DNA from: an uncultured Roseburia sp.
GTDB taxonomy: Bacteria; Bacillota; Clostridia; Lachnospirales; Lachnospiraceae
Assembly (NCBI GenBank): GCA_947062675.1
Contig: CAMSQM010000017.1
Coordinates: forward strand, 1 to 55,817
Direction: 5' to 3'
DNA: 55,817 bases
A model generated the notes under the pieces. It was not told the origin of the DNA and ran no database searches. It was given only the letters and a program-made list of their open reading frames with translations. Made by a program: the position numbers and the translations under genes. This document shows positions 1 to 55,817 of the stretch, in pieces. The stretch's first letter is position 1. The number at the start of each line of letters is the position of its first letter.

Positions 1-65
1 GTCTGAGGGTTTATAGGTATCCCTTGAACAACCTAAATACATTATACAAGGAGGTCAAACACATA

Positions 66-428
66 ATGGAAAGGACTATCAAGCGTGGCGATATTTATTA
101 CGCCAAATTAAATCCCGTTGTCGGCTCGGAGCAGGGCGGCAAGCACAGACCCGTACTTATCATCTCTAATGATATGGGCAACAAGCACAGCACTACGGTC
201 ATTGTGGCGGCAATTACGGGCATGGAACACGTCAAAGCAAAACTCCCCACCCACATCATTGCAAAAGGCTATGAATGCCTTGAAAAAGATTCTATCATCC
301 TGCTTGAACAGATAAGGACACTTGATAAACAACGCCTGCAAGAGTACATTGGTACTTTTGACAGGCGTTTCATGTTATTGGTAGATGATGCCTTGGCTAT
401 CAGCATCGGCATTTCCAAAAAGGACTAA
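66..428 (+). CDS. PemK/MazF-family endoribonuclease toxin
   Basis: A 120-residue protein with the family pattern: an N-terminal [23 protein letters not shown] stretch broken here as RGDIYYA, then [17 protein letters not shown], and a late [13 protein letters not shown] segment. These correspond to the MazF beta-barrel core and its RNA-cutting surface. MazF toxins cleave mRNA at short sequences and are normally held by a small antitoxin encoded just upstream; no antitoxin is visible because the window starts 65 bases before this gene. The ATG at 66 was preferred over the upstream TTG at 24 because an AAGGAGGTC ribosome site sits just before it. It lies on the mobile element, where such genes commonly stabilise inheritance, although in this cassette it could also act as a regulator. 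Confidence 0.85.
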
Positions 429-487
429 CCATCCCGTTATATCGTACAAACCCTAACGAATATCATATAGCGAGGTGGTGTTGATGA

Positions 488-688
488 TTGAAGCGTCGTG
501 AGTTTGTCTATGTCGGAGAGCCTGCTCCGCAAATCACAGAACAGGAACACACAGCGTTTTATCTGCAATTTCAAAAGTCAATACTTGCTTCTCTGAAAAA
601 AAGAGAACTATTGACACACTCGCAGTATGAGCGTTGTATCGAGGAAATAGAAAAGCAATACAGAAAGAACAACCGCAGCCAAGCCTAA
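488..688 (+). CDS. Small SHOCT-like protein of the mobile element
   Basis: A 66-residue charged protein. Its C-terminal half (LKKRELLTHSQYERCIEEIEKQY) has the pattern of a SHOCT domain, a short helical module of unknown function often fused to or encoded beside mobile-element and membrane proteins. The start is a TTG about seven bases after a GAGGTGG ribosome site. An ATG at 484 in another frame gives only five codons, so the TTG frame is the likely gene. It sits between the toxin and the recombinase, all on the same strand; I infer it belongs to the element's integration module, perhaps as an accessory or control factor. No signal peptide or membrane span is seen. Confidence 0.65.
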   Translation: MKRREFVYVGEPAPQITEQEHTAFYLQFQKSILASLKKRELLTHSQYERCIEEIEKQYRKNNRSQA

Positions 689-739
689 ACGCTTGGCTCT
701 TTACATATGTTTCGTGAACCATCGCTACTCAGTCAACAA

Positions 740-759
740 CCCCGCTGCAAGCAGCGGGG
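740..759. repeat. Perfect 9-bp inverted repeat with AA loop
   Basis: CCCCGCTGC, AA, GCAGCGGGG form a perfect palindrome in the 245-base untranslated stretch (689-933) between the SHOCT-like gene and the recombinase. As RNA it would fold into a strong hairpin, but no T-run follows on the plus strand, so it is not a standard terminator. The rest of 689-933 has no recognisable gene. Confidence 0.7.
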
Positions 760-933
760 TATGTGACCCTCGCGGCATTCGCCAAATGGATGCTGGCGCA
801 TCCGCTTGGCTCATTGCCCGCGGGAATCAAGAATAAAAATGTACGATTTCCAAATTTGCACATTCGACAACATACCTCTATGAAACTATACTTAAAATAC
901 GGCAATGCTTTTGTCGGGAAAGGAGCTATTCTT

Positions 934-2673
934 ATGTCAATAGACAAATACGAAACCCTCAATCAAGAGAGAAAAATACAGAATATGAAAAAGAAAGTTG
1001 CCGCTTACTGCCGTGTCTCCACGGACAATGACGACCAGGCAAATTCATTTGAAAGCCAGCAGCGGTATTTCCGCCAGTATATCGAACGTAACCCCGATTG
1101 GGAGCTTTATGCCATATTTGCCGATGAGGGCATCTCTGGAACGAACACGAAAAAGCGAAAAGAATTTAACCGCATGATTGCGTGTGCAAAAAATGGCGAT
1201 TTTGATTTGATTATTACAAAGGAGATTTCCCGTTTTGCGAGAAATACCCTTGATAGTATATTCTATACCCGTGACCTCAAGAAACACGGTGTCGGCGTTA
1301 TCTTTCTGAACGACAACATTAACACCTTGGACGGCGATGCGGAGCTTCGCCTTGCCATTATGTCCTCTATCGCACAGGAGGAAAGCCGCAAGACTTCCGA
1401 GCGTGTCAAATGGGGACAGAAACGCCAGATGGAGCAAGGCGTTGTGTTCGGGCGCAGTATGCTCGGCTATGATGTAAAAGATGGCAAAATGTATATCAAT
1501 GAAGATGGAGCTAAAATCGTCCGTCTTATCTTTCGCAAGTTCGTGGACGAGGGCAAAGGCACCCATGTTATCGCCCGTGAGCTTCGGGAGGAGGGAATAA
1601 GTCCCATGCGTGTGAAAGAATGGAGCAATACCGTCATTTTGCGAGTAATACGCAATGAAAAATACTGCGGCGACTTAGTTCAGAAGAAAACCTATACGCC
1701 AGATTTCCTATCCCATGAAAAGAAATACAACCGAGGACAGGAGGAATTTGTCATCCTCAAAGACCACCACGAGCCGATTATCTCCCGTGAGCTTTTCGAC
1801 AAGGCAAACCGCATTTTAGATGCAAAATCGCTTTCGCAGGAGGGCAAGGCAAAACACAGCAACCGCTATCCGTTCTCTGGAAAAATCAAATGCGGCAGAT
1901 GCGGGGCAAGCTATGTTGCCCGATACAAAACCCGAAAGGATGGAAGCCAGTATAAGGCATGGCGTTGCTTTGAGGGCGCAAAGCATGGAAGCCCCCACAT
2001 CGACAAAGCAGGAAACCAAGTGGGCTGCTCTGGAACAAGCATCCGCAACGAAGAAGCCATCCACATTATGTATCTTGTCTGCAAGCAGCTCACCATTGAC
2101 CGCCAGAAAATAGCGGATAACTTGATTAAAACGATTCAAAAGGTGATTTCACTGGATATGACTGGTGCAGATACAAATACTCTGGAAGATAAAATTGAAG
2201 CGGCGCAGAAAAAACGTACTGATTTGATTGACCTTTACACAAGCGGCGATATTGACCGTGACGAATTTACGGCTCTTAGGGCAAAATACGATGCTGAAAT
2301 CAACGGTTTGAAATCCATGATGGAAAGCATGGAAAAACAGCAGGTTGTAATTGCGAAGCAAAAGGAGCTGATGGAGGACATTAAAAACGCCGTGGATGAG
2401 CTTATCGGCGGCATTGAGTACGAGGATGAATTTTACACACAGCTACTTGACAAAATGGTGATTAACGACAGAGAGAACATAGATGTATATCTGAATTTAC
2501 TTCCCCTTAAATGGAGCTATACGGTTGCGGGCAGCATAAACTGTCTAAAGGACAGACAGCTAAAAAAAGCGTTAGCCTCTGAAAACGCCCTGCAAGCACG
2601 GCGGAACATTTCAGAGGCTTCACTACCGATATCCGTAAGCAGACCTGCCACCTTGCGGTACGGCATGCTGTAA
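934..2673 (+). CDS. Large serine recombinase (integrase/excisionase of the element)
   Basis: A 579-residue site-specific recombinase. The N-terminal resolvase domain (about residues 20-170) has the catalytic serine in AYCRVSTD (Ser29) and the arginine-rich ISRFARN motif. It is followed by the recombinase domain (about 180-300, with GRSMLGYDVKDGK and NEKYCGD), a zinc-ribbon (KCGRCGAS ... WRCFEG ... VGCSG) and a C-terminal coiled coil (EDKIEAAQKKRTDL). Such enzymes cut and rejoin attachment sites to insert or excise their element. The ATG at 934 was chosen for its GGGAAAGGAG ribosome site; an open frame extends upstream to 763 but without family-like residues. The last roughly 18 codons (2619-2673) lie in host cotJC DNA read antisense, so the C-terminus is host-encoded in the integrated state and would change on excision. 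Confidence 0.95.
   Translation: MSIDKYETLNQERKIQNMKKKVAAYCRVSTDNDDQANSFESQQRYFRQYIERNPDWELYAIFADEGISGTNTKKRKEFNRMIACAKNGDFDLIITKEISRFARNTLDSIFYTRDLKKHGVGVIFLNDNINTLDGDAELRLAIMSSIAQEESRKTSERVKWGQKRQMEQGVVFGRSMLGYDVKDGKMYINEDGAKIVRLIFRKFVDEGKGTHVIARELREEGISPMRVKEWSNTVILRVIRNEKYCGDLVQKKTYTPDFLSHEKKYNRGQEEFVILKDHHEPIISRELFDKANRILDAKSLSQEGKAKHSNRYPFSGKIKCGRCGASYVARYKTRKDGSQYKAWRCFEGAKHGSPHIDKAGNQVGCSGTSIRNEEAIHIMYLVCKQLTIDRQKIADNLIKTIQKVISLDMTGADTNTLEDKIEAAQKKRTDLIDLYTSGDIDRDEFTALRAKYDAEINGLKSMMESMEKQQVVIAKQKELMEDIKNAVDELIGGIEYEDEFYTQLLDKMVINDRENIDVYLNLLPLKWSYTVAGSINCLKDRQLKKALASENALQARRNISEASLPISVSRPATLRYGML
2574..2619. repeat. 11-bp inverted repeat at the element/cotJC junction
   Basis: AGCCTCTGAAA (2574-2584) and TTTCAGAGGCT (2609-2619) are perfect inverted repeats separated by 24 bases. 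The right arm ends exactly where cotJC family similarity begins. The overall 46-base span is about the size of a serine-recombinase attachment site, so this may be part of the att site; it might instead be a hairpin at the end of the recombinase message. No T-run follows it. The matching site at the other element end is outside the window, so the crossover bases cannot be fixed. Confidence 0.6.
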
Positions 2674-2810
2674 CGCTGGGACAGATAACGCATCGAGGCT
2701 CCGATTTCTCCGTCCGGCCCTCCGTACTGCGTCATGATAATCTGCGCAATTTTTGCATTCGGCCTTGTGATATTTACCGGATATTCCAGTCTTCTCTCAT
2801 AATTCCACAT
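2619..2810 (-). pseudogene. cotJC: cotJC 5' fragment, interrupted by the mobile element
   Basis: The first 64 codons of a CotJC/manganese-catalase-like spore-coat protein: MWNYERRLEYPV ... QYGGPDGEIGAS ... RYLSQRY ... GLLTDIGSE. Family members run about 190-220 residues and continue after DIG(T/S)E with an EFAHLEM-type metal-binding segment; here the frame instead runs into element DNA (ASEMFRRAC...). The ATG overlaps the cotJB stop (TGATG), so it is the third gene of cotJABC. CotJC is a coat protein made in the mother cell, related to di-manganese catalases. The missing 3' part should lie beyond the left end of the element. If the element is excised precisely, for example during sporulation, the gene could be restored; otherwise it is dead. 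Confidence 0.85.
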
Positions 2811-3079
2811 CAGCAGTTCCCCCCTTCCCACGGCAGCGGCTGCGCAGACCAGGTCCAGAAATCTCCCGGGTTTGCACTGTCAATCGTGAGCGGACCGTAT
2901 TTTTCGGCGTAAGCCCGCATCGCGCATCTGCGCAGGTCAATATAATGGTTAAAATATTTGAGGGCCTCCTCATCCTTCGGATGGGTATCCAGATACAGGG
3001 TGATATCCACGACTGCAAAACTGACCATGTTTATCCAGTGTAAAAGCTGCGCCTGGTTCATCTGGCTGATCATCATCAT
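2810..3079 (-). CDS. cotJB: Spore coat protein CotJB
   Basis: An 89-residue protein matching CotJB: an N-terminal helical part (FAVVDITLYLDTHPKDEEAL), then YFNHYIDLRR and a tryptophan/proline-rich tail (PGDFWTWSAQPLPWEGG) close to the B. subtilis ending. It is made in the mother cell and needed for assembly of the CotJ inner-coat proteins. The start overlaps the cotJA stop (ATGA); ATG codons at 3076, 3073 and 3061 are alternatives and the exact start is uncertain. Its stop overlaps the start of the interrupted cotJC, so the three genes are translationally coupled. Confidence 0.92.
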   Translation of the reverse strand: MMMISQMNQAQLLHWINMVSFAVVDITLYLDTHPKDEEALKYFNHYIDLRRCAMRAYAEKYGPLTIDSANPGDFWTWSAQPLPWEGGNC

Positions 3080-3288
3080 CGCCTGCCAATCCCCCTTCCC
3101 ACAAAAGGTTTGTCAAGCTCCGGGAAAATCGTTCCGACTTCCAGCGCCTTATCCGGTTCATAGACTGTTGTAAAATACTGCCACGGAACATAGGCCATGG
3201 CCGGCACGAAATCATGCTCTGTATATCCATTATCACCGCCGCAGCCACAGGGCTTCTCCACGGGCACCGGCATCCTGTAATTTCTCAT
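3076..3288 (-). CDS. cotJA: Spore coat associated protein CotJA
   Basis: A 70-residue protein with the CotJA core: AYVPWQYFTTVYEPDKALEV then GTIFPELDKPFVG, the same order as the B. subtilis protein. The N-terminus carries a CGCGG cysteine cluster. The ATG at 3288 was chosen over 3294 because it lies seven bases after AAGGA. It is the first gene of cotJABC. A 70-base gap separates it from the upstream coiled-coil gene. A CATAAATT sequence in that gap resembles a sigma-E -10 element, but I saw no convincing -35, so the sporulation promoter is only suspected. Confidence 0.9.
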   Translation of the reverse strand: MRNYRMPVPVEKPCGCGGDNGYTEHDFVPAMAYVPWQYFTTVYEPDKALEVGTIFPELDKPFVGRGIGRR

Positions 3289-3358
3289 GCACATTTCCTT
3301 CCAGATTGTTATCTCTCTATAATTTATGTTCTAAAATCCGGAATGGTGCATAGGAATC

Positions 3359-4543
3359 TTAAGCTTCGCTCAGTTTGTCGATCGAGGAAAGAATCTCTTC
3401 CATCTGCGGGCGCCTCCCGCCTGCCTTGTCCAGCAGACGCATAATTTCCCGTCTGCGGGATTTCAGCTCTCCCAGGTTATATTCAATTCTGCCGCGTACT
3501 TTCTGTCTGCGGGCAATCAGATCGTGTTTGATCTCCACCATCTCCTTTGCATCGACGAGCGCCGCCGCCTGTGTCACCCACACGCGGGAATCGTACAGCT
3601 CATATCCCAGGAGCTGCCGGACCAGCTTGCCGTTATAATATTCCAGATCCTCATTGGTTCGCTGAAAACGCTCCCGATCCTTCACCGCCTCCAGATAATA
3701 CTCCCACTGCTGTTTCAGTTCCGCGGCATTGCGCACATGATATTTTTCACAGGCGTAATCCACGGCATTTTCAATGCTGACGTATTTCAGCTTTACCCTG
3801 TTCTGGAGGACAATGGCGCGGTTGATATGCCGCTCCGCTGATTCAATTTCCGTCTCATCGTTGCGGATTCTCAGATAAATCCAGCAGATCAGAACGGCTG
3901 TAATCAGCGAGTATGCCATCCAGGCATATCGAAGATCTGTTTTTAAAATAACCTGCAGGAAAAAAAGGGCAATTGCCGCCACTGCGGCGATACCTGCCAG
4001 AATATAAAGCATATTTTTAAGATTTACACTCTGATGTCCCAGAAACTCTTTTCGCAGATTCCACTCCGCTTTTTCCCGTTCAAGATACTTCATATCCTTC
4101 TGCAGCGTATCCCGGTACACCTCATTTGCCGAAAAACGCTTGATGGCGGATGGCATCTCATTCTCTTCGAGCTGCATCTGGACGTACTGCGCATCCGACA
4201 GCTTTCTGGAAGAATTGAGAAAACTGGTTCTGGACTGATTCAGGCGCACGACATTCGCCGCCGTCTCCTCAATCTTTCTGCGCTCTTCTCCCTGGAGATC
4301 CTCAAGACGCTGCACATCATTCAGATAGGATGTCAGCCTGCGGTATTCCGCTTTTTCATCATCGACATCCCTCGCCGTTTCCATCATCTGTTCAAGCTGC
4401 TCCACAATATACTGTTCAATTTTCCGCGCACTCTCAATATTTCGCGGCTCTCTCAGATCCTGTTCCGTCAGAATTCCCTCGTCGGATTCCCCGTATTTTT
4501 TTCCCGCTTCTTTTCTTTTTCTGTTCCATTTCCAAGAAAACAT
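3359..4543 (-). CDS. Coiled-coil protein with two membrane spans, last gene of the DUF5717/DUF5716-like locus
   Basis: A 394-residue protein I do not recognise as a named family. Residues 1-170 are charged and helical, heptad-like (ARKIEQYIVEQLEQMME, QRLEDLQGEERRKIEE). Two hydrophobic spans follow at about 179-199 and 206-226 with a short loop. A second coiled-coil region fills the rest (about 228-394, ending EEILSSIDKLSEA). Both helical arms would face the same side, most likely the cytoplasm. It starts 11 bases after the TPR gene stop with an AAGGAAG ribosome site and is the last gene of the four-gene set. I infer it anchors the other three proteins to the membrane. A distant structural analogy to septum or chromosome tethering proteins is possible but not supported by motifs. 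Confidence 0.75.
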   Translation of the reverse strand: MFSWKWNRKRKEAGKKYGESDEGILTEQDLREPRNIESARKIEQYIVEQLEQMMETARDVDDEKAEYRRLTSYLNDVQRLEDLQGEERRKIEETAANVVRLNQSRTSFLNSSRKLSDAQYVQMQLEENEMPSAIKRFSANEVYRDTLQKDMKYLEREKAEWNLRKEFLGHQSVNLKNMLYILAGIAAVAAIALFFLQVILKTDLRYAWMAYSLITAVLICWIYLRIRNDETEIESAERHINRAIVLQNRVKLKYVSIENAVDYACEKYHVRNAAELKQQWEYYLEAVKDRERFQRTNEDLEYYNGKLVRQLLGYELYDSRVWVTQAAALVDAKEMVEIKHDLIARRQKVRGRIEYNLGELKSRRREIMRLLDKAGGRRPQMEEILSSIDKLSEA

Positions 4544-4554
4544 AGGCTACTTCC

Positions 4555-5391
4555 TTATAGTTCACAATTTTTACGATACTGTTCTTTCCGGTTTTCGAGC
4601 AATTGATAAAGCACCTGCTTTTCTGCTCTTTCCGCGCCGTCTCCGCCGTTTCCCGGAACCTCCTTCCCGGAATCTCCTCCTGAAAAGGCCGGGATATCCC
4701 CGGAGTTTTTCTTACCCGCCTCCGACAGGACGGCTTCCATCTCTTTGAGCTCTTCCGGGGGCACCCCGGACAGGCGCGCCGTCTCTTCAGCCAGAACCAT
4801 GTCCCCTGCCAGGAAGCAGGCCATCAGACACTCCCGCAGGGATTCTCGGTTCTTATTGTGCTCATAAGCCGTCCGGTAACACAAAAATGCCTCCCGGAAC
4901 CGGAACAGACGGACGTACGCGGTTCCAAGATTGTGCCACAGGTTTCCCGCCAGAAGAGGATCTTCCTCCCCGCGGTTTAAAAGTCTGCGGTACTCCAGAA
5001 TGCCGCAGGCATAATCCCCGTTTTCCAGATACCGGTCAGCGCGAAGTTTTGCGCACTCAGCCTCAGACTTATGCTCAATATCCCACAGGCGCTCTCTGAG
5101 CGCCTGTACATCTGTACAGTATCCGGATTCAGACAGAATACACGCGGCAAATTCCGCCAGCGGGCCGCCCGCCTTCCGGATCCGCCGCATTTTTTCCGCG
5201 GTCTCCGTGAGGCCGAAAGCCTCTTCCATCCATCTGCACAGCTCCTCATCCATAAAACTCTTTCCGAGCAGATACAGGTTGTTTTCAATATAATAACTGA
5301 GCTCCTCAATGGAATAAACATTGAGGGAAGCAGCCCTGATATAGCAGGGCTCCGGCGCAGCCTTTCTGCTGCACAAAATCAGATCGCCCAT
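4555..5391 (-). CDS. TPR-repeat protein
   Basis: A 278-residue soluble protein. The central part (about residues 120-205) shows tetratricopeptide-like helix pairs: AKLRADRYLENGDYACGILEYRRLL, LWHNLGTAYVRLFRFREAFLCYRTAY and LRECLMACFLAGDMVLAEETAR, each broken by turns. The N-terminal part (SIEELSYYIENNLYLL) is helical and conserved-looking. A Gly/Ser/Asp-rich linker precedes a final basic helix (QLLENRKEQYRKN). The ATG at 5391 was chosen over 5421 because AAAGGGGGTG lies seven bases upstream. It follows the Hsp70-like gene after a GC-rich gap of 135 bases and is close to the membrane coiled-coil gene. TPRs bind partner proteins, so it is probably the adaptor of the complex. Confidence 0.8.
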   Translation of the reverse strand: MGDLILCSRKAAPEPCYIRAASLNVYSIEELSYYIENNLYLLGKSFMDEELCRWMEEAFGLTETAEKMRRIRKAGGPLAEFAACILSESGYCTDVQALRERLWDIEHKSEAECAKLRADRYLENGDYACGILEYRRLLNRGEEDPLLAGNLWHNLGTAYVRLFRFREAFLCYRTAYEHNKNRESLRECLMACFLAGDMVLAEETARLSGVPPEELKEMEAVLSEAGKKNSGDIPAFSGGDSGKEVPGNGGDGAERAEKQVLYQLLENRKEQYRKNCEL

Positions 5392-5526
5392 CTGACACCC
5401 CCTTTCACGGATATCACACACGGCCCCGGTCCTCCTGCGCTCCGCCCGGGCGCAACGGGCACCGCACAGCCGTCATCTCCCCGGCCTGTGCCCGGCACGG
5501 CCTGTCAGACACGCTTTCAGCCGCTT

Positions 5527-6765
5527 TTAAGATCCGGCAGAGAGAGACATGACATATTCCCACATCTTTTCTGACGCGGGAAAAATCTCCCCGAACCCCA
5601 GGTCTTTTATCCCAATGCACACCTTACTGTCCGACAGCGGCTTTGCGGTGATCTGAAGACGCGTCGCTCTCGGCGGCCTCTCCGGCAGATCAGTAAGTTC
5701 CAGCTTCTCAATTCTCGCCTCCCGGCTGTCCGGCTGCTGGAGCCAGAAGTCGATTTCCGGAGTGCCGTCGAGCAGAACCTCGCATTCCCCGACCGCCTCA
5801 TACCAGTTATCCCCCGCACTGATAAGCGTAAAAAACTCCGTCGCCCCGCTGTTTCGGACTTTTAAATATACATTTACCTTCATTTCATTATCGCCCAGAT
5901 ATACATACGGCCATTCCAGCTTTTTTGCGCGGACCGCCGCCGCATAGCAGGCTCCCTTGGAATAAAGGTTTTTTCCGATAAATGCCCTGCGGCCCCTGCA
6001 CAGATAAGCGACCGACAGCTTCATCCAGTTTCCCTCAAAACCGTCGCCGACCAGATATACGGAGGAAACCGTCCGCCCCTGGAAAAAATTTTTTATCTTT
6101 TCCAGAAAAGCCTCATCCCGTCCGCTGCTGCCCAGATTCGTCCGCTCTTCCGCAAGGGTCACAACCTGCGGTATGGTGCGCTGGTTGCGCGAGATCCGCA
6201 GACACCGCAGTTCCTCTCCGCGGCAGTCAAACAGACAGACATCATGCCGCATCAGCTCCTCATTCTGGCTATAACAGAAATAATAAAAACATTCCTTCCG
6301 GTCCAGAAGCGTCACCTGCCCGGCCGTAAAGTTCAGCTTCGCAGCCGCCCATGCAAACAGCTCCGTCACCTCCCGCGAAAGACTGTCGAGTGAGACCACA
6401 AGACGCTCAATCACAGCGGGAGGCTTAAGGCGTGCGGACAGCCAGAGCACTTTCTTCAGAAAAAGAGCAAAAAGCTCCTTTGCCGGAAAAAACTCTTTTC
6501 CCACCGGCACCTGTTCCCCTCTGAGTGCTCTGCCAAACGGCGCGTCCACCACCTCCCCCTCGCCGGAACGCATCAGCTTCACCGCCTCCTCACCGGCGCA
6601 CCACTGTCCTGTTTTCCTGTGTCTCGCGAGCAGCGCCGGTATCTGATATACCTCCCTGCCCGCCACCGTACTGACCGTCTCCGGCTCCTTCATATTCAGC
6701 TGGAAGAAGCTGATTACAGCATATTCGTCATCCAGGTCCAGGCCGAGATAATACTGATTCTCCAT
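5527..6765 (-). CDS. Degenerate Hsp70/actin-like fold protein (DUF5716-like)
   Basis: A 412-residue protein with the layout of an Hsp70/actin nucleotide-binding domain. YLGLDLDDEYAV (6-17) corresponds to phosphate loop 1, IPALLARHRKTGQWCAGEEA (42-61) to the Hsp70 IPS...VGEEA strand-loop, LVVSLDSLSREV (122-133) to connect 1, LFDCRGEELRC (178-188) to phosphate loop 2, and SVYLVGDGFEGNW (235-247) to the adenosine motif, then GACYAAA (271-277). The DLG and GGGT glycines of active ATPases are missing, so nucleotide hydrolysis looks doubtful. The C-terminal 120 residues look beta-rich. I believe it is the DUF5716 family but cannot check. It starts 23 bases after the 1214-residue gene with an AAGGA ribosome site, in one operon. 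Confidence 0.72.
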   Translation of the reverse strand: MENQYYLGLDLDDEYAVISFFQLNMKEPETVSTVAGREVYQIPALLARHRKTGQWCAGEEAVKLMRSGEGEVVDAPFGRALRGEQVPVGKEFFPAKELFALFLKKVLWLSARLKPPAVIERLVVSLDSLSREVTELFAWAAAKLNFTAGQVTLLDRKECFYYFCYSQNEELMRHDVCLFDCRGEELRCLRISRNQRTIPQVVTLAEERTNLGSSGRDEAFLEKIKNFFQGRTVSSVYLVGDGFEGNWMKLSVAYLCRGRRAFIGKNLYSKGACYAAAVRAKKLEWPYVYLGDNEMKVNVYLKVRNSGATEFFTLISAGDNWYEAVGECEVLLDGTPEIDFWLQQPDSREARIEKLELTDLPERPPRATRLQITAKPLSDSKVCIGIKDLGFGEIFPASEKMWEYVMSLSAGS

Positions 6766-6788
6766 AAAATCAAGTCCTTTTCTGCGGC

Positions 6789-9700
6789 CTACAGCAGTTT
6801 AAAAACCGTTTCGGCCTTTTTCTGTATCTCATCGTATTCCTTCAGCTGTCGCACCAGCGCTTCCGTATCGCCCACAAGACGCCTGCGCAGCATTCTGTTA
6901 ATTCTGACATAGCGGTCCGGCATATTTCCTGAAGATCCTGTCCGCCTCTCCGGCGCGCTGCCGGAAGCTCCTTCATTTCCTGCGGCTTCGCAGTCCCACG
7001 GCTCTGCACCTGCAGACATCTCCGCCGCCCCCTCTCCCATCACGGCACAGCCGCTCTCTGTGAGATAAACGCCTCCCGGCCCTTCTTCCATGATATAGTA
7101 CTGCACAGTCTCCCCTGGAAACAAAAGAAACATTTTCACGAACAGCCCGCCGTACATCTCTTTCATCTCCTCCTCATGGAAATCCGCCTCTTTCTCCATG
7201 CGGAAATACATTGTGACATGCGCTCCGGCAGCCGCCGGATATGTGAGAAAATATTTATCCTGCAGACAGTATCTTTCCCCCAGCTCTTTTGGAAAGCTCC
7301 GGTAAAAATCAAAAAAGAGTCTGCGTCCGGTGTATGCGTCAAGAAGACGTTCCGCCGTCTTCCAGTGTTTTTCCTTCCATCCGCTCCCTGTGCCGGCAAT
7401 GGAAGCAAGGTACTTAAGAAGACCAAGGCTGCACGCTTCGTTCAGTTTCTGCCCTTCCAGATACCGCTGCCAGATCTGCAGAAATACATGTTCCGGCGCC
7501 ACGCGCCCTCTGGTCACATAACCGTGGGAAAACCACGACAGATATGCCATGCATACCCGCTCGCTTCCTCCTCCGGCATAATAATTTTCATATATCTGTT
7601 CCACATACGGGACATACTCTGCCGTGAAAAGCATCTGCGTCAGAATCCGCTCCTCCAGCGCCATTGTATCCGTTCCGAAACCGGAAGAAGCCTTCCAGAT
7701 CTCTGCCAGCATTTTTACCGCTCCCTGTGCATGGCTGCTGAGATAGCTGAGCATTACGTCATTATACTTTCCATGCCGGAATGTGTCGAGCGCAAATCCC
7801 AGGAGAAACGCATCCTCCTCTTCTCCATTTTCCGGAATGGCATAGCTTAAAATAAGCACGCGCGCAGAATCCGGCAGAAGTTCATAGCCGTATGTCCGTA
7901 TCAGCCTGCAGACATCCGCAAACATCCGGTTTTCCGTCATCAGTTCCAGCAAAAACCGCCTGTCTGAAGGTGCATATGGCTTTAAGTCCGCCTCCTGAAG
8001 ATATTTTGTCAGCAGCCTGTCCCGTCCGTCAGCTTTCCCACCGCGGAGTACCTGCAGCAGCTGCTCTGCGCGGCTTGTCTCATTCAGCTGCTCCAGTCCC
8101 AGAAGTGTTTTCAGATGTGCCTCGTCCTTTCTGGAAAACTCCTTTCCACCGCCGCTATAAAAATGATACAGAACATATTCCGCGCATTTCGGCATCAACG
8201 CAAAACAACTTTCCGCATACTGCGCCGGATCCATCATCGCCTCGTCGCGGTATGAAACACTGTCGATAAAACTATTGCCCCTGTTATCCTCCAGCACAAT
8301 GCAGTAATCATCCGTGAAGGAACGGTAATACGCGACACCGTTCACCAGCGGCACGACCTGCGTATCCTTCAGCTGTGCATGGCGGATCACCGCCCGCGCC
8401 ATTCCGCGGTCCCCACAGGTCAGCCTGCGCGTAAACAATACTCCCGCGAGAGCACGTGCCGTTTCCTCATAAATCCCACCGCTGCGCAGCAGCTCCTCAT
8501 AGATTACCACCAGATCATCGCTGATATGGCCGGCTTCCATCTGTCTGAGAGCAAACTCCCCGATTGTCTTTCTGTACTTCTGGTACAGCTTCGTCTGACG
8601 GGCACCTCCGGTAATAAGACCTGCATAAAGACGGGCTTTCTGCTGCCAGGGAAGGGTATTGTTGTACTGAAAATACATCTGTACCACTTTCGGGATATTT
8701 CCCGCATCCTCCCTGTCGGACGAGGCCAGGAAAGCTTCATAGAGACTGGTAATGCGCAATTCCCGCTTTACGCCAAGCGCATACCATTTGTGGCAGTCAG
8801 CGCCGAATTTCTGTCCTTTGATCAGATAACCACAAATTACCGAGAGCAGTTCATCCGACGGGTCCGACCCGTAATATTCTTCCAGGATCCGGTAAAGAAA
8901 CGGGTCAAACTCCCGCTTTCCCGGCACAATATTCATGACTGAAATGGCAATATCGCCAGAGAGCCCGCCCTGTTTTCTGCCCCAGTTGAGCACTTCCACG
9001 GCAAAGCGGTCCAGCCTTCCCAGCAGATATGGATCCTGCCAGACGAGATAATAAGCCTCCAGATAAAAATAAGGGCTTCTGTGCCCGGCCAGAACCCACG
9101 CCTCAATTGCCTTATATCGCTTCTGCGGCTGGCTGTAATACTCCTCCCTCACAAACAAAAGTATCCAGAAAAGCAGGGAACTCTCCGGATACCGGCAGAA
9201 CAGCTCCTCGATCTCCGCCGTCAGTCTGTCCACATAGGAAGGTTCACGTTCCATCAGCGTGCACAGATAGAGATAATATCCCCACACAGGCTTTTTGCTG
9301 CCTTTATATGCGCGCCTGAAATCATCCAGAATCCACGACGCCTCCTGCCGCTGACGGTTAATAATCAGCGCCTGCGCTTTCATCAGGGAATAGATCGCCA
9401 TTTCCGGCTCCATGGCCATCAGATGATCGAGTATCTCCACTGAGCGGTTAGCCCACACCCCCGTCACTATCCGCTTCAGGCGATAGTCCGTGTAGAGCGT
9501 CAGCAGACGTACCTTTCCCTCCTCCTTATCCCTGTGTGCGCTGATGCCTGTTTTCTCCCGCCGCAGCGCCTCCGACACACATACGGTAAACACAAGCTCC
9601 ATTCCCGCCATTCGGAAACGGATGCAGCCATAGTTCTTTCCAGCGTGAAGTGCCTCCCTGCGTATATCATATTCGTACCTGCAGCTGCTTCCGATAAAAT

Positions 9701-10433
9701 CCTCCGCCGTAAGCCGCCTTTTCTGAAGAACCAGAAACTCCGCGTCTGATGTCACCGTGATCTCAAAATAACCCCAGGTGTTTTTCCGCAGCTCAATTGT
9801 TTCACGGCGCGATTCCAGAAGTCCAAAGAATTCTGCCCCCGTTTCCCCGATCGAAAACTCCAGTTTTTTCTTTTTTCCTGCAGCCACCAGAAACTCCTCC
9901 AGCTTCTGATCTGTAATTCCTCCGTGCCGCATCCCCTCATACCAGAGCCGTTCTCTCACCTCTGTCTGAGAGAGGATATCACAGAACTTTTCCGAGTGAA
10001 ACAGCTTTCCGGCCTCCCGGAAGTTTTCCTTTGCAAGCGCAGTAAATTCATCGAGATTCCGGATTTTTCCGACTGTGGAATCAGGACACTGCCTTGTGAC
10101 GGACACGACAAACGGAAGGCTGTATTCTCCGCCGGGAGAGATCACTGTAAACTCTCCTTTCAGAATATTTCCTTCCTGAAAACCATAATTGTGGAACAGA
10201 TAACGTATCTGCACCTGCTCTCCCTCAAACTGCGGGTTCAGACATTCCATTCGCGGGTCAGAGGAGACGATCACGCCCCGCACCGGTTCCTGTTCCACGC
10301 CTGTGATGACAAATTTTCCGGCGGCGTCTGTCCCTTCCGCCGTCTCCACCAGCACAATGTCCTCCGAAAAAACGAGGAGCGGCTGACTATTCTCAAATAT
10401 TCCCATTGCAAGCTGCTGTATCCGTTTACGCAA
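6789..10433 (-). CDS. Giant beta-head/helical-repeat protein (DUF5717-like)
   Basis: A 1214-residue protein with no signal peptide or membrane span. Residues 1-330 look like two or more beta-sandwich units (VRGVIVSSDPRMECLNP; RYEYDIRREALHAGKNYGCIRF). Residues about 330-1000 are almost wholly helical with TPR/HEAT-like spacing (YLYLCTLMEREPSYVDRL, MYFQYNNTLPWQQKARLYAGL). About 1020-1120 is again beta-rich, and the end is an acidic, low-complexity linker plus a final helix. It resembles the DUF5717 family of Clostridia, function unknown. The start is a TTG at 10433 with a weak AGGTG site; ATG 10406 is an alternative. It is the first gene of the four-gene locus, divergent from the aminotransferase. 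I infer a scaffold for the Hsp70-like, TPR and membrane partners. Confidence 0.75.
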   Translation of the reverse strand: MRKRIQQLAMGIFENSQPLLVFSEDIVLVETAEGTDAAGKFVITGVEQEPVRGVIVSSDPRMECLNPQFEGEQVQIRYLFHNYGFQEGNILKGEFTVISPGGEYSLPFVVSVTRQCPDSTVGKIRNLDEFTALAKENFREAGKLFHSEKFCDILSQTEVRERLWYEGMRHGGITDQKLEEFLVAAGKKKKLEFSIGETGAEFFGLLESRRETIELRKNTWGYFEITVTSDAEFLVLQKRRLTAEDFIGSSCRYEYDIRREALHAGKNYGCIRFRMAGMELVFTVCVSEALRREKTGISAHRDKEEGKVRLLTLYTDYRLKRIVTGVWANRSVEILDHLMAMEPEMAIYSLMKAQALIINRQRQEASWILDDFRRAYKGSKKPVWGYYLYLCTLMEREPSYVDRLTAEIEELFCRYPESSLLFWILLFVREEYYSQPQKRYKAIEAWVLAGHRSPYFYLEAYYLVWQDPYLLGRLDRFAVEVLNWGRKQGGLSGDIAISVMNIVPGKREFDPFLYRILEEYYGSDPSDELLSVICGYLIKGQKFGADCHKWYALGVKRELRITSLYEAFLASSDREDAGNIPKVVQMYFQYNNTLPWQQKARLYAGLITGGARQTKLYQKYRKTIGEFALRQMEAGHISDDLVVIYEELLRSGGIYEETARALAGVLFTRRLTCGDRGMARAVIRHAQLKDTQVVPLVNGVAYYRSFTDDYCIVLEDNRGNSFIDSVSYRDEAMMDPAQYAESCFALMPKCAEYVLYHFYSGGGKEFSRKDEAHLKTLLGLEQLNETSRAEQLLQVLRGGKADGRDRLLTKYLQEADLKPYAPSDRRFLLELMTENRMFADVCRLIRTYGYELLPDSARVLILSYAIPENGEEEDAFLLGFALDTFRHGKYNDVMLSYLSSHAQGAVKMLAEIWKASSGFGTDTMALEERILTQMLFTAEYVPYVEQIYENYYAGGGSERVCMAYLSWFSHGYVTRGRVAPEHVFLQIWQRYLEGQKLNEACSLGLLKYLASIAGTGSGWKEKHWKTAERLLDAYTGRRLFFDFYRSFPKELGERYCLQDKYFLTYPAAAGAHVTMYFRMEKEADFHEEEMKEMYGGLFVKMFLLFPGETVQYYIMEEGPGGVYLTESGCAVMGEGAAEMSAGAEPWDCEAAGNEGASGSAPERRTGSSGNMPDRYVRINRMLRRRLVGDTEALVRQLKEYDEIQKKAETVFKLL

Positions 10434-10469
10434 ATTGACACCTGCTTTTCTCTGTATTCATTCCCTGTA

Positions 10470-10497
10470 TTGCAATTTCAGATATTCTGTTTATAAT
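10470..10497 (+). promoter_or_regulatory. Sigma-A type promoter of the aminotransferase gene
   Basis: TTGCAA (10470-10475), a 16-base spacer and TATAAT (10492-10497). Transcription would begin near 10504, about 45 bases before the ATG, with a good CCGGAGGAG ribosome site in between. A second TATAAT at 10513-10518 has no matching -35. Confidence 0.6.
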
Positions 10498-10548
10498 GAA
10501 AAAGAAACAATTTATAATAGATTATAAACGAATCCGGAGGAGTAATCA

Positions 10549-11640
10549 ATGATAAAACACAAAGACCATTTTCATGGAAGCGACCTGGAAAAAATAGAAG
10601 AAATCTATGGAATCCGCAAGGAGGAGATTGTAAGCTTTTCCGCGAATGTAAATCCACTCGGTGTCTCCCCGCTTCTTCGCGCCACACTCGCGGAGCAGAT
10701 TGATGCCATCACCACCTACCCCGACCGGGAATACACCTCACTTCGCCGCTGTATCGCGCAGTACTGCGGAACAGACCCCGAAAATGTCATCGTCGGAAAT
10801 GGTTCCACGGAGCTGATTTCCCTGTTCATTCAGATAGAACACCCGAAAAAAGCGCTGGTCGTGGGCCCGACCTATTCCGAATATGAGCGGGAAATATCTC
10901 TGGGCGGCGGAACGACACTTTATTATCCGTTGCGGGAAAAAGACAGTTTCCGCCTCAATCCGGAACACTTTATCTCCTGCCTGAATGAGAGCATCGGGCT
11001 TCTCGTGATCTGCAATCCGAACAATCCGACTTCCTCCAGCATCACACGGAAAGAGATGCGCTCCATTCTTGACGCCTGCAAACAGCACGATATTTACGTC
11101 ATGGTGGACGAGACCTATGTGGAATTTGCCGACAACATGGAAGAGATTTCCGCCATACCGCTCACAAATTACTATAATAATGTAATGATTCTGCGCGGGA
11201 CATCCAAATTTTTTGCGGCTCCCGGACTGCGCTTAGGGTACGCAGTGACCGGAAACCGGGATCTGGTCAAAGCTGTCAATACCCGCAAAAATCCGTGGAC
11301 GATCAGTTCTCTGGCCGTCGCCGCCGGGGAAACCATGTTCCGTGACACGGACTATATCCGGGAAACGCGAAAGCTGATCTCTGCCGAACGGACGCGCATC
11401 TATGATCTGTTCTCAGAGCACTCCGGATTCAAGGTATATCAACCGAGCGGAAATTTCATCCTGGCACGGATTCTGACAGAAGACCTCACCTCCATGGACC
11501 TCTTTGAGCGCGCAATCCGCGAAAAAATGATGATACGCGACTGTTCATCATTTCCGTTTCTGGACAATAAATATATCCGTTTCTGTTTTATGAAGCCGGA
11601 GGATAATGACAGACTGACACGCTGTCTGATGAGAAACTGA
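10549..11640 (+). CDS. PLP-dependent aminotransferase, CobD/HisC-like
   Basis: A 363-residue fold-type I PLP enzyme. It opens with HFHGSDLEKIEEIYGI and SFSANVNPLG, the pattern of threonine-phosphate decarboxylase CobD (HGG..., DFSANINPLG), continues with VGNGSTELI (82-90), NPNNPT (156-161), MVDETYVEF (185-193) and the PLP lysine in TSKFFAAPGLRLGY (Lys220, Arg228). CobD makes aminopropanol phosphate for the cobalamin lower loop; HisC makes histidinol phosphate from imidazole-acetol phosphate. The two are close relatives and sequence alone does not settle the substrate. No cob, cbi or his gene lies nearby and it is transcribed alone. The ATG at 10549 follows GGAGGAG. Confidence 0.8.
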   Translation: MIKHKDHFHGSDLEKIEEIYGIRKEEIVSFSANVNPLGVSPLLRATLAEQIDAITTYPDREYTSLRRCIAQYCGTDPENVIVGNGSTELISLFIQIEHPKKALVVGPTYSEYEREISLGGGTTLYYPLREKDSFRLNPEHFISCLNESIGLLVICNPNNPTSSSITRKEMRSILDACKQHDIYVMVDETYVEFADNMEEISAIPLTNYYNNVMILRGTSKFFAAPGLRLGYAVTGNRDLVKAVNTRKNPWTISSLAVAAGETMFRDTDYIRETRKLISAERTRIYDLFSEHSGFKVYQPSGNFILARILTEDLTSMDLFERAIREKMMIRDCSSFPFLDNKYIRFCFMKPEDNDRLTRCLMRN

Positions 11641-11651
11641 AACTGTCATGG

Positions 11652-11674
11652 GCCGGGAGTTCTGTCCTCCCGGC
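11652..11674. terminator. Hairpin between convergent genes
   Basis: GCCGGGAG (11652-11659), a 7-base loop and CTCCCGGC (11667-11674) lie between the aminotransferase stop and the end of the flagellar operon, which converge here. The T-rich tail (TCCTGTTC) on the plus side is weak. It could end transcription from both sides. Confidence 0.6.
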
Positions 11675-11697
11675 TCCTGTTCAGATCCCCGGAAAAA

Positions 11698-12441
11698 TCA
11701 GTACCTCACCGGCCCATCACGCAGAATATCTGCAACTTCTTCCATCGAAAGCCCGTACGGAATCTCATATTCCCCGGTACTCATACTTGTCGCATATCCA
11801 AGCTCAAAAAGATGTTTGCGAAGCGACTCCGCATCACTGATCACATCGTTCGCCGCAAGTCTCTCACAGATCGTACGGCACACATCCCCGCGCTCAATCA
11901 CAAGATGATAAAACTCACCCGGCGGATCCTCCGCGGAAGTACCGGCCCCGCTGCCCTGGGTACTTCCCGTGGTATCTCCGCCTGAGGTGCCCTGTGTACC
12001 GTCATCTCCGTCATCTCCGGAATCTCCCGTCCCGTCAGGGCTTCCCTGCACGCCCGCCGGATCGCCTGTCCCGGAAACTCCGTCAGGAGCATTCTGTGCA
12101 TCGCCCGCAGCCCCGTCAGGGCTTCCCTGCGCTCCCGCCGGATTGCCTGTCCCTGCCGTTCCTCCGTCTTCATCCGGCTTTGCCGGATCTGTCAGATTTT
12201 CTCCGAGCGCAGCTCCGCCGTCATCTCCTGTCAGATTTCCTTTATTTCCATCCGTATCATCTATTCCCGGAAGACCACCCGCATCACTCTTCTCCTGCAT
12301 CACCATGCCAAGGCGGGAAGCTCTCTCTATAATCTCTTCATCCGAAAGGGATGAACCTTTCCGTGAAAAACCGATCATCAGTATGATTGTTGTGATAATA
12401 ATACCGATTCCCAGCCCACGCAGATAGTATTTTAATTTCAC
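11698..12441 (-). CDS. Membrane-anchored protein with MltG/YceG-type LysM-like domain
   Basis: A 247-residue protein. One N-terminal membrane span (YYLRGLGIGIIITTIILMIG) is followed by a short helix, a 120-residue Gly/Asp/Thr/Ser-rich disordered linker with repeated GSPDG and GDPAG units, and a C-terminal domain of about 70 residues: HLVIERGDVCRTICERLAAND ... TGEYEIPYGLSMEEVADIL. That ending resembles the LysM-like part of endolytic transglycosylase MltG; the catalytic transglycosylase domain is absent, so enzyme activity is unlikely. The GTG start overlaps the stop of the swrB-like gene (GTGA). It is the last gene of the fla/che operon. I infer a cell-wall binding role outside the membrane, possibly linked to flagellar passage through peptidoglycan. 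Confidence 0.7.
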   Translation of the reverse strand: MKLKYYLRGLGIGIIITTIILMIGFSRKGSSLSDEEIIERASRLGMVMQEKSDAGGLPGIDDTDGNKGNLTGDDGGAALGENLTDPAKPDEDGGTAGTGNPAGAQGSPDGAAGDAQNAPDGVSGTGDPAGVQGSPDGTGDSGDDGDDGTQGTSGGDTTGSTQGSGAGTSAEDPPGEFYHLVIERGDVCRTICERLAANDVISDAESLRKHLFELGYATSMSTGEYEIPYGLSMEEVADILRDGPVRY

Positions 12442-13166
12442 GTGTTTCCTTCCCCTCTGTAAAGTCCGATCACCAGTCTCACCTCACCAACGCCCAGCCC
12501 GAGCTTTCTCGCGATCTCCACCTCGCTGTGCCCGTCCCTGTGCAGAACCAGGATCTCCTCGTTGTGATTGTCCTTTCCAAAAACAGATGCCGCCGTCGGC
12601 GCGCCGGCAGATTCTGTCTGTACTGTTGCCGCAGATTCCGTCTTCGGCATCTGCTCCGTCGTCTCCGGGGAAAGTTCTTCTCTCCCGCGTTCCTCCTCCC
12701 GCACCCGTCCGGACGCAGCTGCCGGTGCGCTGCCGCCACCGGCGCGGATACGCTCCTGCAGATTGCGGATATCCGACGCCAGATGCTGCAGATCTGACGC
12801 CATTCCCGTCATCTCCGAATGTTTATCGTTGAGCATGCTGTAGAGAAACATGATTTCATTGTGCGACTTATTCATATCCTGGATCACGGTATCCGAGTAC
12901 TCGCTGATGGCCATAATCTTCTCATTTGTCTCTTTTTCCAGCGCCCGGTCGACCTTATCCGACACCATTTCAATGCGCTTCTCAATAGCCTCATCGACTC
13001 TTGGAACTGCGTTTTTCAATCCCTTGTCAATGATTTTCTGAAGTTCACCTTCACTGAGTTCCGCAATCTGTTTCAATTCCGAGGGAGATAATTTTTCCGC
13101 GATAAAAAAGCTTCCGACCATAAAAATGCAGCCTGCCAGAAGCAGTATTATTTCTATTCCAGTCAT
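12438..13166 (-). CDS. SwrB-like protein (DUF6115-type), flagellar assembly factor
   Basis: A 242-residue protein: an N-terminal membrane span (IEIILLLAGCIFMVGSFFIA), a long coiled coil (about residues 30-145), an Ala/Glu-rich linker and a C-terminal helix-turn-helix-like end (EEILVLHRDGHSEVEIARKLGLGVGEVRLVIGLY). B. subtilis SwrB, also encoded just after sigD in the fla/che operon, has the same plan (membrane span, coiled coil, LHEQGKSAEDIAKxL-type end) and promotes flagellar type III export activation. Homology is inferred from plan, position and the C-terminal motif. The ATG is at 13166 and the stop overlaps the next gene's GTG. DUF6115 is the name I recall for this family. Confidence 0.7.
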   Translation of the reverse strand: MTGIEIILLLAGCIFMVGSFFIAEKLSPSELKQIAELSEGELQKIIDKGLKNAVPRVDEAIEKRIEMVSDKVDRALEKETNEKIMAISEYSDTVIQDMNKSHNEIMFLYSMLNDKHSEMTGMASDLQHLASDIRNLQERIRAGGGSAPAAASGRVREEERGREELSPETTEQMPKTESAATVQTESAGAPTAASVFGKDNHNEEILVLHRDGHSEVEIARKLGLGVGEVRLVIGLYRGEGNT

Positions 13167-13176
13167 ATATTTCCCC

Positions 13177-13512
13177 TTATATTTTCATATCAAAGCTAGA
13201 GCCTCTGCCCTTGAAAAAGACCTTTCCCTCGCTCTCCGGTTCCCCGTCCTGCTCCTCATCCCGCTTCTTTTTCTTCTTCCGGTTGTCCTCATAGCTGTTG
13301 CTGCCCTTTTCCCTGGCATCATAACGATAGCCGTCATTCTCTTTTTTCCCGGTCTGCTGAACCTGATGGGGAAGATTTTCCTCCTCTTTCTGCTGATGAA
13401 CCGAGATATTATGCTGTTCGACAACAGGCTTATTTTCTTCCTGATGCTTCATATTTCCAATATCCTGTGTCCGCTGAATCATTCCACTCATATCAACCGG
13501 CCTGATCGACAT
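13177..13512 (-). CDS. Disordered small protein of the fla/che operon
   Basis: A 111-residue, strongly hydrophilic protein not assigned to a family. The N-terminus (SIRPVDMSGMIQRTQDIGNMK) looks like a defined helix; residues 40-95 are low-complexity Gln/Glu/Lys/Arg with KKKKKR; it ends with GSSFDMKI, a short tail that may be a binding motif. No signal peptide or membrane span. The ATG follows GTGAGGG. It sits between sigD and the swrB-like gene. I recall similar proteins at this place in other Lachnospiraceae but cannot verify it. A role as a sigma-factor partner or export-related adaptor would be a guess. Confidence 0.7.
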   Translation of the reverse strand: MSIRPVDMSGMIQRTQDIGNMKHQEENKPVVEQHNISVHQQKEEENLPHQVQQTGKKENDGYRYDAREKGSNSYEDNRKKKKKRDEEQDGEPESEGKVFFKGRGSSFDMKI

Positions 13513-13549
13513 CCCTCACCGCACCTCGCTCTCCATACGCTTCCTTTTC

Positions 13550-14314
13550 TCAGTCTGTCAGAATCCCCATATAGCTTCCCATTTTCCGGCGCATTTTAAG
13601 CAGCGCTTTTGTGTGAAGCTGGGATACTCTTGACTCCGATACTTCAAGAATATTGCTGATTTCCTTTAGGGTGAGATCCTCATAATAATACAGAAGAATC
13701 ACCCTGCGCTCTTTCTCGGTCAGAAGCTCCATTGTCTCACCGAGAACTTTCTTTAATTCTTCCTCCTGTATGGACTCCTCCGGCTGCACAAAATGGGAAT
13801 TATTCCTGGCATCCATCACAGGCTCGCCGCCCTGTTCCACAAATTCATTGAGTGAAACCACATTTGTCACTTTCAGCTGGGACTGCCATTCATTCAGCTC
13901 CGTCTCTGCGATACCGAGTTCCCGCGCAACCTCCTCATCGGATGCATTTCTGCCGGTCTGTGTCTCAATCCGCTTGACTGCCTCCTCGATCTTTTTCTGC
14001 TTCTGCCGGACGGTCCTGGGAATCCAGTCCATCTTGCGGATCTGGTCCAGAATAGATCCCCGGATCCGCAGACTCGCATACGTCTCAAACTTAACGTCCT
14101 TGGACGGATCAAATTTATCAATCGCATCAATGAGACCGAATATACCGTAGCTCACCAGATCTTCATACTCCACATTATACCCAAGGTACATGCTAAGCCT
14201 TCCGGCAACGACTTTGACAAGCGGTGCGTATTCCGTGATCAGCTTTTCGCGCAGCAACGGGGATGGATTCTTCTGATAATCTCCCCATAACTTTTCTCTA
14301 TCGACCGTTTTCAT
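13550..14314 (-). CDS. fliA: Flagellar sigma-28 factor SigD/FliA
   Basis: A 254-residue sigma-70-family factor of the FliA/WhiG class. Region 2 contains EYEDLVSYGIFGLIDAIDKFDP and KFETYASLRIRGSILDQIR (about 49-92). Region 3 has RNASDEEVARELGI, and region 4 the helix-turn-helix LTLKEISNILEVSESRVSQLH (about 213-233). It directs RNA polymerase to late flagellar and chemotaxis promoters, such as flagellin. As in B. subtilis it lies near the 3' end of the fla/che operon, so its level depends on how far transcription runs along more than 30 kb. No anti-sigma gene flgM is in the window. The ATG follows GTGGGGGC. Confidence 0.97.
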   Translation of the reverse strand: MKTVDREKLWGDYQKNPSPLLREKLITEYAPLVKVVAGRLSMYLGYNVEYEDLVSYGIFGLIDAIDKFDPSKDVKFETYASLRIRGSILDQIRKMDWIPRTVRQKQKKIEEAVKRIETQTGRNASDEEVARELGIAETELNEWQSQLKVTNVVSLNEFVEQGGEPVMDARNNSHFVQPEESIQEEELKKVLGETMELLTEKERRVILLYYYEDLTLKEISNILEVSESRVSQLHTKALLKMRRKMGSYMGILTD

Positions 14315-14341
14315 ATGAAGCCCCCACGTTCCAGTTTGCTG

Positions 14342-14617
14342 TTACTGCTGTTCTTCCTCTTTCTCTTCTTCTCCGCCGTTCTCTTCTTCCTTCGCTCCGG
14401 CTTCTTCTTCACCATCCGTGGTTTCTTCTTCCTGTTTTAACGGGAAATTGATGTCCAGCACAATCTTAACAATGCATCCGAGCAGATAAAATCCTACCAG
14501 GACAGCAAGGAGCATCTTTGTAAATTCTACCGTATCCAGACGCCCCGCAATCCCCGCAATACAGGCAACGAGTCCTGCTGTCAGCATGACCAGTGCAGGT
14601 ATTGGTTTTGTTTTCAT
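14342..14617 (-). CDS. Small membrane protein with acidic tail
   Basis: A 91-residue protein with two membrane spans (IPALVMLTAGLVACIAGIAG and MLLAVLVGFYLLGCIVKIVL) and a C-terminal tail of about 30 residues made mostly of Glu, Gly and Lys. No known family recognised. The ATG follows GGTGGAGA. It lies between cheD and sigD in the operon, co-directional with both. Size and layout suggest a membrane adaptor; the tail may be partly an expanded GAA/GAG codon tract. B. subtilis has no equivalent gene here that I know of. Confidence 0.7.
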   Translation of the reverse strand: MKTKPIPALVMLTAGLVACIAGIAGRLDTVEFTKMLLAVLVGFYLLGCIVKIVLDINFPLKQEEETTDGEEEAGAKEEENGGEEEKEEEQQ

Positions 14618-14629
14618 CTAAATCTCCAC

Positions 14630-15115
14630 CTAAATAATCTTTAACGGTTTTCCGACCGATTTGATATGAAACTCACCGGTTTCACAGTGCAGCTCCACCG
14701 TTCTCCCGTAATTGAGTCCCGTTTCCTCCGCCACCAGACGGATCCCCAACTGTTTTAAAATCGCCTTTGCAGCCTCGGCATTCCTTGCACCGATATTGCC
14801 AACCTCGGACAGACCGCTGACCTCAAACATTTTCGCGCCTCCGGCTATCTTTGCCACCAGCCTCCGCTTATTCGCGCCGGCCGCCACAACACGCCGGAGC
14901 AGCTCATTGATTCCCGTATCTGCAAACTTTGCAATATTACTGTTATTTCTCACCTTTGTACTGTCAGGAAGCATATAGTGGACCATGCCCCCTACTTTTG
15001 TAACCGGGTCATAAAAAACAAGTCCGATACAGGAACCCAGCCCCAGAGTTGTGATGACGTCAGGGGCTTTGCATATGTTCAGATCCGCCATGCCCACTTT
15101 TATGACTTTACTCAT
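14630..15115 (-). CDS. cheD: Chemoreceptor glutamine deamidase CheD
   Basis: A 161-residue CheD. The catalytic triad is visible: Cys29 in LGLGSCIGL, His46 in GGMVHYMLP and a threonine in the ITTLG segment (Thr23). IAGGAKMF and GARNAEA follow as in the family. CheD deamidates glutamines on chemoreceptors and, in Gram-positives, binds CheC, raising its CheY-P phosphatase activity. The ATG at 15115 was chosen because GGGGAGAGAGG lies directly upstream; the open frame extends to 15166 inside cheC without family-like residues. It follows cheC by 13 bases, matching their paired function. Confidence 0.95.
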   Translation of the reverse strand: MSKVIKVGMADLNICKAPDVITTLGLGSCIGLVFYDPVTKVGGMVHYMLPDSTKVRNNSNIAKFADTGINELLRRVVAAGANKRRLVAKIAGGAKMFEVSGLSEVGNIGARNAEAAKAILKQLGIRLVAEETGLNYGRTVELHCETGEFHIKSVGKPLKII

Positions 15116-15128
15116 ATCCTCTCTCCCC

Positions 15129-15749
15129 TTACACTGAGATTCCAAGCGCCGATAATATTTTCTCATAGGATTCCTGTTCCGGCATCAAAATGAAGTAACC
15201 GTTGATCGCCACATCAGCACAGATTTCCGTCTGAATCAGCAGCGCATTATCCCCGAACTGTCCGAACTGAATCGCAGGCACACTTAGGATGGATGCTGCC
15301 ATATCCACCGCGATATATGGAACGGACGGTAAAATCACAAGCTTTGTCAGGGAAGAGAGAGCTGACAGATACGATCCGGCAATAATATTGCCAATTTCTT
15401 TTAATGCGGACAGCTCCATCTCCCCAAACGGTGTCTCAGGCCCCCTGTCCGTCATCATCAGCTTGTTGACCAGATACCATGCGGAAGGAATATCCAGCAG
15501 GAACATCATGCTCCCCTCGATATCATTCTCCACCTCCAGAAAAATACCGACAATCGTCTCATCCTCCGCACCTACTGCCATGCCCAGCTGTGAAACTTCC
15601 ATCAGACGGACATTCGGGACATTCATATCCACCTTGATCCCAAGCATTCCGGCGATCGCGGAAGTCGCGTTTCCCGCCCCGATATTGCCGATCTCCTTTA
15701 ACACATCAAGATACATACTATTTACATCTTCCAGTGTCATATTACCCAT
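15129..15749 (-). CDS. cheC: CheY-P phosphatase CheC
   Basis: A 206-residue CheC with both phosphatase half-sites: EIGNIGAGNA (Glu19, Asn22) and EIGNIIAGSY (Glu118, Asn121), each the E-x-x-N pattern that removes phosphate from CheY-P. The middle has the beta-strand FLEVENDIEGSMMFLLD typical of the family. It works with CheD as an adaptation feedback loop. The start is the first ATG at 15749; a GGAGG site lies 13 bases upstream, a long spacing. It lies between cheW and cheD. Confidence 0.95.
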   Translation of the reverse strand: MGNMTLEDVNSMYLDVLKEIGNIGAGNATSAIAGMLGIKVDMNVPNVRLMEVSQLGMAVGAEDETIVGIFLEVENDIEGSMMFLLDIPSAWYLVNKLMMTDRGPETPFGEMELSALKEIGNIIAGSYLSALSSLTKLVILPSVPYIAVDMAASILSVPAIQFGQFGDNALLIQTEICADVAINGYFILMPEQESYEKILSALGISV

Positions 15750-15770
15750 GAATGAATCTGTTCCTCCTCT

Positions 15771-16217
15771 CTAAAATGTCTCCTCCACGATGGCATGAAT
15801 CTCCAGCAGGGAAATCAGATCATTCTCATGCTTGCCGATTCCGTTGATAAAATTGCCCTTACCGGAGGCCTTTTCGATCTCATCCTCACTTAAGTTGACG
15901 ACTTCCTTCACCTCGTCCACGATTATTCCGAGGGAACCTTTCTCTTCCAGTTTTAAGATAATAATTCTGCTCGCGTTTGTAAACACGTCATCGTCAAGAT
16001 TCATTTTCCTGCGAATGCTCATGACGGGTATAATCTCCCCGCGCAGGCTTATGATACCCTTAAAATAATACTGCGCCTTCGGAACCCTGGTAATTTTCTG
16101 CATGCGCACGATATTATCTATGTAGCGGATGTCGATTCCATACTGCTCGCTGCCAACCATAACAACAATATACTGCTTTATCTCTTTTTCGATTAATTCC
16201 AGACTATTATTCGCCAT
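15771..16217 (-). CDS. cheW: Chemotaxis coupling protein CheW
   Basis: A 148-residue single CheW domain (QYIVVMVGSEQYGIDIRYIDNI ... RGEIIPVMSIRRKM ... GIIVDEVKEVVNL). It bridges chemoreceptors and the kinase CheA at the membrane array. The ATG follows GGAGGTG. It is just downstream of cheA and upstream of cheC, as expected for a co-expressed signalling core. Confidence 0.95.
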   Translation of the reverse strand: MANNSLELIEKEIKQYIVVMVGSEQYGIDIRYIDNIVRMQKITRVPKAQYYFKGIISLRGEIIPVMSIRRKMNLDDDVFTNASRIIILKLEEKGSLGIIVDEVKEVVNLSEDEIEKASGKGNFINGIGKHENDLISLLEIHAIVEETF

Positions 16218-16229
16218 GCCGCACCTCCA

Positions 16230-18380
16230 TTACATTAATACATTTACATCTAAGATCAATGCAACTTCGCCATCGCCGAGAATGGTCGCACCGCTGATAA
16301 TCTTATTGTTGTTGATATACTTGCCGAGTGACTTGATTACAATCTCCTGCTGTCCCATCAGCTCATCGACGACAAGCCCTGCCTGGCTGTCCCCCTTCTG
16401 CACAATCACTACGGTCAGGCTGGTCGGCTCCTCTTCCTTCGGCTCTGTATCCAGCACCTGATTTAACCGGATCAGCGGAATAACTTTGCCGCGAAGGTGA
16501 ATCACTTCCTGTGCCTCCACATATTTGATATCTTTTACCGGAATGTCCTCGATATTGGAGATGGATCCGATCGCAATCGCATACTTCTCCTCCCCGATCT
16601 CCACCATGAGAGCCTGAATAATTGCCAGCGTCAAAGGAAGACGCACTGTAAAGGTTGTCCCCTCACCTCTTTCCGTCTTGACTTCCACATCGCCGCCGAG
16701 AGCCTCAATATTGGACTTTACAACATCGAGCCCGACACCGCGGCCCGAGATATCGGTGATCTTCTTCGCCATCGAAAAGCTGGGCAGAAACAGAAGATTG
16801 ATAATCTCCTTCTGACTCATGCTTTCCGCCTGCTCATCCGTGATAACGCCGCGCTCAATCGCCTTCTCACGGACCGCATCCACATCGATGCCGCTTCCGT
16901 CGTCCCCCACCTCGATAATGACATTATTTCCTTCCTGAAATGCCTTTAAGAAAATACTGCCGACCTCCGGCTTGCCCATCTCGAGACGCACGTCATTGTC
17001 CTCAAGACCATGATCTGCGGAATTGCGAAGCAGGTGCTGAAGCGGATCTCCGATCTGATCCACTACAGTGCGATCCAGCTCAGTATCCTCACCGGTCATG
17101 TAGAGCTCCATTTTTTTATCCAGTTTACGCGCCAGATCACGAATCATGCGCGGGAACTTATTGACAACACTCTCAATCGGGACCATGCGGACCTTCATAA
17201 CAGACTCATGCAGACTCGTCGTAATGCGCTCAAGTCCCTCAATCTGCTCATGAAAAGACTGATTGTGAAAATCACCGGACTCCGTCTCACTGATTGATAC
17301 AAGACTGTTCTTTGCGATAATCAGCTCTGAAACCTGATTCATCAGCGCATCCAGTTTCTCGATATCCACACGCACAGTCCGGTTTGTGACCGGCTTTGCC
17401 ACCGTCTGCTTCTTTCCTCCTGAGGATGCCGACGAAGGGGATTTTGGCAGGACCGCTGCCGGAGTTTCAGGCGTCACAGCCGTTTTCTCCACGGCAGCCA
17501 CCGCCGTCTCCGGAACTACCGCAGCCGCAGCTGCTGCCGTGGCTGCCGCCTCCGCCTCGGCTTTCTCCTGTTTTGCCGCGAGCGTCTCGTATTTTACCTC
17601 CTCGCCCACAACCTCCTCAATCTCGGAAACACTTTTCGCCGCGTCGAATACTTTCTCGAAAGGTTCTTCCGAAACCATGAAAAAGCTGAAATCACAATCA
17701 AAATGTTCGTCTTCGATCTCCTGGGAAGTCGGATTATAGATTAGAATCTGGCCAAACTCTTCTACCGCCTTGAAAACAAGAAATGCTCTCGCTGCTTTTA
17801 ACAGGCATTCCTTTTGAATATAGACTGTCATGCCATAGATATGCTGCCCGTTTTCCTCTTCCGTTTTAAGCTTTTCCTTATCCGCGTCGTCCACATCAAA
17901 GTCAAAATATTTCTTCCGTCCGGTACTGCCCTCCGCCGCTGCAGCAGCCGGCTGCGCTTCCTTTTTCCCAGCCTTCTCTGCAGGCTGTTCGCCGTTTGCG
18001 GCGGCGATAAAGTCGTTCAGCTCCCTGATAATAATCTCGTTGTCCTCCGTGCCCTCATCCGAGCTCGCCTTGACATTCTCAAGATACCCGTCAATCGCAT
18101 CCAGACACTTAAACAACAGATCGATCATGGCGCTGTTCACTTTTATCTTATCGCTTCTGACCTCCTGAAACACGTTCTCCATATCATGTGTCAGATGCTG
18201 CATTCTTTTAAAACCCATAGTGCCCGCCATCCCCTTTAAGGAATGGGCAGCACGGAAAATCTCGTTGATGACATCCATATTTTCCGGCTCTTTCTCGAGC
18301 TCCATAATGCAGTCACTTAAGGTCTGCAGATGTTCACTTGTTTCATCGATAAAGATTTCCAGATACTGGCTTACATCCAT
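16230..18380 (-). CDS. cheA: Chemotaxis histidine kinase CheA
   Basis: A 716-residue CheA with all five domains. The P1 HPt has the phosphorylated histidine in AAHSLKGMAG (His46). A P2-like domain (about 165-270) binds CheY/CheB. It is followed by an Ala-rich linker (EAAATAAAAAAVV), the P3 dimerisation helices (VDIEKLDALMNQVSELI), the P4 ATPase with N box LLRNSADHGLE, G1 GDDGSGID and G2 GRGVGLDVV, and a P5 CheW-like domain (EKYAIAIGSI ... LRGKVIPLIRL). It passes phosphate to CheY and CheB from receptor signals. The ATG starts one base after the cheB stop, so the two are coupled. Confidence 0.97.
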   Translation of the reverse strand: MDVSQYLEIFIDETSEHLQTLSDCIMELEKEPENMDVINEIFRAAHSLKGMAGTMGFKRMQHLTHDMENVFQEVRSDKIKVNSAMIDLLFKCLDAIDGYLENVKASSDEGTEDNEIIIRELNDFIAAANGEQPAEKAGKKEAQPAAAAAEGSTGRKKYFDFDVDDADKEKLKTEEENGQHIYGMTVYIQKECLLKAARAFLVFKAVEEFGQILIYNPTSQEIEDEHFDCDFSFFMVSEEPFEKVFDAAKSVSEIEEVVGEEVKYETLAAKQEKAEAEAAATAAAAAAVVPETAVAAVEKTAVTPETPAAVLPKSPSSASSGGKKQTVAKPVTNRTVRVDIEKLDALMNQVSELIIAKNSLVSISETESGDFHNQSFHEQIEGLERITTSLHESVMKVRMVPIESVVNKFPRMIRDLARKLDKKMELYMTGEDTELDRTVVDQIGDPLQHLLRNSADHGLEDNDVRLEMGKPEVGSIFLKAFQEGNNVIIEVGDDGSGIDVDAVREKAIERGVITDEQAESMSQKEIINLLFLPSFSMAKKITDISGRGVGLDVVKSNIEALGGDVEVKTERGEGTTFTVRLPLTLAIIQALMVEIGEEKYAIAIGSISNIEDIPVKDIKYVEAQEVIHLRGKVIPLIRLNQVLDTEPKEEEPTSLTVVIVQKGDSQAGLVVDELMGQQEIVIKSLGKYINNNKIISGATILGDGEVALILDVNVLM

Positions 18381-18381
18381 A

Positions 18382-19458
18382 CTACTGTACCCCCACGTTC
18401 TTCGTTATTGATTGTGCAACCTGTGTAAGAGGAACAACTTCATTGACCAGACCGGTATCTGCAATTGCTTTCGGCATTCCGTACACCACACAGGTCTCCG
18501 CATTCTGTGAAATGACATAGACCGGCTTCTTCTTAGCCAGGGAACAGATTCCGTTTGTCCCGTCGGCCCCCATGCCGGTCAGCACGACACAGACCACCTC
18601 GTCATACCCGCAGTCCCGCAGAGAGTCATATGTGATATTGGCACAGGGACGCAGTCCTCCGATCGCCGGCATATCATTGAGCCGGATTTTGTGACTGCCG
18701 TCCGGGGCTTTTTTCACCTCCATATGCTTCCCTCCCGGTGCAATGTAGATCATACCCTTCTTCAAGACATCGCCGTCCTCCGCCTCCTTCACACTGATCG
18801 GGCTTACCTCGTTGAGCCGGTCCGCCATCGATTTTGTAAAACCGGCAGGCATGTGCTGCACGAGAACCATCGGCGCATTCAGATTCTTTGGGAGATAAGG
18901 TATCACACTCTGCAGCGCTTTCGGGCCACCGGTTGAACATGCCAGAGCCACAATCTTGTTTCCGGACCGCGTCGCTGCGGGAAGCCGCTGCGGCGCGGCG
19001 GTTCTGACCGCAGGCTTAGGTGCTGCAGAACTGCGCTTCAGATCCCTGATAAATTTCTCTGTCTTAAGAACTGCGGACAGAACGCCGATCAGCTGTTTGC
19101 GGAATTCCTCACCTTTCGCCTCGACGACATTGTCCGGCTTTGTCACAAAATCGACAGCTCCAAGCTCCATCGCAAGAATCGTGACCTTCGCGTCCTTGGT
19201 GGTCATGGTGCTGACCATGATCACAGTCGCTTTAATTCTGTCCTGCTGGAGCTTCTCCAGAAGTTCCAGACCGTTCATGCGCGGCATATTGACATCAAGG
19301 ACCACGCCGTCATATTTTTTTACCTTTAGCTTCTCGTAAGCTTCCAGACCGTCACGGCAGATGTCCGTCACCTGAAATGTTCCATCTGAATTAATTATAT
19401 CACAGATGACCCTTCTCATGAGTGCAGAGTCATCAACAACCAAAATGTTTTTCTTCAT
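18382..19458 (-). CDS. cheB: Chemoreceptor methylesterase CheB
   Basis: A 358-residue response-regulator esterase. The receiver domain has the acidic pocket VVDDSALMRR and phosphorylation Asp55 in GVVLDVNMPRMNG. The C-terminal methylesterase carries ACSTGGPKAL (catalytic Ser), VQHMPAGFTKSMADRL (His) and VLTGMGADGTNG (Asp). It removes methyl groups from receptors, and its activity is raised by CheA phosphorylation. No cheR is in the window; the methyltransferase must be elsewhere. It is close to the pilZ gene and directly upstream of cheA. Confidence 0.96.
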   Translation of the reverse strand: MKKNILVVDDSALMRRVICDIINSDGTFQVTDICRDGLEAYEKLKVKKYDGVVLDVNMPRMNGLELLEKLQQDRIKATVIMVSTMTTKDAKVTILAMELGAVDFVTKPDNVVEAKGEEFRKQLIGVLSAVLKTEKFIRDLKRSSAAPKPAVRTAAPQRLPAATRSGNKIVALACSTGGPKALQSVIPYLPKNLNAPMVLVQHMPAGFTKSMADRLNEVSPISVKEAEDGDVLKKGMIYIAPGGKHMEVKKAPDGSHKIRLNDMPAIGGLRPCANITYDSLRDCGYDEVVCVVLTGMGADGTNGICSLAKKKPVYVISQNAETCVVYGMPKAIADTGLVNEVVPLTQVAQSITKNVGVQ

Positions 19459-19460
19459 TT

Positions 19461-20216
19461 TTACCTGGCTCCCCTTTGGCGTTCTGCGCGCTCTTTCTCA
19501 AAAATATATTTGACGATTTCCTCACTGATCCTGTTGTCCTTGAACAAAAACTTAAGATGAGACTGATATTTTGCTTCTTTTGCAGCATTTCCATTGTCCG
19601 CCGGCATACAATTAATAACCTTTGCCGGAATATAGTATTCTTTATCGATCGAGTCGCTTTTCAGATGAAGCCCGATCAGAAGATTCTGCTCTTTCGCCAG
19701 TTCTCTGTCCGAAAACAGTCTGCCCCCTCCTCCGCTGATATCGGCGAGCTGCCCGTGGAGCTCCTGACGCTCCTGCCCCTTCGTCCGCATACGGATAAAA
19801 ATCGCATTTCCCGATTCCATATCTGCCTCTTCCCCGGTGATCAGATAATAAAACAGATCCATCAGGCAGGAATAGCGGAAAAACTCACGGCGCTGATACT
19901 TTTCCGGCATCGACCGCAGCTCTGCCAGCAGCATGTAGATATTATCTTTTTTGTACCGCTGGCGTATCTGTCCGACCGCCTGATACATGGACGTCTTTCC
20001 GACAAATATAAATTCGTAGCGCACACCCGCCTGAAGTGCGACCAGCTTTCCTTCCTCGGAAGGCATTGCCATCTCAAAAAGACCGTTGTCCCTAATGTCA
20101 AGCACTTTACTCATGTAAAGTTTCACCTTTTCCCCCGAACGTCCCATCTGCCTTACCTCCTGGAGAAGGCGGATCTCAATCTTATCGCCCGGGCGGATCA
20201 TTTCTGATACTTTCAT
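19461..20216 (-). CDS. PilZ-domain flagellar brake protein, YcgR-like
   Basis: A 251-residue protein. The N-terminal YcgR-like domain (about 1-100, MIRPGDKIEIRLLQE) is followed by a PilZ domain with RREFFR (109-114) and DISGGGGRL (159-167), the two c-di-GMP-contact motifs. Proteins of this type (YcgR, B. subtilis YpfA/DgrA) bind c-di-GMP and slow the flagellar motor by acting on the stator or switch. The ATG at 20216 was chosen for the GGAGG site seven bases upstream; the open frame begins at 20246. Its place between flhG and cheB links c-di-GMP to motility. Confidence 0.9.
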   Translation of the reverse strand: MKVSEMIRPGDKIEIRLLQEVRQMGRSGEKVKLYMSKVLDIRDNGLFEMAMPSEEGKLVALQAGVRYEFIFVGKTSMYQAVGQIRQRYKKDNIYMLLAELRSMPEKYQRREFFRYSCLMDLFYYLITGEEADMESGNAIFIRMRTKGQERQELHGQLADISGGGGRLFSDRELAKEQNLLIGLHLKSDSIDKEYYIPAKVINCMPADNGNAAKEAKYQSHLKFLFKDNRISEEIVKYIFEKERAERQRGAR

Positions 20217-20254
20217 GCTAACCTCCATGCTGCCGCACTGCGGCATTTTTCTGC

Positions 20255-21133
20255 CTACTGTTTCTGCCCCAGAAATTTTGAAAATATCTGTGCTATCCCT
20301 GTCGGTACACTCACCGGATCCTGCTCATGGTTCAGGAGACTGACCGCCATCCCCTCAAATGCCTTCGCTGATCTTGAAGACGGCACATTAAGGGAAACTG
20401 TTTTCTGCTGCTTCACGGACTTTTCCAAGGCATTATCGCGCGGAATCATCCCAAGATAATGCAGCTGCCCCTGCAGGAACTGGGAAACCACTGAATTCAG
20501 CTTGTCATAGACATGCTGTCCCTCCTGAGTGGAAGTAACCCGGTTTGCAACAACGTGTATCGTCGTTCTCGTCCGGATAAAATTGGGATTGCGGTAAAGT
20601 GTTTTTAACAGGGAATACGCATCTGTCAGGGAACTCGGCTCCGGCGTCGTGATCACAAGAACCTCCGGACTTGCAATGACAAATTCCAGAACATGATCCG
20701 AAATACCTGCCCCCGTATCCACAAGAATCACATCCGCCATCTCGTCTAATTCCCGCAGTCCCTTCACCAGATAAAGAATCTGTTCTTTTGAGAGATCATT
20801 CATCCCCGTAATACCGGTCCCCCCGGAAATAAACCCGATTCCGACCGGTCCTTCTGTTATAATGTCGCGAACAGCCTTCCCGCGGTAAATTACATCACTT
20901 AAATTATATTCAGGAATCGCACCGAACATAACTTCCACATTCGCCAGCCCGAAGTCCGCATCGAAAATCAGGACTCTCTTTCCAAGCTTCTGCATCTGCA
21001 CGGCCAGGTTTACGGCAACATTGGATTTGCCGACACCTCCCTTTCCGCTTGTCACGGTAATGACCCTGGCATTCTGTGTAAGATTCTGGTTTTTTAATTT
21101 TACAACATTCCTTAGTTTTTCTGCCTGATCCAT
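20255..21133 (-). CDS. flhG: Flagellar number/placement ATPase FlhG (MinD family)
   Basis: A 292-residue MinD/ParA-type ATPase. It begins MDQAEKLRNVV, the DQAxxLR motif that activates the GTPase of FlhF. Deviant Walker A SGKGGVGKSN is at 29-38, then DADFGLANVEVM and VDTGAGISDHVL. A C-terminal amphipathic helix (GIAQIFSKFLG) probably docks it to the membrane. FlhG limits the number and sets the position of flagella. It lies just downstream of flhF, the usual pair. Confidence 0.96.
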   Translation of the reverse strand: MDQAEKLRNVVKLKNQNLTQNARVITVTSGKGGVGKSNVAVNLAVQMQKLGKRVLIFDADFGLANVEVMFGAIPEYNLSDVIYRGKAVRDIITEGPVGIGFISGGTGITGMNDLSKEQILYLVKGLRELDEMADVILVDTGAGISDHVLEFVIASPEVLVITTPEPSSLTDAYSLLKTLYRNPNFIRTRTTIHVVANRVTSTQEGQHVYDKLNSVVSQFLQGQLHYLGMIPRDNALEKSVKQQKTVSLNVPSSRSAKAFEGMAVSLLNHEQDPVSVPTGIAQIFSKFLGQKQ

Positions 21134-21180
21134 ATATTATCCAAGCCTTTCCAGCTGTACGCAGATTCGCCGGCCCCGTG

Positions 21181-22494
21181 CTATCTGCCGCCCAGCAGCT
21201 GTTTCACAATCTTTTGTGTGTCAAATTCCTCGATGTCATCCGGCACATTCTGTCCTGTGGTCATATAAGACAGGGGCGCCCCGGAATACAGCTTGATATT
21301 GAGCATGTTGCCAAATGTTGTCGTCTCGTCAAGCTTCGTAAAAATCAGCTTGTAATCAGCAATCTCTTTATAGATGTCCGCAATTTCCAGAAGGTCTTTG
21401 TACTTGGTCGTCGCGCTGAGCACCAGATAAACCTCTCTCTCGTACTTTCCCTCCAGCCCCTCGATCAGCCTGCGCATATCCTGGCACTGTGCCTCATTGC
21501 GGTGTGAAAATCCCGCCGTGTCCACAAAAATCAGGTCATAATCGCTGACACGCTCAATCGCCGCATTCATCTCCTCATCCGTATAAATAATGCTCATCGG
21601 GGCATCCAGAATATTCGCATAAATGCGCAGCTGCTCAGTCGCGGCAATCCGGTACGTGTCGGCCGTCAGAAATGCAACTCTTTTCTCAAATTCTACTTTA
21701 TATCTGGAAGCAATCTTAGCGATTGTTGTAGTCTTTCCGACGCCCGTAGGCCCGATAAAAAAGATAATTTTCGGCTTCTTTCCGTTCAGGGCAATCGTAT
21801 CCGGCTGCCCGAGTTTTAAAACCATTTTCTGATAGACGCTTGAAAGAATATAATCCACGCTGCTTCCATTGTGCATGATTTTTTCCGCCTCGTCCATCAC
21901 CTGATTGACGTACTTTTCGTTCACATCATTTTCCAGCAGGGTCCGGTAGAGCATTTTGATGAACTGAAAGCCCTCAGGGTTGGCCGGCTTTGGTTCCAGC
22001 GCATCATCTTTCCGGTTTTCCTCAGCCGACAGCTGCTTCTCCAGAATATAGGACAGATTCTCAAGCCTCTTTTCCAGCCCCTCACTGGTGAGCTCTCCTT
22101 TCGGCTCCGGGCTATTCCCCCTGGAAGAAGAGGCTCCCTGCATACCGGAACCTGTCCTGCCCGCTGTATCCGGCTGTTTTCCGGGCGAAGGCTGTTCACC
22201 CGGCTCACCGGCCGCTTTCTCATTGCTGCGCGGAAGAGGCAGCGACTCATCAGCTGCAAGACTGATACTTTCATGCATCTTAAGCGGAGTGTTTAAGGCA
22301 GTCCGCGGATTTTCAAACCGCTCCTGTTCTTCCACCGCTGCCGTCACCTCAAACAGCGTCCCCTTGAACACGCGCAGCATCCCTTTGGGCTTTACCTCTT
22401 TCACATTAAGGATTACTGTTCCGGGCCCAAGCTCCTGTTTCGCCTTCTCAATCGCTTCTTCTTTTGAGCTCCCCTGATATTTATTTATGGTCAT
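21181..22494 (-). CDS. flhF: Flagellar SRP-type GTPase FlhF
   Basis: A 437-residue FlhF. The N-terminal B domain (MTINKYQGSSKEEAIEKAKQ) leads into a long Pro/Ser/Gly-rich linker (about 60-135), then the N and G domains: GPTGVGKTTTIAK (G1, from about 248), LTADTYRIAATEQL (G2), VDTAGFSHRN (G3) and TKLDETTTFGN (G4/G5). It recruits the first basal-body parts to the membrane and sets flagellar placement under FlhG control. It starts just after the flhA stop. Confidence 0.97.
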   Translation of the reverse strand: MTINKYQGSSKEEAIEKAKQELGPGTVILNVKEVKPKGMLRVFKGTLFEVTAAVEEQERFENPRTALNTPLKMHESISLAADESLPLPRSNEKAAGEPGEQPSPGKQPDTAGRTGSGMQGASSSRGNSPEPKGELTSEGLEKRLENLSYILEKQLSAEENRKDDALEPKPANPEGFQFIKMLYRTLLENDVNEKYVNQVMDEAEKIMHNGSSVDYILSSVYQKMVLKLGQPDTIALNGKKPKIIFFIGPTGVGKTTTIAKIASRYKVEFEKRVAFLTADTYRIAATEQLRIYANILDAPMSIIYTDEEMNAAIERVSDYDLIFVDTAGFSHRNEAQCQDMRRLIEGLEGKYEREVYLVLSATTKYKDLLEIADIYKEIADYKLIFTKLDETTTFGNMLNIKLYSGAPLSYMTTGQNVPDDIEEFDTQKIVKQLLGGR

Positions 22495-22495
22495 A

Positions 22496-24529
22496 TTATG
22501 CCGTCACCATCCCTACTGATTGTAATTCCACATTGGAATCCACCTCGTTGTATGAGACAACGATCAGATCCTTGAAATATTCTTCCGTCAGCTTCTTAAA
22601 GTACATCCTTACAATCGGTGAAGTAATTACGATTGCACTCTTGCCCATGTTTTCAAGCTTCGAGGCCTCCGTCTCGACAGCGCCGATAATTGCCCTGGTC
22701 TTTTCCGGATCCAGTGTGAGATATGCCCCCTGTTCCGTCTGTTTGACGGAAGACATAATCTCCTGTTCTACCTTCGGATCCAGCGTAATCACGCTCGTAG
22801 TCTCATTTGCCGGAAAATATTTGCTTGAAATCGCCCGTTTTAAACTCTGGCGCACATATTCCGTCAGAACATCCGTATCTCTCGTAACCGAGGCATGATC
22901 CGCAAGCGTCTCAAACACCGTAAGCAGGTCGCGGATGGAAATTCCCTCTGCAAGAAGATTCTGCAGAACCTTCTGCACCTCGCCGAGTCCTAAGAGCTTG
23001 GGCACCAGTTCGTCCACCAGCACCGGATTGCTCTCTTTTAAGTTGTTGACAAGATTCTGAACATCCTGCCTGGTGAGCAGCTCTGCAATATGAGAGCGGA
23101 TCACCTCGGTCAGATGCGTCGCGATGATAGACGGGGGATCGACCACCGTATACCCGAGACTCTCCGCCCGCTCTCTCTGACTCTCCGTGATCCAGATCGC
23201 CGGCAGATGGAACGACGGCTCGAAAGTCGGAATACCTGTGATCTCCTCCTCTACATATCCGGGATTCATCGCCATGTAGTGATCGAAAAGAATCTCGCCC
23301 TCCGTCACCTGAACGCCCTTAATCTTAATAATATACTGGTTTGGATTGAGCTGGATATTATCGCGCAGTCTGATGATCGGCACCACGGTTCCAAGCTCCA
23401 GCGCAATCTGCCTTCGAATCATCACCACACGGTCAAGCAGATCGCCGCCCTGGTTGACATCGGCCAGCGGAATAATTCCATAGCCGAATTCCAGTTCAAT
23501 CGGATCAACCTGAAGGAGAGAGACGACATTCTCCGGCTTTCGGATCTCCTCCGCCTCCGTCTCGGCCATGCTTACTTCTTCCTCAATGCTCTCAATTCCG
23601 ATATTCTTATCCACCATTCTTCCGACTACGATAAAAAGAATTCCGAACGGCACAAACAGAAACCACTCCAGCGGCGTCACAATCCCGAGAAAAATCAGCG
23701 TCGTACCGACAATATAGAGTACCTTGGGAATTCCAAAAAGCTGTCCGACAAGAATGTTGGAAAAATCGGCATTCTTTGAAGCCTTTGTCACGAGAATACC
23801 GGTTGCAAGTGAAATCAGCAGGGACGGGATCTGGGAACAGAGTCCGTCACCCATCGTCAGAATCCCGTAATGCTGAATAGCCTCACCAAACTCCATGCCA
23901 TCCCGGAGCACTCCCATTGTGGTACCGCCGATCAGGTTTACAAAGGTAATGATAAGTCCTGCCGCGGCATCTCCCTTCACATACTTTGTCGCACCGTCCA
24001 TGGAGCCGAAAAAGCTGGATTCTTCCTGAATCTTGTTTCTCCTCTCCCTGGCCTCTTTTTCCGTGATTGCTCCGGTATTTAAGTCCGCGTCGATTGCCAT
24101 CTGCTTACCGGGCATCGCATCGAGCGTAAACCGCGCCGTAACCTCCGCGACACGCTCAGAACCTTTATTGATAACGACAAACTGGATAATAATCAGAATA
24201 ATGAATACTATGGCGCCGATAATAATATCACCGCCACCCACAAAAGAACCGAAAGTCTGGACTACATTTCCCGGAGCCCCCGTCTGCAGAATCAGACGGG
24301 TCGATGACATATTCAGGGAAATACGAAACAGCGTTGTAAAAAGCAGAAGTGTCGGAAAAAATGACATATCCAGCACTTCCTTTACAAACAGCGTGTTGAA
24401 CAGCACAATCAGTGCGATTGATATATTGAGCGCCAGCATTACATCAAGTAAAGTGGAGTTCATCGGCACAATAAAAAAGACAACTGCAGCAAGTAAATAC
24501 AGCGCAACGCCAATATCCGCTTTTTTCAT
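22496..24529 (-). CDS. flhA: Flagellar export gate protein FlhA
   Basis: A 677-residue FlhA. The N-terminal half has about eight membrane spans, with the conserved FHIPEP-type loop (ERVAEVTARFTLDAMPGKQMAIDADLN, containing RFTLDAMPGKQ). The C-terminal cytoplasmic domain (about 330-677) binds chaperone-substrate complexes. It is the main component of the proton-driven export gate. It starts 12 bases after the flhB stop. Length is close to the usual 680-700 residues. Confidence 0.98.
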   Translation of the reverse strand: MKKADIGVALYLLAAVVFFIVPMNSTLLDVMLALNISIALIVLFNTLFVKEVLDMSFFPTLLLFTTLFRISLNMSSTRLILQTGAPGNVVQTFGSFVGGGDIIIGAIVFIILIIIQFVVINKGSERVAEVTARFTLDAMPGKQMAIDADLNTGAITEKEARERRNKIQEESSFFGSMDGATKYVKGDAAAGLIITFVNLIGGTTMGVLRDGMEFGEAIQHYGILTMGDGLCSQIPSLLISLATGILVTKASKNADFSNILVGQLFGIPKVLYIVGTTLIFLGIVTPLEWFLFVPFGILFIVVGRMVDKNIGIESIEEEVSMAETEAEEIRKPENVVSLLQVDPIELEFGYGIIPLADVNQGGDLLDRVVMIRRQIALELGTVVPIIRLRDNIQLNPNQYIIKIKGVQVTEGEILFDHYMAMNPGYVEEEITGIPTFEPSFHLPAIWITESQRERAESLGYTVVDPPSIIATHLTEVIRSHIAELLTRQDVQNLVNNLKESNPVLVDELVPKLLGLGEVQKVLQNLLAEGISIRDLLTVFETLADHASVTRDTDVLTEYVRQSLKRAISSKYFPANETTSVITLDPKVEQEIMSSVKQTEQGAYLTLDPEKTRAIIGAVETEASKLENMGKSAIVITSPIVRMYFKKLTEEYFKDLIVVSYNEVDSNVELQSVGMVTA

Positions 24530-24541
24530 GCCATTTCCCCC

Positions 24542-25666
24542 TTAATTTCTGGTATTGTATACCATTGCAAGAATCTCTGCGACTGCCTGATAGAGCTCCG
24601 GCGGTATCTCCGCACCGATATCCACATTCGCATAAAGCATCCTCGCCAACGGTTTATTTTCAACAATTTTTATATTATGTTCTTTTGCCGCCTCACGGAT
24701 TTTCTGTGCAAGATAGTCCTCTCCCTTTGCCAGAACAACCGGTGCTCTGGACTTTTCCGGATCGTACTTAATGGCGACAGCCAGGTGAGTCGGGTTGGTG
24801 ATGACCACATCCGCCCGCGGGACATCCTGCATCATTCTCCGCCTTGAGGCATCCCTCATTACCTGCCTCTGACGTCCTTTAATCTCTGGATTTCCCTCGG
24901 TATTCTTGTACTCATCCTTGACTTCCTGTTTCGTCATTTTCATATCTTCCTTAAAGCGGAATTTCTGATATATATAATCCGCGATACCGACCAGAAGATA
25001 TACAAGGCTGATTTTCAGACCCGCATCCAGTATCACTTCCCCGCAGAGGGCAAGCGCCTGATTCAGCGGAATATCATACAGGATAAAAATATTATCCACT
25101 TTATCCCGGATTGTAATATAAGCGACATAAATAATCACAAATATTTTTAAAATTGATTTAAACAGCTCAAACAGAGAATCTTTCGAAAAAATCCGCTTAA
25201 AGCCGTTAATAGGATTAAATTTATCAAACTTCGGCTTCATCGGCTTTGTGGAAACTTTCCAGCCGACCTGCAGAATACTGATGATAAGCGTCATTGAAAA
25301 TCCAAACGCAAAAAACGGAGATACCATCTTTAACATCATCCAGTATACAGACCGGAAAAATGTACCCACTGCCTGTGGGGAAAGTTCCGCCGCATTCACC
25401 GAGACAAATTCAGGTATCATGCCGTAGACAAAACGAAACATTTCAAGAAAACCGTTTCCTATAAACGACATAAATATCCTCAGCACCAGAAAGAGAACAA
25501 TCAGATCAAAAGCGGAGGTCAGCTCCTTGCTTTTAGCAACTTTTCCCTCTTCCCGTGCTTCCCTGAGGCGTTTGCCAGTCGCCGGCTCTGTTTTTTCACC
25601 GCCCGGCCCGTCCTTTGCAAACCATTGAAGGTTATATTGAAGTACCAATCCTGTTTTCTGTCCCAA
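24542..25666 (-). CDS. flhB: Flagellar export switch protein FlhB
   Basis: A 374-residue FlhB with four membrane spans and a cytoplasmic domain holding the self-cleavage motif NPTH (291-294, in VITNPTHLAVAI). Cleavage lets the export apparatus switch from rod/hook to filament proteins with FliK. The start is a TTG at 25666 with GGAG five bases upstream; no closer ATG keeps the conserved KTEPATGKRLREAREEG segment. It follows fliR by 16 bases. Confidence 0.97.
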   Translation of the reverse strand: MGQKTGLVLQYNLQWFAKDGPGGEKTEPATGKRLREAREEGKVAKSKELTSAFDLIVLFLVLRIFMSFIGNGFLEMFRFVYGMIPEFVSVNAAELSPQAVGTFFRSVYWMMLKMVSPFFAFGFSMTLIISILQVGWKVSTKPMKPKFDKFNPINGFKRIFSKDSLFELFKSILKIFVIIYVAYITIRDKVDNIFILYDIPLNQALALCGEVILDAGLKISLVYLLVGIADYIYQKFRFKEDMKMTKQEVKDEYKNTEGNPEIKGRQRQVMRDASRRRMMQDVPRADVVITNPTHLAVAIKYDPEKSRAPVVLAKGEDYLAQKIREAAKEHNIKIVENKPLARMLYANVDIGAEIPPELYQAVAEILAMVYNTRN

Positions 25667-25682
25667 TCTGCTCCAGTCCTTA

Positions 25683-26462
25683 CTAATACATTCCCTCTAT
25701 CATCGAAACCATCATCCGTTTCATCTCCCGGAAGATAAAATCCGCAATCCCAGGCAGCAGCGAAATGGTCAGAAATAATACCAGAAGTCCAACCAGTACC
25801 TTCATCTGCATACCAACCGCAAACATATTCATCTGAGGCGCTACCTTTGCCATGATTCCCAGAATACAGTTGAGTATCATAATACAGACAAAAATCGGCA
25901 GCATAATTCGAAACGCGATGACAAACATATCCGTCATAAACATTATCATTGAGGTCAGAAGACTGTCCCAGTCAAGAATCTGCCCGTTTACCGGAATCAC
26001 CCGGTATGAATCCACCATAGCTCTTAAGATAAAATGATGCATATCTGTGACCACCAGCAGCAAAAGAACAAAATACTGATAGAGGTTACCGGTAATAGAT
26101 ACCTGGCTTCTTGTCATTGGATTAAACTGCATCGCCATCGAAAGCCCGATGTCCATATCGATGACATTGCCTGCAAATAAAATAATGGAATTACATACGT
26201 TTGCAGCAAGTCCTATCAGCAACCCCGTAATTCCTTCCTTTAAAACTATAACCGCATATCCGAACAGACCTGTATACCCTATCCCTGTCTTATCAGCAAC
26301 CCCGTATATCACAAGAGCTGTAAATGCAGAAAATCCGGCTTTTACCCGCTTCGGAACTCCCTCCGTTCCAAAAAAAGGGGCAACCGAGACAAAGCAGGCT
26401 ACACGCACCAGTATCAGCAACAGTATTTCAAAATTGACCAGCGAAAATGTATATTCCGGCAT
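25683..26462 (-). CDS. fliR: Flagellar export protein FliR
   Basis: A 259-residue membrane protein with about six spans (ILLLILVRVACFVSVAPFFG; ALVIYGVAD; LLIGLAANVCNSIILFAGNVID). The PFFG and GLSMAMQFNPMT-like regions are typical of FliR. It forms the helical export gate core with FliP and FliQ. It lies between fliQ and flhB, the standard order. Confidence 0.96.
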   Translation of the reverse strand: MPEYTFSLVNFEILLLILVRVACFVSVAPFFGTEGVPKRVKAGFSAFTALVIYGVADKTGIGYTGLFGYAVIVLKEGITGLLIGLAANVCNSIILFAGNVIDMDIGLSMAMQFNPMTRSQVSITGNLYQYFVLLLLVVTDMHHFILRAMVDSYRVIPVNGQILDWDSLLTSMIMFMTDMFVIAFRIMLPIFVCIMILNCILGIMAKVAPQMNMFAVGMQMKVLVGLLVLFLTISLLPGIADFIFREMKRMMVSMIEGMY

Positions 26463-26470
26463 ACGTCATC

Positions 26471-26737
26471 CTACCCCAGATAATAACTGAAATCCCATAA
26501 CCGCTCGATAAACTCGATCAGATTATTCAGAATCCAGGAGCCAAAAATCATTATTCCAACAAATATTGCCAGCACTTTCGGAACGAACGTGAGCGTCTGC
26601 TCCTGAATGGAAGTCACTGTCTGAAAAATACTGACAATCAGTCCAACCACCAGGGAAATCAGCAGCATGGGCGCCGCGCAGATGATAATCGTATAAAGCC
26701 CGTCTTTGGCAATATCCAGAACCTGTCCCTGTGTCAT
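26471..26737 (-). CDS. fliQ: Flagellar export protein FliQ
   Basis: An 88-residue protein with two membrane spans (LYTIIICAAPMLLISLVVGLIVS and VLAIFVGIMIFGSWILNNLI) joined by the conserved FQTVTSIQEQTLTFVPK segment. Four copies normally join FliP and FliR in the export gate. Length matches the family exactly. It follows fliP by 24 bases. Confidence 0.96.
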   Translation of the reverse strand: MTQGQVLDIAKDGLYTIIICAAPMLLISLVVGLIVSIFQTVTSIQEQTLTFVPKVLAIFVGIMIFGSWILNNLIEFIERLWDFSYYLG

Positions 26738-26761
26738 CTGCCCCTCCTGTCAAAAATCAGA

Positions 26762-27625
26762 TTAATAAAATGTCTTTACAATCTCACCGAGTACCAGATT
26801 CCATCCATCTGCCAGTATAAAAAGCAGAATCTTAAACGGAAGCGAGATCGTCGTCGGCGGAAGCATCATCATACCCATCGACATCAGCACAGACGATACA
26901 ACCATATCAATCACAATAAATGGAATATAAATCAGAAATCCCATCTCAAATGCCTGTCTCAGCTCACCGATGATAAAAGCAGGTACAATAAGCGTGAAAG
27001 GAATCTCGTCATAATCCTCTGCATTCTCTAACTCCGGATAGACTTCTCCTGAGATATCCATAAACAGTCTCAGATCGCGCACCTGCATATCCCGGTACAT
27101 AAAAGTGCGAATAGGCATCTCTGCCTCAGACAGAGCCTGTTCTATCGAGATCTGTCCCTCATCCAGCGGCTTCAGAGCCTTCTCATTAATCTCTGAAAAT
27201 GTCGGCCACATAATAAAGAAAGTCAGAAACAGCGCCAGCCCGATCAGGATCTGGTTCGGCGGCGCAGTCTGTGTACCGATAGCTGTGCGCAAAAAATGAA
27301 GTACAATAATAATGCGCGTATAACCGGTCAGCATGATCAGAAGCGACGGAGCCAGCATCAGAATCGTGAGCACCAGCAGCATTCTCACCGTCGATGAAAG
27401 AGTGACATCGTCGCCATTGAAATTTACTGAAAAACTATTTCCTGTACCGTCGTTGTCTGCACCGCCGATTCCCGTCCCGCCCGCCGTATCCCCGATTCCC
27501 GCATTTCCTGCTTCTGCGGCATACACTGTGGTCTCTGCCCTCATAAAAACGCATAGAACCAGAGAAACTACCGCCACTGCGAACAGAACCGAAATAATAC
27601 AATATGATTTTTTCTTTTTCGTCAT
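26762..27625 (-). CDS. fliP: Flagellar export protein FliP
   Basis: A 287-residue FliP. An N-terminal signal-like segment (SYCIISVLFAVAVVSLVLCVF ... VYAAEA) is followed by a Gly/Asp-rich stretch, then the four-span core: MLLVLTILMLAPSLLIMLTGYTRIIIVL, RTAIGTQTAPPNQILIGLALFLT, PAFIIGELRQAFEMGFLIYIPFIVIDM and GMMMLPPTTISLPFKILLF. Five copies form the gate ring. The Gly/Thr-rich insert after the signal is longer than usual. Confidence 0.97.
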   Translation of the reverse strand: MTKKKKSYCIISVLFAVAVVSLVLCVFMRAETTVYAAEAGNAGIGDTAGGTGIGGADNDGTGNSFSVNFNGDDVTLSSTVRMLLVLTILMLAPSLLIMLTGYTRIIIVLHFLRTAIGTQTAPPNQILIGLALFLTFFIMWPTFSEINEKALKPLDEGQISIEQALSEAEMPIRTFMYRDMQVRDLRLFMDISGEVYPELENAEDYDEIPFTLIVPAFIIGELRQAFEMGFLIYIPFIVIDMVVSSVLMSMGMMMLPPTTISLPFKILLFILADGWNLVLGEIVKTFY

Positions 27626-27628
27626 AGT

Positions 27629-28030
27629 CTAATCCTGCTTTTTGGGGAAATGTTCCCTGAATCTGTTCAATATCTCCTGGAAAGTCTCCTGTGACCCGGC
27701 ACCGGCAGCTTTCCCACCGGCACAGCCCTCTTCCATCTCCCCCTCTGTAATTCCTAACTGTTCGCCTGTCAGCCGGGTGAGCATCGTCACCTCATCTTTT
27801 CCCACTGCGATTACAAGGTACACTTCCCCGGCTTTTACAATCTCAATGTATTTATTCGGGGCGAGCTGCATGGATTCAATCACCTGCAGGTTCCGCCCGT
27901 GCATCTGCATCTTCTGAAAACCACCAATCCATTTTGTCGCAAAATATGTGATAACAAGCACAAAGCCAAATATCACAAGCACACCGACAAGCTGGATAAA
28001 ATTATTCAGAAAAGAACTCAGCAAAATCAT
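27629..28030 (-). CDS. fliO: Flagellar biosynthesis protein FliO/FliZ
   Basis: A 133-residue protein with one N-terminal membrane span (FIQLVGVLVIFGFVLVITYFATKWI) and the FliO domain (MQMHGRNLQVIESMQLAPNKYIEIVKAGEVYLVIAVGKDEVTMLTRL). It helps FliP assemble. The frame opens at a TTG (28039) inside cheY; the ATG at 28030, one base after the cheY stop, looks more likely and implies translational coupling. Neither has a clear ribosome site. Confidence 0.9.
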   Translation of the reverse strand: MILLSSFLNNFIQLVGVLVIFGFVLVITYFATKWIGGFQKMQMHGRNLQVIESMQLAPNKYIEIVKAGEVYLVIAVGKDEVTMLTRLTGEQLGITEGEMEEGCAGGKAAGAGSQETFQEILNRFREHFPKKQD

Positions 28031-28031
28031 A

Positions 28032-28391
28032 TCAGCCAACTACTTTTTTGACAGCCTCCAGCACGCGCTCTGCCTGGAAAGGTTTTACGATAAAATCTTT
28101 TGCGCCGGACTGAATCGCCTCGATCACCATAGCCTGCTGTCCCATCGCGGAACACATAATTACATTGGCAGATGAATCGATCTCCCTGATCTTTTTGAGC
28201 GCCTGAATACCATCCATATCCGGCATCGTGATGTCCATCAGCACGAGATCCGGTTTCGTCTCCGGATACTTCTCAACAGCCACTGCTCCATTTTCCGCTT
28301 CTGCAGCAATCTCATAACCATTCTTGGTTAAGATGTCCTTAATCATCATCCGCATAAATGCTGCATCATCGCAAATCATAATTTTTGCCAT
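28032..28391 (-). CDS. cheY: Chemotaxis response regulator CheY
   Basis: A 119-residue stand-alone receiver domain: acidic pocket ICDDAAFMR (Asp8, Asp9), phosphorylation Asp53 in LVLMDITMP, Ser81 switch residue in VIMCSAMG and Lys103 in FIVKPF. Phosphorylated by CheA, it binds FliM/FliY at the switch. In B. subtilis-type systems CheY-P promotes smooth swimming. It lies between fliY, a CheY-P phosphatase, and fliO, as in B. subtilis. Confidence 0.96.
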   Translation of the reverse strand: MAKIMICDDAAFMRMMIKDILTKNGYEIAAEAENGAVAVEKYPETKPDLVLMDITMPDMDGIQALKKIREIDSSANVIMCSAMGQQAMVIEAIQSGAKDFIVKPFQAERVLEAVKKVVG

Positions 28392-28434
28392 AACAATCTC
28401 TCTCCTATTCCCTACATTATTAATTTATAGCTTG

Positions 28435-29589
28435 CTATTTTATAATCTCGGTAATTCGTATACCGTAGCTCTCCTCAATGATCACTACCTCTCCTTTGGC
28501 TACGAACTTACCGTTGACCAACACATCGATTGGCTCACCAGCAATCCTGTTTAATTCTATAATGGTTCCCGGTGTAAAATCAAGTATTTCTTTTATGGAT
28601 TTTGAAGTTCTTCCCAGTTCAACCGTAACCTCGAGCGGGACATCCATAATCAAATCAATATTTTCGGGCCCGTAATTCACTGGTATGTTTCCGGCAAAAG
28701 CCTGGAACTGCGCGGGCTGCACATTTACCTGCTGTCCATACATCGGCGGCATCTCTCCCATCATTGGCTGGCCCATCATCGGCTGACCTGCCATCATTGG
28801 CTGGCCCATCATCGGCTGACCTGCCATCATTGGCTGGCCTGTTGCGGGCTGCCCCATCGGCTGTGACTGCTGGGGCGCGGAATCCGGCTGGCCTCCGGGT
28901 GTTGAATTGGCATCATCTTCCATATTTCTCGTAATGCTCTGGCACATTTCTTTTGCAAAAGAAATCGGATAGAGCTGCATAATTTCACTGTCGATAAGAT
29001 CCCCGATCTCCAGCCGGAAGGAAATCCTGATAAATTCGCCTGCAAGAAATTCATCAATGGAACTCTCATCAATTGTCTGCTGAAGATCTATCAGATCTGC
29101 CTGCGGCGGACTGATATCGATTACCTTGTCAAGCATGGAAGACAATGAGGTGGCAGCCGAACCCATCATCTGATTCATCGCCTCACTGATCGCACTCAGA
29201 TGCAGCTCGCCCAGCTCGCCTCCTGTGTTCGTGCCATCACCGCCCATCATCAGGTCAGTGATGATCTTAACATCATTCTCCTTCAGCACAAGAATATTAC
29301 TTCCGTCAAGTCCGACTGTATATGCAATCTTGATAAACACACACGGACGTTCATAGGAATCGCAGATATCACTCCAGTTCGCGTAGGAAACCACCGGCGT
29401 GGAAATGTCAACTTTACGGTTCAATAGTGAAAACAGAGTCGTCGCTGCTGTTCCCATGCTGATATTTCCTATCTCGCCGATCGTATCCCTTTCCATGTCG
29501 TTAAGAACATCCGAACCCGATCCTGTGCCTGCATCTGCGGGATTATTCAGCAAAGCATTGATTTCTTCCTGAGACATAACTCCATCCAT
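28435..29589 (-). CDS. fliY: Flagellar switch protein/CheY-P phosphatase FliY
   Basis: A 384-residue FliY. The N-terminus (MSQEEINALLNNP) resembles the FliM CheY-binding helix. A CheC-like phosphatase domain (about 25-215) keeps two E-x-x-N sites (TIGEIGNISMGT and ISEAMNQMMGS). A Met/Pro/Gln/Gly-rich linker follows, and a C-terminal FliN domain (VPLEVTVELGRTSKSIKEIL ... GEPIDVLVNGKFVAKGEV). It forms the lower C-ring and dephosphorylates CheY-P. The ATG at 29589 was chosen for the GGAGGAG site upstream. Confidence 0.96.
   Translation of the reverse strand: MDGVMSQEEINALLNNPADAGTGSGSDVLNDMERDTIGEIGNISMGTAATTLFSLLNRKVDISTPVVSYANWSDICDSYERPCVFIKIAYTVGLDGSNILVLKENDVKIITDLMMGGDGTNTGGELGELHLSAISEAMNQMMGSAATSLSSMLDKVIDISPPQADLIDLQQTIDESSIDEFLAGEFIRISFRLEIGDLIDSEIMQLYPISFAKEMCQSITRNMEDDANSTPGGQPDSAPQQSQPMGQPATGQPMMAGQPMMGQPMMAGQPMMGQPMMGEMPPMYGQQVNVQPAQFQAFAGNIPVNYGPENIDLIMDVPLEVTVELGRTSKSIKEILDFTPGTIIELNRIAGEPIDVLVNGKFVAKGEVVIIEESYGIRITEIIK
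28758..28839. repeat. 33-bp tandem repeat inside fliY
   Basis: Two identical 33-base units (28758-28790 and 28791-28823) plus a 16-base partial third. They encode the Met/Pro/Gln/Gly-rich linker (GQPMMAGQPMM units) joining the phosphatase and FliN domains. Copy number is a likely source of length change between strains. Confidence 0.9.
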
Positions 29590-29590
29590 C

Positions 29591-30571
29591 TTACTGCTCC
29601 TCCCTAACAACTGTTGTAATTCTTACTGCATAATTATCGCCGGAAGCACCCGGCAGAGCAGTAAACTTCTTAATATTTCCGACATAGACATTCAGCTCTT
29701 CATCCACCTTTTTATCCAGCCGGATGATATCACCCATCTGGAGTCCCAGGAAATCATTGACCGTAATCACACTGTTTCCGAGTACCGCCTTCAGCGGCAT
29801 CGGCGCCTTGGAGATCAGGGCCTCAATGGTATCCGTATAAATCTGTTCATCTTTCTCCTGAAGGCTGGAATACCAGTATTTGGTATTCAGTTTGTCCATG
29901 ACGTTTTCTAAGGTAAGATACGGAAGACAGATGTTAATCAGTCCCTCTACATCCCCGATCTTGATGTTCAGCGTCACAAGCGCCGTCATCTCAGTCGGGG
30001 AAATGATCTGGGCAAACTGGGAATTTGTCTCAATCCGCTCCAGTCGCGGCATCACCTCGCACACATTCGCCCATGGCTCCTCCAGCAGGCTGACGCATAC
30101 ATTGTAGATCCGTTCCAGAATCAGCAGCTCGATCTCTGAGAACTCCCTGGCCTTGTCCAGAGGAACTCCCATTCCGCCAAGCATGCGGTCCACAATCGTA
30201 TATCCCAGATTCTCTGCAATCTCAATGATAATATTTCCCTTCAGCGGCCCAAAATTGACAATTCCCAGCAGCACCGGATTTGAAAGTGCATTGGAAAACT
30301 CAGAATAAATCACCGCCTGGGAACTCATCACATCCACCTGCACCGACTTGCGCAGGTACACCGGAAGGTTTGTTGACAGGAGTCTCCCATAGTGCTCGAA
30401 GATAATCTCCAGCGTGCGCAGATGTTCCTTTGAAAACTTTGCGGGACGGGCAAAATCATAATCTTTTACCTTTTTTTCATCTTTGTCCTTAATCTCTTCT
30501 ACATCAAGTTCTCCACTGCTTAGCGCCTTAAGCAGACTGTCTATCTCGTTCTGGGATAAGACCTCACCCAT
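29591..30571 (-). CDS. fliM: Flagellar motor switch protein FliM
   Basis: A 326-residue FliM. The N-terminal CheY-P binding helix is LSQNEIDSLLKAL. The middle domain (about 45-230, FEHYGRLLSTNLPVYLRKSVQVDV) binds FliG and includes LGGMG in VDRMLGGMGVP. The C-terminal FliN-like domain has VNDFLGLQMGDIIRL. It forms the C-ring wall that sets motor direction. Its stop is next to the fliY start, with the fliY ribosome site inside the end of fliM. Confidence 0.97.
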   Translation of the reverse strand: MGEVLSQNEIDSLLKALSSGELDVEEIKDKDEKKVKDYDFARPAKFSKEHLRTLEIIFEHYGRLLSTNLPVYLRKSVQVDVMSSQAVIYSEFSNALSNPVLLGIVNFGPLKGNIIIEIAENLGYTIVDRMLGGMGVPLDKAREFSEIELLILERIYNVCVSLLEEPWANVCEVMPRLERIETNSQFAQIISPTEMTALVTLNIKIGDVEGLINICLPYLTLENVMDKLNTKYWYSSLQEKDEQIYTDTIEALISKAPMPLKAVLGNSVITVNDFLGLQMGDIIRLDKKVDEELNVYVGNIKKFTALPGASGDNYAVRITTVVREEQ

Positions 30572-30603
30572 TTTCTCTCACCACCTAACACAGGCCTCCC
30601 GTC

Positions 30604-31143
30604 CTATTTGCGAACTGCTTCTGTATTCACACCTGAGAAATTGACACCTACGATAAAGTCAGATTCCCCGCCAAAAATGCTCTGCAGCGCCTCTAAAATA
30701 TCATCCTTTACATTCTTATAGCCCTCTGCATTAAACTCATCCACTGTATAAGTACCCACAACCGAATTGATTGTGTCGGCAATCACCGCATTTTTCGCGG
30801 CAAGCCCTTCCAGACCTCCGTAAGTCTTGTAACCCTCGCTCTGCATATTGATGGACAGACCGATTGAGAAAACCGCATAATACTTGGTTCCATCCTCACC
30901 ACTGCGCAGATTAACCGTGAAGGTATTCTCGATATTATAGACCTCGATATCCTCAATCGGGATGCTCGCATAATCCTTGTTCTGCACACCCTCCAGATCC
31001 AGATTGATCGCCGCACACACCTGATCGATCAGCGCGTTCGACTTTCTCGTCTGCGGTATAATGGTGAAAGCAAGAATCGCCGTTAAAATAAGATTTGCTA
31101 AGACCAACGCCAGAATAATTACTGCTATCAGATTTTTCTTCAT
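30604..31143 (-). CDS. fliL: FliL-like stator-associated protein
   Basis: A 179-residue protein with an N-terminal span (NLIAVIILALVLANLILTAILAFTII) and an outside domain with the FliL pattern (YAVFSIGLSINMQSEGY ... DTINSVVGTYTVDEFN ... DILEALQSIFGG). FliL rings surround MotB and raise stator output. The ATG at 31143 follows GGAAAGGTAGAG; the frame extends to 31164 without extra conserved residues. It lies between motB and fliM. Similarity to fliL is moderate, and position supports the call. Confidence 0.85.
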   Translation of the reverse strand: MKKNLIAVIILALVLANLILTAILAFTIIPQTRKSNALIDQVCAAINLDLEGVQNKDYASIPIEDIEVYNIENTFTVNLRSGEDGTKYYAVFSIGLSINMQSEGYKTYGGLEGLAAKNAVIADTINSVVGTYTVDEFNAEGYKNVKDDILEALQSIFGGESDFIVGVNFSGVNTEAVRK

Positions 31144-31160
31144 ATCTCTACCTTTCCCAC

Positions 31161-31970
31161 TCACCTTAAATCCGAACTGTATGAGTTGTATATTTTTATC
31201 TCAACACGCCTGTTCCTGGCTCTACCCTCCGGCGTGGTATTGTCTGCGACAGGAACATACTCACCGCGTCCTGATGACTTGATATGTGCAGGATCAATCC
31301 CGGTAATATCCTGCAGATAAGCAGCCACCGTCATTGCCCTGTAAGCGGAAAGCACGGTATTATCCTCATACTTTGCGGAGTGAATCGGTACATTGTCCGT
31401 GTGTCCCTCGACCTCTATGATATTCTCCGTATACTGACTGATAATCCTGCCAAGCTTATCGACTACCGGAGCGGCCTCCGCACGCAGATCAGACTTACCG
31501 GAATCAAACAGCAGCGCTCCGTTCATATTCAGCATCACATAAGCCGAATTGAATTCCACTTCCACCTTGTCGGTCACGCCATAACGCGTGAGGGCAGCCT
31601 CGATCTCCTCCGCCATCTGCTCTGACTCTTCGAGCGCCTGTTCCTGAAACGCCTCGTACAGTTCCTCCTCCTGCTCCTGTTCTTCCTGTGACTGGGAATT
31701 TGCTTCTTCTTTATAATATGTATCCAGAAACTCCAGCTGACTGACTCCCGAGGAAACCATCTCCCCCTCACCAATCGAGGAACCTCCCGCCGGCAGAATA
31801 CTGAAAGTGCTCTGAAACGACGCCACCACTTTATGGAATTTCTCCGCATCCACGGTCGACATCGCGAACAGCATAACGAAGAAACAGAGCAGCAGATTCA
31901 TCAGATCGCTGAAAGTATTCATCCATGCCGGAGAACCTGCCGGCACATCTTCCTCTTTCTTTCTGGCCAC
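31161..31970 (-). CDS. motB: Flagellar stator protein MotB
   Basis: A 269-residue MotB. One N-terminal span contains the ion-carrying aspartate (Asp22 in TFSDLMNLLLCFF). A Gln/Glu-rich coiled plug region is followed by an OmpA-like peptidoglycan-binding domain (LLFDSGKSDLRAEA; VEGHTDNVPI; RALTV-type ARNRRVEIKIYN). The GTG start overlaps the motA stop (TAGTG) and follows GGAGGTGA. Whether the stator uses protons or sodium cannot be told from these residues. Confidence 0.96.
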   Translation of the reverse strand: MARKKEEDVPAGSPAWMNTFSDLMNLLLCFFVMLFAMSTVDAEKFHKVVASFQSTFSILPAGGSSIGEGEMVSSGVSQLEFLDTYYKEEANSQSQEEQEQEEELYEAFQEQALEESEQMAEEIEAALTRYGVTDKVEVEFNSAYVMLNMNGALLFDSGKSDLRAEAAPVVDKLGRIISQYTENIIEVEGHTDNVPIHSAKYEDNTVLSAYRAMTVAAYLQDITGIDPAHIKSSGRGEYVPVADNTTPEGRARNRRVEIKIYNSYSSDLR

Positions 31971-32764
31971 TACTCATCACCTCCGCCTTCTGCCGCTGTC
32001 TGACGTGCAGACGGAGCCAGGAACGATTTTAATTTCTCCTCTATCACTCGCGGATTCTCTCCTGCCTGAATCGACAGAATACCTTCCACTGTAATTTCCT
32101 TCATCATCATCTCCTGCGCATTGTTGACCTTAAGCTTTGATGCGGTCGGATTGCAAAGCCAGTTTGCAATCAGGGAACCGTACAAAGTGGTCAGCAGTGC
32201 CACAGCCATCTTGGGCCCGATTGCGTTCGGATCCTGCATATCCTGTAACATAAGCACCAGACCGATCAGGGTTCCGATCATACCCCAGGCAGGACCGAGC
32301 TCTGCCCATTTCTCCCAGAAAGCAATACATTTTTTGTGTCTGTCTTCCACACAGCTTAAATCTGTCTCCATGATTCCCCGCACCAGCTCCGGATCCGTTC
32401 CGTCAACCACAAGCATGATGCCCTTCTTCAGGAAATCGTCCTCAATACCGTTTGCAGCTTCCTCGAGTGCAAGAAGCCCTTCCTTCCTCGCGGTGTTTGA
32501 CAAATCAATGATATTCTTGATCGTCGCCGCGGGATCCAGCACATCATTCTTAAATGTCAGGCCGATGCTCTTAAAACCACTGATAAAATCATCGAGCTTA
32601 TTCGCACCAAGAACACCGGAGATCGACCCGCCGAGCGTGATCACGATCGAGGGAAGGTTAAACATTGCCTGGAATCCCGCGACAGGGTTATCCGTACTCG
32701 TCATGACACCGATAATAAACATTGCTACACCGAGAAGCATTCCAACTAACGAAGCTAAATCCAA
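31970..32764 (-). CDS. motA: Flagellar stator protein MotA
   Basis: A 264-residue MotA/PomA-type protein with four membrane spans (SLVGMLLGVAMFIIGVM; NLPSIVITLGGSISGVL; and the pair around LGPAWGMIGTLIGLVLML and GPKMAVALLTTLYGSLIAN). The large cytoplasmic loop carries charged residues for FliG contact (ARKEGLLALEE). It starts at TTG 32764 after GGTGGAAG. It is coupled to motB. Confidence 0.97.
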   Translation of the reverse strand: MDLASLVGMLLGVAMFIIGVMTSTDNPVAGFQAMFNLPSIVITLGGSISGVLGANKLDDFISGFKSIGLTFKNDVLDPAATIKNIIDLSNTARKEGLLALEEAANGIEDDFLKKGIMLVVDGTDPELVRGIMETDLSCVEDRHKKCIAFWEKWAELGPAWGMIGTLIGLVLMLQDMQDPNAIGPKMAVALLTTLYGSLIANWLCNPTASKLKVNNAQEMMMKEITVEGILSIQAGENPRVIEEKLKSFLAPSARQTAAEGGGDE

Positions 32765-32806
32765 TTTCTTCCACCTACCATCCTATGTTTTTTCGTGGCA
32801 ACGCTT

Positions 32807-33028
32807 TTAGCAGCCTGCTGCCTGCGGCTGTTCTTCGTCCAGCCCTCTGGTCAAAATATCCCTTTTATATGATTTTACTAAATTTTTGATCTCTTGTCTA
32901 CTTTCTTTTACAATTAATTTTTTACCATTTGTCAGGGAAATGACCGTGTCCGGTGTCTCCTCCACCATTTCGATCAGCTCCGCATTGATAAGAATCTCAG
33001 TCCCGTTGAGTCGCGTCACTTCTATCAT
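32807..33028 (-). CDS. flbD: FlbD-family flagellar protein
   Basis: A 73-residue protein with the FlbD/SwrD core: MIEVTRLNGTEILINAELIEMVEETPDTVISLTNGKKLIV, seen here as IEVTRLNG and TPDTVISLTNGKKL. B. subtilis SwrD (YlzI), encoded in the same operon, is reported to raise motor torque. The ATG at 33028 follows CAGGAGG; the frame runs on to 33112 without conserved residues. It is the first gene after the internal promoter and lies just before motA, which fits a stator-related role. Confidence 0.9.
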   Translation of the reverse strand: MIEVTRLNGTEILINAELIEMVEETPDTVISLTNGKKLIVKESRQEIKNLVKSYKRDILTRGLDEEQPQAAGC

Positions 33029-33132
33029 TCCAGCCTCCTGTTCCACGAACCTGCCCTCTGTGCCGCTTTTCCATGGCACTGACCGTGCAGCCACTTTCTT
33101 ATCCTGATACATAAGAACCAGCCCGCACGGTC

Positions 33133-33161
33133 AGTATACCATATATGGTAGTGTGTGTGAA
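33133..33161 (-). promoter_or_regulatory. Internal promoter of the fla/che operon before flbD-motAB
   Basis: On the minus strand TTCACA (33156-33161), a 17-base spacer and TATACT (33133-33138). Transcription would start near 33125, about 95 bases before flbD. It lies in the 240-base gap between flgE and flbD, the largest gap inside the operon, so stator, switch and chemotaxis genes could be expressed separately from hook genes. Confidence 0.55.
33137..33150. promoter_or_regulatory. Perfect 14-bp palindrome in the internal promoter (possible operator)
   Basis: TACCATATATGGTA overlaps the -10 and the spacer of the promoter above. TACCATATAT occurs again at 33169-33178, 32 bases (about three helical turns) upstream. 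A palindrome plus a phased half-site suggests a dimeric DNA-binding regulator; which one is not known. Confidence 0.55.
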
Positions 33162-33268
33162 TACATTTTACCATATATATTTATTTTTTTATCTCTCTGC
33201 AACGAATGCGCTGCTCTTCACAAAACGCCGCCTGTCAGGGCGCTGCGCTGTTCATTGCAGTATTCTCA

Positions 33269-34963
33269 TTAGCGCTTCAGATTCACCAGCTCCTCCAGCA
33301 GGGAATCCGATGTCGTAATGACACGGGAATTCGCCTGGAATCCTCGCTGTGTCGTAATCATATAGGTAAACTCTGTCGAGAGATCCACATTGGACATCTC
33401 AAGCTCACCGGACGTCATCTTACTTCCATCCGCCTGAATCTCAACACCGATTCCGTCAAAGTCACCCGAGTTTAAGGTTGTCGTGTAACAGTTCTCACCA
33501 GCCTTCTCAAGACCGGATGCATTTGCAAACTGTGCAACAGCGATCTGACCCAGCAGTTCACTGTTTCCATTGTCATAGCTTCCGTAGATCTTGCCATTAT
33601 TGTCCACGGAAAGACCGATCAGCGCGCCGAGCTTTCTTCCTTTCCCGTCTTCCCCCTTCGGGCCGCCTCCGGCACTGAGCGTCGCAGTGGTCTTGCCACC
33701 GTTGTCAGCATTCTGAAGGGTGGAAAAATCAATGGAGATGTCGGAAAAATTACCGTCAGGGAACGCTGCCGCCGCTCCTCCTCCTCCGACGGGAGCTCCC
33801 ACCGCGCTGGAAAGATTCAGGTTAACAGCATCCGAACCGTTAAAAGTAGCACCTGAACCGGTGCCGATTCCAACAAATGTACCATCCATTGTGCTGAATT
33901 TTAAGGTATAGCTGGTCTCATCTCCTGTAATTGTGAGCGTACCATTTGCATAATTTGCAGTAGTATTATTCGTTCCATTTGTGACGGCTTCCGAATAGGT
34001 GGCTCCGACACCAAACACCTCTCTCATGGAATATGTCTTACCGCTTGTGGCGCCTACGAACTGATTATTATTCCACTGCAGCTCTTCTCCCTGATTATTG
34101 GTTCCAATATAGATCTGTCCGGTCGCCGGATCCTTGTAAAAACCTTTCTTTACATCCGTATAAGTTGCCAGCGTTATATTTGTCTGCGTCTGCCCGAACA
34201 AAGCGTTCTTCTGGGCATCACTCAGCTTATCCATAATACTATTGCTGTTATTGTCAATAACATCCACCAGAATTACCCTGAATTCGCCCTCGACTCCCGG
34301 CGTACTTTTCACGGCAAACCTTGCCGTATACTGATACCCCAGTTTATCATAAAAATTCAGATTCTTGATCAGTCCTTCGTCGCTCAGAACATCCGGATCA
34401 TTTTTATCAATGATTCCCCCAAACTTTCCCATTGTAGTCTCTTCCGGCGGTGAAGTCATATTCTCTGTCTTCATGATCTGAAGCTCGGAAACCGTATCCT
34501 TCCGGATCTGCCCCGTCTCCGGGTCCACCTGCCATCCCATCACAGTATAACCGGTCGATGTCATTGCGAGATTTCCGGCCCCGTCCACATAAAACGATCC
34601 TGATCTGGTAAACAGATTCTGGGAACCATTATTAACAATAAAAAAATGTGTCGTGCTGGCATCGGTAAGACGGATGTCAAACGGAAGTCCTGTCGTCTCC
34701 GCAGCACCGGCGCCTGTAATATTAATGTTCGTCGAAGCAGTATTAACACCAAGACCTATCTGTTTTGCATTGACGCCGCCCACTCCCGTGGTTGCATTCG
34801 CCCCTGATGCACCGGATAAGTTCTGGTACAGCAGATCCTGGAAAATAACATTCGAAGATTTAAAACCTACCGTGTTGACATTGGCGATATTGTTACCAAT
34901 CACGTCCATTCTTGTCTGGTGTGTCTTAAGACCTGACACAGCAGAGTACATTGATCTCATCAT
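33269..34963 (-). CDS. flgE: Flagellar hook protein FlgE
   Basis: A 564-residue hook protein. The N-terminal rod-type motif (MYSAVSGLKTHQTRMDVIGNNIANVNTVGFKSS, core ANVNTVGFK) and the C-terminal helix (MSNVDLSTEFTYMITTQRGFQANSRVI) are the axial-assembly ends. The middle (about 190-430) is a long Gly/Asn/Thr-rich surface region. At 564 residues it is longer than many FlgE (about 400-450). The ATG follows GGAGG at ten bases. It forms the universal joint between basal body and filament. Confidence 0.95.
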   Translation of the reverse strand: MMRSMYSAVSGLKTHQTRMDVIGNNIANVNTVGFKSSNVIFQDLLYQNLSGASGANATTGVGGVNAKQIGLGVNTASTNINITGAGAAETTGLPFDIRLTDASTTHFFIVNNGSQNLFTRSGSFYVDGAGNLAMTSTGYTVMGWQVDPETGQIRKDTVSELQIMKTENMTSPPEETTMGKFGGIIDKNDPDVLSDEGLIKNLNFYDKLGYQYTARFAVKSTPGVEGEFRVILVDVIDNNSNSIMDKLSDAQKNALFGQTQTNITLATYTDVKKGFYKDPATGQIYIGTNNQGEELQWNNNQFVGATSGKTYSMREVFGVGATYSEAVTNGTNNTTANYANGTLTITGDETSYTLKFSTMDGTFVGIGTGSGATFNGSDAVNLNLSSAVGAPVGGGGAAAAFPDGNFSDISIDFSTLQNADNGGKTTATLSAGGGPKGEDGKGRKLGALIGLSVDNNGKIYGSYDNGNSELLGQIAVAQFANASGLEKAGENCYTTTLNSGDFDGIGVEIQADGSKMTSGELEMSNVDLSTEFTYMITTQRGFQANSRVITTSDSLLEELVNLKR

Positions 34964-35043
34964 AATGAAATGACCTCCATAAAAATTGTGTGCTGCCTCT
35001 CCCTTCTGGCATTCGGGGAGAGTACGCCCCCTTTCCGGTCCGG

Positions 35044-35445
35044 CTAAATAATCACAGCACCGTCAATATTTGTAAAAACCGCATCATCCGCACCGCTCTG
35101 ATCGATAGCTGTCACTACCGTCTGATTCGGCACATTCACAATAAACGCAAGTGAATCCACAATCACAAGTGATTCCTGAATTCCCTTTTCCCTGGCCCTG
35201 AGCACTCCGGATTCCAGCCGCTCGCTCTGTTCCTCGGAAAGACGGATATTCCTGTCCGCGAGGCGCATTGTGGCATGTTTGGAAAACTTAAGCTCCTGGC
35301 TTTCCGCAGCTTCCTGCGTCTGTTTCTGCTTCAGGATCTCCTCAAAGGACATCCCCTGAGACTTTGCAGCATCCGTGCTTCTCTGGTTCAGATACTGGTC
35401 AGCTACCTGCTCAATCGAGGCAAACTGGTTACTGATCTTGGTCAT
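35044..35445 (-). CDS. Flagellar operon protein, TIGR02530 type
   Basis: A 133-residue protein matching the short flagellar-operon family I know as TIGR02530: SFEEILKQKQ, then FSKHATMRLADRNIRLSEEQSERLESGVLRAREKGIQESLVIVDSLAFIVNVPNQTVVTAID (core FSKHATMRLADR and SLAFIVNV). It is regularly encoded between flgD and flgE. Its function is not settled; a hook-related accessory or chaperone role is suggested by position only. The ATG at 35445 was chosen because AGGAG lies nine bases before it; 35454 overlaps that site. Confidence 0.88.
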   Translation of the reverse strand: MTKISNQFASIEQVADQYLNQRSTDAAKSQGMSFEEILKQKQTQEAAESQELKFSKHATMRLADRNIRLSEEQSERLESGVLRAREKGIQESLVIVDSLAFIVNVPNQTVVTAIDQSGADDAVFTNIDGAVII

Positions 35446-35479
35446 AAACCTCATCTCCTGTCATCCTGATCCCGCGGCT

Positions 35480-36262
35480 TTATGACTTGCCCGCTCCGTC
35501 CGTGGAAGTGCCGGCGCTCGTCGTGCCGCCTGTCTGGTCGTTTCCACCGGTGCCTGTCGTGCCGACTGTCTGGTCGTTTCCACCGGTGCCTGTCGTGCCG
35601 CCTGTCTGGTCGTTTCCATCATTCTTGTCTTCGTCTTTTTTGTCACCCACGATCTCATTCATCCGCGCGACCAGTGCCTTAAACTTCTCCAGCGTATCGC
35701 TGTCGATCATGGACTTCTGATAAGCGGTCAGACTTGAATAAGCTGCGCCGAGCTTCGCGACCGCCTCCTCATCCGCTGCCGTCAGCTGATCCGGATCCGG
35801 AAGGGCAGCGACTGCATTTCTGAAGGTCTCGGCAAGAGTCAGCGCCTCCATGTAATCAGTATCGGCCACCTGATAGATATCCGCAAGCGAATATTTATTG
35901 CCATTGACAAATACATACATCTTGGAACCTTCATACTGGACGTAATCGACAAACCCTGCTTCCGCCGTTGTGTTGCCGGACTGGTTTGTCGACTTCACGA
36001 TAACGTACTTACCTACCAGACCGTTCGCGTTGCTACTCTGGATACTCTGCTGCATATTCAGCATCGCCTCCATCTGCGAGAATGTTGCCAGCTGGGCCAC
36101 ATACTCGGTATTGCTGGTTGGCTCCAGCGGGTCCTGATACTGCATCTCTGCACACAGCAGCTGTAAAAACTGGTCATAACCGAGCTCATTGCCTTTTGAG
36201 GCATTATCTTCGGTTTTATTCTCAGGAATCTTCCCGTCCACTATCGGTTGAATTAATGCCAT
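35480..36262 (-). CDS. flgD: Hook-capping scaffold protein FlgD, with unusual C-terminal extension
   Basis: A 260-residue FlgD. The N-terminal FlgD domain (ELGYDQFLQLLCAEMQYQDPLEPTSNTEYVAQLATFSQMEAM, core MQYQDPLEPTSN) caps the growing hook. A tudor-like part follows (VKSTNQSGNTTAEAGFVDYVQYEG). The usual Ig-like domain is replaced by a helical module (about 160-215: LTAADEEAVAKLGAAYSSL then YQKSMID), of a type common in clostridial surface proteins, and a Gly/Thr/Asn tail with 12-residue repeats (GGNDQTGGTTGT). The ATG follows AAAGGAGAA. It lies between fliK and the TIGR02530 gene. Confidence 0.92.
   Translation of the reverse strand: MALIQPIVDGKIPENKTEDNASKGNELGYDQFLQLLCAEMQYQDPLEPTSNTEYVAQLATFSQMEAMLNMQQSIQSSNANGLVGKYVIVKSTNQSGNTTAEAGFVDYVQYEGSKMYVFVNGNKYSLADIYQVADTDYMEALTLAETFRNAVAALPDPDQLTAADEEAVAKLGAAYSSLTAYQKSMIDSDTLEKFKALVARMNEIVGDKKDEDKNDGNDQTGGTTGTGGNDQTVGTTGTGGNDQTGGTTSAGTSTDGAGKS
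35521..35618. repeat. 36-bp tandem repeat in the 3' end of flgD
   Basis: About 2.7 copies of a 36-base unit (35521-35556, 35557-35592, 35593-35618); the second differs from the first by one base. In frame it encodes the 12-residue Gly/Thr/Asn repeat of the FlgD tail, so copy-number change would not break the frame. Confidence 0.9.
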
Positions 36263-36276
36263 ATGGTTCTCCTTTC

Positions 36277-37779
36277 CTATGCTGTAAAATCAATCGAATT
36301 TCCCTGGTCCGCCATCATCTGTGCGACAAGGCTTTCCTCTTCAGACATCACGCCGCTTAATGCTTCCGGATCATCCAGACGGATTTTCCTGGTCTGTTTT
36401 GCTTTTGCCTGTTCCTCAGCCTGGCGCTCTTCCTTCCCTGCATTCTGCTCAAGATTGCGCTCGAACTCATGACTTGCAATCGTTACTTCCACTGCCTCGA
36501 CCCTGACGCCGGCATCGTTCATACTCTGCCGCAGCTCCACGATCTGCGCCTCCAGCGCTTCCTTTACCGTCTCATTCTGCGCCATGATACGCGCGGAAAC
36601 AGTTCCCTCATGAGCCGTCAGTTCCAGATAAAGCTTTCCCAGATGCTCCGGATTCAGCTGCATCTGAAGCGTGGTCACGTCATTTGCCGTGCTCACTCTC
36701 GAAAACTCTGCAATCTGCCGGATGATATCGGCCACATTCACCTGCTCTGTCATTCCTGCAGCTGCCTCCGGATTCTGTACCTGAACCTCTGCCATCTGCT
36801 GACCGAACGCGGTGTGCTCACCGTTTATAACCGGATTGTGACCATTTCCCCTGGCAGCCGCATGATCACGGTTCTGCCAGCCCTGCAGGGCTTTTCCCTC
36901 ACCGTCATCATCTGTCATATCCTCCGGCGCAGTTTCCCCGCCCTGATTCTGTGTACCTTTCCCGTCAGGCGCACTGTCCTCTTCTGTTTCTGTGACAGGA
37001 CGTTCCACGGTCTGTTCCGGGGCTTCCTCCACCGCAGCCGCGTCTGTGCGAATCTCACCGCTGTGCTCCTCTGCCACAGCTGCTTTCTGTGCTTCCGGCG
37101 CTTCCGGGATTTCCACCCTGCCGTCATCCGGCTGCCGGACATTTTCCTGAAGCTGTTCCGGCTTTGCGGCTTCCGCCTCCTCTGTCCCCGGCAGATTCTG
37201 TGTCTCAAGCATCTGCGTCAGCTCTTCCACTGTGAGTCCAAGCTTCTGCAGCATCTCTCTTCCGAGTGTCCCCACGGCCTGCATCACCGTCAGAAACTCA
37301 CTGTCGCACAGCAGATCACCAGCCTCTTTGCCTGTCAGCTCCGCCACAAGTTCCGCCAGATCATGCACATTCATCAGATCAGCAAATGTCACTCCCAGCA
37401 GCTCCATGGCCTCTTCAATCTGCTCCTCAGTCACTCCGAGCTCTTCCTTTAACACTTCCTTCACGTCCTCCGAAAACTGCTCAAGCTTCGAAGAAACCTG
37501 ATCATCCGCATCACGGATGGAAGTGTCTTTTTCACGGATACCGTTTTCCCTGTACTGGTATCTGTCATAACTTCCAACCGCACCGGTTCCCTGGTCCGGC
37601 TGCTTTCCGCTGCCGGAATCGTGCAGCTGGCTCTGCAGGGTCGTACCTGTATGCCCCATCTGACTGAAAACTTTCATGAAATCAGCCTTTGGATCTTTCG
37701 ACTGCGAAGATACACCTGCAGTCTGCGTCGTTCCCTGCAGAAACATTTTTCCAATTCCGGAAATATCTGTGGCTCCCAC
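36277..37779 (-). CDS. fliK: Flagellar hook-length control protein FliK
   Basis: A 500-residue FliK. The long N-terminal part is Gln/Glu/Thr-rich and partly disordered (ruler region), with a helical section around 80-190. The C-terminal hook-length domain (about 365-445) has TTLQMQLNPEHLGKLYLELTAHEGTVSARIMAQNE (core LNPEHLGKLYLEL) and the final VRVEAVEVTIAS. It measures hook length and triggers FlhB switching. The start is a GTG at 37779 eight bases after GGAGG. It lies between the motE-like gene and flgD. Confidence 0.92.
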   Translation of the reverse strand: MGATDISGIGKMFLQGTTQTAGVSSQSKDPKADFMKVFSQMGHTGTTLQSQLHDSGSGKQPDQGTGAVGSYDRYQYRENGIREKDTSIRDADDQVSSKLEQFSEDVKEVLKEELGVTEEQIEEAMELLGVTFADLMNVHDLAELVAELTGKEAGDLLCDSEFLTVMQAVGTLGREMLQKLGLTVEELTQMLETQNLPGTEEAEAAKPEQLQENVRQPDDGRVEIPEAPEAQKAAVAEEHSGEIRTDAAAVEEAPEQTVERPVTETEEDSAPDGKGTQNQGGETAPEDMTDDDGEGKALQGWQNRDHAAARGNGHNPVINGEHTAFGQQMAEVQVQNPEAAAGMTEQVNVADIIRQIAEFSRVSTANDVTTLQMQLNPEHLGKLYLELTAHEGTVSARIMAQNETVKEALEAQIVELRQSMNDAGVRVEAVEVTIASHEFERNLEQNAGKEERQAEEQAKAKQTRKIRLDDPEALSGVMSEEESLVAQMMADQGNSIDFTA

Positions 37780-37821
37780 TCACTGTGCCTCCTTTCCCTC
37801 TGGCTTTACGCCTGAATATAT

Positions 37822-38679
37822 TTATTCTGAAGGCTTGAGAATCTCCGCTACCTTTGCTGCGGTCTCGGTATTCATCTTGCCAAGAATATCAGCTCTCGAC
37901 TGTGCGTCCATCTGATCCAGAATCTCTGCCACAAGCGCAAGATTGTTCGTCATCGTGTCAAATATGGCAGCGGCTTCTTTCGGTTTCATTGAAGTAAACG
38001 TCTTTACATATTCTTCAATCTTCCCGTCCGCAGCAGTCTGTTCCACCACCCTGCGGTAAAGTACTTCCGCATTTGCCGGATCGATGCTCTCATAATATGC
38101 TTTATATTCTTCTATATCGGGAGCGGATTCCGAAAAAACAACCTCCTCATAAAACTTCTGTTTCTGCGCCTCAAATTCCGCTTCCTCCTGCCGGTAACGC
38201 GCCAGCTCCTGCGCCTGCGCCTCAAGCTCCGCGATGTGCTCCGCATCTGAAGACGACGCATTCTGCGCCTCGGCCAGCTGAATCTCAAGTTCTTTGATCT
38301 TCGCAACCGCCTCCTCCAGGGAACCGAATGCATAAGCTTCCTCCTCAGTGGAAAGCTCCGGCACAACGCCGTCCGGAAGAATCCGGTTGACATACGGAAC
38401 ATTTTTAAGCACCGGCCCTAACACGGTTGAACCAAATCCGCCCACATCCCATTTGATCAGCAGTACAATAATCCCCAGCCAGATAGCAATGATAATGAGC
38501 GTCACAAAAAAGACCGCTATTTTGCCGCCTAGTGATGTCTCTTCCTCTTCCTCAAGGCCATCCGGATTTCCCGCGGCTTTTGCTGCTTCCTTCGCGGCTT
38601 TTTTCTCCGCTTTTCTCCGCTCTTTCTCCGCTTTCCTGGCCGCTTTTTTATCCAAAACCTCTTCGTTTTCTTCTGCCAT
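37822..38679 (-). CDS. MotE-like flagellar membrane protein (YlxF type)
   Basis: A 285-residue protein. A Lys/Ala/Glu-rich basic N-terminus (about 1-50) precedes one membrane span (IAVFFVTLIIIAIWLGIIVLLI), a long coiled coil (EEAVAKIKELEIQLAEAQNA ... LEAQAQELARYRQEEAEFEAQ) and a C-terminal MgtE-N/MotE-like helical domain (VKTFTSMKPKEAAAIFDTMTNNLALVAEILDQMDAQSRADILGKM, core MKPKEAAAIFDTM). MotE-type proteins chaperone stator assembly in other bacteria, and B. subtilis YlxF occupies the same place between fliJ and fliK. Outside face and stator role are inferred. Confidence 0.87.
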   Translation of the reverse strand: MAEENEEVLDKKAARKAEKERRKAEKKAAKEAAKAAGNPDGLEEEEETSLGGKIAVFFVTLIIIAIWLGIIVLLIKWDVGGFGSTVLGPVLKNVPYVNRILPDGVVPELSTEEEAYAFGSLEEAVAKIKELEIQLAEAQNASSSDAEHIAELEAQAQELARYRQEEAEFEAQKQKFYEEVVFSESAPDIEEYKAYYESIDPANAEVLYRRVVEQTAADGKIEEYVKTFTSMKPKEAAAIFDTMTNNLALVAEILDQMDAQSRADILGKMNTETAAKVAEILKPSE

Positions 38680-38736
38680 ATGTAACCTCCGTGTAACCGT
38701 TGCCTGAAACTGCCCTGATTTTTATGGCGGCCGCCT

Positions 38737-39171
38737 TTAATGGTGATTATAACTTACCAGTTCATCTATCTCCTTACTTTCGGCGCGCTCCAGCTCCTGC
38801 CGGAACTCATCGAATGCCCTTTCCCGCAGCTTCTCATGCGTTTTTCGCTCTACCATCACCGCGTTCAGCCGTTCTCTTGTCAGCTCAACATTCTTCTCCG
38901 CCGCATGGACATTCATCACCTGCATCCTCTGAACGCCCTTCATATAATCAATTGCCCGTCTGCATTCGCGGATATTCTGTACACTCAGAGTCCCTTTTAC
39001 CAGCTCTCTTGCCTGCTGTTCATATCCCGCCCTGCGCACCATGATGTCCTGCAGCTTTCCCTGCTCCTCACGCAGGGCCGCATTTGCCATTCCGTAAGCA
39101 ATTTTTGCCTGATTCTCCAGCTTTACCTTGATATCCAGTATATTCTGCATCCGGTAAATAAATTTCGCCAT
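38737..39171 (-). CDS. fliJ: Flagellar export chaperone FliJ
   Basis: A 144-residue all-helical coiled-coil protein (FIYRMQNILDIKVKLENQAKIAYGMAN ... ERLNAVMVERKTHEKLRERAFDEFRQELERAE), the antiparallel hairpin of FliJ. It sits in the pore of the FliI ATPase ring and links it to FlhA. It starts eight bases after the fliI stop. Confidence 0.93.
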   Translation of the reverse strand: MAKFIYRMQNILDIKVKLENQAKIAYGMANAALREEQGKLQDIMVRRAGYEQQARELVKGTLSVQNIRECRRAIDYMKGVQRMQVMNVHAAEKNVELTRERLNAVMVERKTHEKLRERAFDEFRQELERAESKEIDELVSYNHH

Positions 39172-39179
39172 AATCTCTC

Positions 39180-40490
39180 CTAGTTTTCAAAGAGGGCCCG
39201 CAAAAGCCCCATCTCATCGCCGAAGAGAAACTTCTCATCTGTTCTCTGGCACAGAAACTCATTGACTGCGTCAATTTTCTTCACTGCATAATCAATCTCA
39301 CGGTTCGAGCCACTCTTATATGCCCCGATATTAATCAGATCCTCGGCTTCATTGTATGTCGCGAGAACATTCTTCAGCTTTCCGGCAAGTTCTTTGTGTT
39401 CACTCGTTGCGATCGAACTCATCACCCTGGAAATACTCTGCAGGATATCAATCGCAGGATAATGATTCCTGTGTCCGAGTTTGCGCGAGAGCATGATATG
39501 TCCGTCCAGAATACTTCGCGCTGTATCCGTAATCGGCTCATTAAAATCATCTCCGTCTACCAGCACCGTGTAAAGTCCGGTAATCGACCCTGTTGTCGAG
39601 GTCCCCGCCCGCTCCAGAAGCTTCGGCATCTCCGAGTAAACACTCGGCGGATACCCCCTGGTCACAGGCGGTTCCCCGGACGCCAGGCCGATTTCACGCT
39701 GTGCCATCGAAAAACGCGTCAGGGAATCCATCATAAGCAGAACATCTTTCCCCTGATCCCTGAAATATTCCGCAATTGCGGTGGCTGTCTTTGCAGCCTT
39801 ATTCCGGATCAGCGCCGGCTTGTCGGAAGTCGCAACGACCACAACTGACCGCCGCATGCCTTCCTCCCCGAGATCTCTCTCTACAAACTCCCTCACCTCA
39901 CGCCCACGCTCCCCAATCAGCGCAATGACGTTGATATCTGCCTGTGTATTTCGTGCAAACATACCTAAAAGAGTACTCTTTCCCACACCGGAGCCCGCGA
40001 AAATTCCGATACGCTGCCCTTTTCCAACCGTAATCAGGCCATCCACCGCCTTCACGCCCAGCGGCAGAACTTCATCGATGATCTTCCTGCTCATCGGATC
40101 AGGCGGCTGGGCCTCCACCGGATACTCCTTCCCAGATGTCAGTTCTTCCGCATCCGTCGGTCTGCCAATGCCGTCCAGCAGATGGCCCAGAAGCGAATCA
40201 CCCACTAAAACAGATAATGGATGTCCCGTATTTTCCACGATACATCCAACTCCGATCCCTTCCACATTCTCGAAAGGCATAAGAAGCAGACGTTTGTCGC
40301 GAAAACCCACAACCTCCGCCATAACTGACGTCCCTTTCTCTCTGTCAAGAATTATCCGACACAGATCATTCAGTTTTGCATCCGGCCCCACCGATTCAAT
40401 TGTAAGTCCAACAATCTTTACCACCCTGCCGAGACAATTGAAATAAGTCTTCTCCGCAAGCTGCAGGTATTTCTCTAATTCATATGCCAT
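39180..40490 (-). CDS. fliI: Flagellum-specific ATPase FliI
   Basis: A 436-residue F1-beta-like ATPase. Walker A is AGSGVGKSTLL (165-175), Walker B region LLMMDSLTRFSMAQREIGL, and the conserved PPVTRGYPPSVYSEMPKLLERAG segment (core TRGYPPSVY) follows. It forms a hexamer that unloads export substrates. It lies between fliH, its negative regulator, and fliJ, its shaft. Length is normal. Confidence 0.98.
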   Translation of the reverse strand: MAYELEKYLQLAEKTYFNCLGRVVKIVGLTIESVGPDAKLNDLCRIILDREKGTSVMAEVVGFRDKRLLLMPFENVEGIGVGCIVENTGHPLSVLVGDSLLGHLLDGIGRPTDAEELTSGKEYPVEAQPPDPMSRKIIDEVLPLGVKAVDGLITVGKGQRIGIFAGSGVGKSTLLGMFARNTQADINVIALIGERGREVREFVERDLGEEGMRRSVVVVATSDKPALIRNKAAKTATAIAEYFRDQGKDVLLMMDSLTRFSMAQREIGLASGEPPVTRGYPPSVYSEMPKLLERAGTSTTGSITGLYTVLVDGDDFNEPITDTARSILDGHIMLSRKLGHRNHYPAIDILQSISRVMSSIATSEHKELAGKLKNVLATYNEAEDLINIGAYKSGSNREIDYAVKKIDAVNEFLCQRTDEKFLFGDEMGLLRALFEN

Positions 40491-40500
40491 AATATTATCC

Positions 40501-41289
40501 TTATGAACTCAACGACCGGATGTCCCTGATCAGATTTTCAAGCTGCGTGCCCAGACTACAGTCAAAAACGCCGGAGTCCGTCTCAATAATACAGTCTTTT
40601 CCTTCCATTGCAGAGTCTTCCAGTATCTCTATTTCTATATTATGCCCTACCCGCTCCAGGATACCATCCCTGTTGTCTTCCAGAAACTGTGCATTCTCCC
40701 TGGATACCCGGATCCGGAATTTCTTTTCCCCCTCAATGTTCAGTACCGCATTGCTGACAAGATGCAGAAGGATATCCTTTTTATTGTCAAACTGTATATG
40801 AAATACGCGCTCAAACACCTGCACAATCACATCCACGAGATCCTTTTCCATACTGTCACGCTGACTGCTGTATTCACTGTCAAGTCTGCGGCTCTTCTCG
40901 TCATATCTGCCTTTAAGTTCTTCCTCCAGACTCTCAAACTCCCTGGAAGCCTGAAGCTGACCTTCCTCATAGCCCTGTCTTCTCGCCTCCTCACGGATCC
41001 CCGCCGCCTCAGCCTGTGCCCGGCTTACCAGCCCGTCCGCATCCGCCTGCGCTTCCGCGAGAATCCGCTCTGCCTCTTCCCGTGCCAGTTCAACCGGATC
41101 AGGTCCTTCCTCAACCACCTCCGTCTCTGCACTGATAATCCCCTCTGTAAAGCCGCCCGGCCCGCCGTCATCTTCCGGCGGCAGGGCAGTCTCCTTTTCA
41201 AGGCGGTCCAGCAGTATTTCGTTGGAATTTATAATCCGGGCATTATCCGGCTGGGAACGGACAAACCATTGCTTGTATAAATTAGACAA
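40501..41289 (-). CDS. fliH: Flagellar assembly protein FliH
   Basis: A 262-residue protein with an acidic N-terminal part, Ala/Glu-rich heptads (LAREEAERILAEAQADADGLVSRAQ) and a C-terminal V/F-ATPase E-subunit-like domain (DVIVQVFERVFHIQFDNKKDILLHLVSNAVLNI). It inhibits FliI and docks it to FliY/FliN. The TTG at 41289 gives MSNLYKQWFV, the normal family start, eight bases after GGAGGTGA; the GTG at 41301 lies on the ribosome site itself. It overlaps the end of fliG by eight bases. Confidence 0.93.
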   Translation of the reverse strand: MSNLYKQWFVRSQPDNARIINSNEILLDRLEKETALPPEDDGGPGGFTEGIISAETEVVEEGPDPVELAREEAERILAEAQADADGLVSRAQAEAAGIREEARRQGYEEGQLQASREFESLEEELKGRYDEKSRRLDSEYSSQRDSMEKDLVDVIVQVFERVFHIQFDNKKDILLHLVSNAVLNIEGEKKFRIRVSRENAQFLEDNRDGILERVGHNIEIEILEDSAMEGKDCIIETDSGVFDCSLGTQLENLIRDIRSLSS

Positions 41290-42292
41290 CGATCTCGTCA
41301 CCTCCGCCTCTGGAAATTACAATTTCACCCGCATCCTCCAGTTTACGGATCACACTCACAATCTTCTGCTGAGCCTCCTCAACATCCTTCATACGCACCG
41401 GGCCCATAAACTCCATATCCTCTTTAATCATGGCCGCCAGACGCTTTGACAGATTCTTAAAGATCACATTCTGCACTTCTTCCGCAGCGCCCTTCAGAGC
41501 AACACCCAGGTCGGAGTTCTCCACATCACGCAGCACACGCTGGATTGCACGGTCGTCCAGAAGCAGAATATCCTCGAAGACAAACATCTTCTTGCGGATC
41601 TCGTCTGCCAGCTCCGGCTCTTCAATCTCGAGAGACTCCATAATATGTTTCTCTGTCGAACGGTCAACCGTATTTAAGATATTGACAATGGCATCCACGC
41701 CACCGACAATTGTATAGTCCTGATTTGCAAGTGAAGCAAGTTTCCTCTCAAGCACACGCTCCACTTCTTTGATCACGTCTGGGGAAGTCCGGTCCATCAT
41801 CGCGATACGCTTCGCCACATCCGCCTGTTTTTCCGGTGCCAGCGAACCAATAACCATTGCCGCCTGCGGCGATGTCAGATAAGACAGAATCATGGCAATC
41901 GTCTGCGGGTGCTCATCCTGGATAAAGTTCAGAAGCTGGCTCGGATCCGTCTTTCTGACAAACTCAAACGGCCGCACCTGTAAGGATGCCGTAAGTTTGG
42001 CAATAACTTCCTGCGCCTTCTCGTCGCCAAGAGCTTTGTCAAGAAGTTCTTTTGCATATCCGATACCGCCCTCTGCAATATACTGCTGTGCCAGGCAGAC
42101 CTGATAAAACTCGTTCAGCACATCTTCCTTTACCTGCGAGGATACACTCCTCGTATTGGCAATTTCAAGCGTCAGCTCTTCTATTTCATCTTCCTTCAGA
42201 TGCTTGAATACATCTGCCGAGCGCTCCGGGCCCAGGGCAATCAGCAGAATCGCCGCTTTCTGGACCCCATTGTATTCCTCCGACTTAGCCAT
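41282..42292 (-). CDS. fliG: Flagellar motor switch protein FliG
   Basis: A 336-residue FliG with N-terminal FliF-binding, middle and C-terminal parts. The EHPQ motif is at 127-130 (IQDEHPQTIAMIL). The torque helix carries the charges that meet MotA (LLDDRAIQRVLRDVENSDL). It ends IVISRGGGDEIVV. Its final codons contain the ribosome site of fliH, so the genes are coupled. Confidence 0.98.
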   Translation of the reverse strand: MAKSEEYNGVQKAAILLIALGPERSADVFKHLKEDEIEELTLEIANTRSVSSQVKEDVLNEFYQVCLAQQYIAEGGIGYAKELLDKALGDEKAQEVIAKLTASLQVRPFEFVRKTDPSQLLNFIQDEHPQTIAMILSYLTSPQAAMVIGSLAPEKQADVAKRIAMMDRTSPDVIKEVERVLERKLASLANQDYTIVGGVDAIVNILNTVDRSTEKHIMESLEIEEPELADEIRKKMFVFEDILLLDDRAIQRVLRDVENSDLGVALKGAAEEVQNVIFKNLSKRLAAMIKEDMEFMGPVRMKDVEEAQQKIVSVIRKLEDAGEIVISRGGGDEIVV

Positions 42293-42298
42293 AATTAA

Positions 42299-43912
42299 TT
42301 ACTCCCACTCCTCATTCAGCCAGTTGCGCAGCAGTGACGCAGCCGCTTCCGGATTCTCTTCAACAAATTTTTCTATCAGAAGTCTGGTCTCAGACTTCTC
42401 ATTGTAACCGATATCCGCCAGGGAATCCTCCTCTTCCATGTTATCCTTTGTCGATTCAAGCAGCGTCTCCACCGACAGCTCCGGCTCCATCTCGACCGGC
42501 TTCTCTTTTCTGGTGCTGCGGAAAACCACATATCCGAGCAGAAGCAGAATCAGCACCGCAAGAATAATCTGCAGATAATCCGACAGTGTTCTCTCATTCG
42601 TCGAATACTGATACACCGGCTCATTAAACGCGATAATGCTGATATTCGCCGCCGGAAATCCGGTCGCATTCGCAACCATCGTATAATATTCCTGGTCAAC
42701 CTCAATCATTACCGGTTCGCTGTTCTGCGCGATATATTCCTCAAACGTGATCCCTTCCAGCGCTCCGGACGCCCGCAGCGTATCTTCATTGTAAATCACA
42801 TAATTCTTCGCTGTCAGGGAAATCGAGGAAGAATCATAGCGGATATTTCCAATACCTCCGATCGTCTCCGTCACGGTCTTATTATTCTCATATACCCTGG
42901 TACTGTCCGTCGTTGACGAGCTGGAATAATTATTGTCATCAATCACCTGGGTCGGAATATCATCATTCGCGTCCGTCCCCGGCACAGCAGCGAGCCCGCC
43001 CTGCGTCTCCTGCTCAAAATTGCTCTCCTGTTTGATCGGACCGTTCGCCTGTCCTTCCGGCGTCGAATACTCCTCGCTCATGCGGTTCGTCTGATCAAAA
43101 TCCAGATCGAGATTCGGAGCAACTTCCACCTGGTCATAGAGCCCTGAACCTACAAGCACATCTTTTACACGGCTCTTGACAAGGCTCTCCATCTTGGCCC
43201 GGAGAGACAGCTGACTGCTCGCCATTCCAATATTGGAAGCCGAATCACCGCCTGAAAAGAGCACGCTCGAAGCCGAATCCAGGATCGTAATATTATCCGT
43301 CGTCTTGTTTCCGAGCTGTGTTGCTATGTATTTTGCAATTCCCAGCGCCTGATCATCATCCATCGCGTCTGCAAGCGTCAGTATAACCGCTGCATGTGAT
43401 TCCTCATTCTGCGCAAGAATCGTCCCGTCATCCGGAGCAAGTGTCAGCATCACAGATGCGCTCTCAACATTGGAAAAGATCTCCAGCTGGCTGGCAAACC
43501 GCTCTTCAAGATACCGCTTATAACGCTTTGTCTTATCTGCTTCGGTCGAGCTGAACCCTCCCTCGAAAACGTCGTCAATTCCGAAACCTTCCGAAGGAAT
43601 ATCGTTCGACCCAAGCAGAATGGAAGCCGTCGCCATACTTTTCTGATCCACAGTAAAATCGAGACCGTTCTGCGATACTTCATAGGAAATTGTCTTGTCA
43701 CTGTCCAGCAGCTCTTTTACCTTTCCCGCCTCCGCCGCTGTCTCGCACTGTATCAGCGGCAGCATCGTCGGCCTGCTCACAACAAATGCAAGGATCGCCA
43801 GGGCAAGCATCATCGTCGCCACAATGCTCAGCAGAAGCACTTTCTGCTTTGTACTAAATTTCTTCCACCACTCTGTTACCTGATCTAATATCTTCTGCAA
43901 TTGTTCCGGCAT
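42299..43912 (-). CDS. fliF: Flagellar MS-ring protein FliF
   Basis: A 537-residue FliF. It has an N-terminal span (VLLLSIVATMMLALAILAFVV), YscJ/FliF ring-building domains (about 45-250, with SFNV-type ASVMLTLAPDDG), a loop rich in Gly/Asn/Ser, and a second span (LQIILAVLILLLLGYVVF). The C-terminal FliG-binding tail ends EAASLLRNWLNEEWE. It is the platform for basal-body and export-gate assembly. Confidence 0.97.
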   Translation of the reverse strand: MPEQLQKILDQVTEWWKKFSTKQKVLLLSIVATMMLALAILAFVVSRPTMLPLIQCETAAEAGKVKELLDSDKTISYEVSQNGLDFTVDQKSMATASILLGSNDIPSEGFGIDDVFEGGFSSTEADKTKRYKRYLEERFASQLEIFSNVESASVMLTLAPDDGTILAQNEESHAAVILTLADAMDDDQALGIAKYIATQLGNKTTDNITILDSASSVLFSGGDSASNIGMASSQLSLRAKMESLVKSRVKDVLVGSGLYDQVEVAPNLDLDFDQTNRMSEEYSTPEGQANGPIKQESNFEQETQGGLAAVPGTDANDDIPTQVIDDNNYSSSSTTDSTRVYENNKTVTETIGGIGNIRYDSSSISLTAKNYVIYNEDTLRASGALEGITFEEYIAQNSEPVMIEVDQEYYTMVANATGFPAANISIIAFNEPVYQYSTNERTLSDYLQIILAVLILLLLGYVVFRSTRKEKPVEMEPELSVETLLESTKDNMEEEDSLADIGYNEKSETRLLIEKFVEENPEAAASLLRNWLNEEWE

Positions 43913-43930
43913 TTTTCTCGACTCCGTTCA

Positions 43931-44257
43931 TTAAATCTGCATATTCATGATTTCTTTGTAGGCATCCATCATCTTGTCCCTGATTGCAGTGGTATACTGA
44001 ATCGCCGCCAGAGCTTTCTGCTCTGCAATCTGCATATCATGCGGGTTCTCTGCCTCTCCGATCGCAAATTCGATCTTTGCGGCCTGCGCGTCGTTCTGCA
44101 GCGTATTCGTCTCCGTAAGCAGATTCATTGCGGCTGACAGAACGGAATCAAAACTGTCTGTCGTCTGCTCTCTGTATCGCATACCGCCGGTGGCTCTTGC
44201 GTACTCCGCCTCCACACCGGTCAGCCCGGTCAAATCTCTCAGTGATCCGATTTCCAT
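43931..44257 (-). CDS. fliE: Flagellar hook-basal body protein FliE
   Basis: A 108-residue protein with the FliE core: SFDSVLSAAMNLLTETNTLQNDAQAAKIEFAIGEAENPHDMQIAEQKALAAIQYTTAIRDKMMDAYKEIMNMQI (core ENPHDMQIAEQKA and the final EIMNMQI). It joins the MS-ring/export gate to the rod and is the first protein exported. It lies between flgC and fliF. Confidence 0.95.
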   Translation of the reverse strand: MEIGSLRDLTGLTGVEAEYARATGGMRYREQTTDSFDSVLSAAMNLLTETNTLQNDAQAAKIEFAIGEAENPHDMQIAEQKALAAIQYTTAIRDKMMDAYKEIMNMQI

Positions 44258-44298
44258 AATTATGCTCCTAATCTATGTATTGCCTGTTGCTGTTTTTC

Positions 44299-44739
44299 CT
44301 ATTTACCAATCTGCAGCGCCGACTGGACCATACTTTTGGCCGCATTAAACGCCGTCGTGTTCGCCTCATAGGCGCGCGTTGCATCGATAAGGTTTGTCAT
44401 CTCCGTCACAGTATTCACATTCGGATACAGGACGTAACCGTTCTCATCTGCGTCCGGATGTGCCGGATCATATCTCATCACCAGCTCCGTCTCATGATCT
44501 TCATTGAGAGACGTCACCTTTACCCCGTTTCCAACCCACTTTGCCCTGGCTGAATTATAATAATTGCTGAAATCCGTCAGTTTTCGCTCCCCGAAAGTCA
44601 CTATCTTCCTGCGGTATGGTTCATTATCCTCTGTACGTGTCGTATTAATATTGGCTATGTTCTGTGCGATCGTGTCAATGCGGAAACGCTCCGCCGTCAT
44701 TCCCGACCCGCTGATGTCAAAAGACTGAAATAATCCCAT
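44299..44739 (-). CDS. flgC: Flagellar rod protein FlgC
   Basis: A 146-residue proximal-rod protein. The N-terminal motif is FDISGSGMTAERFRIDTIAQNIANINTTRT (core IAQNIANINTT) and the C-terminal helix has VTEMTNLIDATRAYEANTTAFNAAKSM. It follows flgB by 27 bases, the usual pair. Length is typical. Confidence 0.96.
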   Translation of the reverse strand: MGLFQSFDISGSGMTAERFRIDTIAQNIANINTTRTEDNEPYRRKIVTFGERKLTDFSNYYNSARAKWVGNGVKVTSLNEDHETELVMRYDPAHPDADENGYVLYPNVNTVTEMTNLIDATRAYEANTTAFNAAKSMVQSALQIGK

Positions 44740-44766
44740 ATGCTGCCTCCTGTCTGCTTACATCCG

Positions 44767-45162
44767 CTACTTAAGTACTACCTTCATGCGCGCAAATTCA
44801 TCGCTTACTGCTGTTGTGAGCAACTGGTAACGGAGCTGCTCGGATGCCAGTTCCACTTCCTCCGAATCCGGATCCACATTGTTGCGGTCCAGCCGGTAGG
44901 AATAATTATCATACGGCCGGGTAATATCCACATCAAGACCGCTTAAGTCCCCGTTCATGCTGCGGATTCTCTTATGCAGCGAAGTAAACTTCGATCTGCC
45001 CAGCTCATTTTTCAGTGCAGTCTCAAAATCAACATCGGACCGCTTAAAATACGGGGTATCTGCATTGGCAAGGTTATTGGCCAGCACAGTCTCTCTCTTC
45101 CAGCTCGCATCCGCCGCTTTATCCATAACATTGATATAATCAAATGCGTTCGTGCTTATCAT
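44767..45162 (-). CDS. flgB: Flagellar rod protein FlgB
   Basis: A 131-residue proximal-rod protein with RETVLANNLANADTPYFKRSDVDFE (core LANNLANADTPYFK) and a C-terminal helix LASEQLRYQLLTTAVSDEF. It is the first gene of the fla/che operon. The ATG at 45162 follows GGAAGGAGG; the frame runs to 45195 without family residues. Confidence 0.96.
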   Translation of the reverse strand: MISTNAFDYINVMDKAADASWKRETVLANNLANADTPYFKRSDVDFETALKNELGRSKFTSLHKRIRSMNGDLSGLDVDITRPYDNYSYRLDRNNVDPDSEEVELASEQLRYQLLTTAVSDEFARMKVVLK

Positions 45163-45203
45163 TCTGCATCCTCCTTCCGGGAAATCTTTGCACACCTGGT
45201 TCT

Positions 45204-45231
45204 ATTATAAAGCATATTTCAGGAAAAACAA
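45204..45231 (-). promoter_or_regulatory. Main sigma-A promoter of the fla/che operon
   Basis: On the minus strand TTGTTT (45226-45231), a 16-base spacer and TATAAT (45204-45209). Transcription would start near 45197, about 35 bases before flgB. No other strong promoter was seen in 45163-45404. A weak CodY-box-like sequence (five mismatches) covers the spacer at 45214-45228. Confidence 0.7.
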
Positions 45232-45307
45232 GTGACTTTTGCATAAATTTTTACACGATCTTGTATTTTTTTGCTTTCCAACCACTAGATATCCGTTTAT
45301 TACCAGA

Positions 45308-45352
45308 AAAAGGACTTATAGCATAATAATTTACCACACCATAAATCCTTTT
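45308..45352 (-). terminator. Possible terminator after codY
   Basis: On the minus strand AAAAGGATTTAT and ATAAGTCCTTTT form a 12-base stem with one mismatch, a 21-base loop and a following TTTTTC tract. It lies between codY and the flgB promoter and would separate the two units. The large loop lowers confidence. Confidence 0.5.
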
Positions 45353-45404
45353 ACAGCCCGCAATGCGTTTACTACATCCATACACTTCCATGTCCGGCCC
45401 TGCA

Positions 45405-46190
45405 CTATTTATTTTTCTGGTCCTGCTTCCTTAATCTGTCAAGTTCGTCGAAAACCACATCATTGAGCACCTTGATATAGGTTCCCTTCATCCCGGAAGA
45501 CCTGGACTCAATGACTCCGGCGCTCTCAAATTTGCGAAGCGCGTTTACGATAACGGAACGGGTGATTCCCACACGGTCCGCAATTTTGCTGGCGACAAGA
45601 ATCCCTTCCCTGCCGTCCATCTCGTCAAATATATGTGTGATCGCCTCCAGTTCGGAAAATGAGAGCGTGCTGATCGCCGACTTTACAATCTGCACCTTTC
45701 TGGTCTCCTCCGCGCACTCTTCATTGACGGAACGCATCATCTCAAGCCCTACAACAGTCGTCCCGTACTCGCTCAGAATAATATCATCAATATCATACTG
45801 TCTGTCCTGGCGGTACACAAACAACGTCCCAAGCCTCTCCCCTGCGATATCAATCGGGGTAATAATTGCAGTGTATTTCTGTACATCGTCCACAAAACCC
45901 AGAGTCTCAAGATTGACATTCTCCTTGGTTGACAGGATCCCCAGCAGGCGCTCGTTCAGCAGCGGATCGATAAACCCGCCAACCTCCTCCACAATCAGCT
46001 CCCGGATCTCATCCACTCCCTCGCAGACGCCGGTTCCCAGAACCTTTCCTTTTCTGCTGATTACAAGAATGCTGGAATCAAGGATCTCCCTTAATACATC
46101 GCATATGTCATTGAAGACAACCTTGGAGGAGTTGTTATTGTGAAGCAATTTATTAATTTTTCTGGTTTTATCTAACAACTGAACACTCAT
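45405..46190 (-). CDS. codY: Global nutritional regulator CodY
   Basis: A 261-residue CodY. The N-terminal GAF domain (about 1-155) binds branched-chain amino acids, then comes a long helix. The C-terminal winged HTH contains ILVASKIADRVGITRSVIVNALRKFESAGVIESRSSGMKGTYIKVLND (core ASKIADRVGITRSVIVNALRK). CodY represses stationary-phase, transport and, in B. subtilis, motility genes when nutrients are rich. The ATG at 46190 was chosen for the GGAGG seven bases upstream. It lies directly upstream of flgB as in B. subtilis. Confidence 0.97.
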   Translation of the reverse strand: MSVQLLDKTRKINKLLHNNNSSKVVFNDICDVLREILDSSILVISRKGKVLGTGVCEGVDEIRELIVEEVGGFIDPLLNERLLGILSTKENVNLETLGFVDDVQKYTAIITPIDIAGERLGTLFVYRQDRQYDIDDIILSEYGTTVVGLEMMRSVNEECAEETRKVQIVKSAISTLSFSELEAITHIFDEMDGREGILVASKIADRVGITRSVIVNALRKFESAGVIESRSSGMKGTYIKVLNDVVFDELDRLRKQDQKNK

Positions 46191-46236
46191 ACACATGCCT
46201 CCCGCCTGTCAGGTACAGATTTTTCATATGAGTAGT

Positions 46237-46265
46237 ATTTTAACACGTTTATTCAGAAAATTCAA
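46237..46265 (-). promoter_or_regulatory. codY promoter
   Basis: On the minus strand TTGAAT (46260-46265), a 17-base spacer and TAAAAT (46237-46242). Transcription would start near 46230, about 40 bases before the codY ATG. It lies in the gap between topA and codY. Confidence 0.65.
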
Positions 46266-46280
46266 TATTTTCATTAAATT
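46248..46280. promoter_or_regulatory. Two CodY-box-like sequences at the codY promoter
   Basis: TTTATTCAGAAAATT (46248-46262) and TATTTTCATTAAATT (46266-46280) each match the CodY consensus AATTTTCWGAAAATT at 12 of 15 bases. They cover the -35 and part of the spacer of the codY promoter, which suggests autorepression. Direct binding is not shown. Confidence 0.5.
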
Positions 46281-46288
46281 TCCACTCA

Positions 46289-48379
46289 TTACCGGCCTGC
46301 GTCCTCCGGGCTGCCCTTCTTTTCCCCGACATATCCGCACTGTGCGTCGGCACACGCCGTCTTATTTCCCTTCACAACCATATACCCGCCGCATTTCGGA
46401 CATTTTTCCGCCACGGGCCTTGACCAGCTCATAAAATCGCATTCCGGATTATCCTCACATCCGAAGTACTTGCGCCCCTTTTTGGTCTTTTTGAGCACAA
46501 TTTCCTTTCCGCATTTCGGACAGGATACGCCGATCTTTTCCAGATAAGGCTTTGTGTTCCGGCAGTCAGGAAAGCCCGGACAGGCAAGAAATCTGCCGTG
46601 CGGCCCGTATTTTATCACCATATTGCGCCCGCACTGGTCGCAGATTACATCCGAGACCTCGTCTGCAATATCCACTTTCTCCAGAGCCTCCCTGGCCGTT
46701 TCCACTGCGGCCGTAAGGTCCGGGAAAAAATTGCGCACCACTGTCTTCCAGCTCACTTCCCCGTCCCCGACGCTGTCGAGCAGGGATTCCATATTAGCCG
46801 TAAAATGTTCATCCACTATCCCCGGAAAAGATTCCTTCATAATCTGATTGACCACCTCACCGAGCTCGGTCACATAAAGATTCTTCGCCTCTTTTACGAT
46901 ATAGCGGCGGCCGAGCAGAATCGTGATCGTCGGGGAGTAAGTACTTGGCCGGCCGATTCCCAGTTCCTCGAGCGTCTTTACAAGGGACGCCTCGGTATAA
47001 TGTGCAGGCGGCTGGGTAAAATGCTGTTTTTTATCAAATTCAGCCAGAGACAGCTTCGTATCCGCGCCGATACTCTTTAAAAGGACATTGTGTTCCTCTT
47101 TCTCGTCCTCGTCGCTCGTATAGACAGACATAAAACCCATAAATGCGATTTTGGACGCCGAAACGTGAAAGCGGTACTGTCCGGCGCTGATCTTAACGCT
47201 GGTTGTCTCATAAACCGCCTGCGCCATCCTGCTCGCGGTAAAGCGTTTCCAGATCAGCTGGTAGAGACGAAACTGATCCCTTGAAAGCGATTCCTTAACC
47301 AGCGCCGGTGTCCGGCTGATATCGGAAGGCCGGATCGCCTCATGCGCATCCTGGATCTTGGCACCGCCCTTTTTTTCAGCCGCCTTTGTCGCGACATAAT
47401 TTTCCCCGTAAACCTGTGCGACATATTCCCGCGCAAGCGCATCCGCTTCTTCAGAAATACGCACGGAATCTGTTCTCAGGTAGGTAATCAGACCGATTGT
47501 CCCCTGTCCTTTGATATCCACTCCCTCGTAGAGCTGCTGCGCGATCCGCATCGTCTTTGAAATCGGAAAATTCAGTGCTTTTGACGCTTCCTGCTGCAGA
47601 GTACTTGTCGTAAAAGGAAGAGGCGCTTTCTTGGTCCGCTCCCCCTTTTTCACCTCCTGTACGGCAAATGTTTCTTTTTCCAGTTCAGCGGTAATGCGCT
47701 CCATCTCTTCTCCGGAAGAAATTGTGATTTTCCCTTCCTCACTGCCATAAAATCTGGCAATCAGCGGCTTTTTTTCCCCCTCCACCGCCAGGGCAGCTTC
47801 CAGCGTCCAGTATTCTTCCGGGATAAACGCACTGATCTCCTCCTCACGGTCACAGATAATGCGAAGCGCAACGGACTGCACGCGCCCCGCGCTAAGCCCC
47901 CGTTTTACCTTTGCCCAGAGCAGAGGGCTGATCTGATAGCCCACCATCCTGTCAAGAACCCTTCTGGCCTGCTGGGCATCCACCAGGTTCATATCAATAT
48001 CCCTGGGCTGCTTCAGCGACGCTTTTACCGCATTCTGCGTGATCTCATTGAAGCTGATGCGTCTCACATTTTTGTCATCCAGCTTCAGCGCCTGGCTTAA
48101 ATGCCACGAAATCGCTTCCCCCTCGCGGTCCGGGTCAGTTGCAAGGTATACCTTATCCGCCTTCTTTACTTCCTTGCGAAGCTTTGCAAGAATCTCCCCT
48201 TTCCCGCGGATCGTAATATATTTCGGCTCATAATCATGTTCCAGATCAATCCCCATCTGGCTCTTCGGGAGATCCCGCACATGTCCGTTTGACGCAACCA
48301 CCTCATAATTTTTCCCAAGAAATTTTTTGATTGTCTTTACTTTCGCGGGCGACTCCACGATCACAAGGTATTTAGCCAT
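46289..48379 (-). CDS. topA: DNA topoisomerase I
   Basis: A 696-residue type IA topoisomerase. The Toprim domain has VESPAKVKTI and metal-binding DPDREGE (82-88). The catalytic tyrosine is in ITYLRTDSVRIS (Tyr300). The C-terminal part has three Cys4 zinc ribbons (CDQCGRNM...CPGFPDC, CPKCGKEI...CEDNPEC, CPKCGGYM...CADAQC). It relaxes negative supercoils behind RNA polymerase. The topA-codY order near dprA follows the B. subtilis arrangement, without the trmFO/xerC/clpQY genes that lie between them there. It starts 25 bases after the dprA stop. Confidence 0.98.
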   Translation of the reverse strand: MAKYLVIVESPAKVKTIKKFLGKNYEVVASNGHVRDLPKSQMGIDLEHDYEPKYITIRGKGEILAKLRKEVKKADKVYLATDPDREGEAISWHLSQALKLDDKNVRRISFNEITQNAVKASLKQPRDIDMNLVDAQQARRVLDRMVGYQISPLLWAKVKRGLSAGRVQSVALRIICDREEEISAFIPEEYWTLEAALAVEGEKKPLIARFYGSEEGKITISSGEEMERITAELEKETFAVQEVKKGERTKKAPLPFTTSTLQQEASKALNFPISKTMRIAQQLYEGVDIKGQGTIGLITYLRTDSVRISEEADALAREYVAQVYGENYVATKAAEKKGGAKIQDAHEAIRPSDISRTPALVKESLSRDQFRLYQLIWKRFTASRMAQAVYETTSVKISAGQYRFHVSASKIAFMGFMSVYTSDEDEKEEHNVLLKSIGADTKLSLAEFDKKQHFTQPPAHYTEASLVKTLEELGIGRPSTYSPTITILLGRRYIVKEAKNLYVTELGEVVNQIMKESFPGIVDEHFTANMESLLDSVGDGEVSWKTVVRNFFPDLTAAVETAREALEKVDIADEVSDVICDQCGRNMVIKYGPHGRFLACPGFPDCRNTKPYLEKIGVSCPKCGKEIVLKKTKKGRKYFGCEDNPECDFMSWSRPVAEKCPKCGGYMVVKGNKTACADAQCGYVGEKKGSPEDAGR

Positions 48380-48404
48380 TCCTCCATCTCTCCTTCATGC
48401 CTGT

Positions 48405-49481
48405 TCAGAGGCGTCTGATATAACAGTTTTTGAATGTTTCCGTGATAAATCCCCTTCGCATAAGCGCAAACAGGACCGCAGCCAGTTCCGGCATGGAAAG
48501 CTTTGTCTCCAGCAGAAGCTCTTCCACCGTTTTAGGCCGTAAATCTACACAACTATACACCAGGTATTCTTCTTTTTCAAGTAATAATTTCTCAAAACTG
48601 TCAGGGCACGTTCCCGGAAAGGTTCCGGATGAGAGCTCTTTTAAAAAATCTTCCACGCTCACAATCATTCCTGCCCCCTGACGTATCAGCATATTGCAGC
48701 CGGCACTCAGCGCGTCGTCCATCCGCCCCGGGACCGCGTAAATCTCCCGTCCCTGTTCCAGCGCATGATCTGCCGTAATCAGGGAACCGCTCCGGCTTTT
48801 GGCCTCCACAACCACGACTACATCCGAAAGACCAGCGATAATGCGGTTGCGCGCAGGAAAAAATCTGGGCAGCGGCTGCGTTCCGGGACTGTATTCCGAG
48901 ACAATCCCTCCTTCCTCCAGAACATCATAATACAGCTCCCTGTTTGACACCGGATAACAGAGATCCACACCGCACCCCAGAACTGCGCAGGTCATACCGC
49001 CGCCCCTTAATGCCCCGCGGTGTCCAGCACTGTCTATTCCCGCTGCCAGCCCGCTGATAACACAGACGCCGCACTTCGCAAGCTGTTCTCCGAGCCTCCG
49101 CGCGACTGCGCGGCCATACTCCGAACATCTGCGCGCTCCGACAATGGCAACCGTCTTTTTTCCGTTTTCCGGAAGGCGTCCCCTGATATACAGACCATAA
49201 GGAGCGTCCGGAATATTGCGAAGCTTTTCCGGGTATTCATCGTCCTCATAGGACAGAAATGAAATGCCCTTTGCCAGCATAGTCTGATATGCCGGCTCCG
49301 TCTCCTTTCCACGGCTTTCCACAATTGCCCGGATCTCCTTCTCTCCGAAACCTTTCAGTGCACGCAGCCCCTTTTCTTCGAGAAAATACAGCTCCCTGGC
49401 ACTCCCCGCCTGCGCGAGCAGCCGCTGTATGGTCCGGTTCCCGATCCCGGGAATATTCGCAAGCCAGTATGCATAATTCAT
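48405..49481 (-). CDS. dprA: DNA-processing protein DprA
   Basis: A 358-residue DprA/Smf. The N-terminal helix-hairpin-helix part (NIPGIGNRTIQRLLAQ) is followed by the Rossmann-like core: AIVGARRCSEYGRAVARRLGEQL, VISGLAAGIDSAGHRGAL (core GLAAGIDSAGH), VVVVEAKSRSGSLITADHALEQGREIYAVPGR. A C-terminal winged-helix end (TVEELLLETKLSMPELAAVLFAL) closes it. It protects incoming single-stranded DNA and loads RecA during transformation. The ATG at 49481 keeps the MNYAYWLANIPG family start; the frame extends to 49613 over the comM end. Confidence 0.97.
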   Translation of the reverse strand: MNYAYWLANIPGIGNRTIQRLLAQAGSARELYFLEEKGLRALKGFGEKEIRAIVESRGKETEPAYQTMLAKGISFLSYEDDEYPEKLRNIPDAPYGLYIRGRLPENGKKTVAIVGARRCSEYGRAVARRLGEQLAKCGVCVISGLAAGIDSAGHRGALRGGGMTCAVLGCGVDLCYPVSNRELYYDVLEEGGIVSEYSPGTQPLPRFFPARNRIIAGLSDVVVVVEAKSRSGSLITADHALEQGREIYAVPGRMDDALSAGCNMLIRQGAGMIVSVEDFLKELSSGTFPGTCPDSFEKLLLEKEEYLVYSCVDLRPKTVEELLLETKLSMPELAAVLFALMRRGFITETFKNCYIRRL

Positions 49482-49485
49482 CGCT

Positions 49486-51057
49486 TCAGTCTCCGCCCCC
49501 TCCCCACAGATTCCCGAAACACTTCTGTTCCGGGCTCCGGTAGCAGACGGCCTCACCGAGATGCCTGTCCAGAATCTTCCGGTGTCCATCCATATCCGCC
49601 AGTGTCCGCGCAACCTTTAATATTCTGTGATAGGAGCGCGCTGTCAGTTCAAACTTCCGGTAAGCCTCCTCCATATCCGACTCCTGTTTTCTGTTCAGCC
49701 CGCAGTACTCCCGTATCTTTGCCGCCGGGATCTGGCTGTTAAAAGAAAATATCTCATTCCGGTAGCGCTCCTTCTGACGCTGCTGCGCCTCCAGCACCCG
49801 CCTGCGGATATCCGCCGACGACTCCTCCGCTCCGCCTTCCAGCAGCTCCCGGAACGTGAGCTGCGGAACCATGACGCAGATATCAATCCGGTCCAGCAGC
49901 GGCCTGCTGATTTTTCCAAGATACCGCTCTACAGAGAGCGCCGTGCAGCGACAGCGGCTCACATCCGGATAATACCCGCAGCGACATGGGTTCATAGCCG
50001 CAACGAGCATAAAATCCGCAGGATACTCACAGCTTTCCAGCAGTCTTACCAGACGCACCTTTTTCTCCTCCAGCGGCTGCCTTAATACTTCCAGCGTTTC
50101 CTTTTTAAACTCCGGAAGCTCATCGAGGAACAGCACGCCCTTGTGCGCCAGGGAAATCTCCCCGAGCTTCGGATGTACCCCTCCGCCGGCAAGCCCCTGC
50201 GCAGTGACCGTGTGATGCGGCGCGCGGAACGGCCGTTCCCTGATCAGGGTATCACGCCCCGCGAGAAGCCCGCTGACACTGTAAAGCCGTGACAGCTCCA
50301 TCTGCTCAGCGTGATCCAGCGGCGGCAGAATTGATGGAATCCGCATGGCCATCATCGTCTTCCCCGCTCCCGGCGGGCCCGTCAGAAGGAGATTGTGCAT
50401 TCCGCTCACCGCCGTCTCGCAGGCACGCCTGATAAACGGCTGTCCGCTGATCTCTGAAAAATCCGGCAAAGTTTCTGCCTGCGCCCCCTCACTTTCCACA
50501 TCACAGGTTCCTTCTATATTAAAAGAGCCGTCCGCATCTTTTCCTCCATCGCCGTTGAGCAGGCCCACCATTTCCCGGATACAGGAAACCGCATACACCG
50601 TCATCCCTTCCACCATATAAGCCTCTCTCCGGTTCTCCTCCGGAACGACACAGCGCCGCAGGCCGCGCTCCTTCGCCTCCGCTATCATCGGAAACACGCC
50701 GCGCACCGGCTGAACCCTGCCGTTTAATCCAACCTCTCCGGTCACAAAAGTCCCTTCAAGCGCCTCCTGGTGGATAACACCCAGCGCGGCAAGCACCGCG
50801 GCGGATACAGGCAGATCGAATCCTGAACCCGATTTGCGGATATCCGCCGGCGTAAAATTGATCGTCACATGCGACGGCGGCAGCCTGTAACCGGAATTGC
50901 GCAGCGCGGTGCGCACCCGCTCCCGCGCCTCGCGGACCTCCGAGGCCAGAAAACCAATCATATCAAATATCGGCATACCCTCACTCACATCCGCCTCCAC
51001 ACAGACCGGAATACTGCCGATCCCGTGCAGAACCGCTGTTGATACAATACTATACAA
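49486..51057 (-). CDS. ComM/YifB-type Mg-chelatase-like AAA+ ATPase
   Basis: A 523-residue YifB/ComM protein. The N-terminal Lon-protease-like fold (about 1-165, VCVEADVSEGMPIFDMIGFL) precedes the AAA+ core with Walker A GPPGAGKTMMAMR, Walker B FLDELPEFKKETLEVLRQPLEEKK (core LFLDELPEF) and the MAAMNPCRCGYYPD loop. A C-terminal helical domain follows (RSYHRILKVARTLADMDG). In Gammaproteobacteria ComM is a branch-migration helicase that helps integrate transforming DNA; here the link with dprA supports a similar role. The TTG start follows AGGAG at seven bases. Confidence 0.94.
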   Translation of the reverse strand: MYSIVSTAVLHGIGSIPVCVEADVSEGMPIFDMIGFLASEVREARERVRTALRNSGYRLPPSHVTINFTPADIRKSGSGFDLPVSAAVLAALGVIHQEALEGTFVTGEVGLNGRVQPVRGVFPMIAEAKERGLRRCVVPEENRREAYMVEGMTVYAVSCIREMVGLLNGDGGKDADGSFNIEGTCDVESEGAQAETLPDFSEISGQPFIRRACETAVSGMHNLLLTGPPGAGKTMMAMRIPSILPPLDHAEQMELSRLYSVSGLLAGRDTLIRERPFRAPHHTVTAQGLAGGGVHPKLGEISLAHKGVLFLDELPEFKKETLEVLRQPLEEKKVRLVRLLESCEYPADFMLVAAMNPCRCGYYPDVSRCRCTALSVERYLGKISRPLLDRIDICVMVPQLTFRELLEGGAEESSADIRRRVLEAQQRQKERYRNEIFSFNSQIPAAKIREYCGLNRKQESDMEEAYRKFELTARSYHRILKVARTLADMDGHRKILDRHLGEAVCYRSPEQKCFGNLWGGGGD

Positions 51058-51240
51058 CGTATCTCTCCTTTTTATTCCTGAACCGTAGAAAATTGCAGTG
51101 AATTACCGCATCTGAAAAAAAGAATCTCTTCGATAAAAAGATAATCTGACTGTCCGCGACCGGACAAAGATAACTATCTGAAACTATTCTAGCATACATT
51201 TTCGGAAAATGGAAGCGCCAAATGAAAATTATTTCGCTGC

Positions 51241-51287
51241 GCGGTGCAGGAGGGCACGCGTACCTTTCGCCTGCCCCCCTGCACCGC
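51241..51287. repeat. Large GC-rich hairpin between RNase G and comM
   Basis: GCGGTGCAGG (51241-51250) pairs with CCTGCACCGC (51278-51287), and GGGCA with TGCCC inside, one mismatch between, loop of 15 bases. GCGCCA (51215-51220) and TGGCGC (51297-51302) add an outer pairing. It may end RNase G transcription, but no T-run follows on the minus strand. The rest of 51058-51318 also holds a small hairpin (TGTCCG/CGGACA, 51151-51166) and no gene. Confidence 0.55.
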
Positions 51288-51318
51288 GTCCTTCCCTGGC
51301 GCCTCCGTATACTTTGCT

Positions 51319-52566
51319 TTAACAGAGAACCGCCTCCCGCAATGGCTTTCTCTCTTTTTTCCTTGTCAGCTCCACAAGGCCGAGTCTTGTCATATCAACC
51401 ACCTGCACCGGCACAGGATCTTCCCGAAACTCCTGTTTAAGAAGCGCAAGCAGCTCCGCCTCAGCCTCCCGCGACACAAGGCTGATAAAATCCACGATCA
51501 CGATTCCCGAAATATTCCGCAGACGCAGCTGACGAGCAATCTCCCGCGCCGCTTCCAGGTTGACTCTCCGGTAGGTCTCCTGCGCCTCCCCTTTTGTAAC
51601 ATTCTTCCCGGAATTGACATCGATGACCGTCAGGGCCTCCGTCGGCTGAATGACAAGACACGCTCCGGACTTCAGCCAGACACGCTCCTGCAAGGCCTCC
51701 TCAATTCCATGTTTTATGCTGTAAAGAGCGGACAGGGATATTTTCTCATCCGGATAATGGCGCAGGCGCGGTCCCGCTTCTGTTTCTATCTCGGTGACTG
51801 GTACAGACACACTGCCGCCGGTCATCAGCCTGTCCGGAGGGATATGGTACGCCGCGCACAGCTCCTCAAAAACACTCCGGTCATCGGTCACGATTTCCGA
51901 CAGATACTTCTGCTTCTGATCCATGGCGTATCTGACACAGAACGGCAGTTCCCTGTACAAAAGGCTGTAACAGGTTCTGTGCCCTGCCTCCGCGATCAGT
52001 TTCCGACAGCGCGCCTCAAGCTCCCCGATCTCCGCCAGAACCGTCTCATCCGGCACGGACGCGGCATTCGTGCGGATTATAATACCGTAATCTGTATCAC
52101 CGCTCTCCGGAAGCATCCTGCGGTAATGTTCCCTCTCTTCTTTTGAGAGCTTCGCGGATACACACAGCTTCCGTTTTCCCGTCGTCAGAACCGCGTATGT
52201 CCCGGAAAACGACAGGTTTGTGGTAACTGTGGGATCTTTGGTCCCCACCGCCTCTCTGATAACCTGAACCAGAAGCTCATCCCCCTGCACAATCTCTTTT
52301 TTTGCCGACTGTTTGCGCGTAAACACCGGATGTACCAGATCTTTTAATGGGAGGTAACAGTTCTGGCCGGGAGCTATCCTGATAAAAGCAGCGTTCAGGT
52401 TTTTTTGAACTTTCTCCACTCTTCCGATATAAATATTTCCAAGAATGGATCCAGCTCCCGCGGCCTCTGGAAATACCTCGGTCATCTTTCCACTCTCATC
52501 AAAAAGAGCCTGAATAAGATATTCCCGCCCCCGGAGTATTTCACGTGTGATCACACAGCGGTTCAT
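51319..52566 (-). CDS. rng: Ribonuclease G (Rne/Rng family)
   Basis: A 415-residue RNase E/G. The N-terminal S1 domain (GNIYIGRVEKVQKNLNAAFIRIAPGQNCYL) is followed by the catalytic region with the metal-binding aspartates in VIDVNSGKN and IVIVDFISL, and RVNLEAAREIARQLRLRNISG between (core NLEAAREIARQLRLRN). It processes rRNA and starts mRNA decay. The ATG overlaps the DUF2344 stop (ATGA) and follows GGGGGAG. The C-terminal zinc-link and extra domain of the E. coli enzymes are absent, as in many Clostridia. Confidence 0.94.
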   Translation of the reverse strand: MNRCVITREILRGREYLIQALFDESGKMTEVFPEAAGAGSILGNIYIGRVEKVQKNLNAAFIRIAPGQNCYLPLKDLVHPVFTRKQSAKKEIVQGDELLVQVIREAVGTKDPTVTTNLSFSGTYAVLTTGKRKLCVSAKLSKEEREHYRRMLPESGDTDYGIIIRTNAASVPDETVLAEIGELEARCRKLIAEAGHRTCYSLLYRELPFCVRYAMDQKQKYLSEIVTDDRSVFEELCAAYHIPPDRLMTGGSVSVPVTEIETEAGPRLRHYPDEKISLSALYSIKHGIEEALQERVWLKSGACLVIQPTEALTVIDVNSGKNVTKGEAQETYRRVNLEAAREIARQLRLRNISGIVIVDFISLVSREAEAELLALLKQEFREDPVPVQVVDMTRLGLVELTRKKERKPLREAVLC

Positions 52567-53303
52567 ATGAGAATCTCCCCCGTTTCCCCGAGTGAAACGA
52601 ACGCGGGCGTGTCCGCCCCTGAGCGGGCATAGATATCCTCCCTGTGAATCTGCAGAGCCTCCGGCTTCCACGGAATTCCCATCGACGCAAAGTATGCTTC
52701 CAGCACCAGCTCCGGCTTCAGATTATCGGTGCTGCCCGTGCTCACCATCAGGAAAAAAGCCGGACGGCGGCAGCGTTCTTCCACCCGGAATTCATATACC
52801 AGCTTTTTCAGATCCAGTGTCTTTTCACTCTTCTTCGTCTGCTTTGTCACCAGCACTTCCGCAGGCCGGGCAAAAAACGATTCCAGTCCATGGCGAAATG
52901 CTTCCGTCCCGGGATCTTCCCCGGAACCGGAAAAAGTATATCCGTCTTTTATGGTAACGGTATAACCGGCGGCAGCCACGATGGACATCGCGGTTTTCGC
53001 ATCATCCGGCAGCTTTCGGTAACTGATGATCTCAACACCTTCCACCATCACATCATTCAGCACCCGCAGAGACTCTTCGCTTGTCCGGGAAGAATGAACC
53101 TCAATATCCAGATACTCCCCGCCGCTCGTAATCCCGACGCCGGCCGGAGCGGCGAAGGACATAATCTGGTGCGGGGAAAATCCCTCCGAATAGCAGATAT
53201 CAATCTCCGCCCTGCGCATTGCTTTCTGAAAAAAACGCATCATATCAAGATGTCCGATAAATTTCATCACACCGTATTTCCGGAATTTAATTCTGATCTT
53301 CAA
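52563..53303 (-). CDS. TIGR03936/DUF2344 radical-SAM-associated protein
   Basis: A 246-residue protein with the family start IRIKFRKYGVMKFIGHLDMMRFFQKAMRRAEIDICYSEGFSPHQIMSFAAP (core FIGHLDMMRFFQKA and GFSPHQ). It is regularly encoded between a TIGR03960 radical SAM protein and RNase G; its function is not known, and an RNA-related role is suspected from the neighbours. The TTG at 53303 gives MKIRIKF and lies eight bases after GGGGGAGG; the GTG at 53312 is too close to that site. It overlaps the end of the radical SAM gene. Confidence 0.92.
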   Translation of the reverse strand: MKIRIKFRKYGVMKFIGHLDMMRFFQKAMRRAEIDICYSEGFSPHQIMSFAAPAGVGITSGGEYLDIEVHSSRTSEESLRVLNDVMVEGVEIISYRKLPDDAKTAMSIVAAAGYTVTIKDGYTFSGSGEDPGTEAFRHGLESFFARPAEVLVTKQTKKSEKTLDLKKLVYEFRVEERCRRPAFFLMVSTGSTDNLKPELVLEAYFASMGIPWKPEALQIHREDIYARSGADTPAFVSLGETGEILI

Positions 53304-55155
53304 TGCAGACACCTCCCCCGAACTTTTTCACCCCGCAGCCCGCGCAGCGTTCCCTGCAGTTGGGCGTGACAACAGCCTCCATCGCGTTTTTCCATTCCCT
53401 TCTCAGAAACTCTTTCGTCACTCCGGTATCAATAAAATCCCACGGAAAAATTTCGTCGGAATCCCTCTCCCGCATCGTGTAAAAATCAGGGTCGACGCCG
53501 CATTCTGCAAAGGCGTCCATCCAGCGCCCGTAATCAGAATATTCGGACCAGGCGTCAAAAATCGCTCCTTTTTCATAGGCCCGCCGGATAACCTGTCCGA
53601 CCCTGCGGTCCCCGCGCGCTAATACCCCCTCCAGCACAGTGATATCCGCCTCATGCCACTGATAGCGGATACTTTTCCGGTTCAGCTGTTCTTTTACCGC
53701 CGCACTGACCGTCCCCGCCCTGTCCGTATAATCTTCCGGCGGATACATGCGCGCCCACTGAAAAGGAGTGAAAGGCTTCGGCACAAAAAAAGAAGTGGAA
53801 ATCGTAATCTGGCATCTCCCGTTCCTTTTTTCTTTCGCGACGGTCTCGTAATAGCGCGCTGCCGTCCTGTCTGCAAGCTCCGCGATGGCGCGCATATCTT
53901 CCCGTGTCTCTGTTGGAAGCCCGAGCATAAAATAAAACTTTACCTTATTCCAGCCGCCCTCAAACGCCAGCTGCGCACCGTTTAAAATAGTCTCTTCCGT
54001 CAGCCCCTTATTGATCACATCCCGGAGCCGCTGGGAACCTGCCTCCGGCGCAAATGTCAGACTGCTTTTTTTCACATCCTGAATTCTGCTCATCACCTCA
54101 AGTGAAAACGCGTCAATCCGCAGGGAGGGCAGGGAAATATTAATTCCCTTTCCACTGCACTCCTCCATGAGAAATATCACCAGCTCCTCAAGCTGACCGT
54201 AATCTGAAGAGCTCAGGGAACTAAGGGAAATCTCCTCATGTCCCGTCGCCTTTAACATTCGCACGGCCTGCTCTTTAAGCCGCTCCACATCCTTTTCCCG
54301 CACAGGGCGGTACACCATACCTGCCTGGCAGAAACGGCAGCCGCGGATGCAGCCGCGCTGAATTTCCAGCACGACACGGTCCTGTGTCGCCCTGATAAAC
54401 GGTACAACCGGCTTTTCCGGGTATACGGCATCCGTAAAGTTTCTGACAAGCTGCTTCGTAACCACTGCCGGGATCCCCTCCTCAGCCGGTCCAAAAGACG
54501 CGATCGTGCCGTCCTCCTTATAGGCCGTCTCATAAAAAGCAGGCACATAGATCCCCGGGATTCCGGCCGCCTCCCGCAGAAATTCCATGCGGTCCGCTCC
54601 GGCCGCTTTCTTCCTTTTATAGAGATCAAACAGGGCGTCGTACTGCTCCTCGCCCTCCCCGATATAAAACAGATCAAAAAACTCCGCAATGGGTTCCGGA
54701 TTATAGACGCAGGGCCCTCCGCCGATCACAATCGGATCCCCCGCCCCACGGTCTGCCGCTGAAAGCGGAATACCGCTCAGATCGAGAATCTGCAGAATAT
54801 TCGTGTAGCACATCTCATACTGGATCGTGATTCCGAGAAAGTCCATCTTTCTGACCGGCTCCTGTGACTCGAGCGCAAACAGCGGAATCTGCTGTTCTTT
54901 CAGAATACGGTGCAGATCGGGCCACGGCGAATACACTCTCTCGCACCAGACGTCCTCCCGCCGGTTGAACATATCATACAGAATCTGGATCCCGAGATGT
55001 GACATACCGATCTCATAGACGTCCGGAAAACACATGACAAAGCGGATATCAACCCTGTCCGGATCTTTCATGACCGCGTTTACCTCACCCCCGGTATAAC
55101 GCGCCGGTTTCTCGACTTTCAGTAATATTTCATCACTCAGTGCTGGTTTTCTCAT
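53287..55155 (-). CDS. TIGR03960-type B12-binding radical SAM protein
   Basis: A 622-residue protein. The N-terminal part resembles a B12-binding Rossmann domain (VMCFPDVYEIGMSHLGIQILYDMFN ... GGGPCVYNPEPIAEFFDLFYIGEGE). The radical SAM domain has the cluster motif RGCIRGCRFCQAGMVYRP (C-x3-C-x2-C). A cysteine-rich end (NCRERCAGCGVKKFGGGVC) may hold another metal. Substrate unknown; operon company with DUF2344 and RNase G suggests RNA modification. The ATG follows AAGGGAAAAC. Confidence 0.93.
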   Translation of the reverse strand: MRKPALSDEILLKVEKPARYTGGEVNAVMKDPDRVDIRFVMCFPDVYEIGMSHLGIQILYDMFNRREDVWCERVYSPWPDLHRILKEQQIPLFALESQEPVRKMDFLGITIQYEMCYTNILQILDLSGIPLSAADRGAGDPIVIGGGPCVYNPEPIAEFFDLFYIGEGEEQYDALFDLYKRKKAAGADRMEFLREAAGIPGIYVPAFYETAYKEDGTIASFGPAEEGIPAVVTKQLVRNFTDAVYPEKPVVPFIRATQDRVVLEIQRGCIRGCRFCQAGMVYRPVREKDVERLKEQAVRMLKATGHEEISLSSLSSSDYGQLEELVIFLMEECSGKGINISLPSLRIDAFSLEVMSRIQDVKKSSLTFAPEAGSQRLRDVINKGLTEETILNGAQLAFEGGWNKVKFYFMLGLPTETREDMRAIAELADRTAARYYETVAKEKRNGRCQITISTSFFVPKPFTPFQWARMYPPEDYTDRAGTVSAAVKEQLNRKSIRYQWHEADITVLEGVLARGDRRVGQVIRRAYEKGAIFDAWSEYSDYGRWMDAFAECGVDPDFYTMRERDSDEIFPWDFIDTGVTKEFLRREWKNAMEAVVTPNCRERCAGCGVKKFGGGVCIEDQN

Positions 55156-55292
55156 GTTTTCCCTTCTACTCTCCCTGTGACATACTTTACCTGCCGGAAG
55201 CGGCTCTTATCCGGCGCTCTCCGGCCCCCGGCAGAATACTTCCTCCGGTTATCTGCATCAGTATATCACACACATGACAAAAAAGCCAGAAT

Positions 55293-55808
55293 TTATCCCG
55301 CAGGTTCCACAGGCTCTCCCGCCTGCAGCATTTCCACACAGCCAGAGACGCGATACAATTTGAAATTGATCAGAAACCGCGCTGCCTCCGCGATGAGATC
55401 CGGATCCCTGTCCATGGGCAGCTCATCCGGCAGATAACTCATGCCGTTGTGATATTCTCTTCCCCCTGTCACGGAAAATGTCCGCCAGATTTTCCTGCCG
55501 GACATCTCACGGGAAGCCGTCTCCCGCAGTTTTCTGCCAAGGCACTCTATCCCTCTTTTTTCCCCCTGGCTGCAGCAGTTCCGGTACAGGTAGACAAACT
55601 GCCACGGCGGGCGGCAGCTCTTATCTTTCATACCATACTGATCCGGAGGATAATTATTCTGTTTCTGCACCCACTCGAAAACCCCGTGAAACGACAGCCC
55701 GCCGTCCAGACGGAACCGGCTGTGACGCTCCACTTCATCAAAATCAGGCTCCTTAAGCCCGTAATCCGCAGCAAGATCCGCACAGATTCCCTGAAGAACG
55801 GCGTTCAT
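55293..55808 (-). CDS. Unrecognised protein, possibly truncated by the window edge
   Basis: A 171-residue open frame from ATG 55808. I do not recognise a family. It is rich in Arg, Tyr and Trp (SFHGVFEWVQKQNNYPP, PPWQFVYLYRNCCSQGEKRG), with a C-terminal helical part (DPDLIAEAARFLINFKLYRVSGCVEML). No signal peptide or membrane span. The frame stays open to the end of the window, so the true start may be further right. It is on the same strand as the radical SAM gene, 137 bases upstream of it; that gap holds a 7-base inverted repeat (55191-55197 and 55228-55234) and no gene. Codon use resembles its neighbours, which supports a real gene. Confidence 0.6.
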   Translation of the reverse strand: MNAVLQGICADLAADYGLKEPDFDEVERHSRFRLDGGLSFHGVFEWVQKQNNYPPDQYGMKDKSCRPPWQFVYLYRNCCSQGEKRGIECLGRKLRETASREMSGRKIWRTFSVTGGREYHNGMSYLPDELPMDRDPDLIAEAARFLINFKLYRVSGCVEMLQAGEPVEPAG

Positions 55809-55817
55809 CCGCTCACA

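Follow-up and report, generated by a model that had tools for sequence, protein, structure and literature searches.

A cotJC gene split at the left junction of a recombinase-bearing element in an uncultured Roseburia, and its counterparts in Clostridia

In a 55,817-nucleotide stretch of DNA from an uncultured Roseburia sp. (hereafter the window), the coat genes cotJA and cotJB are followed by a cotJC that breaks off at the start of an element which encodes a large serine recombinase. Is the gene simply disrupted, or could the element be excised during sporulation so that cotJC is restored? We approached this question from the junction in the window, from relatives that carry the same family of recombinase, and from other cut cotJC genes in the order and the class.

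The junction in the window

The features of the locus are collected in Table 1. A first-pass annotation had read cotJA and cotJB as intact, with which the ORFs and Pfam matches agree, and cotJC as cut by an element carrying its own large serine recombinase, which is borne out by the Pfam domains and by the junctions of relatives. It had placed the cut after codon 64. The cut stands but this position does not: the GGTA core follows codon 61, and in the segment DIGSE, which had been taken for host sequence, the ‘SE’ is already element DNA, resembling TEE. The Mn-catalase/CotJC match in Pfam spans the first 64 residues of the window protein, and past ∼64 codons the family resemblance is lost. The 5′ fragment shares 89% identity with an intact CotJC from the same genus; its pN/pS, 0.07 to 0.15 in comparisons with four intact relatives and a split one, has no power to separate the time before the insertion from the time after it.

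Table 1. Positions of the features around the cotJC junction, in window coordinates
Feature	Position	Strand	Evidence or remark
cotJA, intact	3076..3294	-	ORF; Pfam PF11007, E 7.7e-20
cotJB, intact	2810..3079	-	ORF; Pfam PF12652, E 5.3e-30
cotJC 5′ fragment, 61 codons + GGTA core	2624..2810	-	Pfam PF05067 positions 1-65; boundary from attL/attR of relatives
Crossover core GGTA	2624..2627	-	family junctions of relatives; joins
attL element arm GGAACATTTCAGAGGCTTC	2603..2621	+	similar arm, inverted, on the attR side in relatives
Terminator-like hairpin + seven T	2562..2624	cotJC strand (-)	immediately within the element
Large serine recombinase, 579 aa	934..2673	+	ORF; Resolvase + Recombinase + zinc-ribbon (Pfam)
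Putative sigma-A-like promoter TCGACA-17-TATACT	864..892	+	read by eye; upstream of the recombinase
Small ORF, 66 codons	488..688	+	candidate recombination directionality factor
Promoter-like block before the small ORF	436..467	+	resembles a sigma-E promoter in some family members; weak in the window
MazF/PemK-type toxin gene, cargo	66..428	+	Pfam PF02452, E 4.7e-30

The arm GGAACATTTCAGAGGCTTC would be one half of the inverted repeat expected in attP. The hairpin inside the element reaches −28.8 kcal/mol (z −2.75), a value equalled by 1 of 200 shuffles, and an Rfam search over window positions 1–4000 gave no matches. The recombinase gene is convergent with cotJC; its reading frame crosses attL and ends in cotJC antisense. 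The protein has the domains by which large serine recombinases are recognized and matches a PHROG integrase family with E 4.8e-134. Its closest NCBIfam models are CcrB (134.6 bits) and XisF (119.2 bits), and it is related to the Ccr recombinases and to XisF, the fdxN element excision recombinase; both scores are far below the cut-offs (900 and 375 bits, respectively), making it a relative rather than a member.

The sigma-A-like promoter is partly conserved across 72 aligned regions upstream of family recombinases. The 66-codon ORF occurs in 73 of 80 recombinase loci, and in 71 of these 73 it lies within ∼500 bp before the recombinase (counted by eye), the two loci in which it is farther away being L111 and L152. 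The seven loci without it start at a contig end or have a recombinase without its N-terminus. Two bench strains, ASF492 and 14-2, have a recombinase that lacks the N-terminus and were set aside. Searches of Pfam, NCBIfam and PHROG gave no family match for the 66-aa protein, and its candidacy as a directionality factor is a guess that draws on where it lies and how conserved it is. The block before this ORF was scanned with what we take to be the sigma-E consensus. Among 28 dereplicated family copies, 13 scored at least 12 of 15 (null 5.6%) and the window copy scored 10 of 15, whereas in the control, the same scan before cotJA, 13 of 60 reached at least 12 against a null of 12.5% and barely stood out. 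With so weak a control, the sigma-E motif before the small ORF is suggestive only.

The window opens contig C17 of an assembly of 2,996,907 bases that is 94.86% complete. Position 1 is the contig end, with nothing to its left. The assembly holds a single PF05067 match and no cotJC 3′ piece; a search for the attR-like pattern with two mismatches allowed gave no hits, so that the assembly has attL with no attR found. The genome has spoIVA.

Core, arms and rejoined frame in relatives

We took the best 80 of 154 relatives of the recombinase from a scan of genome contigs; many of their record titles name Lachnospiraceae, and others Oscillospiraceae, Ruminococcaceae and more. In 66 of the 80 loci a cotJC 5′ fragment lies on the opposite strand at a distance of 400 bp or less. 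Three further loci have the fragment at 2–3 kb, ten are without it in the flank and one reaches a contig end. Because so many homologous recombinases adjoin cotJC at one and the same cut, the split of cotJC at the recombinase is not due to chance.

Both 5′ and 3′-side pieces of cotJC were present in 37 of 39 genomes examined (drawn from 40 of the 80 loci; counted by eye), no 3′-side piece being found in G345 and G362. In 22 of the 39 (again by eye), the pieces are in order on one strand of one contig, with elements of 2.9 to 72 kb. The check suggested by the first-pass annotation, that a cotJC 3′ fragment should lie at the far end of the element in the same orientation and in frame, therefore comes out positive in relatives with the same recombinase family.

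The crossover was placed by comparing 27 attL and nine attR junctions of this family. By this comparison, the core lies within the codons for Asp-Ile-Gly-Thr-Glu. Three of the 27 attL have GGCA or GGGA at the core and two of the nine attR have GGAA; on the element side, the junctions compared carry inverted arms like GGAACATTTC..GCTTC. When the frame was left unrestricted and the best-scoring join of many was taken, 26 of 27 junctions read through into the 3′ piece, and for G039 no join was found. When only in-frame joins were considered, a single frame resulted in 25 of 25 chains, five of which cease matching near codon 178 because of a further cut there (site E, below). The search range displaced the join in G061 by five codons, cores are only 2 nt in G216, G127, G209c and G191, and the choice of core leaves G333 one codon too long and G051 one too short. 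Stronger evidence than the counts of joins is that in many genomes the core recurs at one codon and is identical to the intact gene; a shared core and a restored frame are both seen in the relatives. Motifs that we presume to bind metal fall on different pieces, and 48 to 50 of the 51 rejoined frames retain them.

Near-identical recombinases of this family occur in distant hosts: of 135 pairs that are <5% apart, 125 have cotJB sequences >35% apart. A Mantel test of recombinase against cotJB gave r 0.30, which was reached by none of 2000 permutations. The window's recombinase family moves horizontally. Many of its insertions may therefore be young and the conservation of the gene may predate them, and for this reason we set the family aside as evidence of long residence. 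The attP pattern had no matches in viral contigs. Ten proteins from the elements of G332 (seven) and G359 (three) included AbiEii, AAA, TIM barrel, ABC transporter, an IS66 fragment and others by Pfam, none in a phage or conjugation family; three of the ten had only weak matches to PHROGs, one of them to spanin (E 7e-4).

Cut sites in cotJC and the recombinases at them

To see how often cotJC is cut, PF05067 was searched in 60 relatives, 294 genomes of the order, 64 of these 294 chosen for looking split, and 118 genomes of the class. Breaks recur at model positions ∼28–35, 60–70, 94–114 and 140–151, and with the cut at site E there are five or more cut sites, at approximately codons 30, 61–68, 97, 134 and 178. 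For the last ∼20 codons, past site E, the search covered five genomes; four of them have this piece, and in G332 there is none within 20 kb. Split genes are present in at least 59 of the 183 matching genomes of the order sample (53 of the 64 chosen genomes plus six others) and in ∼19 of the 84 matching genomes of the class sample, both counted by eye. Each of the 53 has, among the matches listed, at least two pieces that cover different regions of cotJC.

Four pieces could be joined in G051, G261 and G129, and G101 also has cotJC in four pieces. The stretch between the pieces is missing in G132, G223 and G289. Some hosts of a split gene, for example G127, G129, G146 and G216, have an intact second copy. 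Cultured commensals with the split gene include Lachnospiraceae bacterium A2 and Parablautia muri, as well as COE1, which also has an intact copy. In G274 a cotJC fragment with four stops stands next to two intact copies; among the other pieces listed, some have a stop, many of these where the match overruns the cut or the end of the gene. In G455 (class sample), two pieces lie on opposite strands of a single contig, so that simple excision would not rejoin them.

A site-specific recombinase of the element's own stands at the junction in the window's family and at other sites, where it was identified by motif rather than by Pfam. A quick tree was built from 47 selected junction recombinases, leaving out near-duplicates and short rows such as L046 and L047; the program warned that long branches meet. 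The 12 recombinases at site A, the six at C and the three at E each occupy one side of a branch. Those at B fall into two groups, one of 14 to which the window's recombinase belongs and one of 10; nested in the latter is a recombinase whose cut lies near codon 127. D is a single long row beside C. On this tree the site changes five times, which is the minimum, compared with a mean of 20.7 when sites were shuffled. Recombinases are thus grouped by the site they adjoin, from which it follows that several different enzymes came to cut one 600-bp gene.

Proposed excision in the mother cell and its alternatives

We consider it probable that the window holds one end of a skin-like element which is excised in the mother cell and thereby restores a split cotJC needed only there. 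The window shows attL, the left junction of an element that has integrated site-specifically into cotJC, and comparison with relatives shows that its large serine recombinase cut at the GGTA core. In vegetative cells cotJC would remain split. During sporulation the recombinase would join attL to attR in the mother cell, probably aided by a directionality factor for which the 66-aa protein is the candidate; the element would depart as a circle and cotJC would be rejoined in frame within the cotJABC operon. The mother cell would then lyse while the forespore retained the element, so that the split gene would be inherited. Several kinds of element, the window's among them, would exploit cotJC in the same manner, with five or more sites between them. 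We infer excision and its timing from the analogy with skin and from the listing of cotJB and cotJC as sigma-E genes in B. subtilis, in the available text of PMC3416734. The target would accordingly lie inside a mother-cell sporulation gene, as judged from expression known only in B. subtilis.

The first-pass annotation had weighed developmental excision against disruption. The former is favoured in relatives, on account of selection on the 3′ piece, the grouping of recombinases by site and the presence of spoIVA in 38 of 43 genomes with a partial or split cotJC; the far end, however, is missing from the assembly of the window genome. The five spoIVA-negative hosts among the 43 are 80–90% complete, and spoIVA was present in 3/3 genomes with intact cotJC only and in 3/10 without cotJC (all three counts by eye).

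The best-surviving alternative, which we regard as unlikely, is that mobile elements target conserved cotJC codons and that the insertions are recent and disruptive, with the conservation left from before. The horizontal mobility of the window's family fits such a history, as do the location of the cuts in well conserved stretches, the opposite strands of the pieces in G455, and reports, in the available text of PMC3533761 and PMC11222575, that CotJC-type proteins or catalase activity are not needed for coat formation. This alternative meets a difficulty in G146 and G299, the clearest case, where element and gene have diverged together at site A. Their elements are colinear in patches with 73–78% DNA identity; between the recombinases pS is 0.65 and pN 0.15. 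Yet the cotJC 3′ piece, with pS 0.53, has 11 nonsynonymous differences where neutrality would predict 202 (Fisher p 8e-33, Nei-Gojobori counts), and the 5′ piece has five against 54 expected. For the 3′ piece of G252, which has the recombinase end in common with these two, 9 and 15 such differences were observed where 231 and 286, respectively, were expected. In this one genus the detached 3′ piece is under purifying selection. Six further same-site pairs, in which a shared insertion is not established, also had low ratios (8 to 60 observed against 72 to 280 expected). The median pN/pS was 0.324 for 248 same-site split pairs and 0.337 for 66 intact pairs, with synonymous sites near saturation in most pairs. 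The pair G127/G216 was rejected as a case of selection: its 3′ piece has no nonsynonymous differences against 29 expected, but recombinase and 5′ piece are identical and long residence is unsupported. Further evidence against recent disruption is that 33 of 34 3′ pieces are free of stops, the sole stop being at the element side of the core, although the pieces were chosen by protein similarity and badly decayed ones would escape; in addition, genes in four pieces still rejoin.

It is also conceivable, but very improbable, that excision occurs at random in a fraction of cells with no developmental control, and that enough intact cotJC results. The sigma-A-like promoter before the recombinase would suit this, and circles of the yin element are reported at all time points (available text of PMC10747680). 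However, the skin recombinase of C. difficile is likewise described as constitutive in the available text of PMC5025042, with excision timed and confined by a directionality factor under sigma-E and SpoIIID. The sigma-E-like block before the candidate directionality factor, in part of the family, points the same way. Least credible of all is that the pieces act as separate proteins or that the splits are assembly artefacts: several pieces do reach contig ends, the window's contig included, but the presumed metal-binding motifs are spread over the pieces, and artefact is ruled out by spoIVA, unsplit in 44/44 matches, and by splits in the single-contig genomes G061, G189, G146, G252, G216 and G475.

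Known targets of developmental rearrangement, in the available portions of the papers cited, are sigK, spsM, spoVFB, spoVR, gerE and yabG (PMC5025042, PMC4191935, PMC5595907, PMC10747680). In these portions a close likeness is to gin in gerE of Bacillus cereus ATCC10987 (PMC5595907), a non-phage island that, like the cotJC elements, carries serine recombinases and splits a mother-cell gene, with a short shared core and in-frame restoration; gin differs in its target, in that excision was measured whereas the cotJC elements are known from sequence, and in that one site is described. The skin element, found in sigK in both B. subtilis and C. difficile (PMC5025042), shares the junction serine recombinase and the mother-cell gene, but its target is a sigma factor rather than a coat protein and it has a directionality factor where the cotJC element has a candidate. 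SPbeta in spsM, vfbin in spoVFB and vrin in spoVR (PMC4191935) and yin in yabG (PMC10747680) are likewise restorable elements inside sporulation genes; these are described as prophage or prophage-like, whereas the ten proteins reported above, from two cotJC-type elements, include no phage family by Pfam. The phi027 prophage of C. difficile is also a mobile element at a cotJC-like gene, but the available text of PMC11222575 and PMC12122855 describes it as adjacent to a cotJC paralogue rather than splitting it. A search mostly outside subscription journals and without preprints, in part through partial texts, found no report of cotJC as a target split by an element. Within the literature searched, cotJC adds a new target gene to the known sporulation gene-intervening elements.

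With somewhat less confidence than for the window's own element, we think that cotJC may serve throughout Clostridia as a docking gene on which recombinases of five or six lineages have settled, at five or more sites, and that its restoration amounts to programmed somatic gene assembly. If this is true, some species would have a cotJC gene only as three or four separated pieces, and every sporulating mother cell would need two or three independent recombinases to put it together. The matched pairs of recombinase and site may be of use in genome engineering. The split cotJC offers many natural replicates, and with them a test of why elements choose genes that are needed only in a doomed cell.

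Recombinase orientation and target position

In most loci the large serine recombinase converges with the cotJC 5′ fragment, whereas at locus L128 the two share a strand and the recombinase frame apparently continues directly into the 3′ part of cotJC; a 728-aa open frame occupies this place. In genome G129 (locus L191) there is an additional cotJC cut at about codon 127, and the recombinase is nested in the second of the two groups that cut at the window's site, which suggests that the target has moved within one recombinase group.

Repeated pieces, opposite-strand pieces and a possibly rearranged locus

In genome G172 the cotJC 3′ piece is present as two tandem copies with ∼3 kb between them, and genomes G119 and G222 each carry several C-terminal cotJC pieces on a single contig. 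Tandem or duplicated elements perhaps lie behind these multiple pieces. In genome G455, two cotJC pieces lie on opposite strands of one contig with an intact copy beside them, perhaps reflecting an inversion later than the insertion. In Eubacterium plexicaudatum ASF492 (loci L158 and L160), the window-type recombinase is missing its N-terminus. The small ORF (a candidate recombination directionality factor) sits at the other end, at a distance of ∼55 kb, adjoining two ORFs with serine-recombinase motifs. This locus looks as if it had been rearranged by a second element.

Cargo and flanking chromosome

The contig that holds the window's split cotJC also encodes CheA-like, FHIPEP and flagellar hook proteins, and this region is ordinary chromosome. 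The related element of genome G332 (locus L154) carries AbiEii, a MazF-like gene and an IS66 fragment; its cargo is addiction-type.

Coordinates of the features described
Feature	Location
Same-strand recombinase and cotJC 3′ part	L128:4001-6001
Tandem cotJC 3′ copies	G172:C68:14708-18625
Opposite-strand cotJC pieces	G455:C1:225392-453465
Genes for CheA-like, FHIPEP and flagellar hook proteins	window 16230-34963
Cargo of the related element	L154:2161-9765
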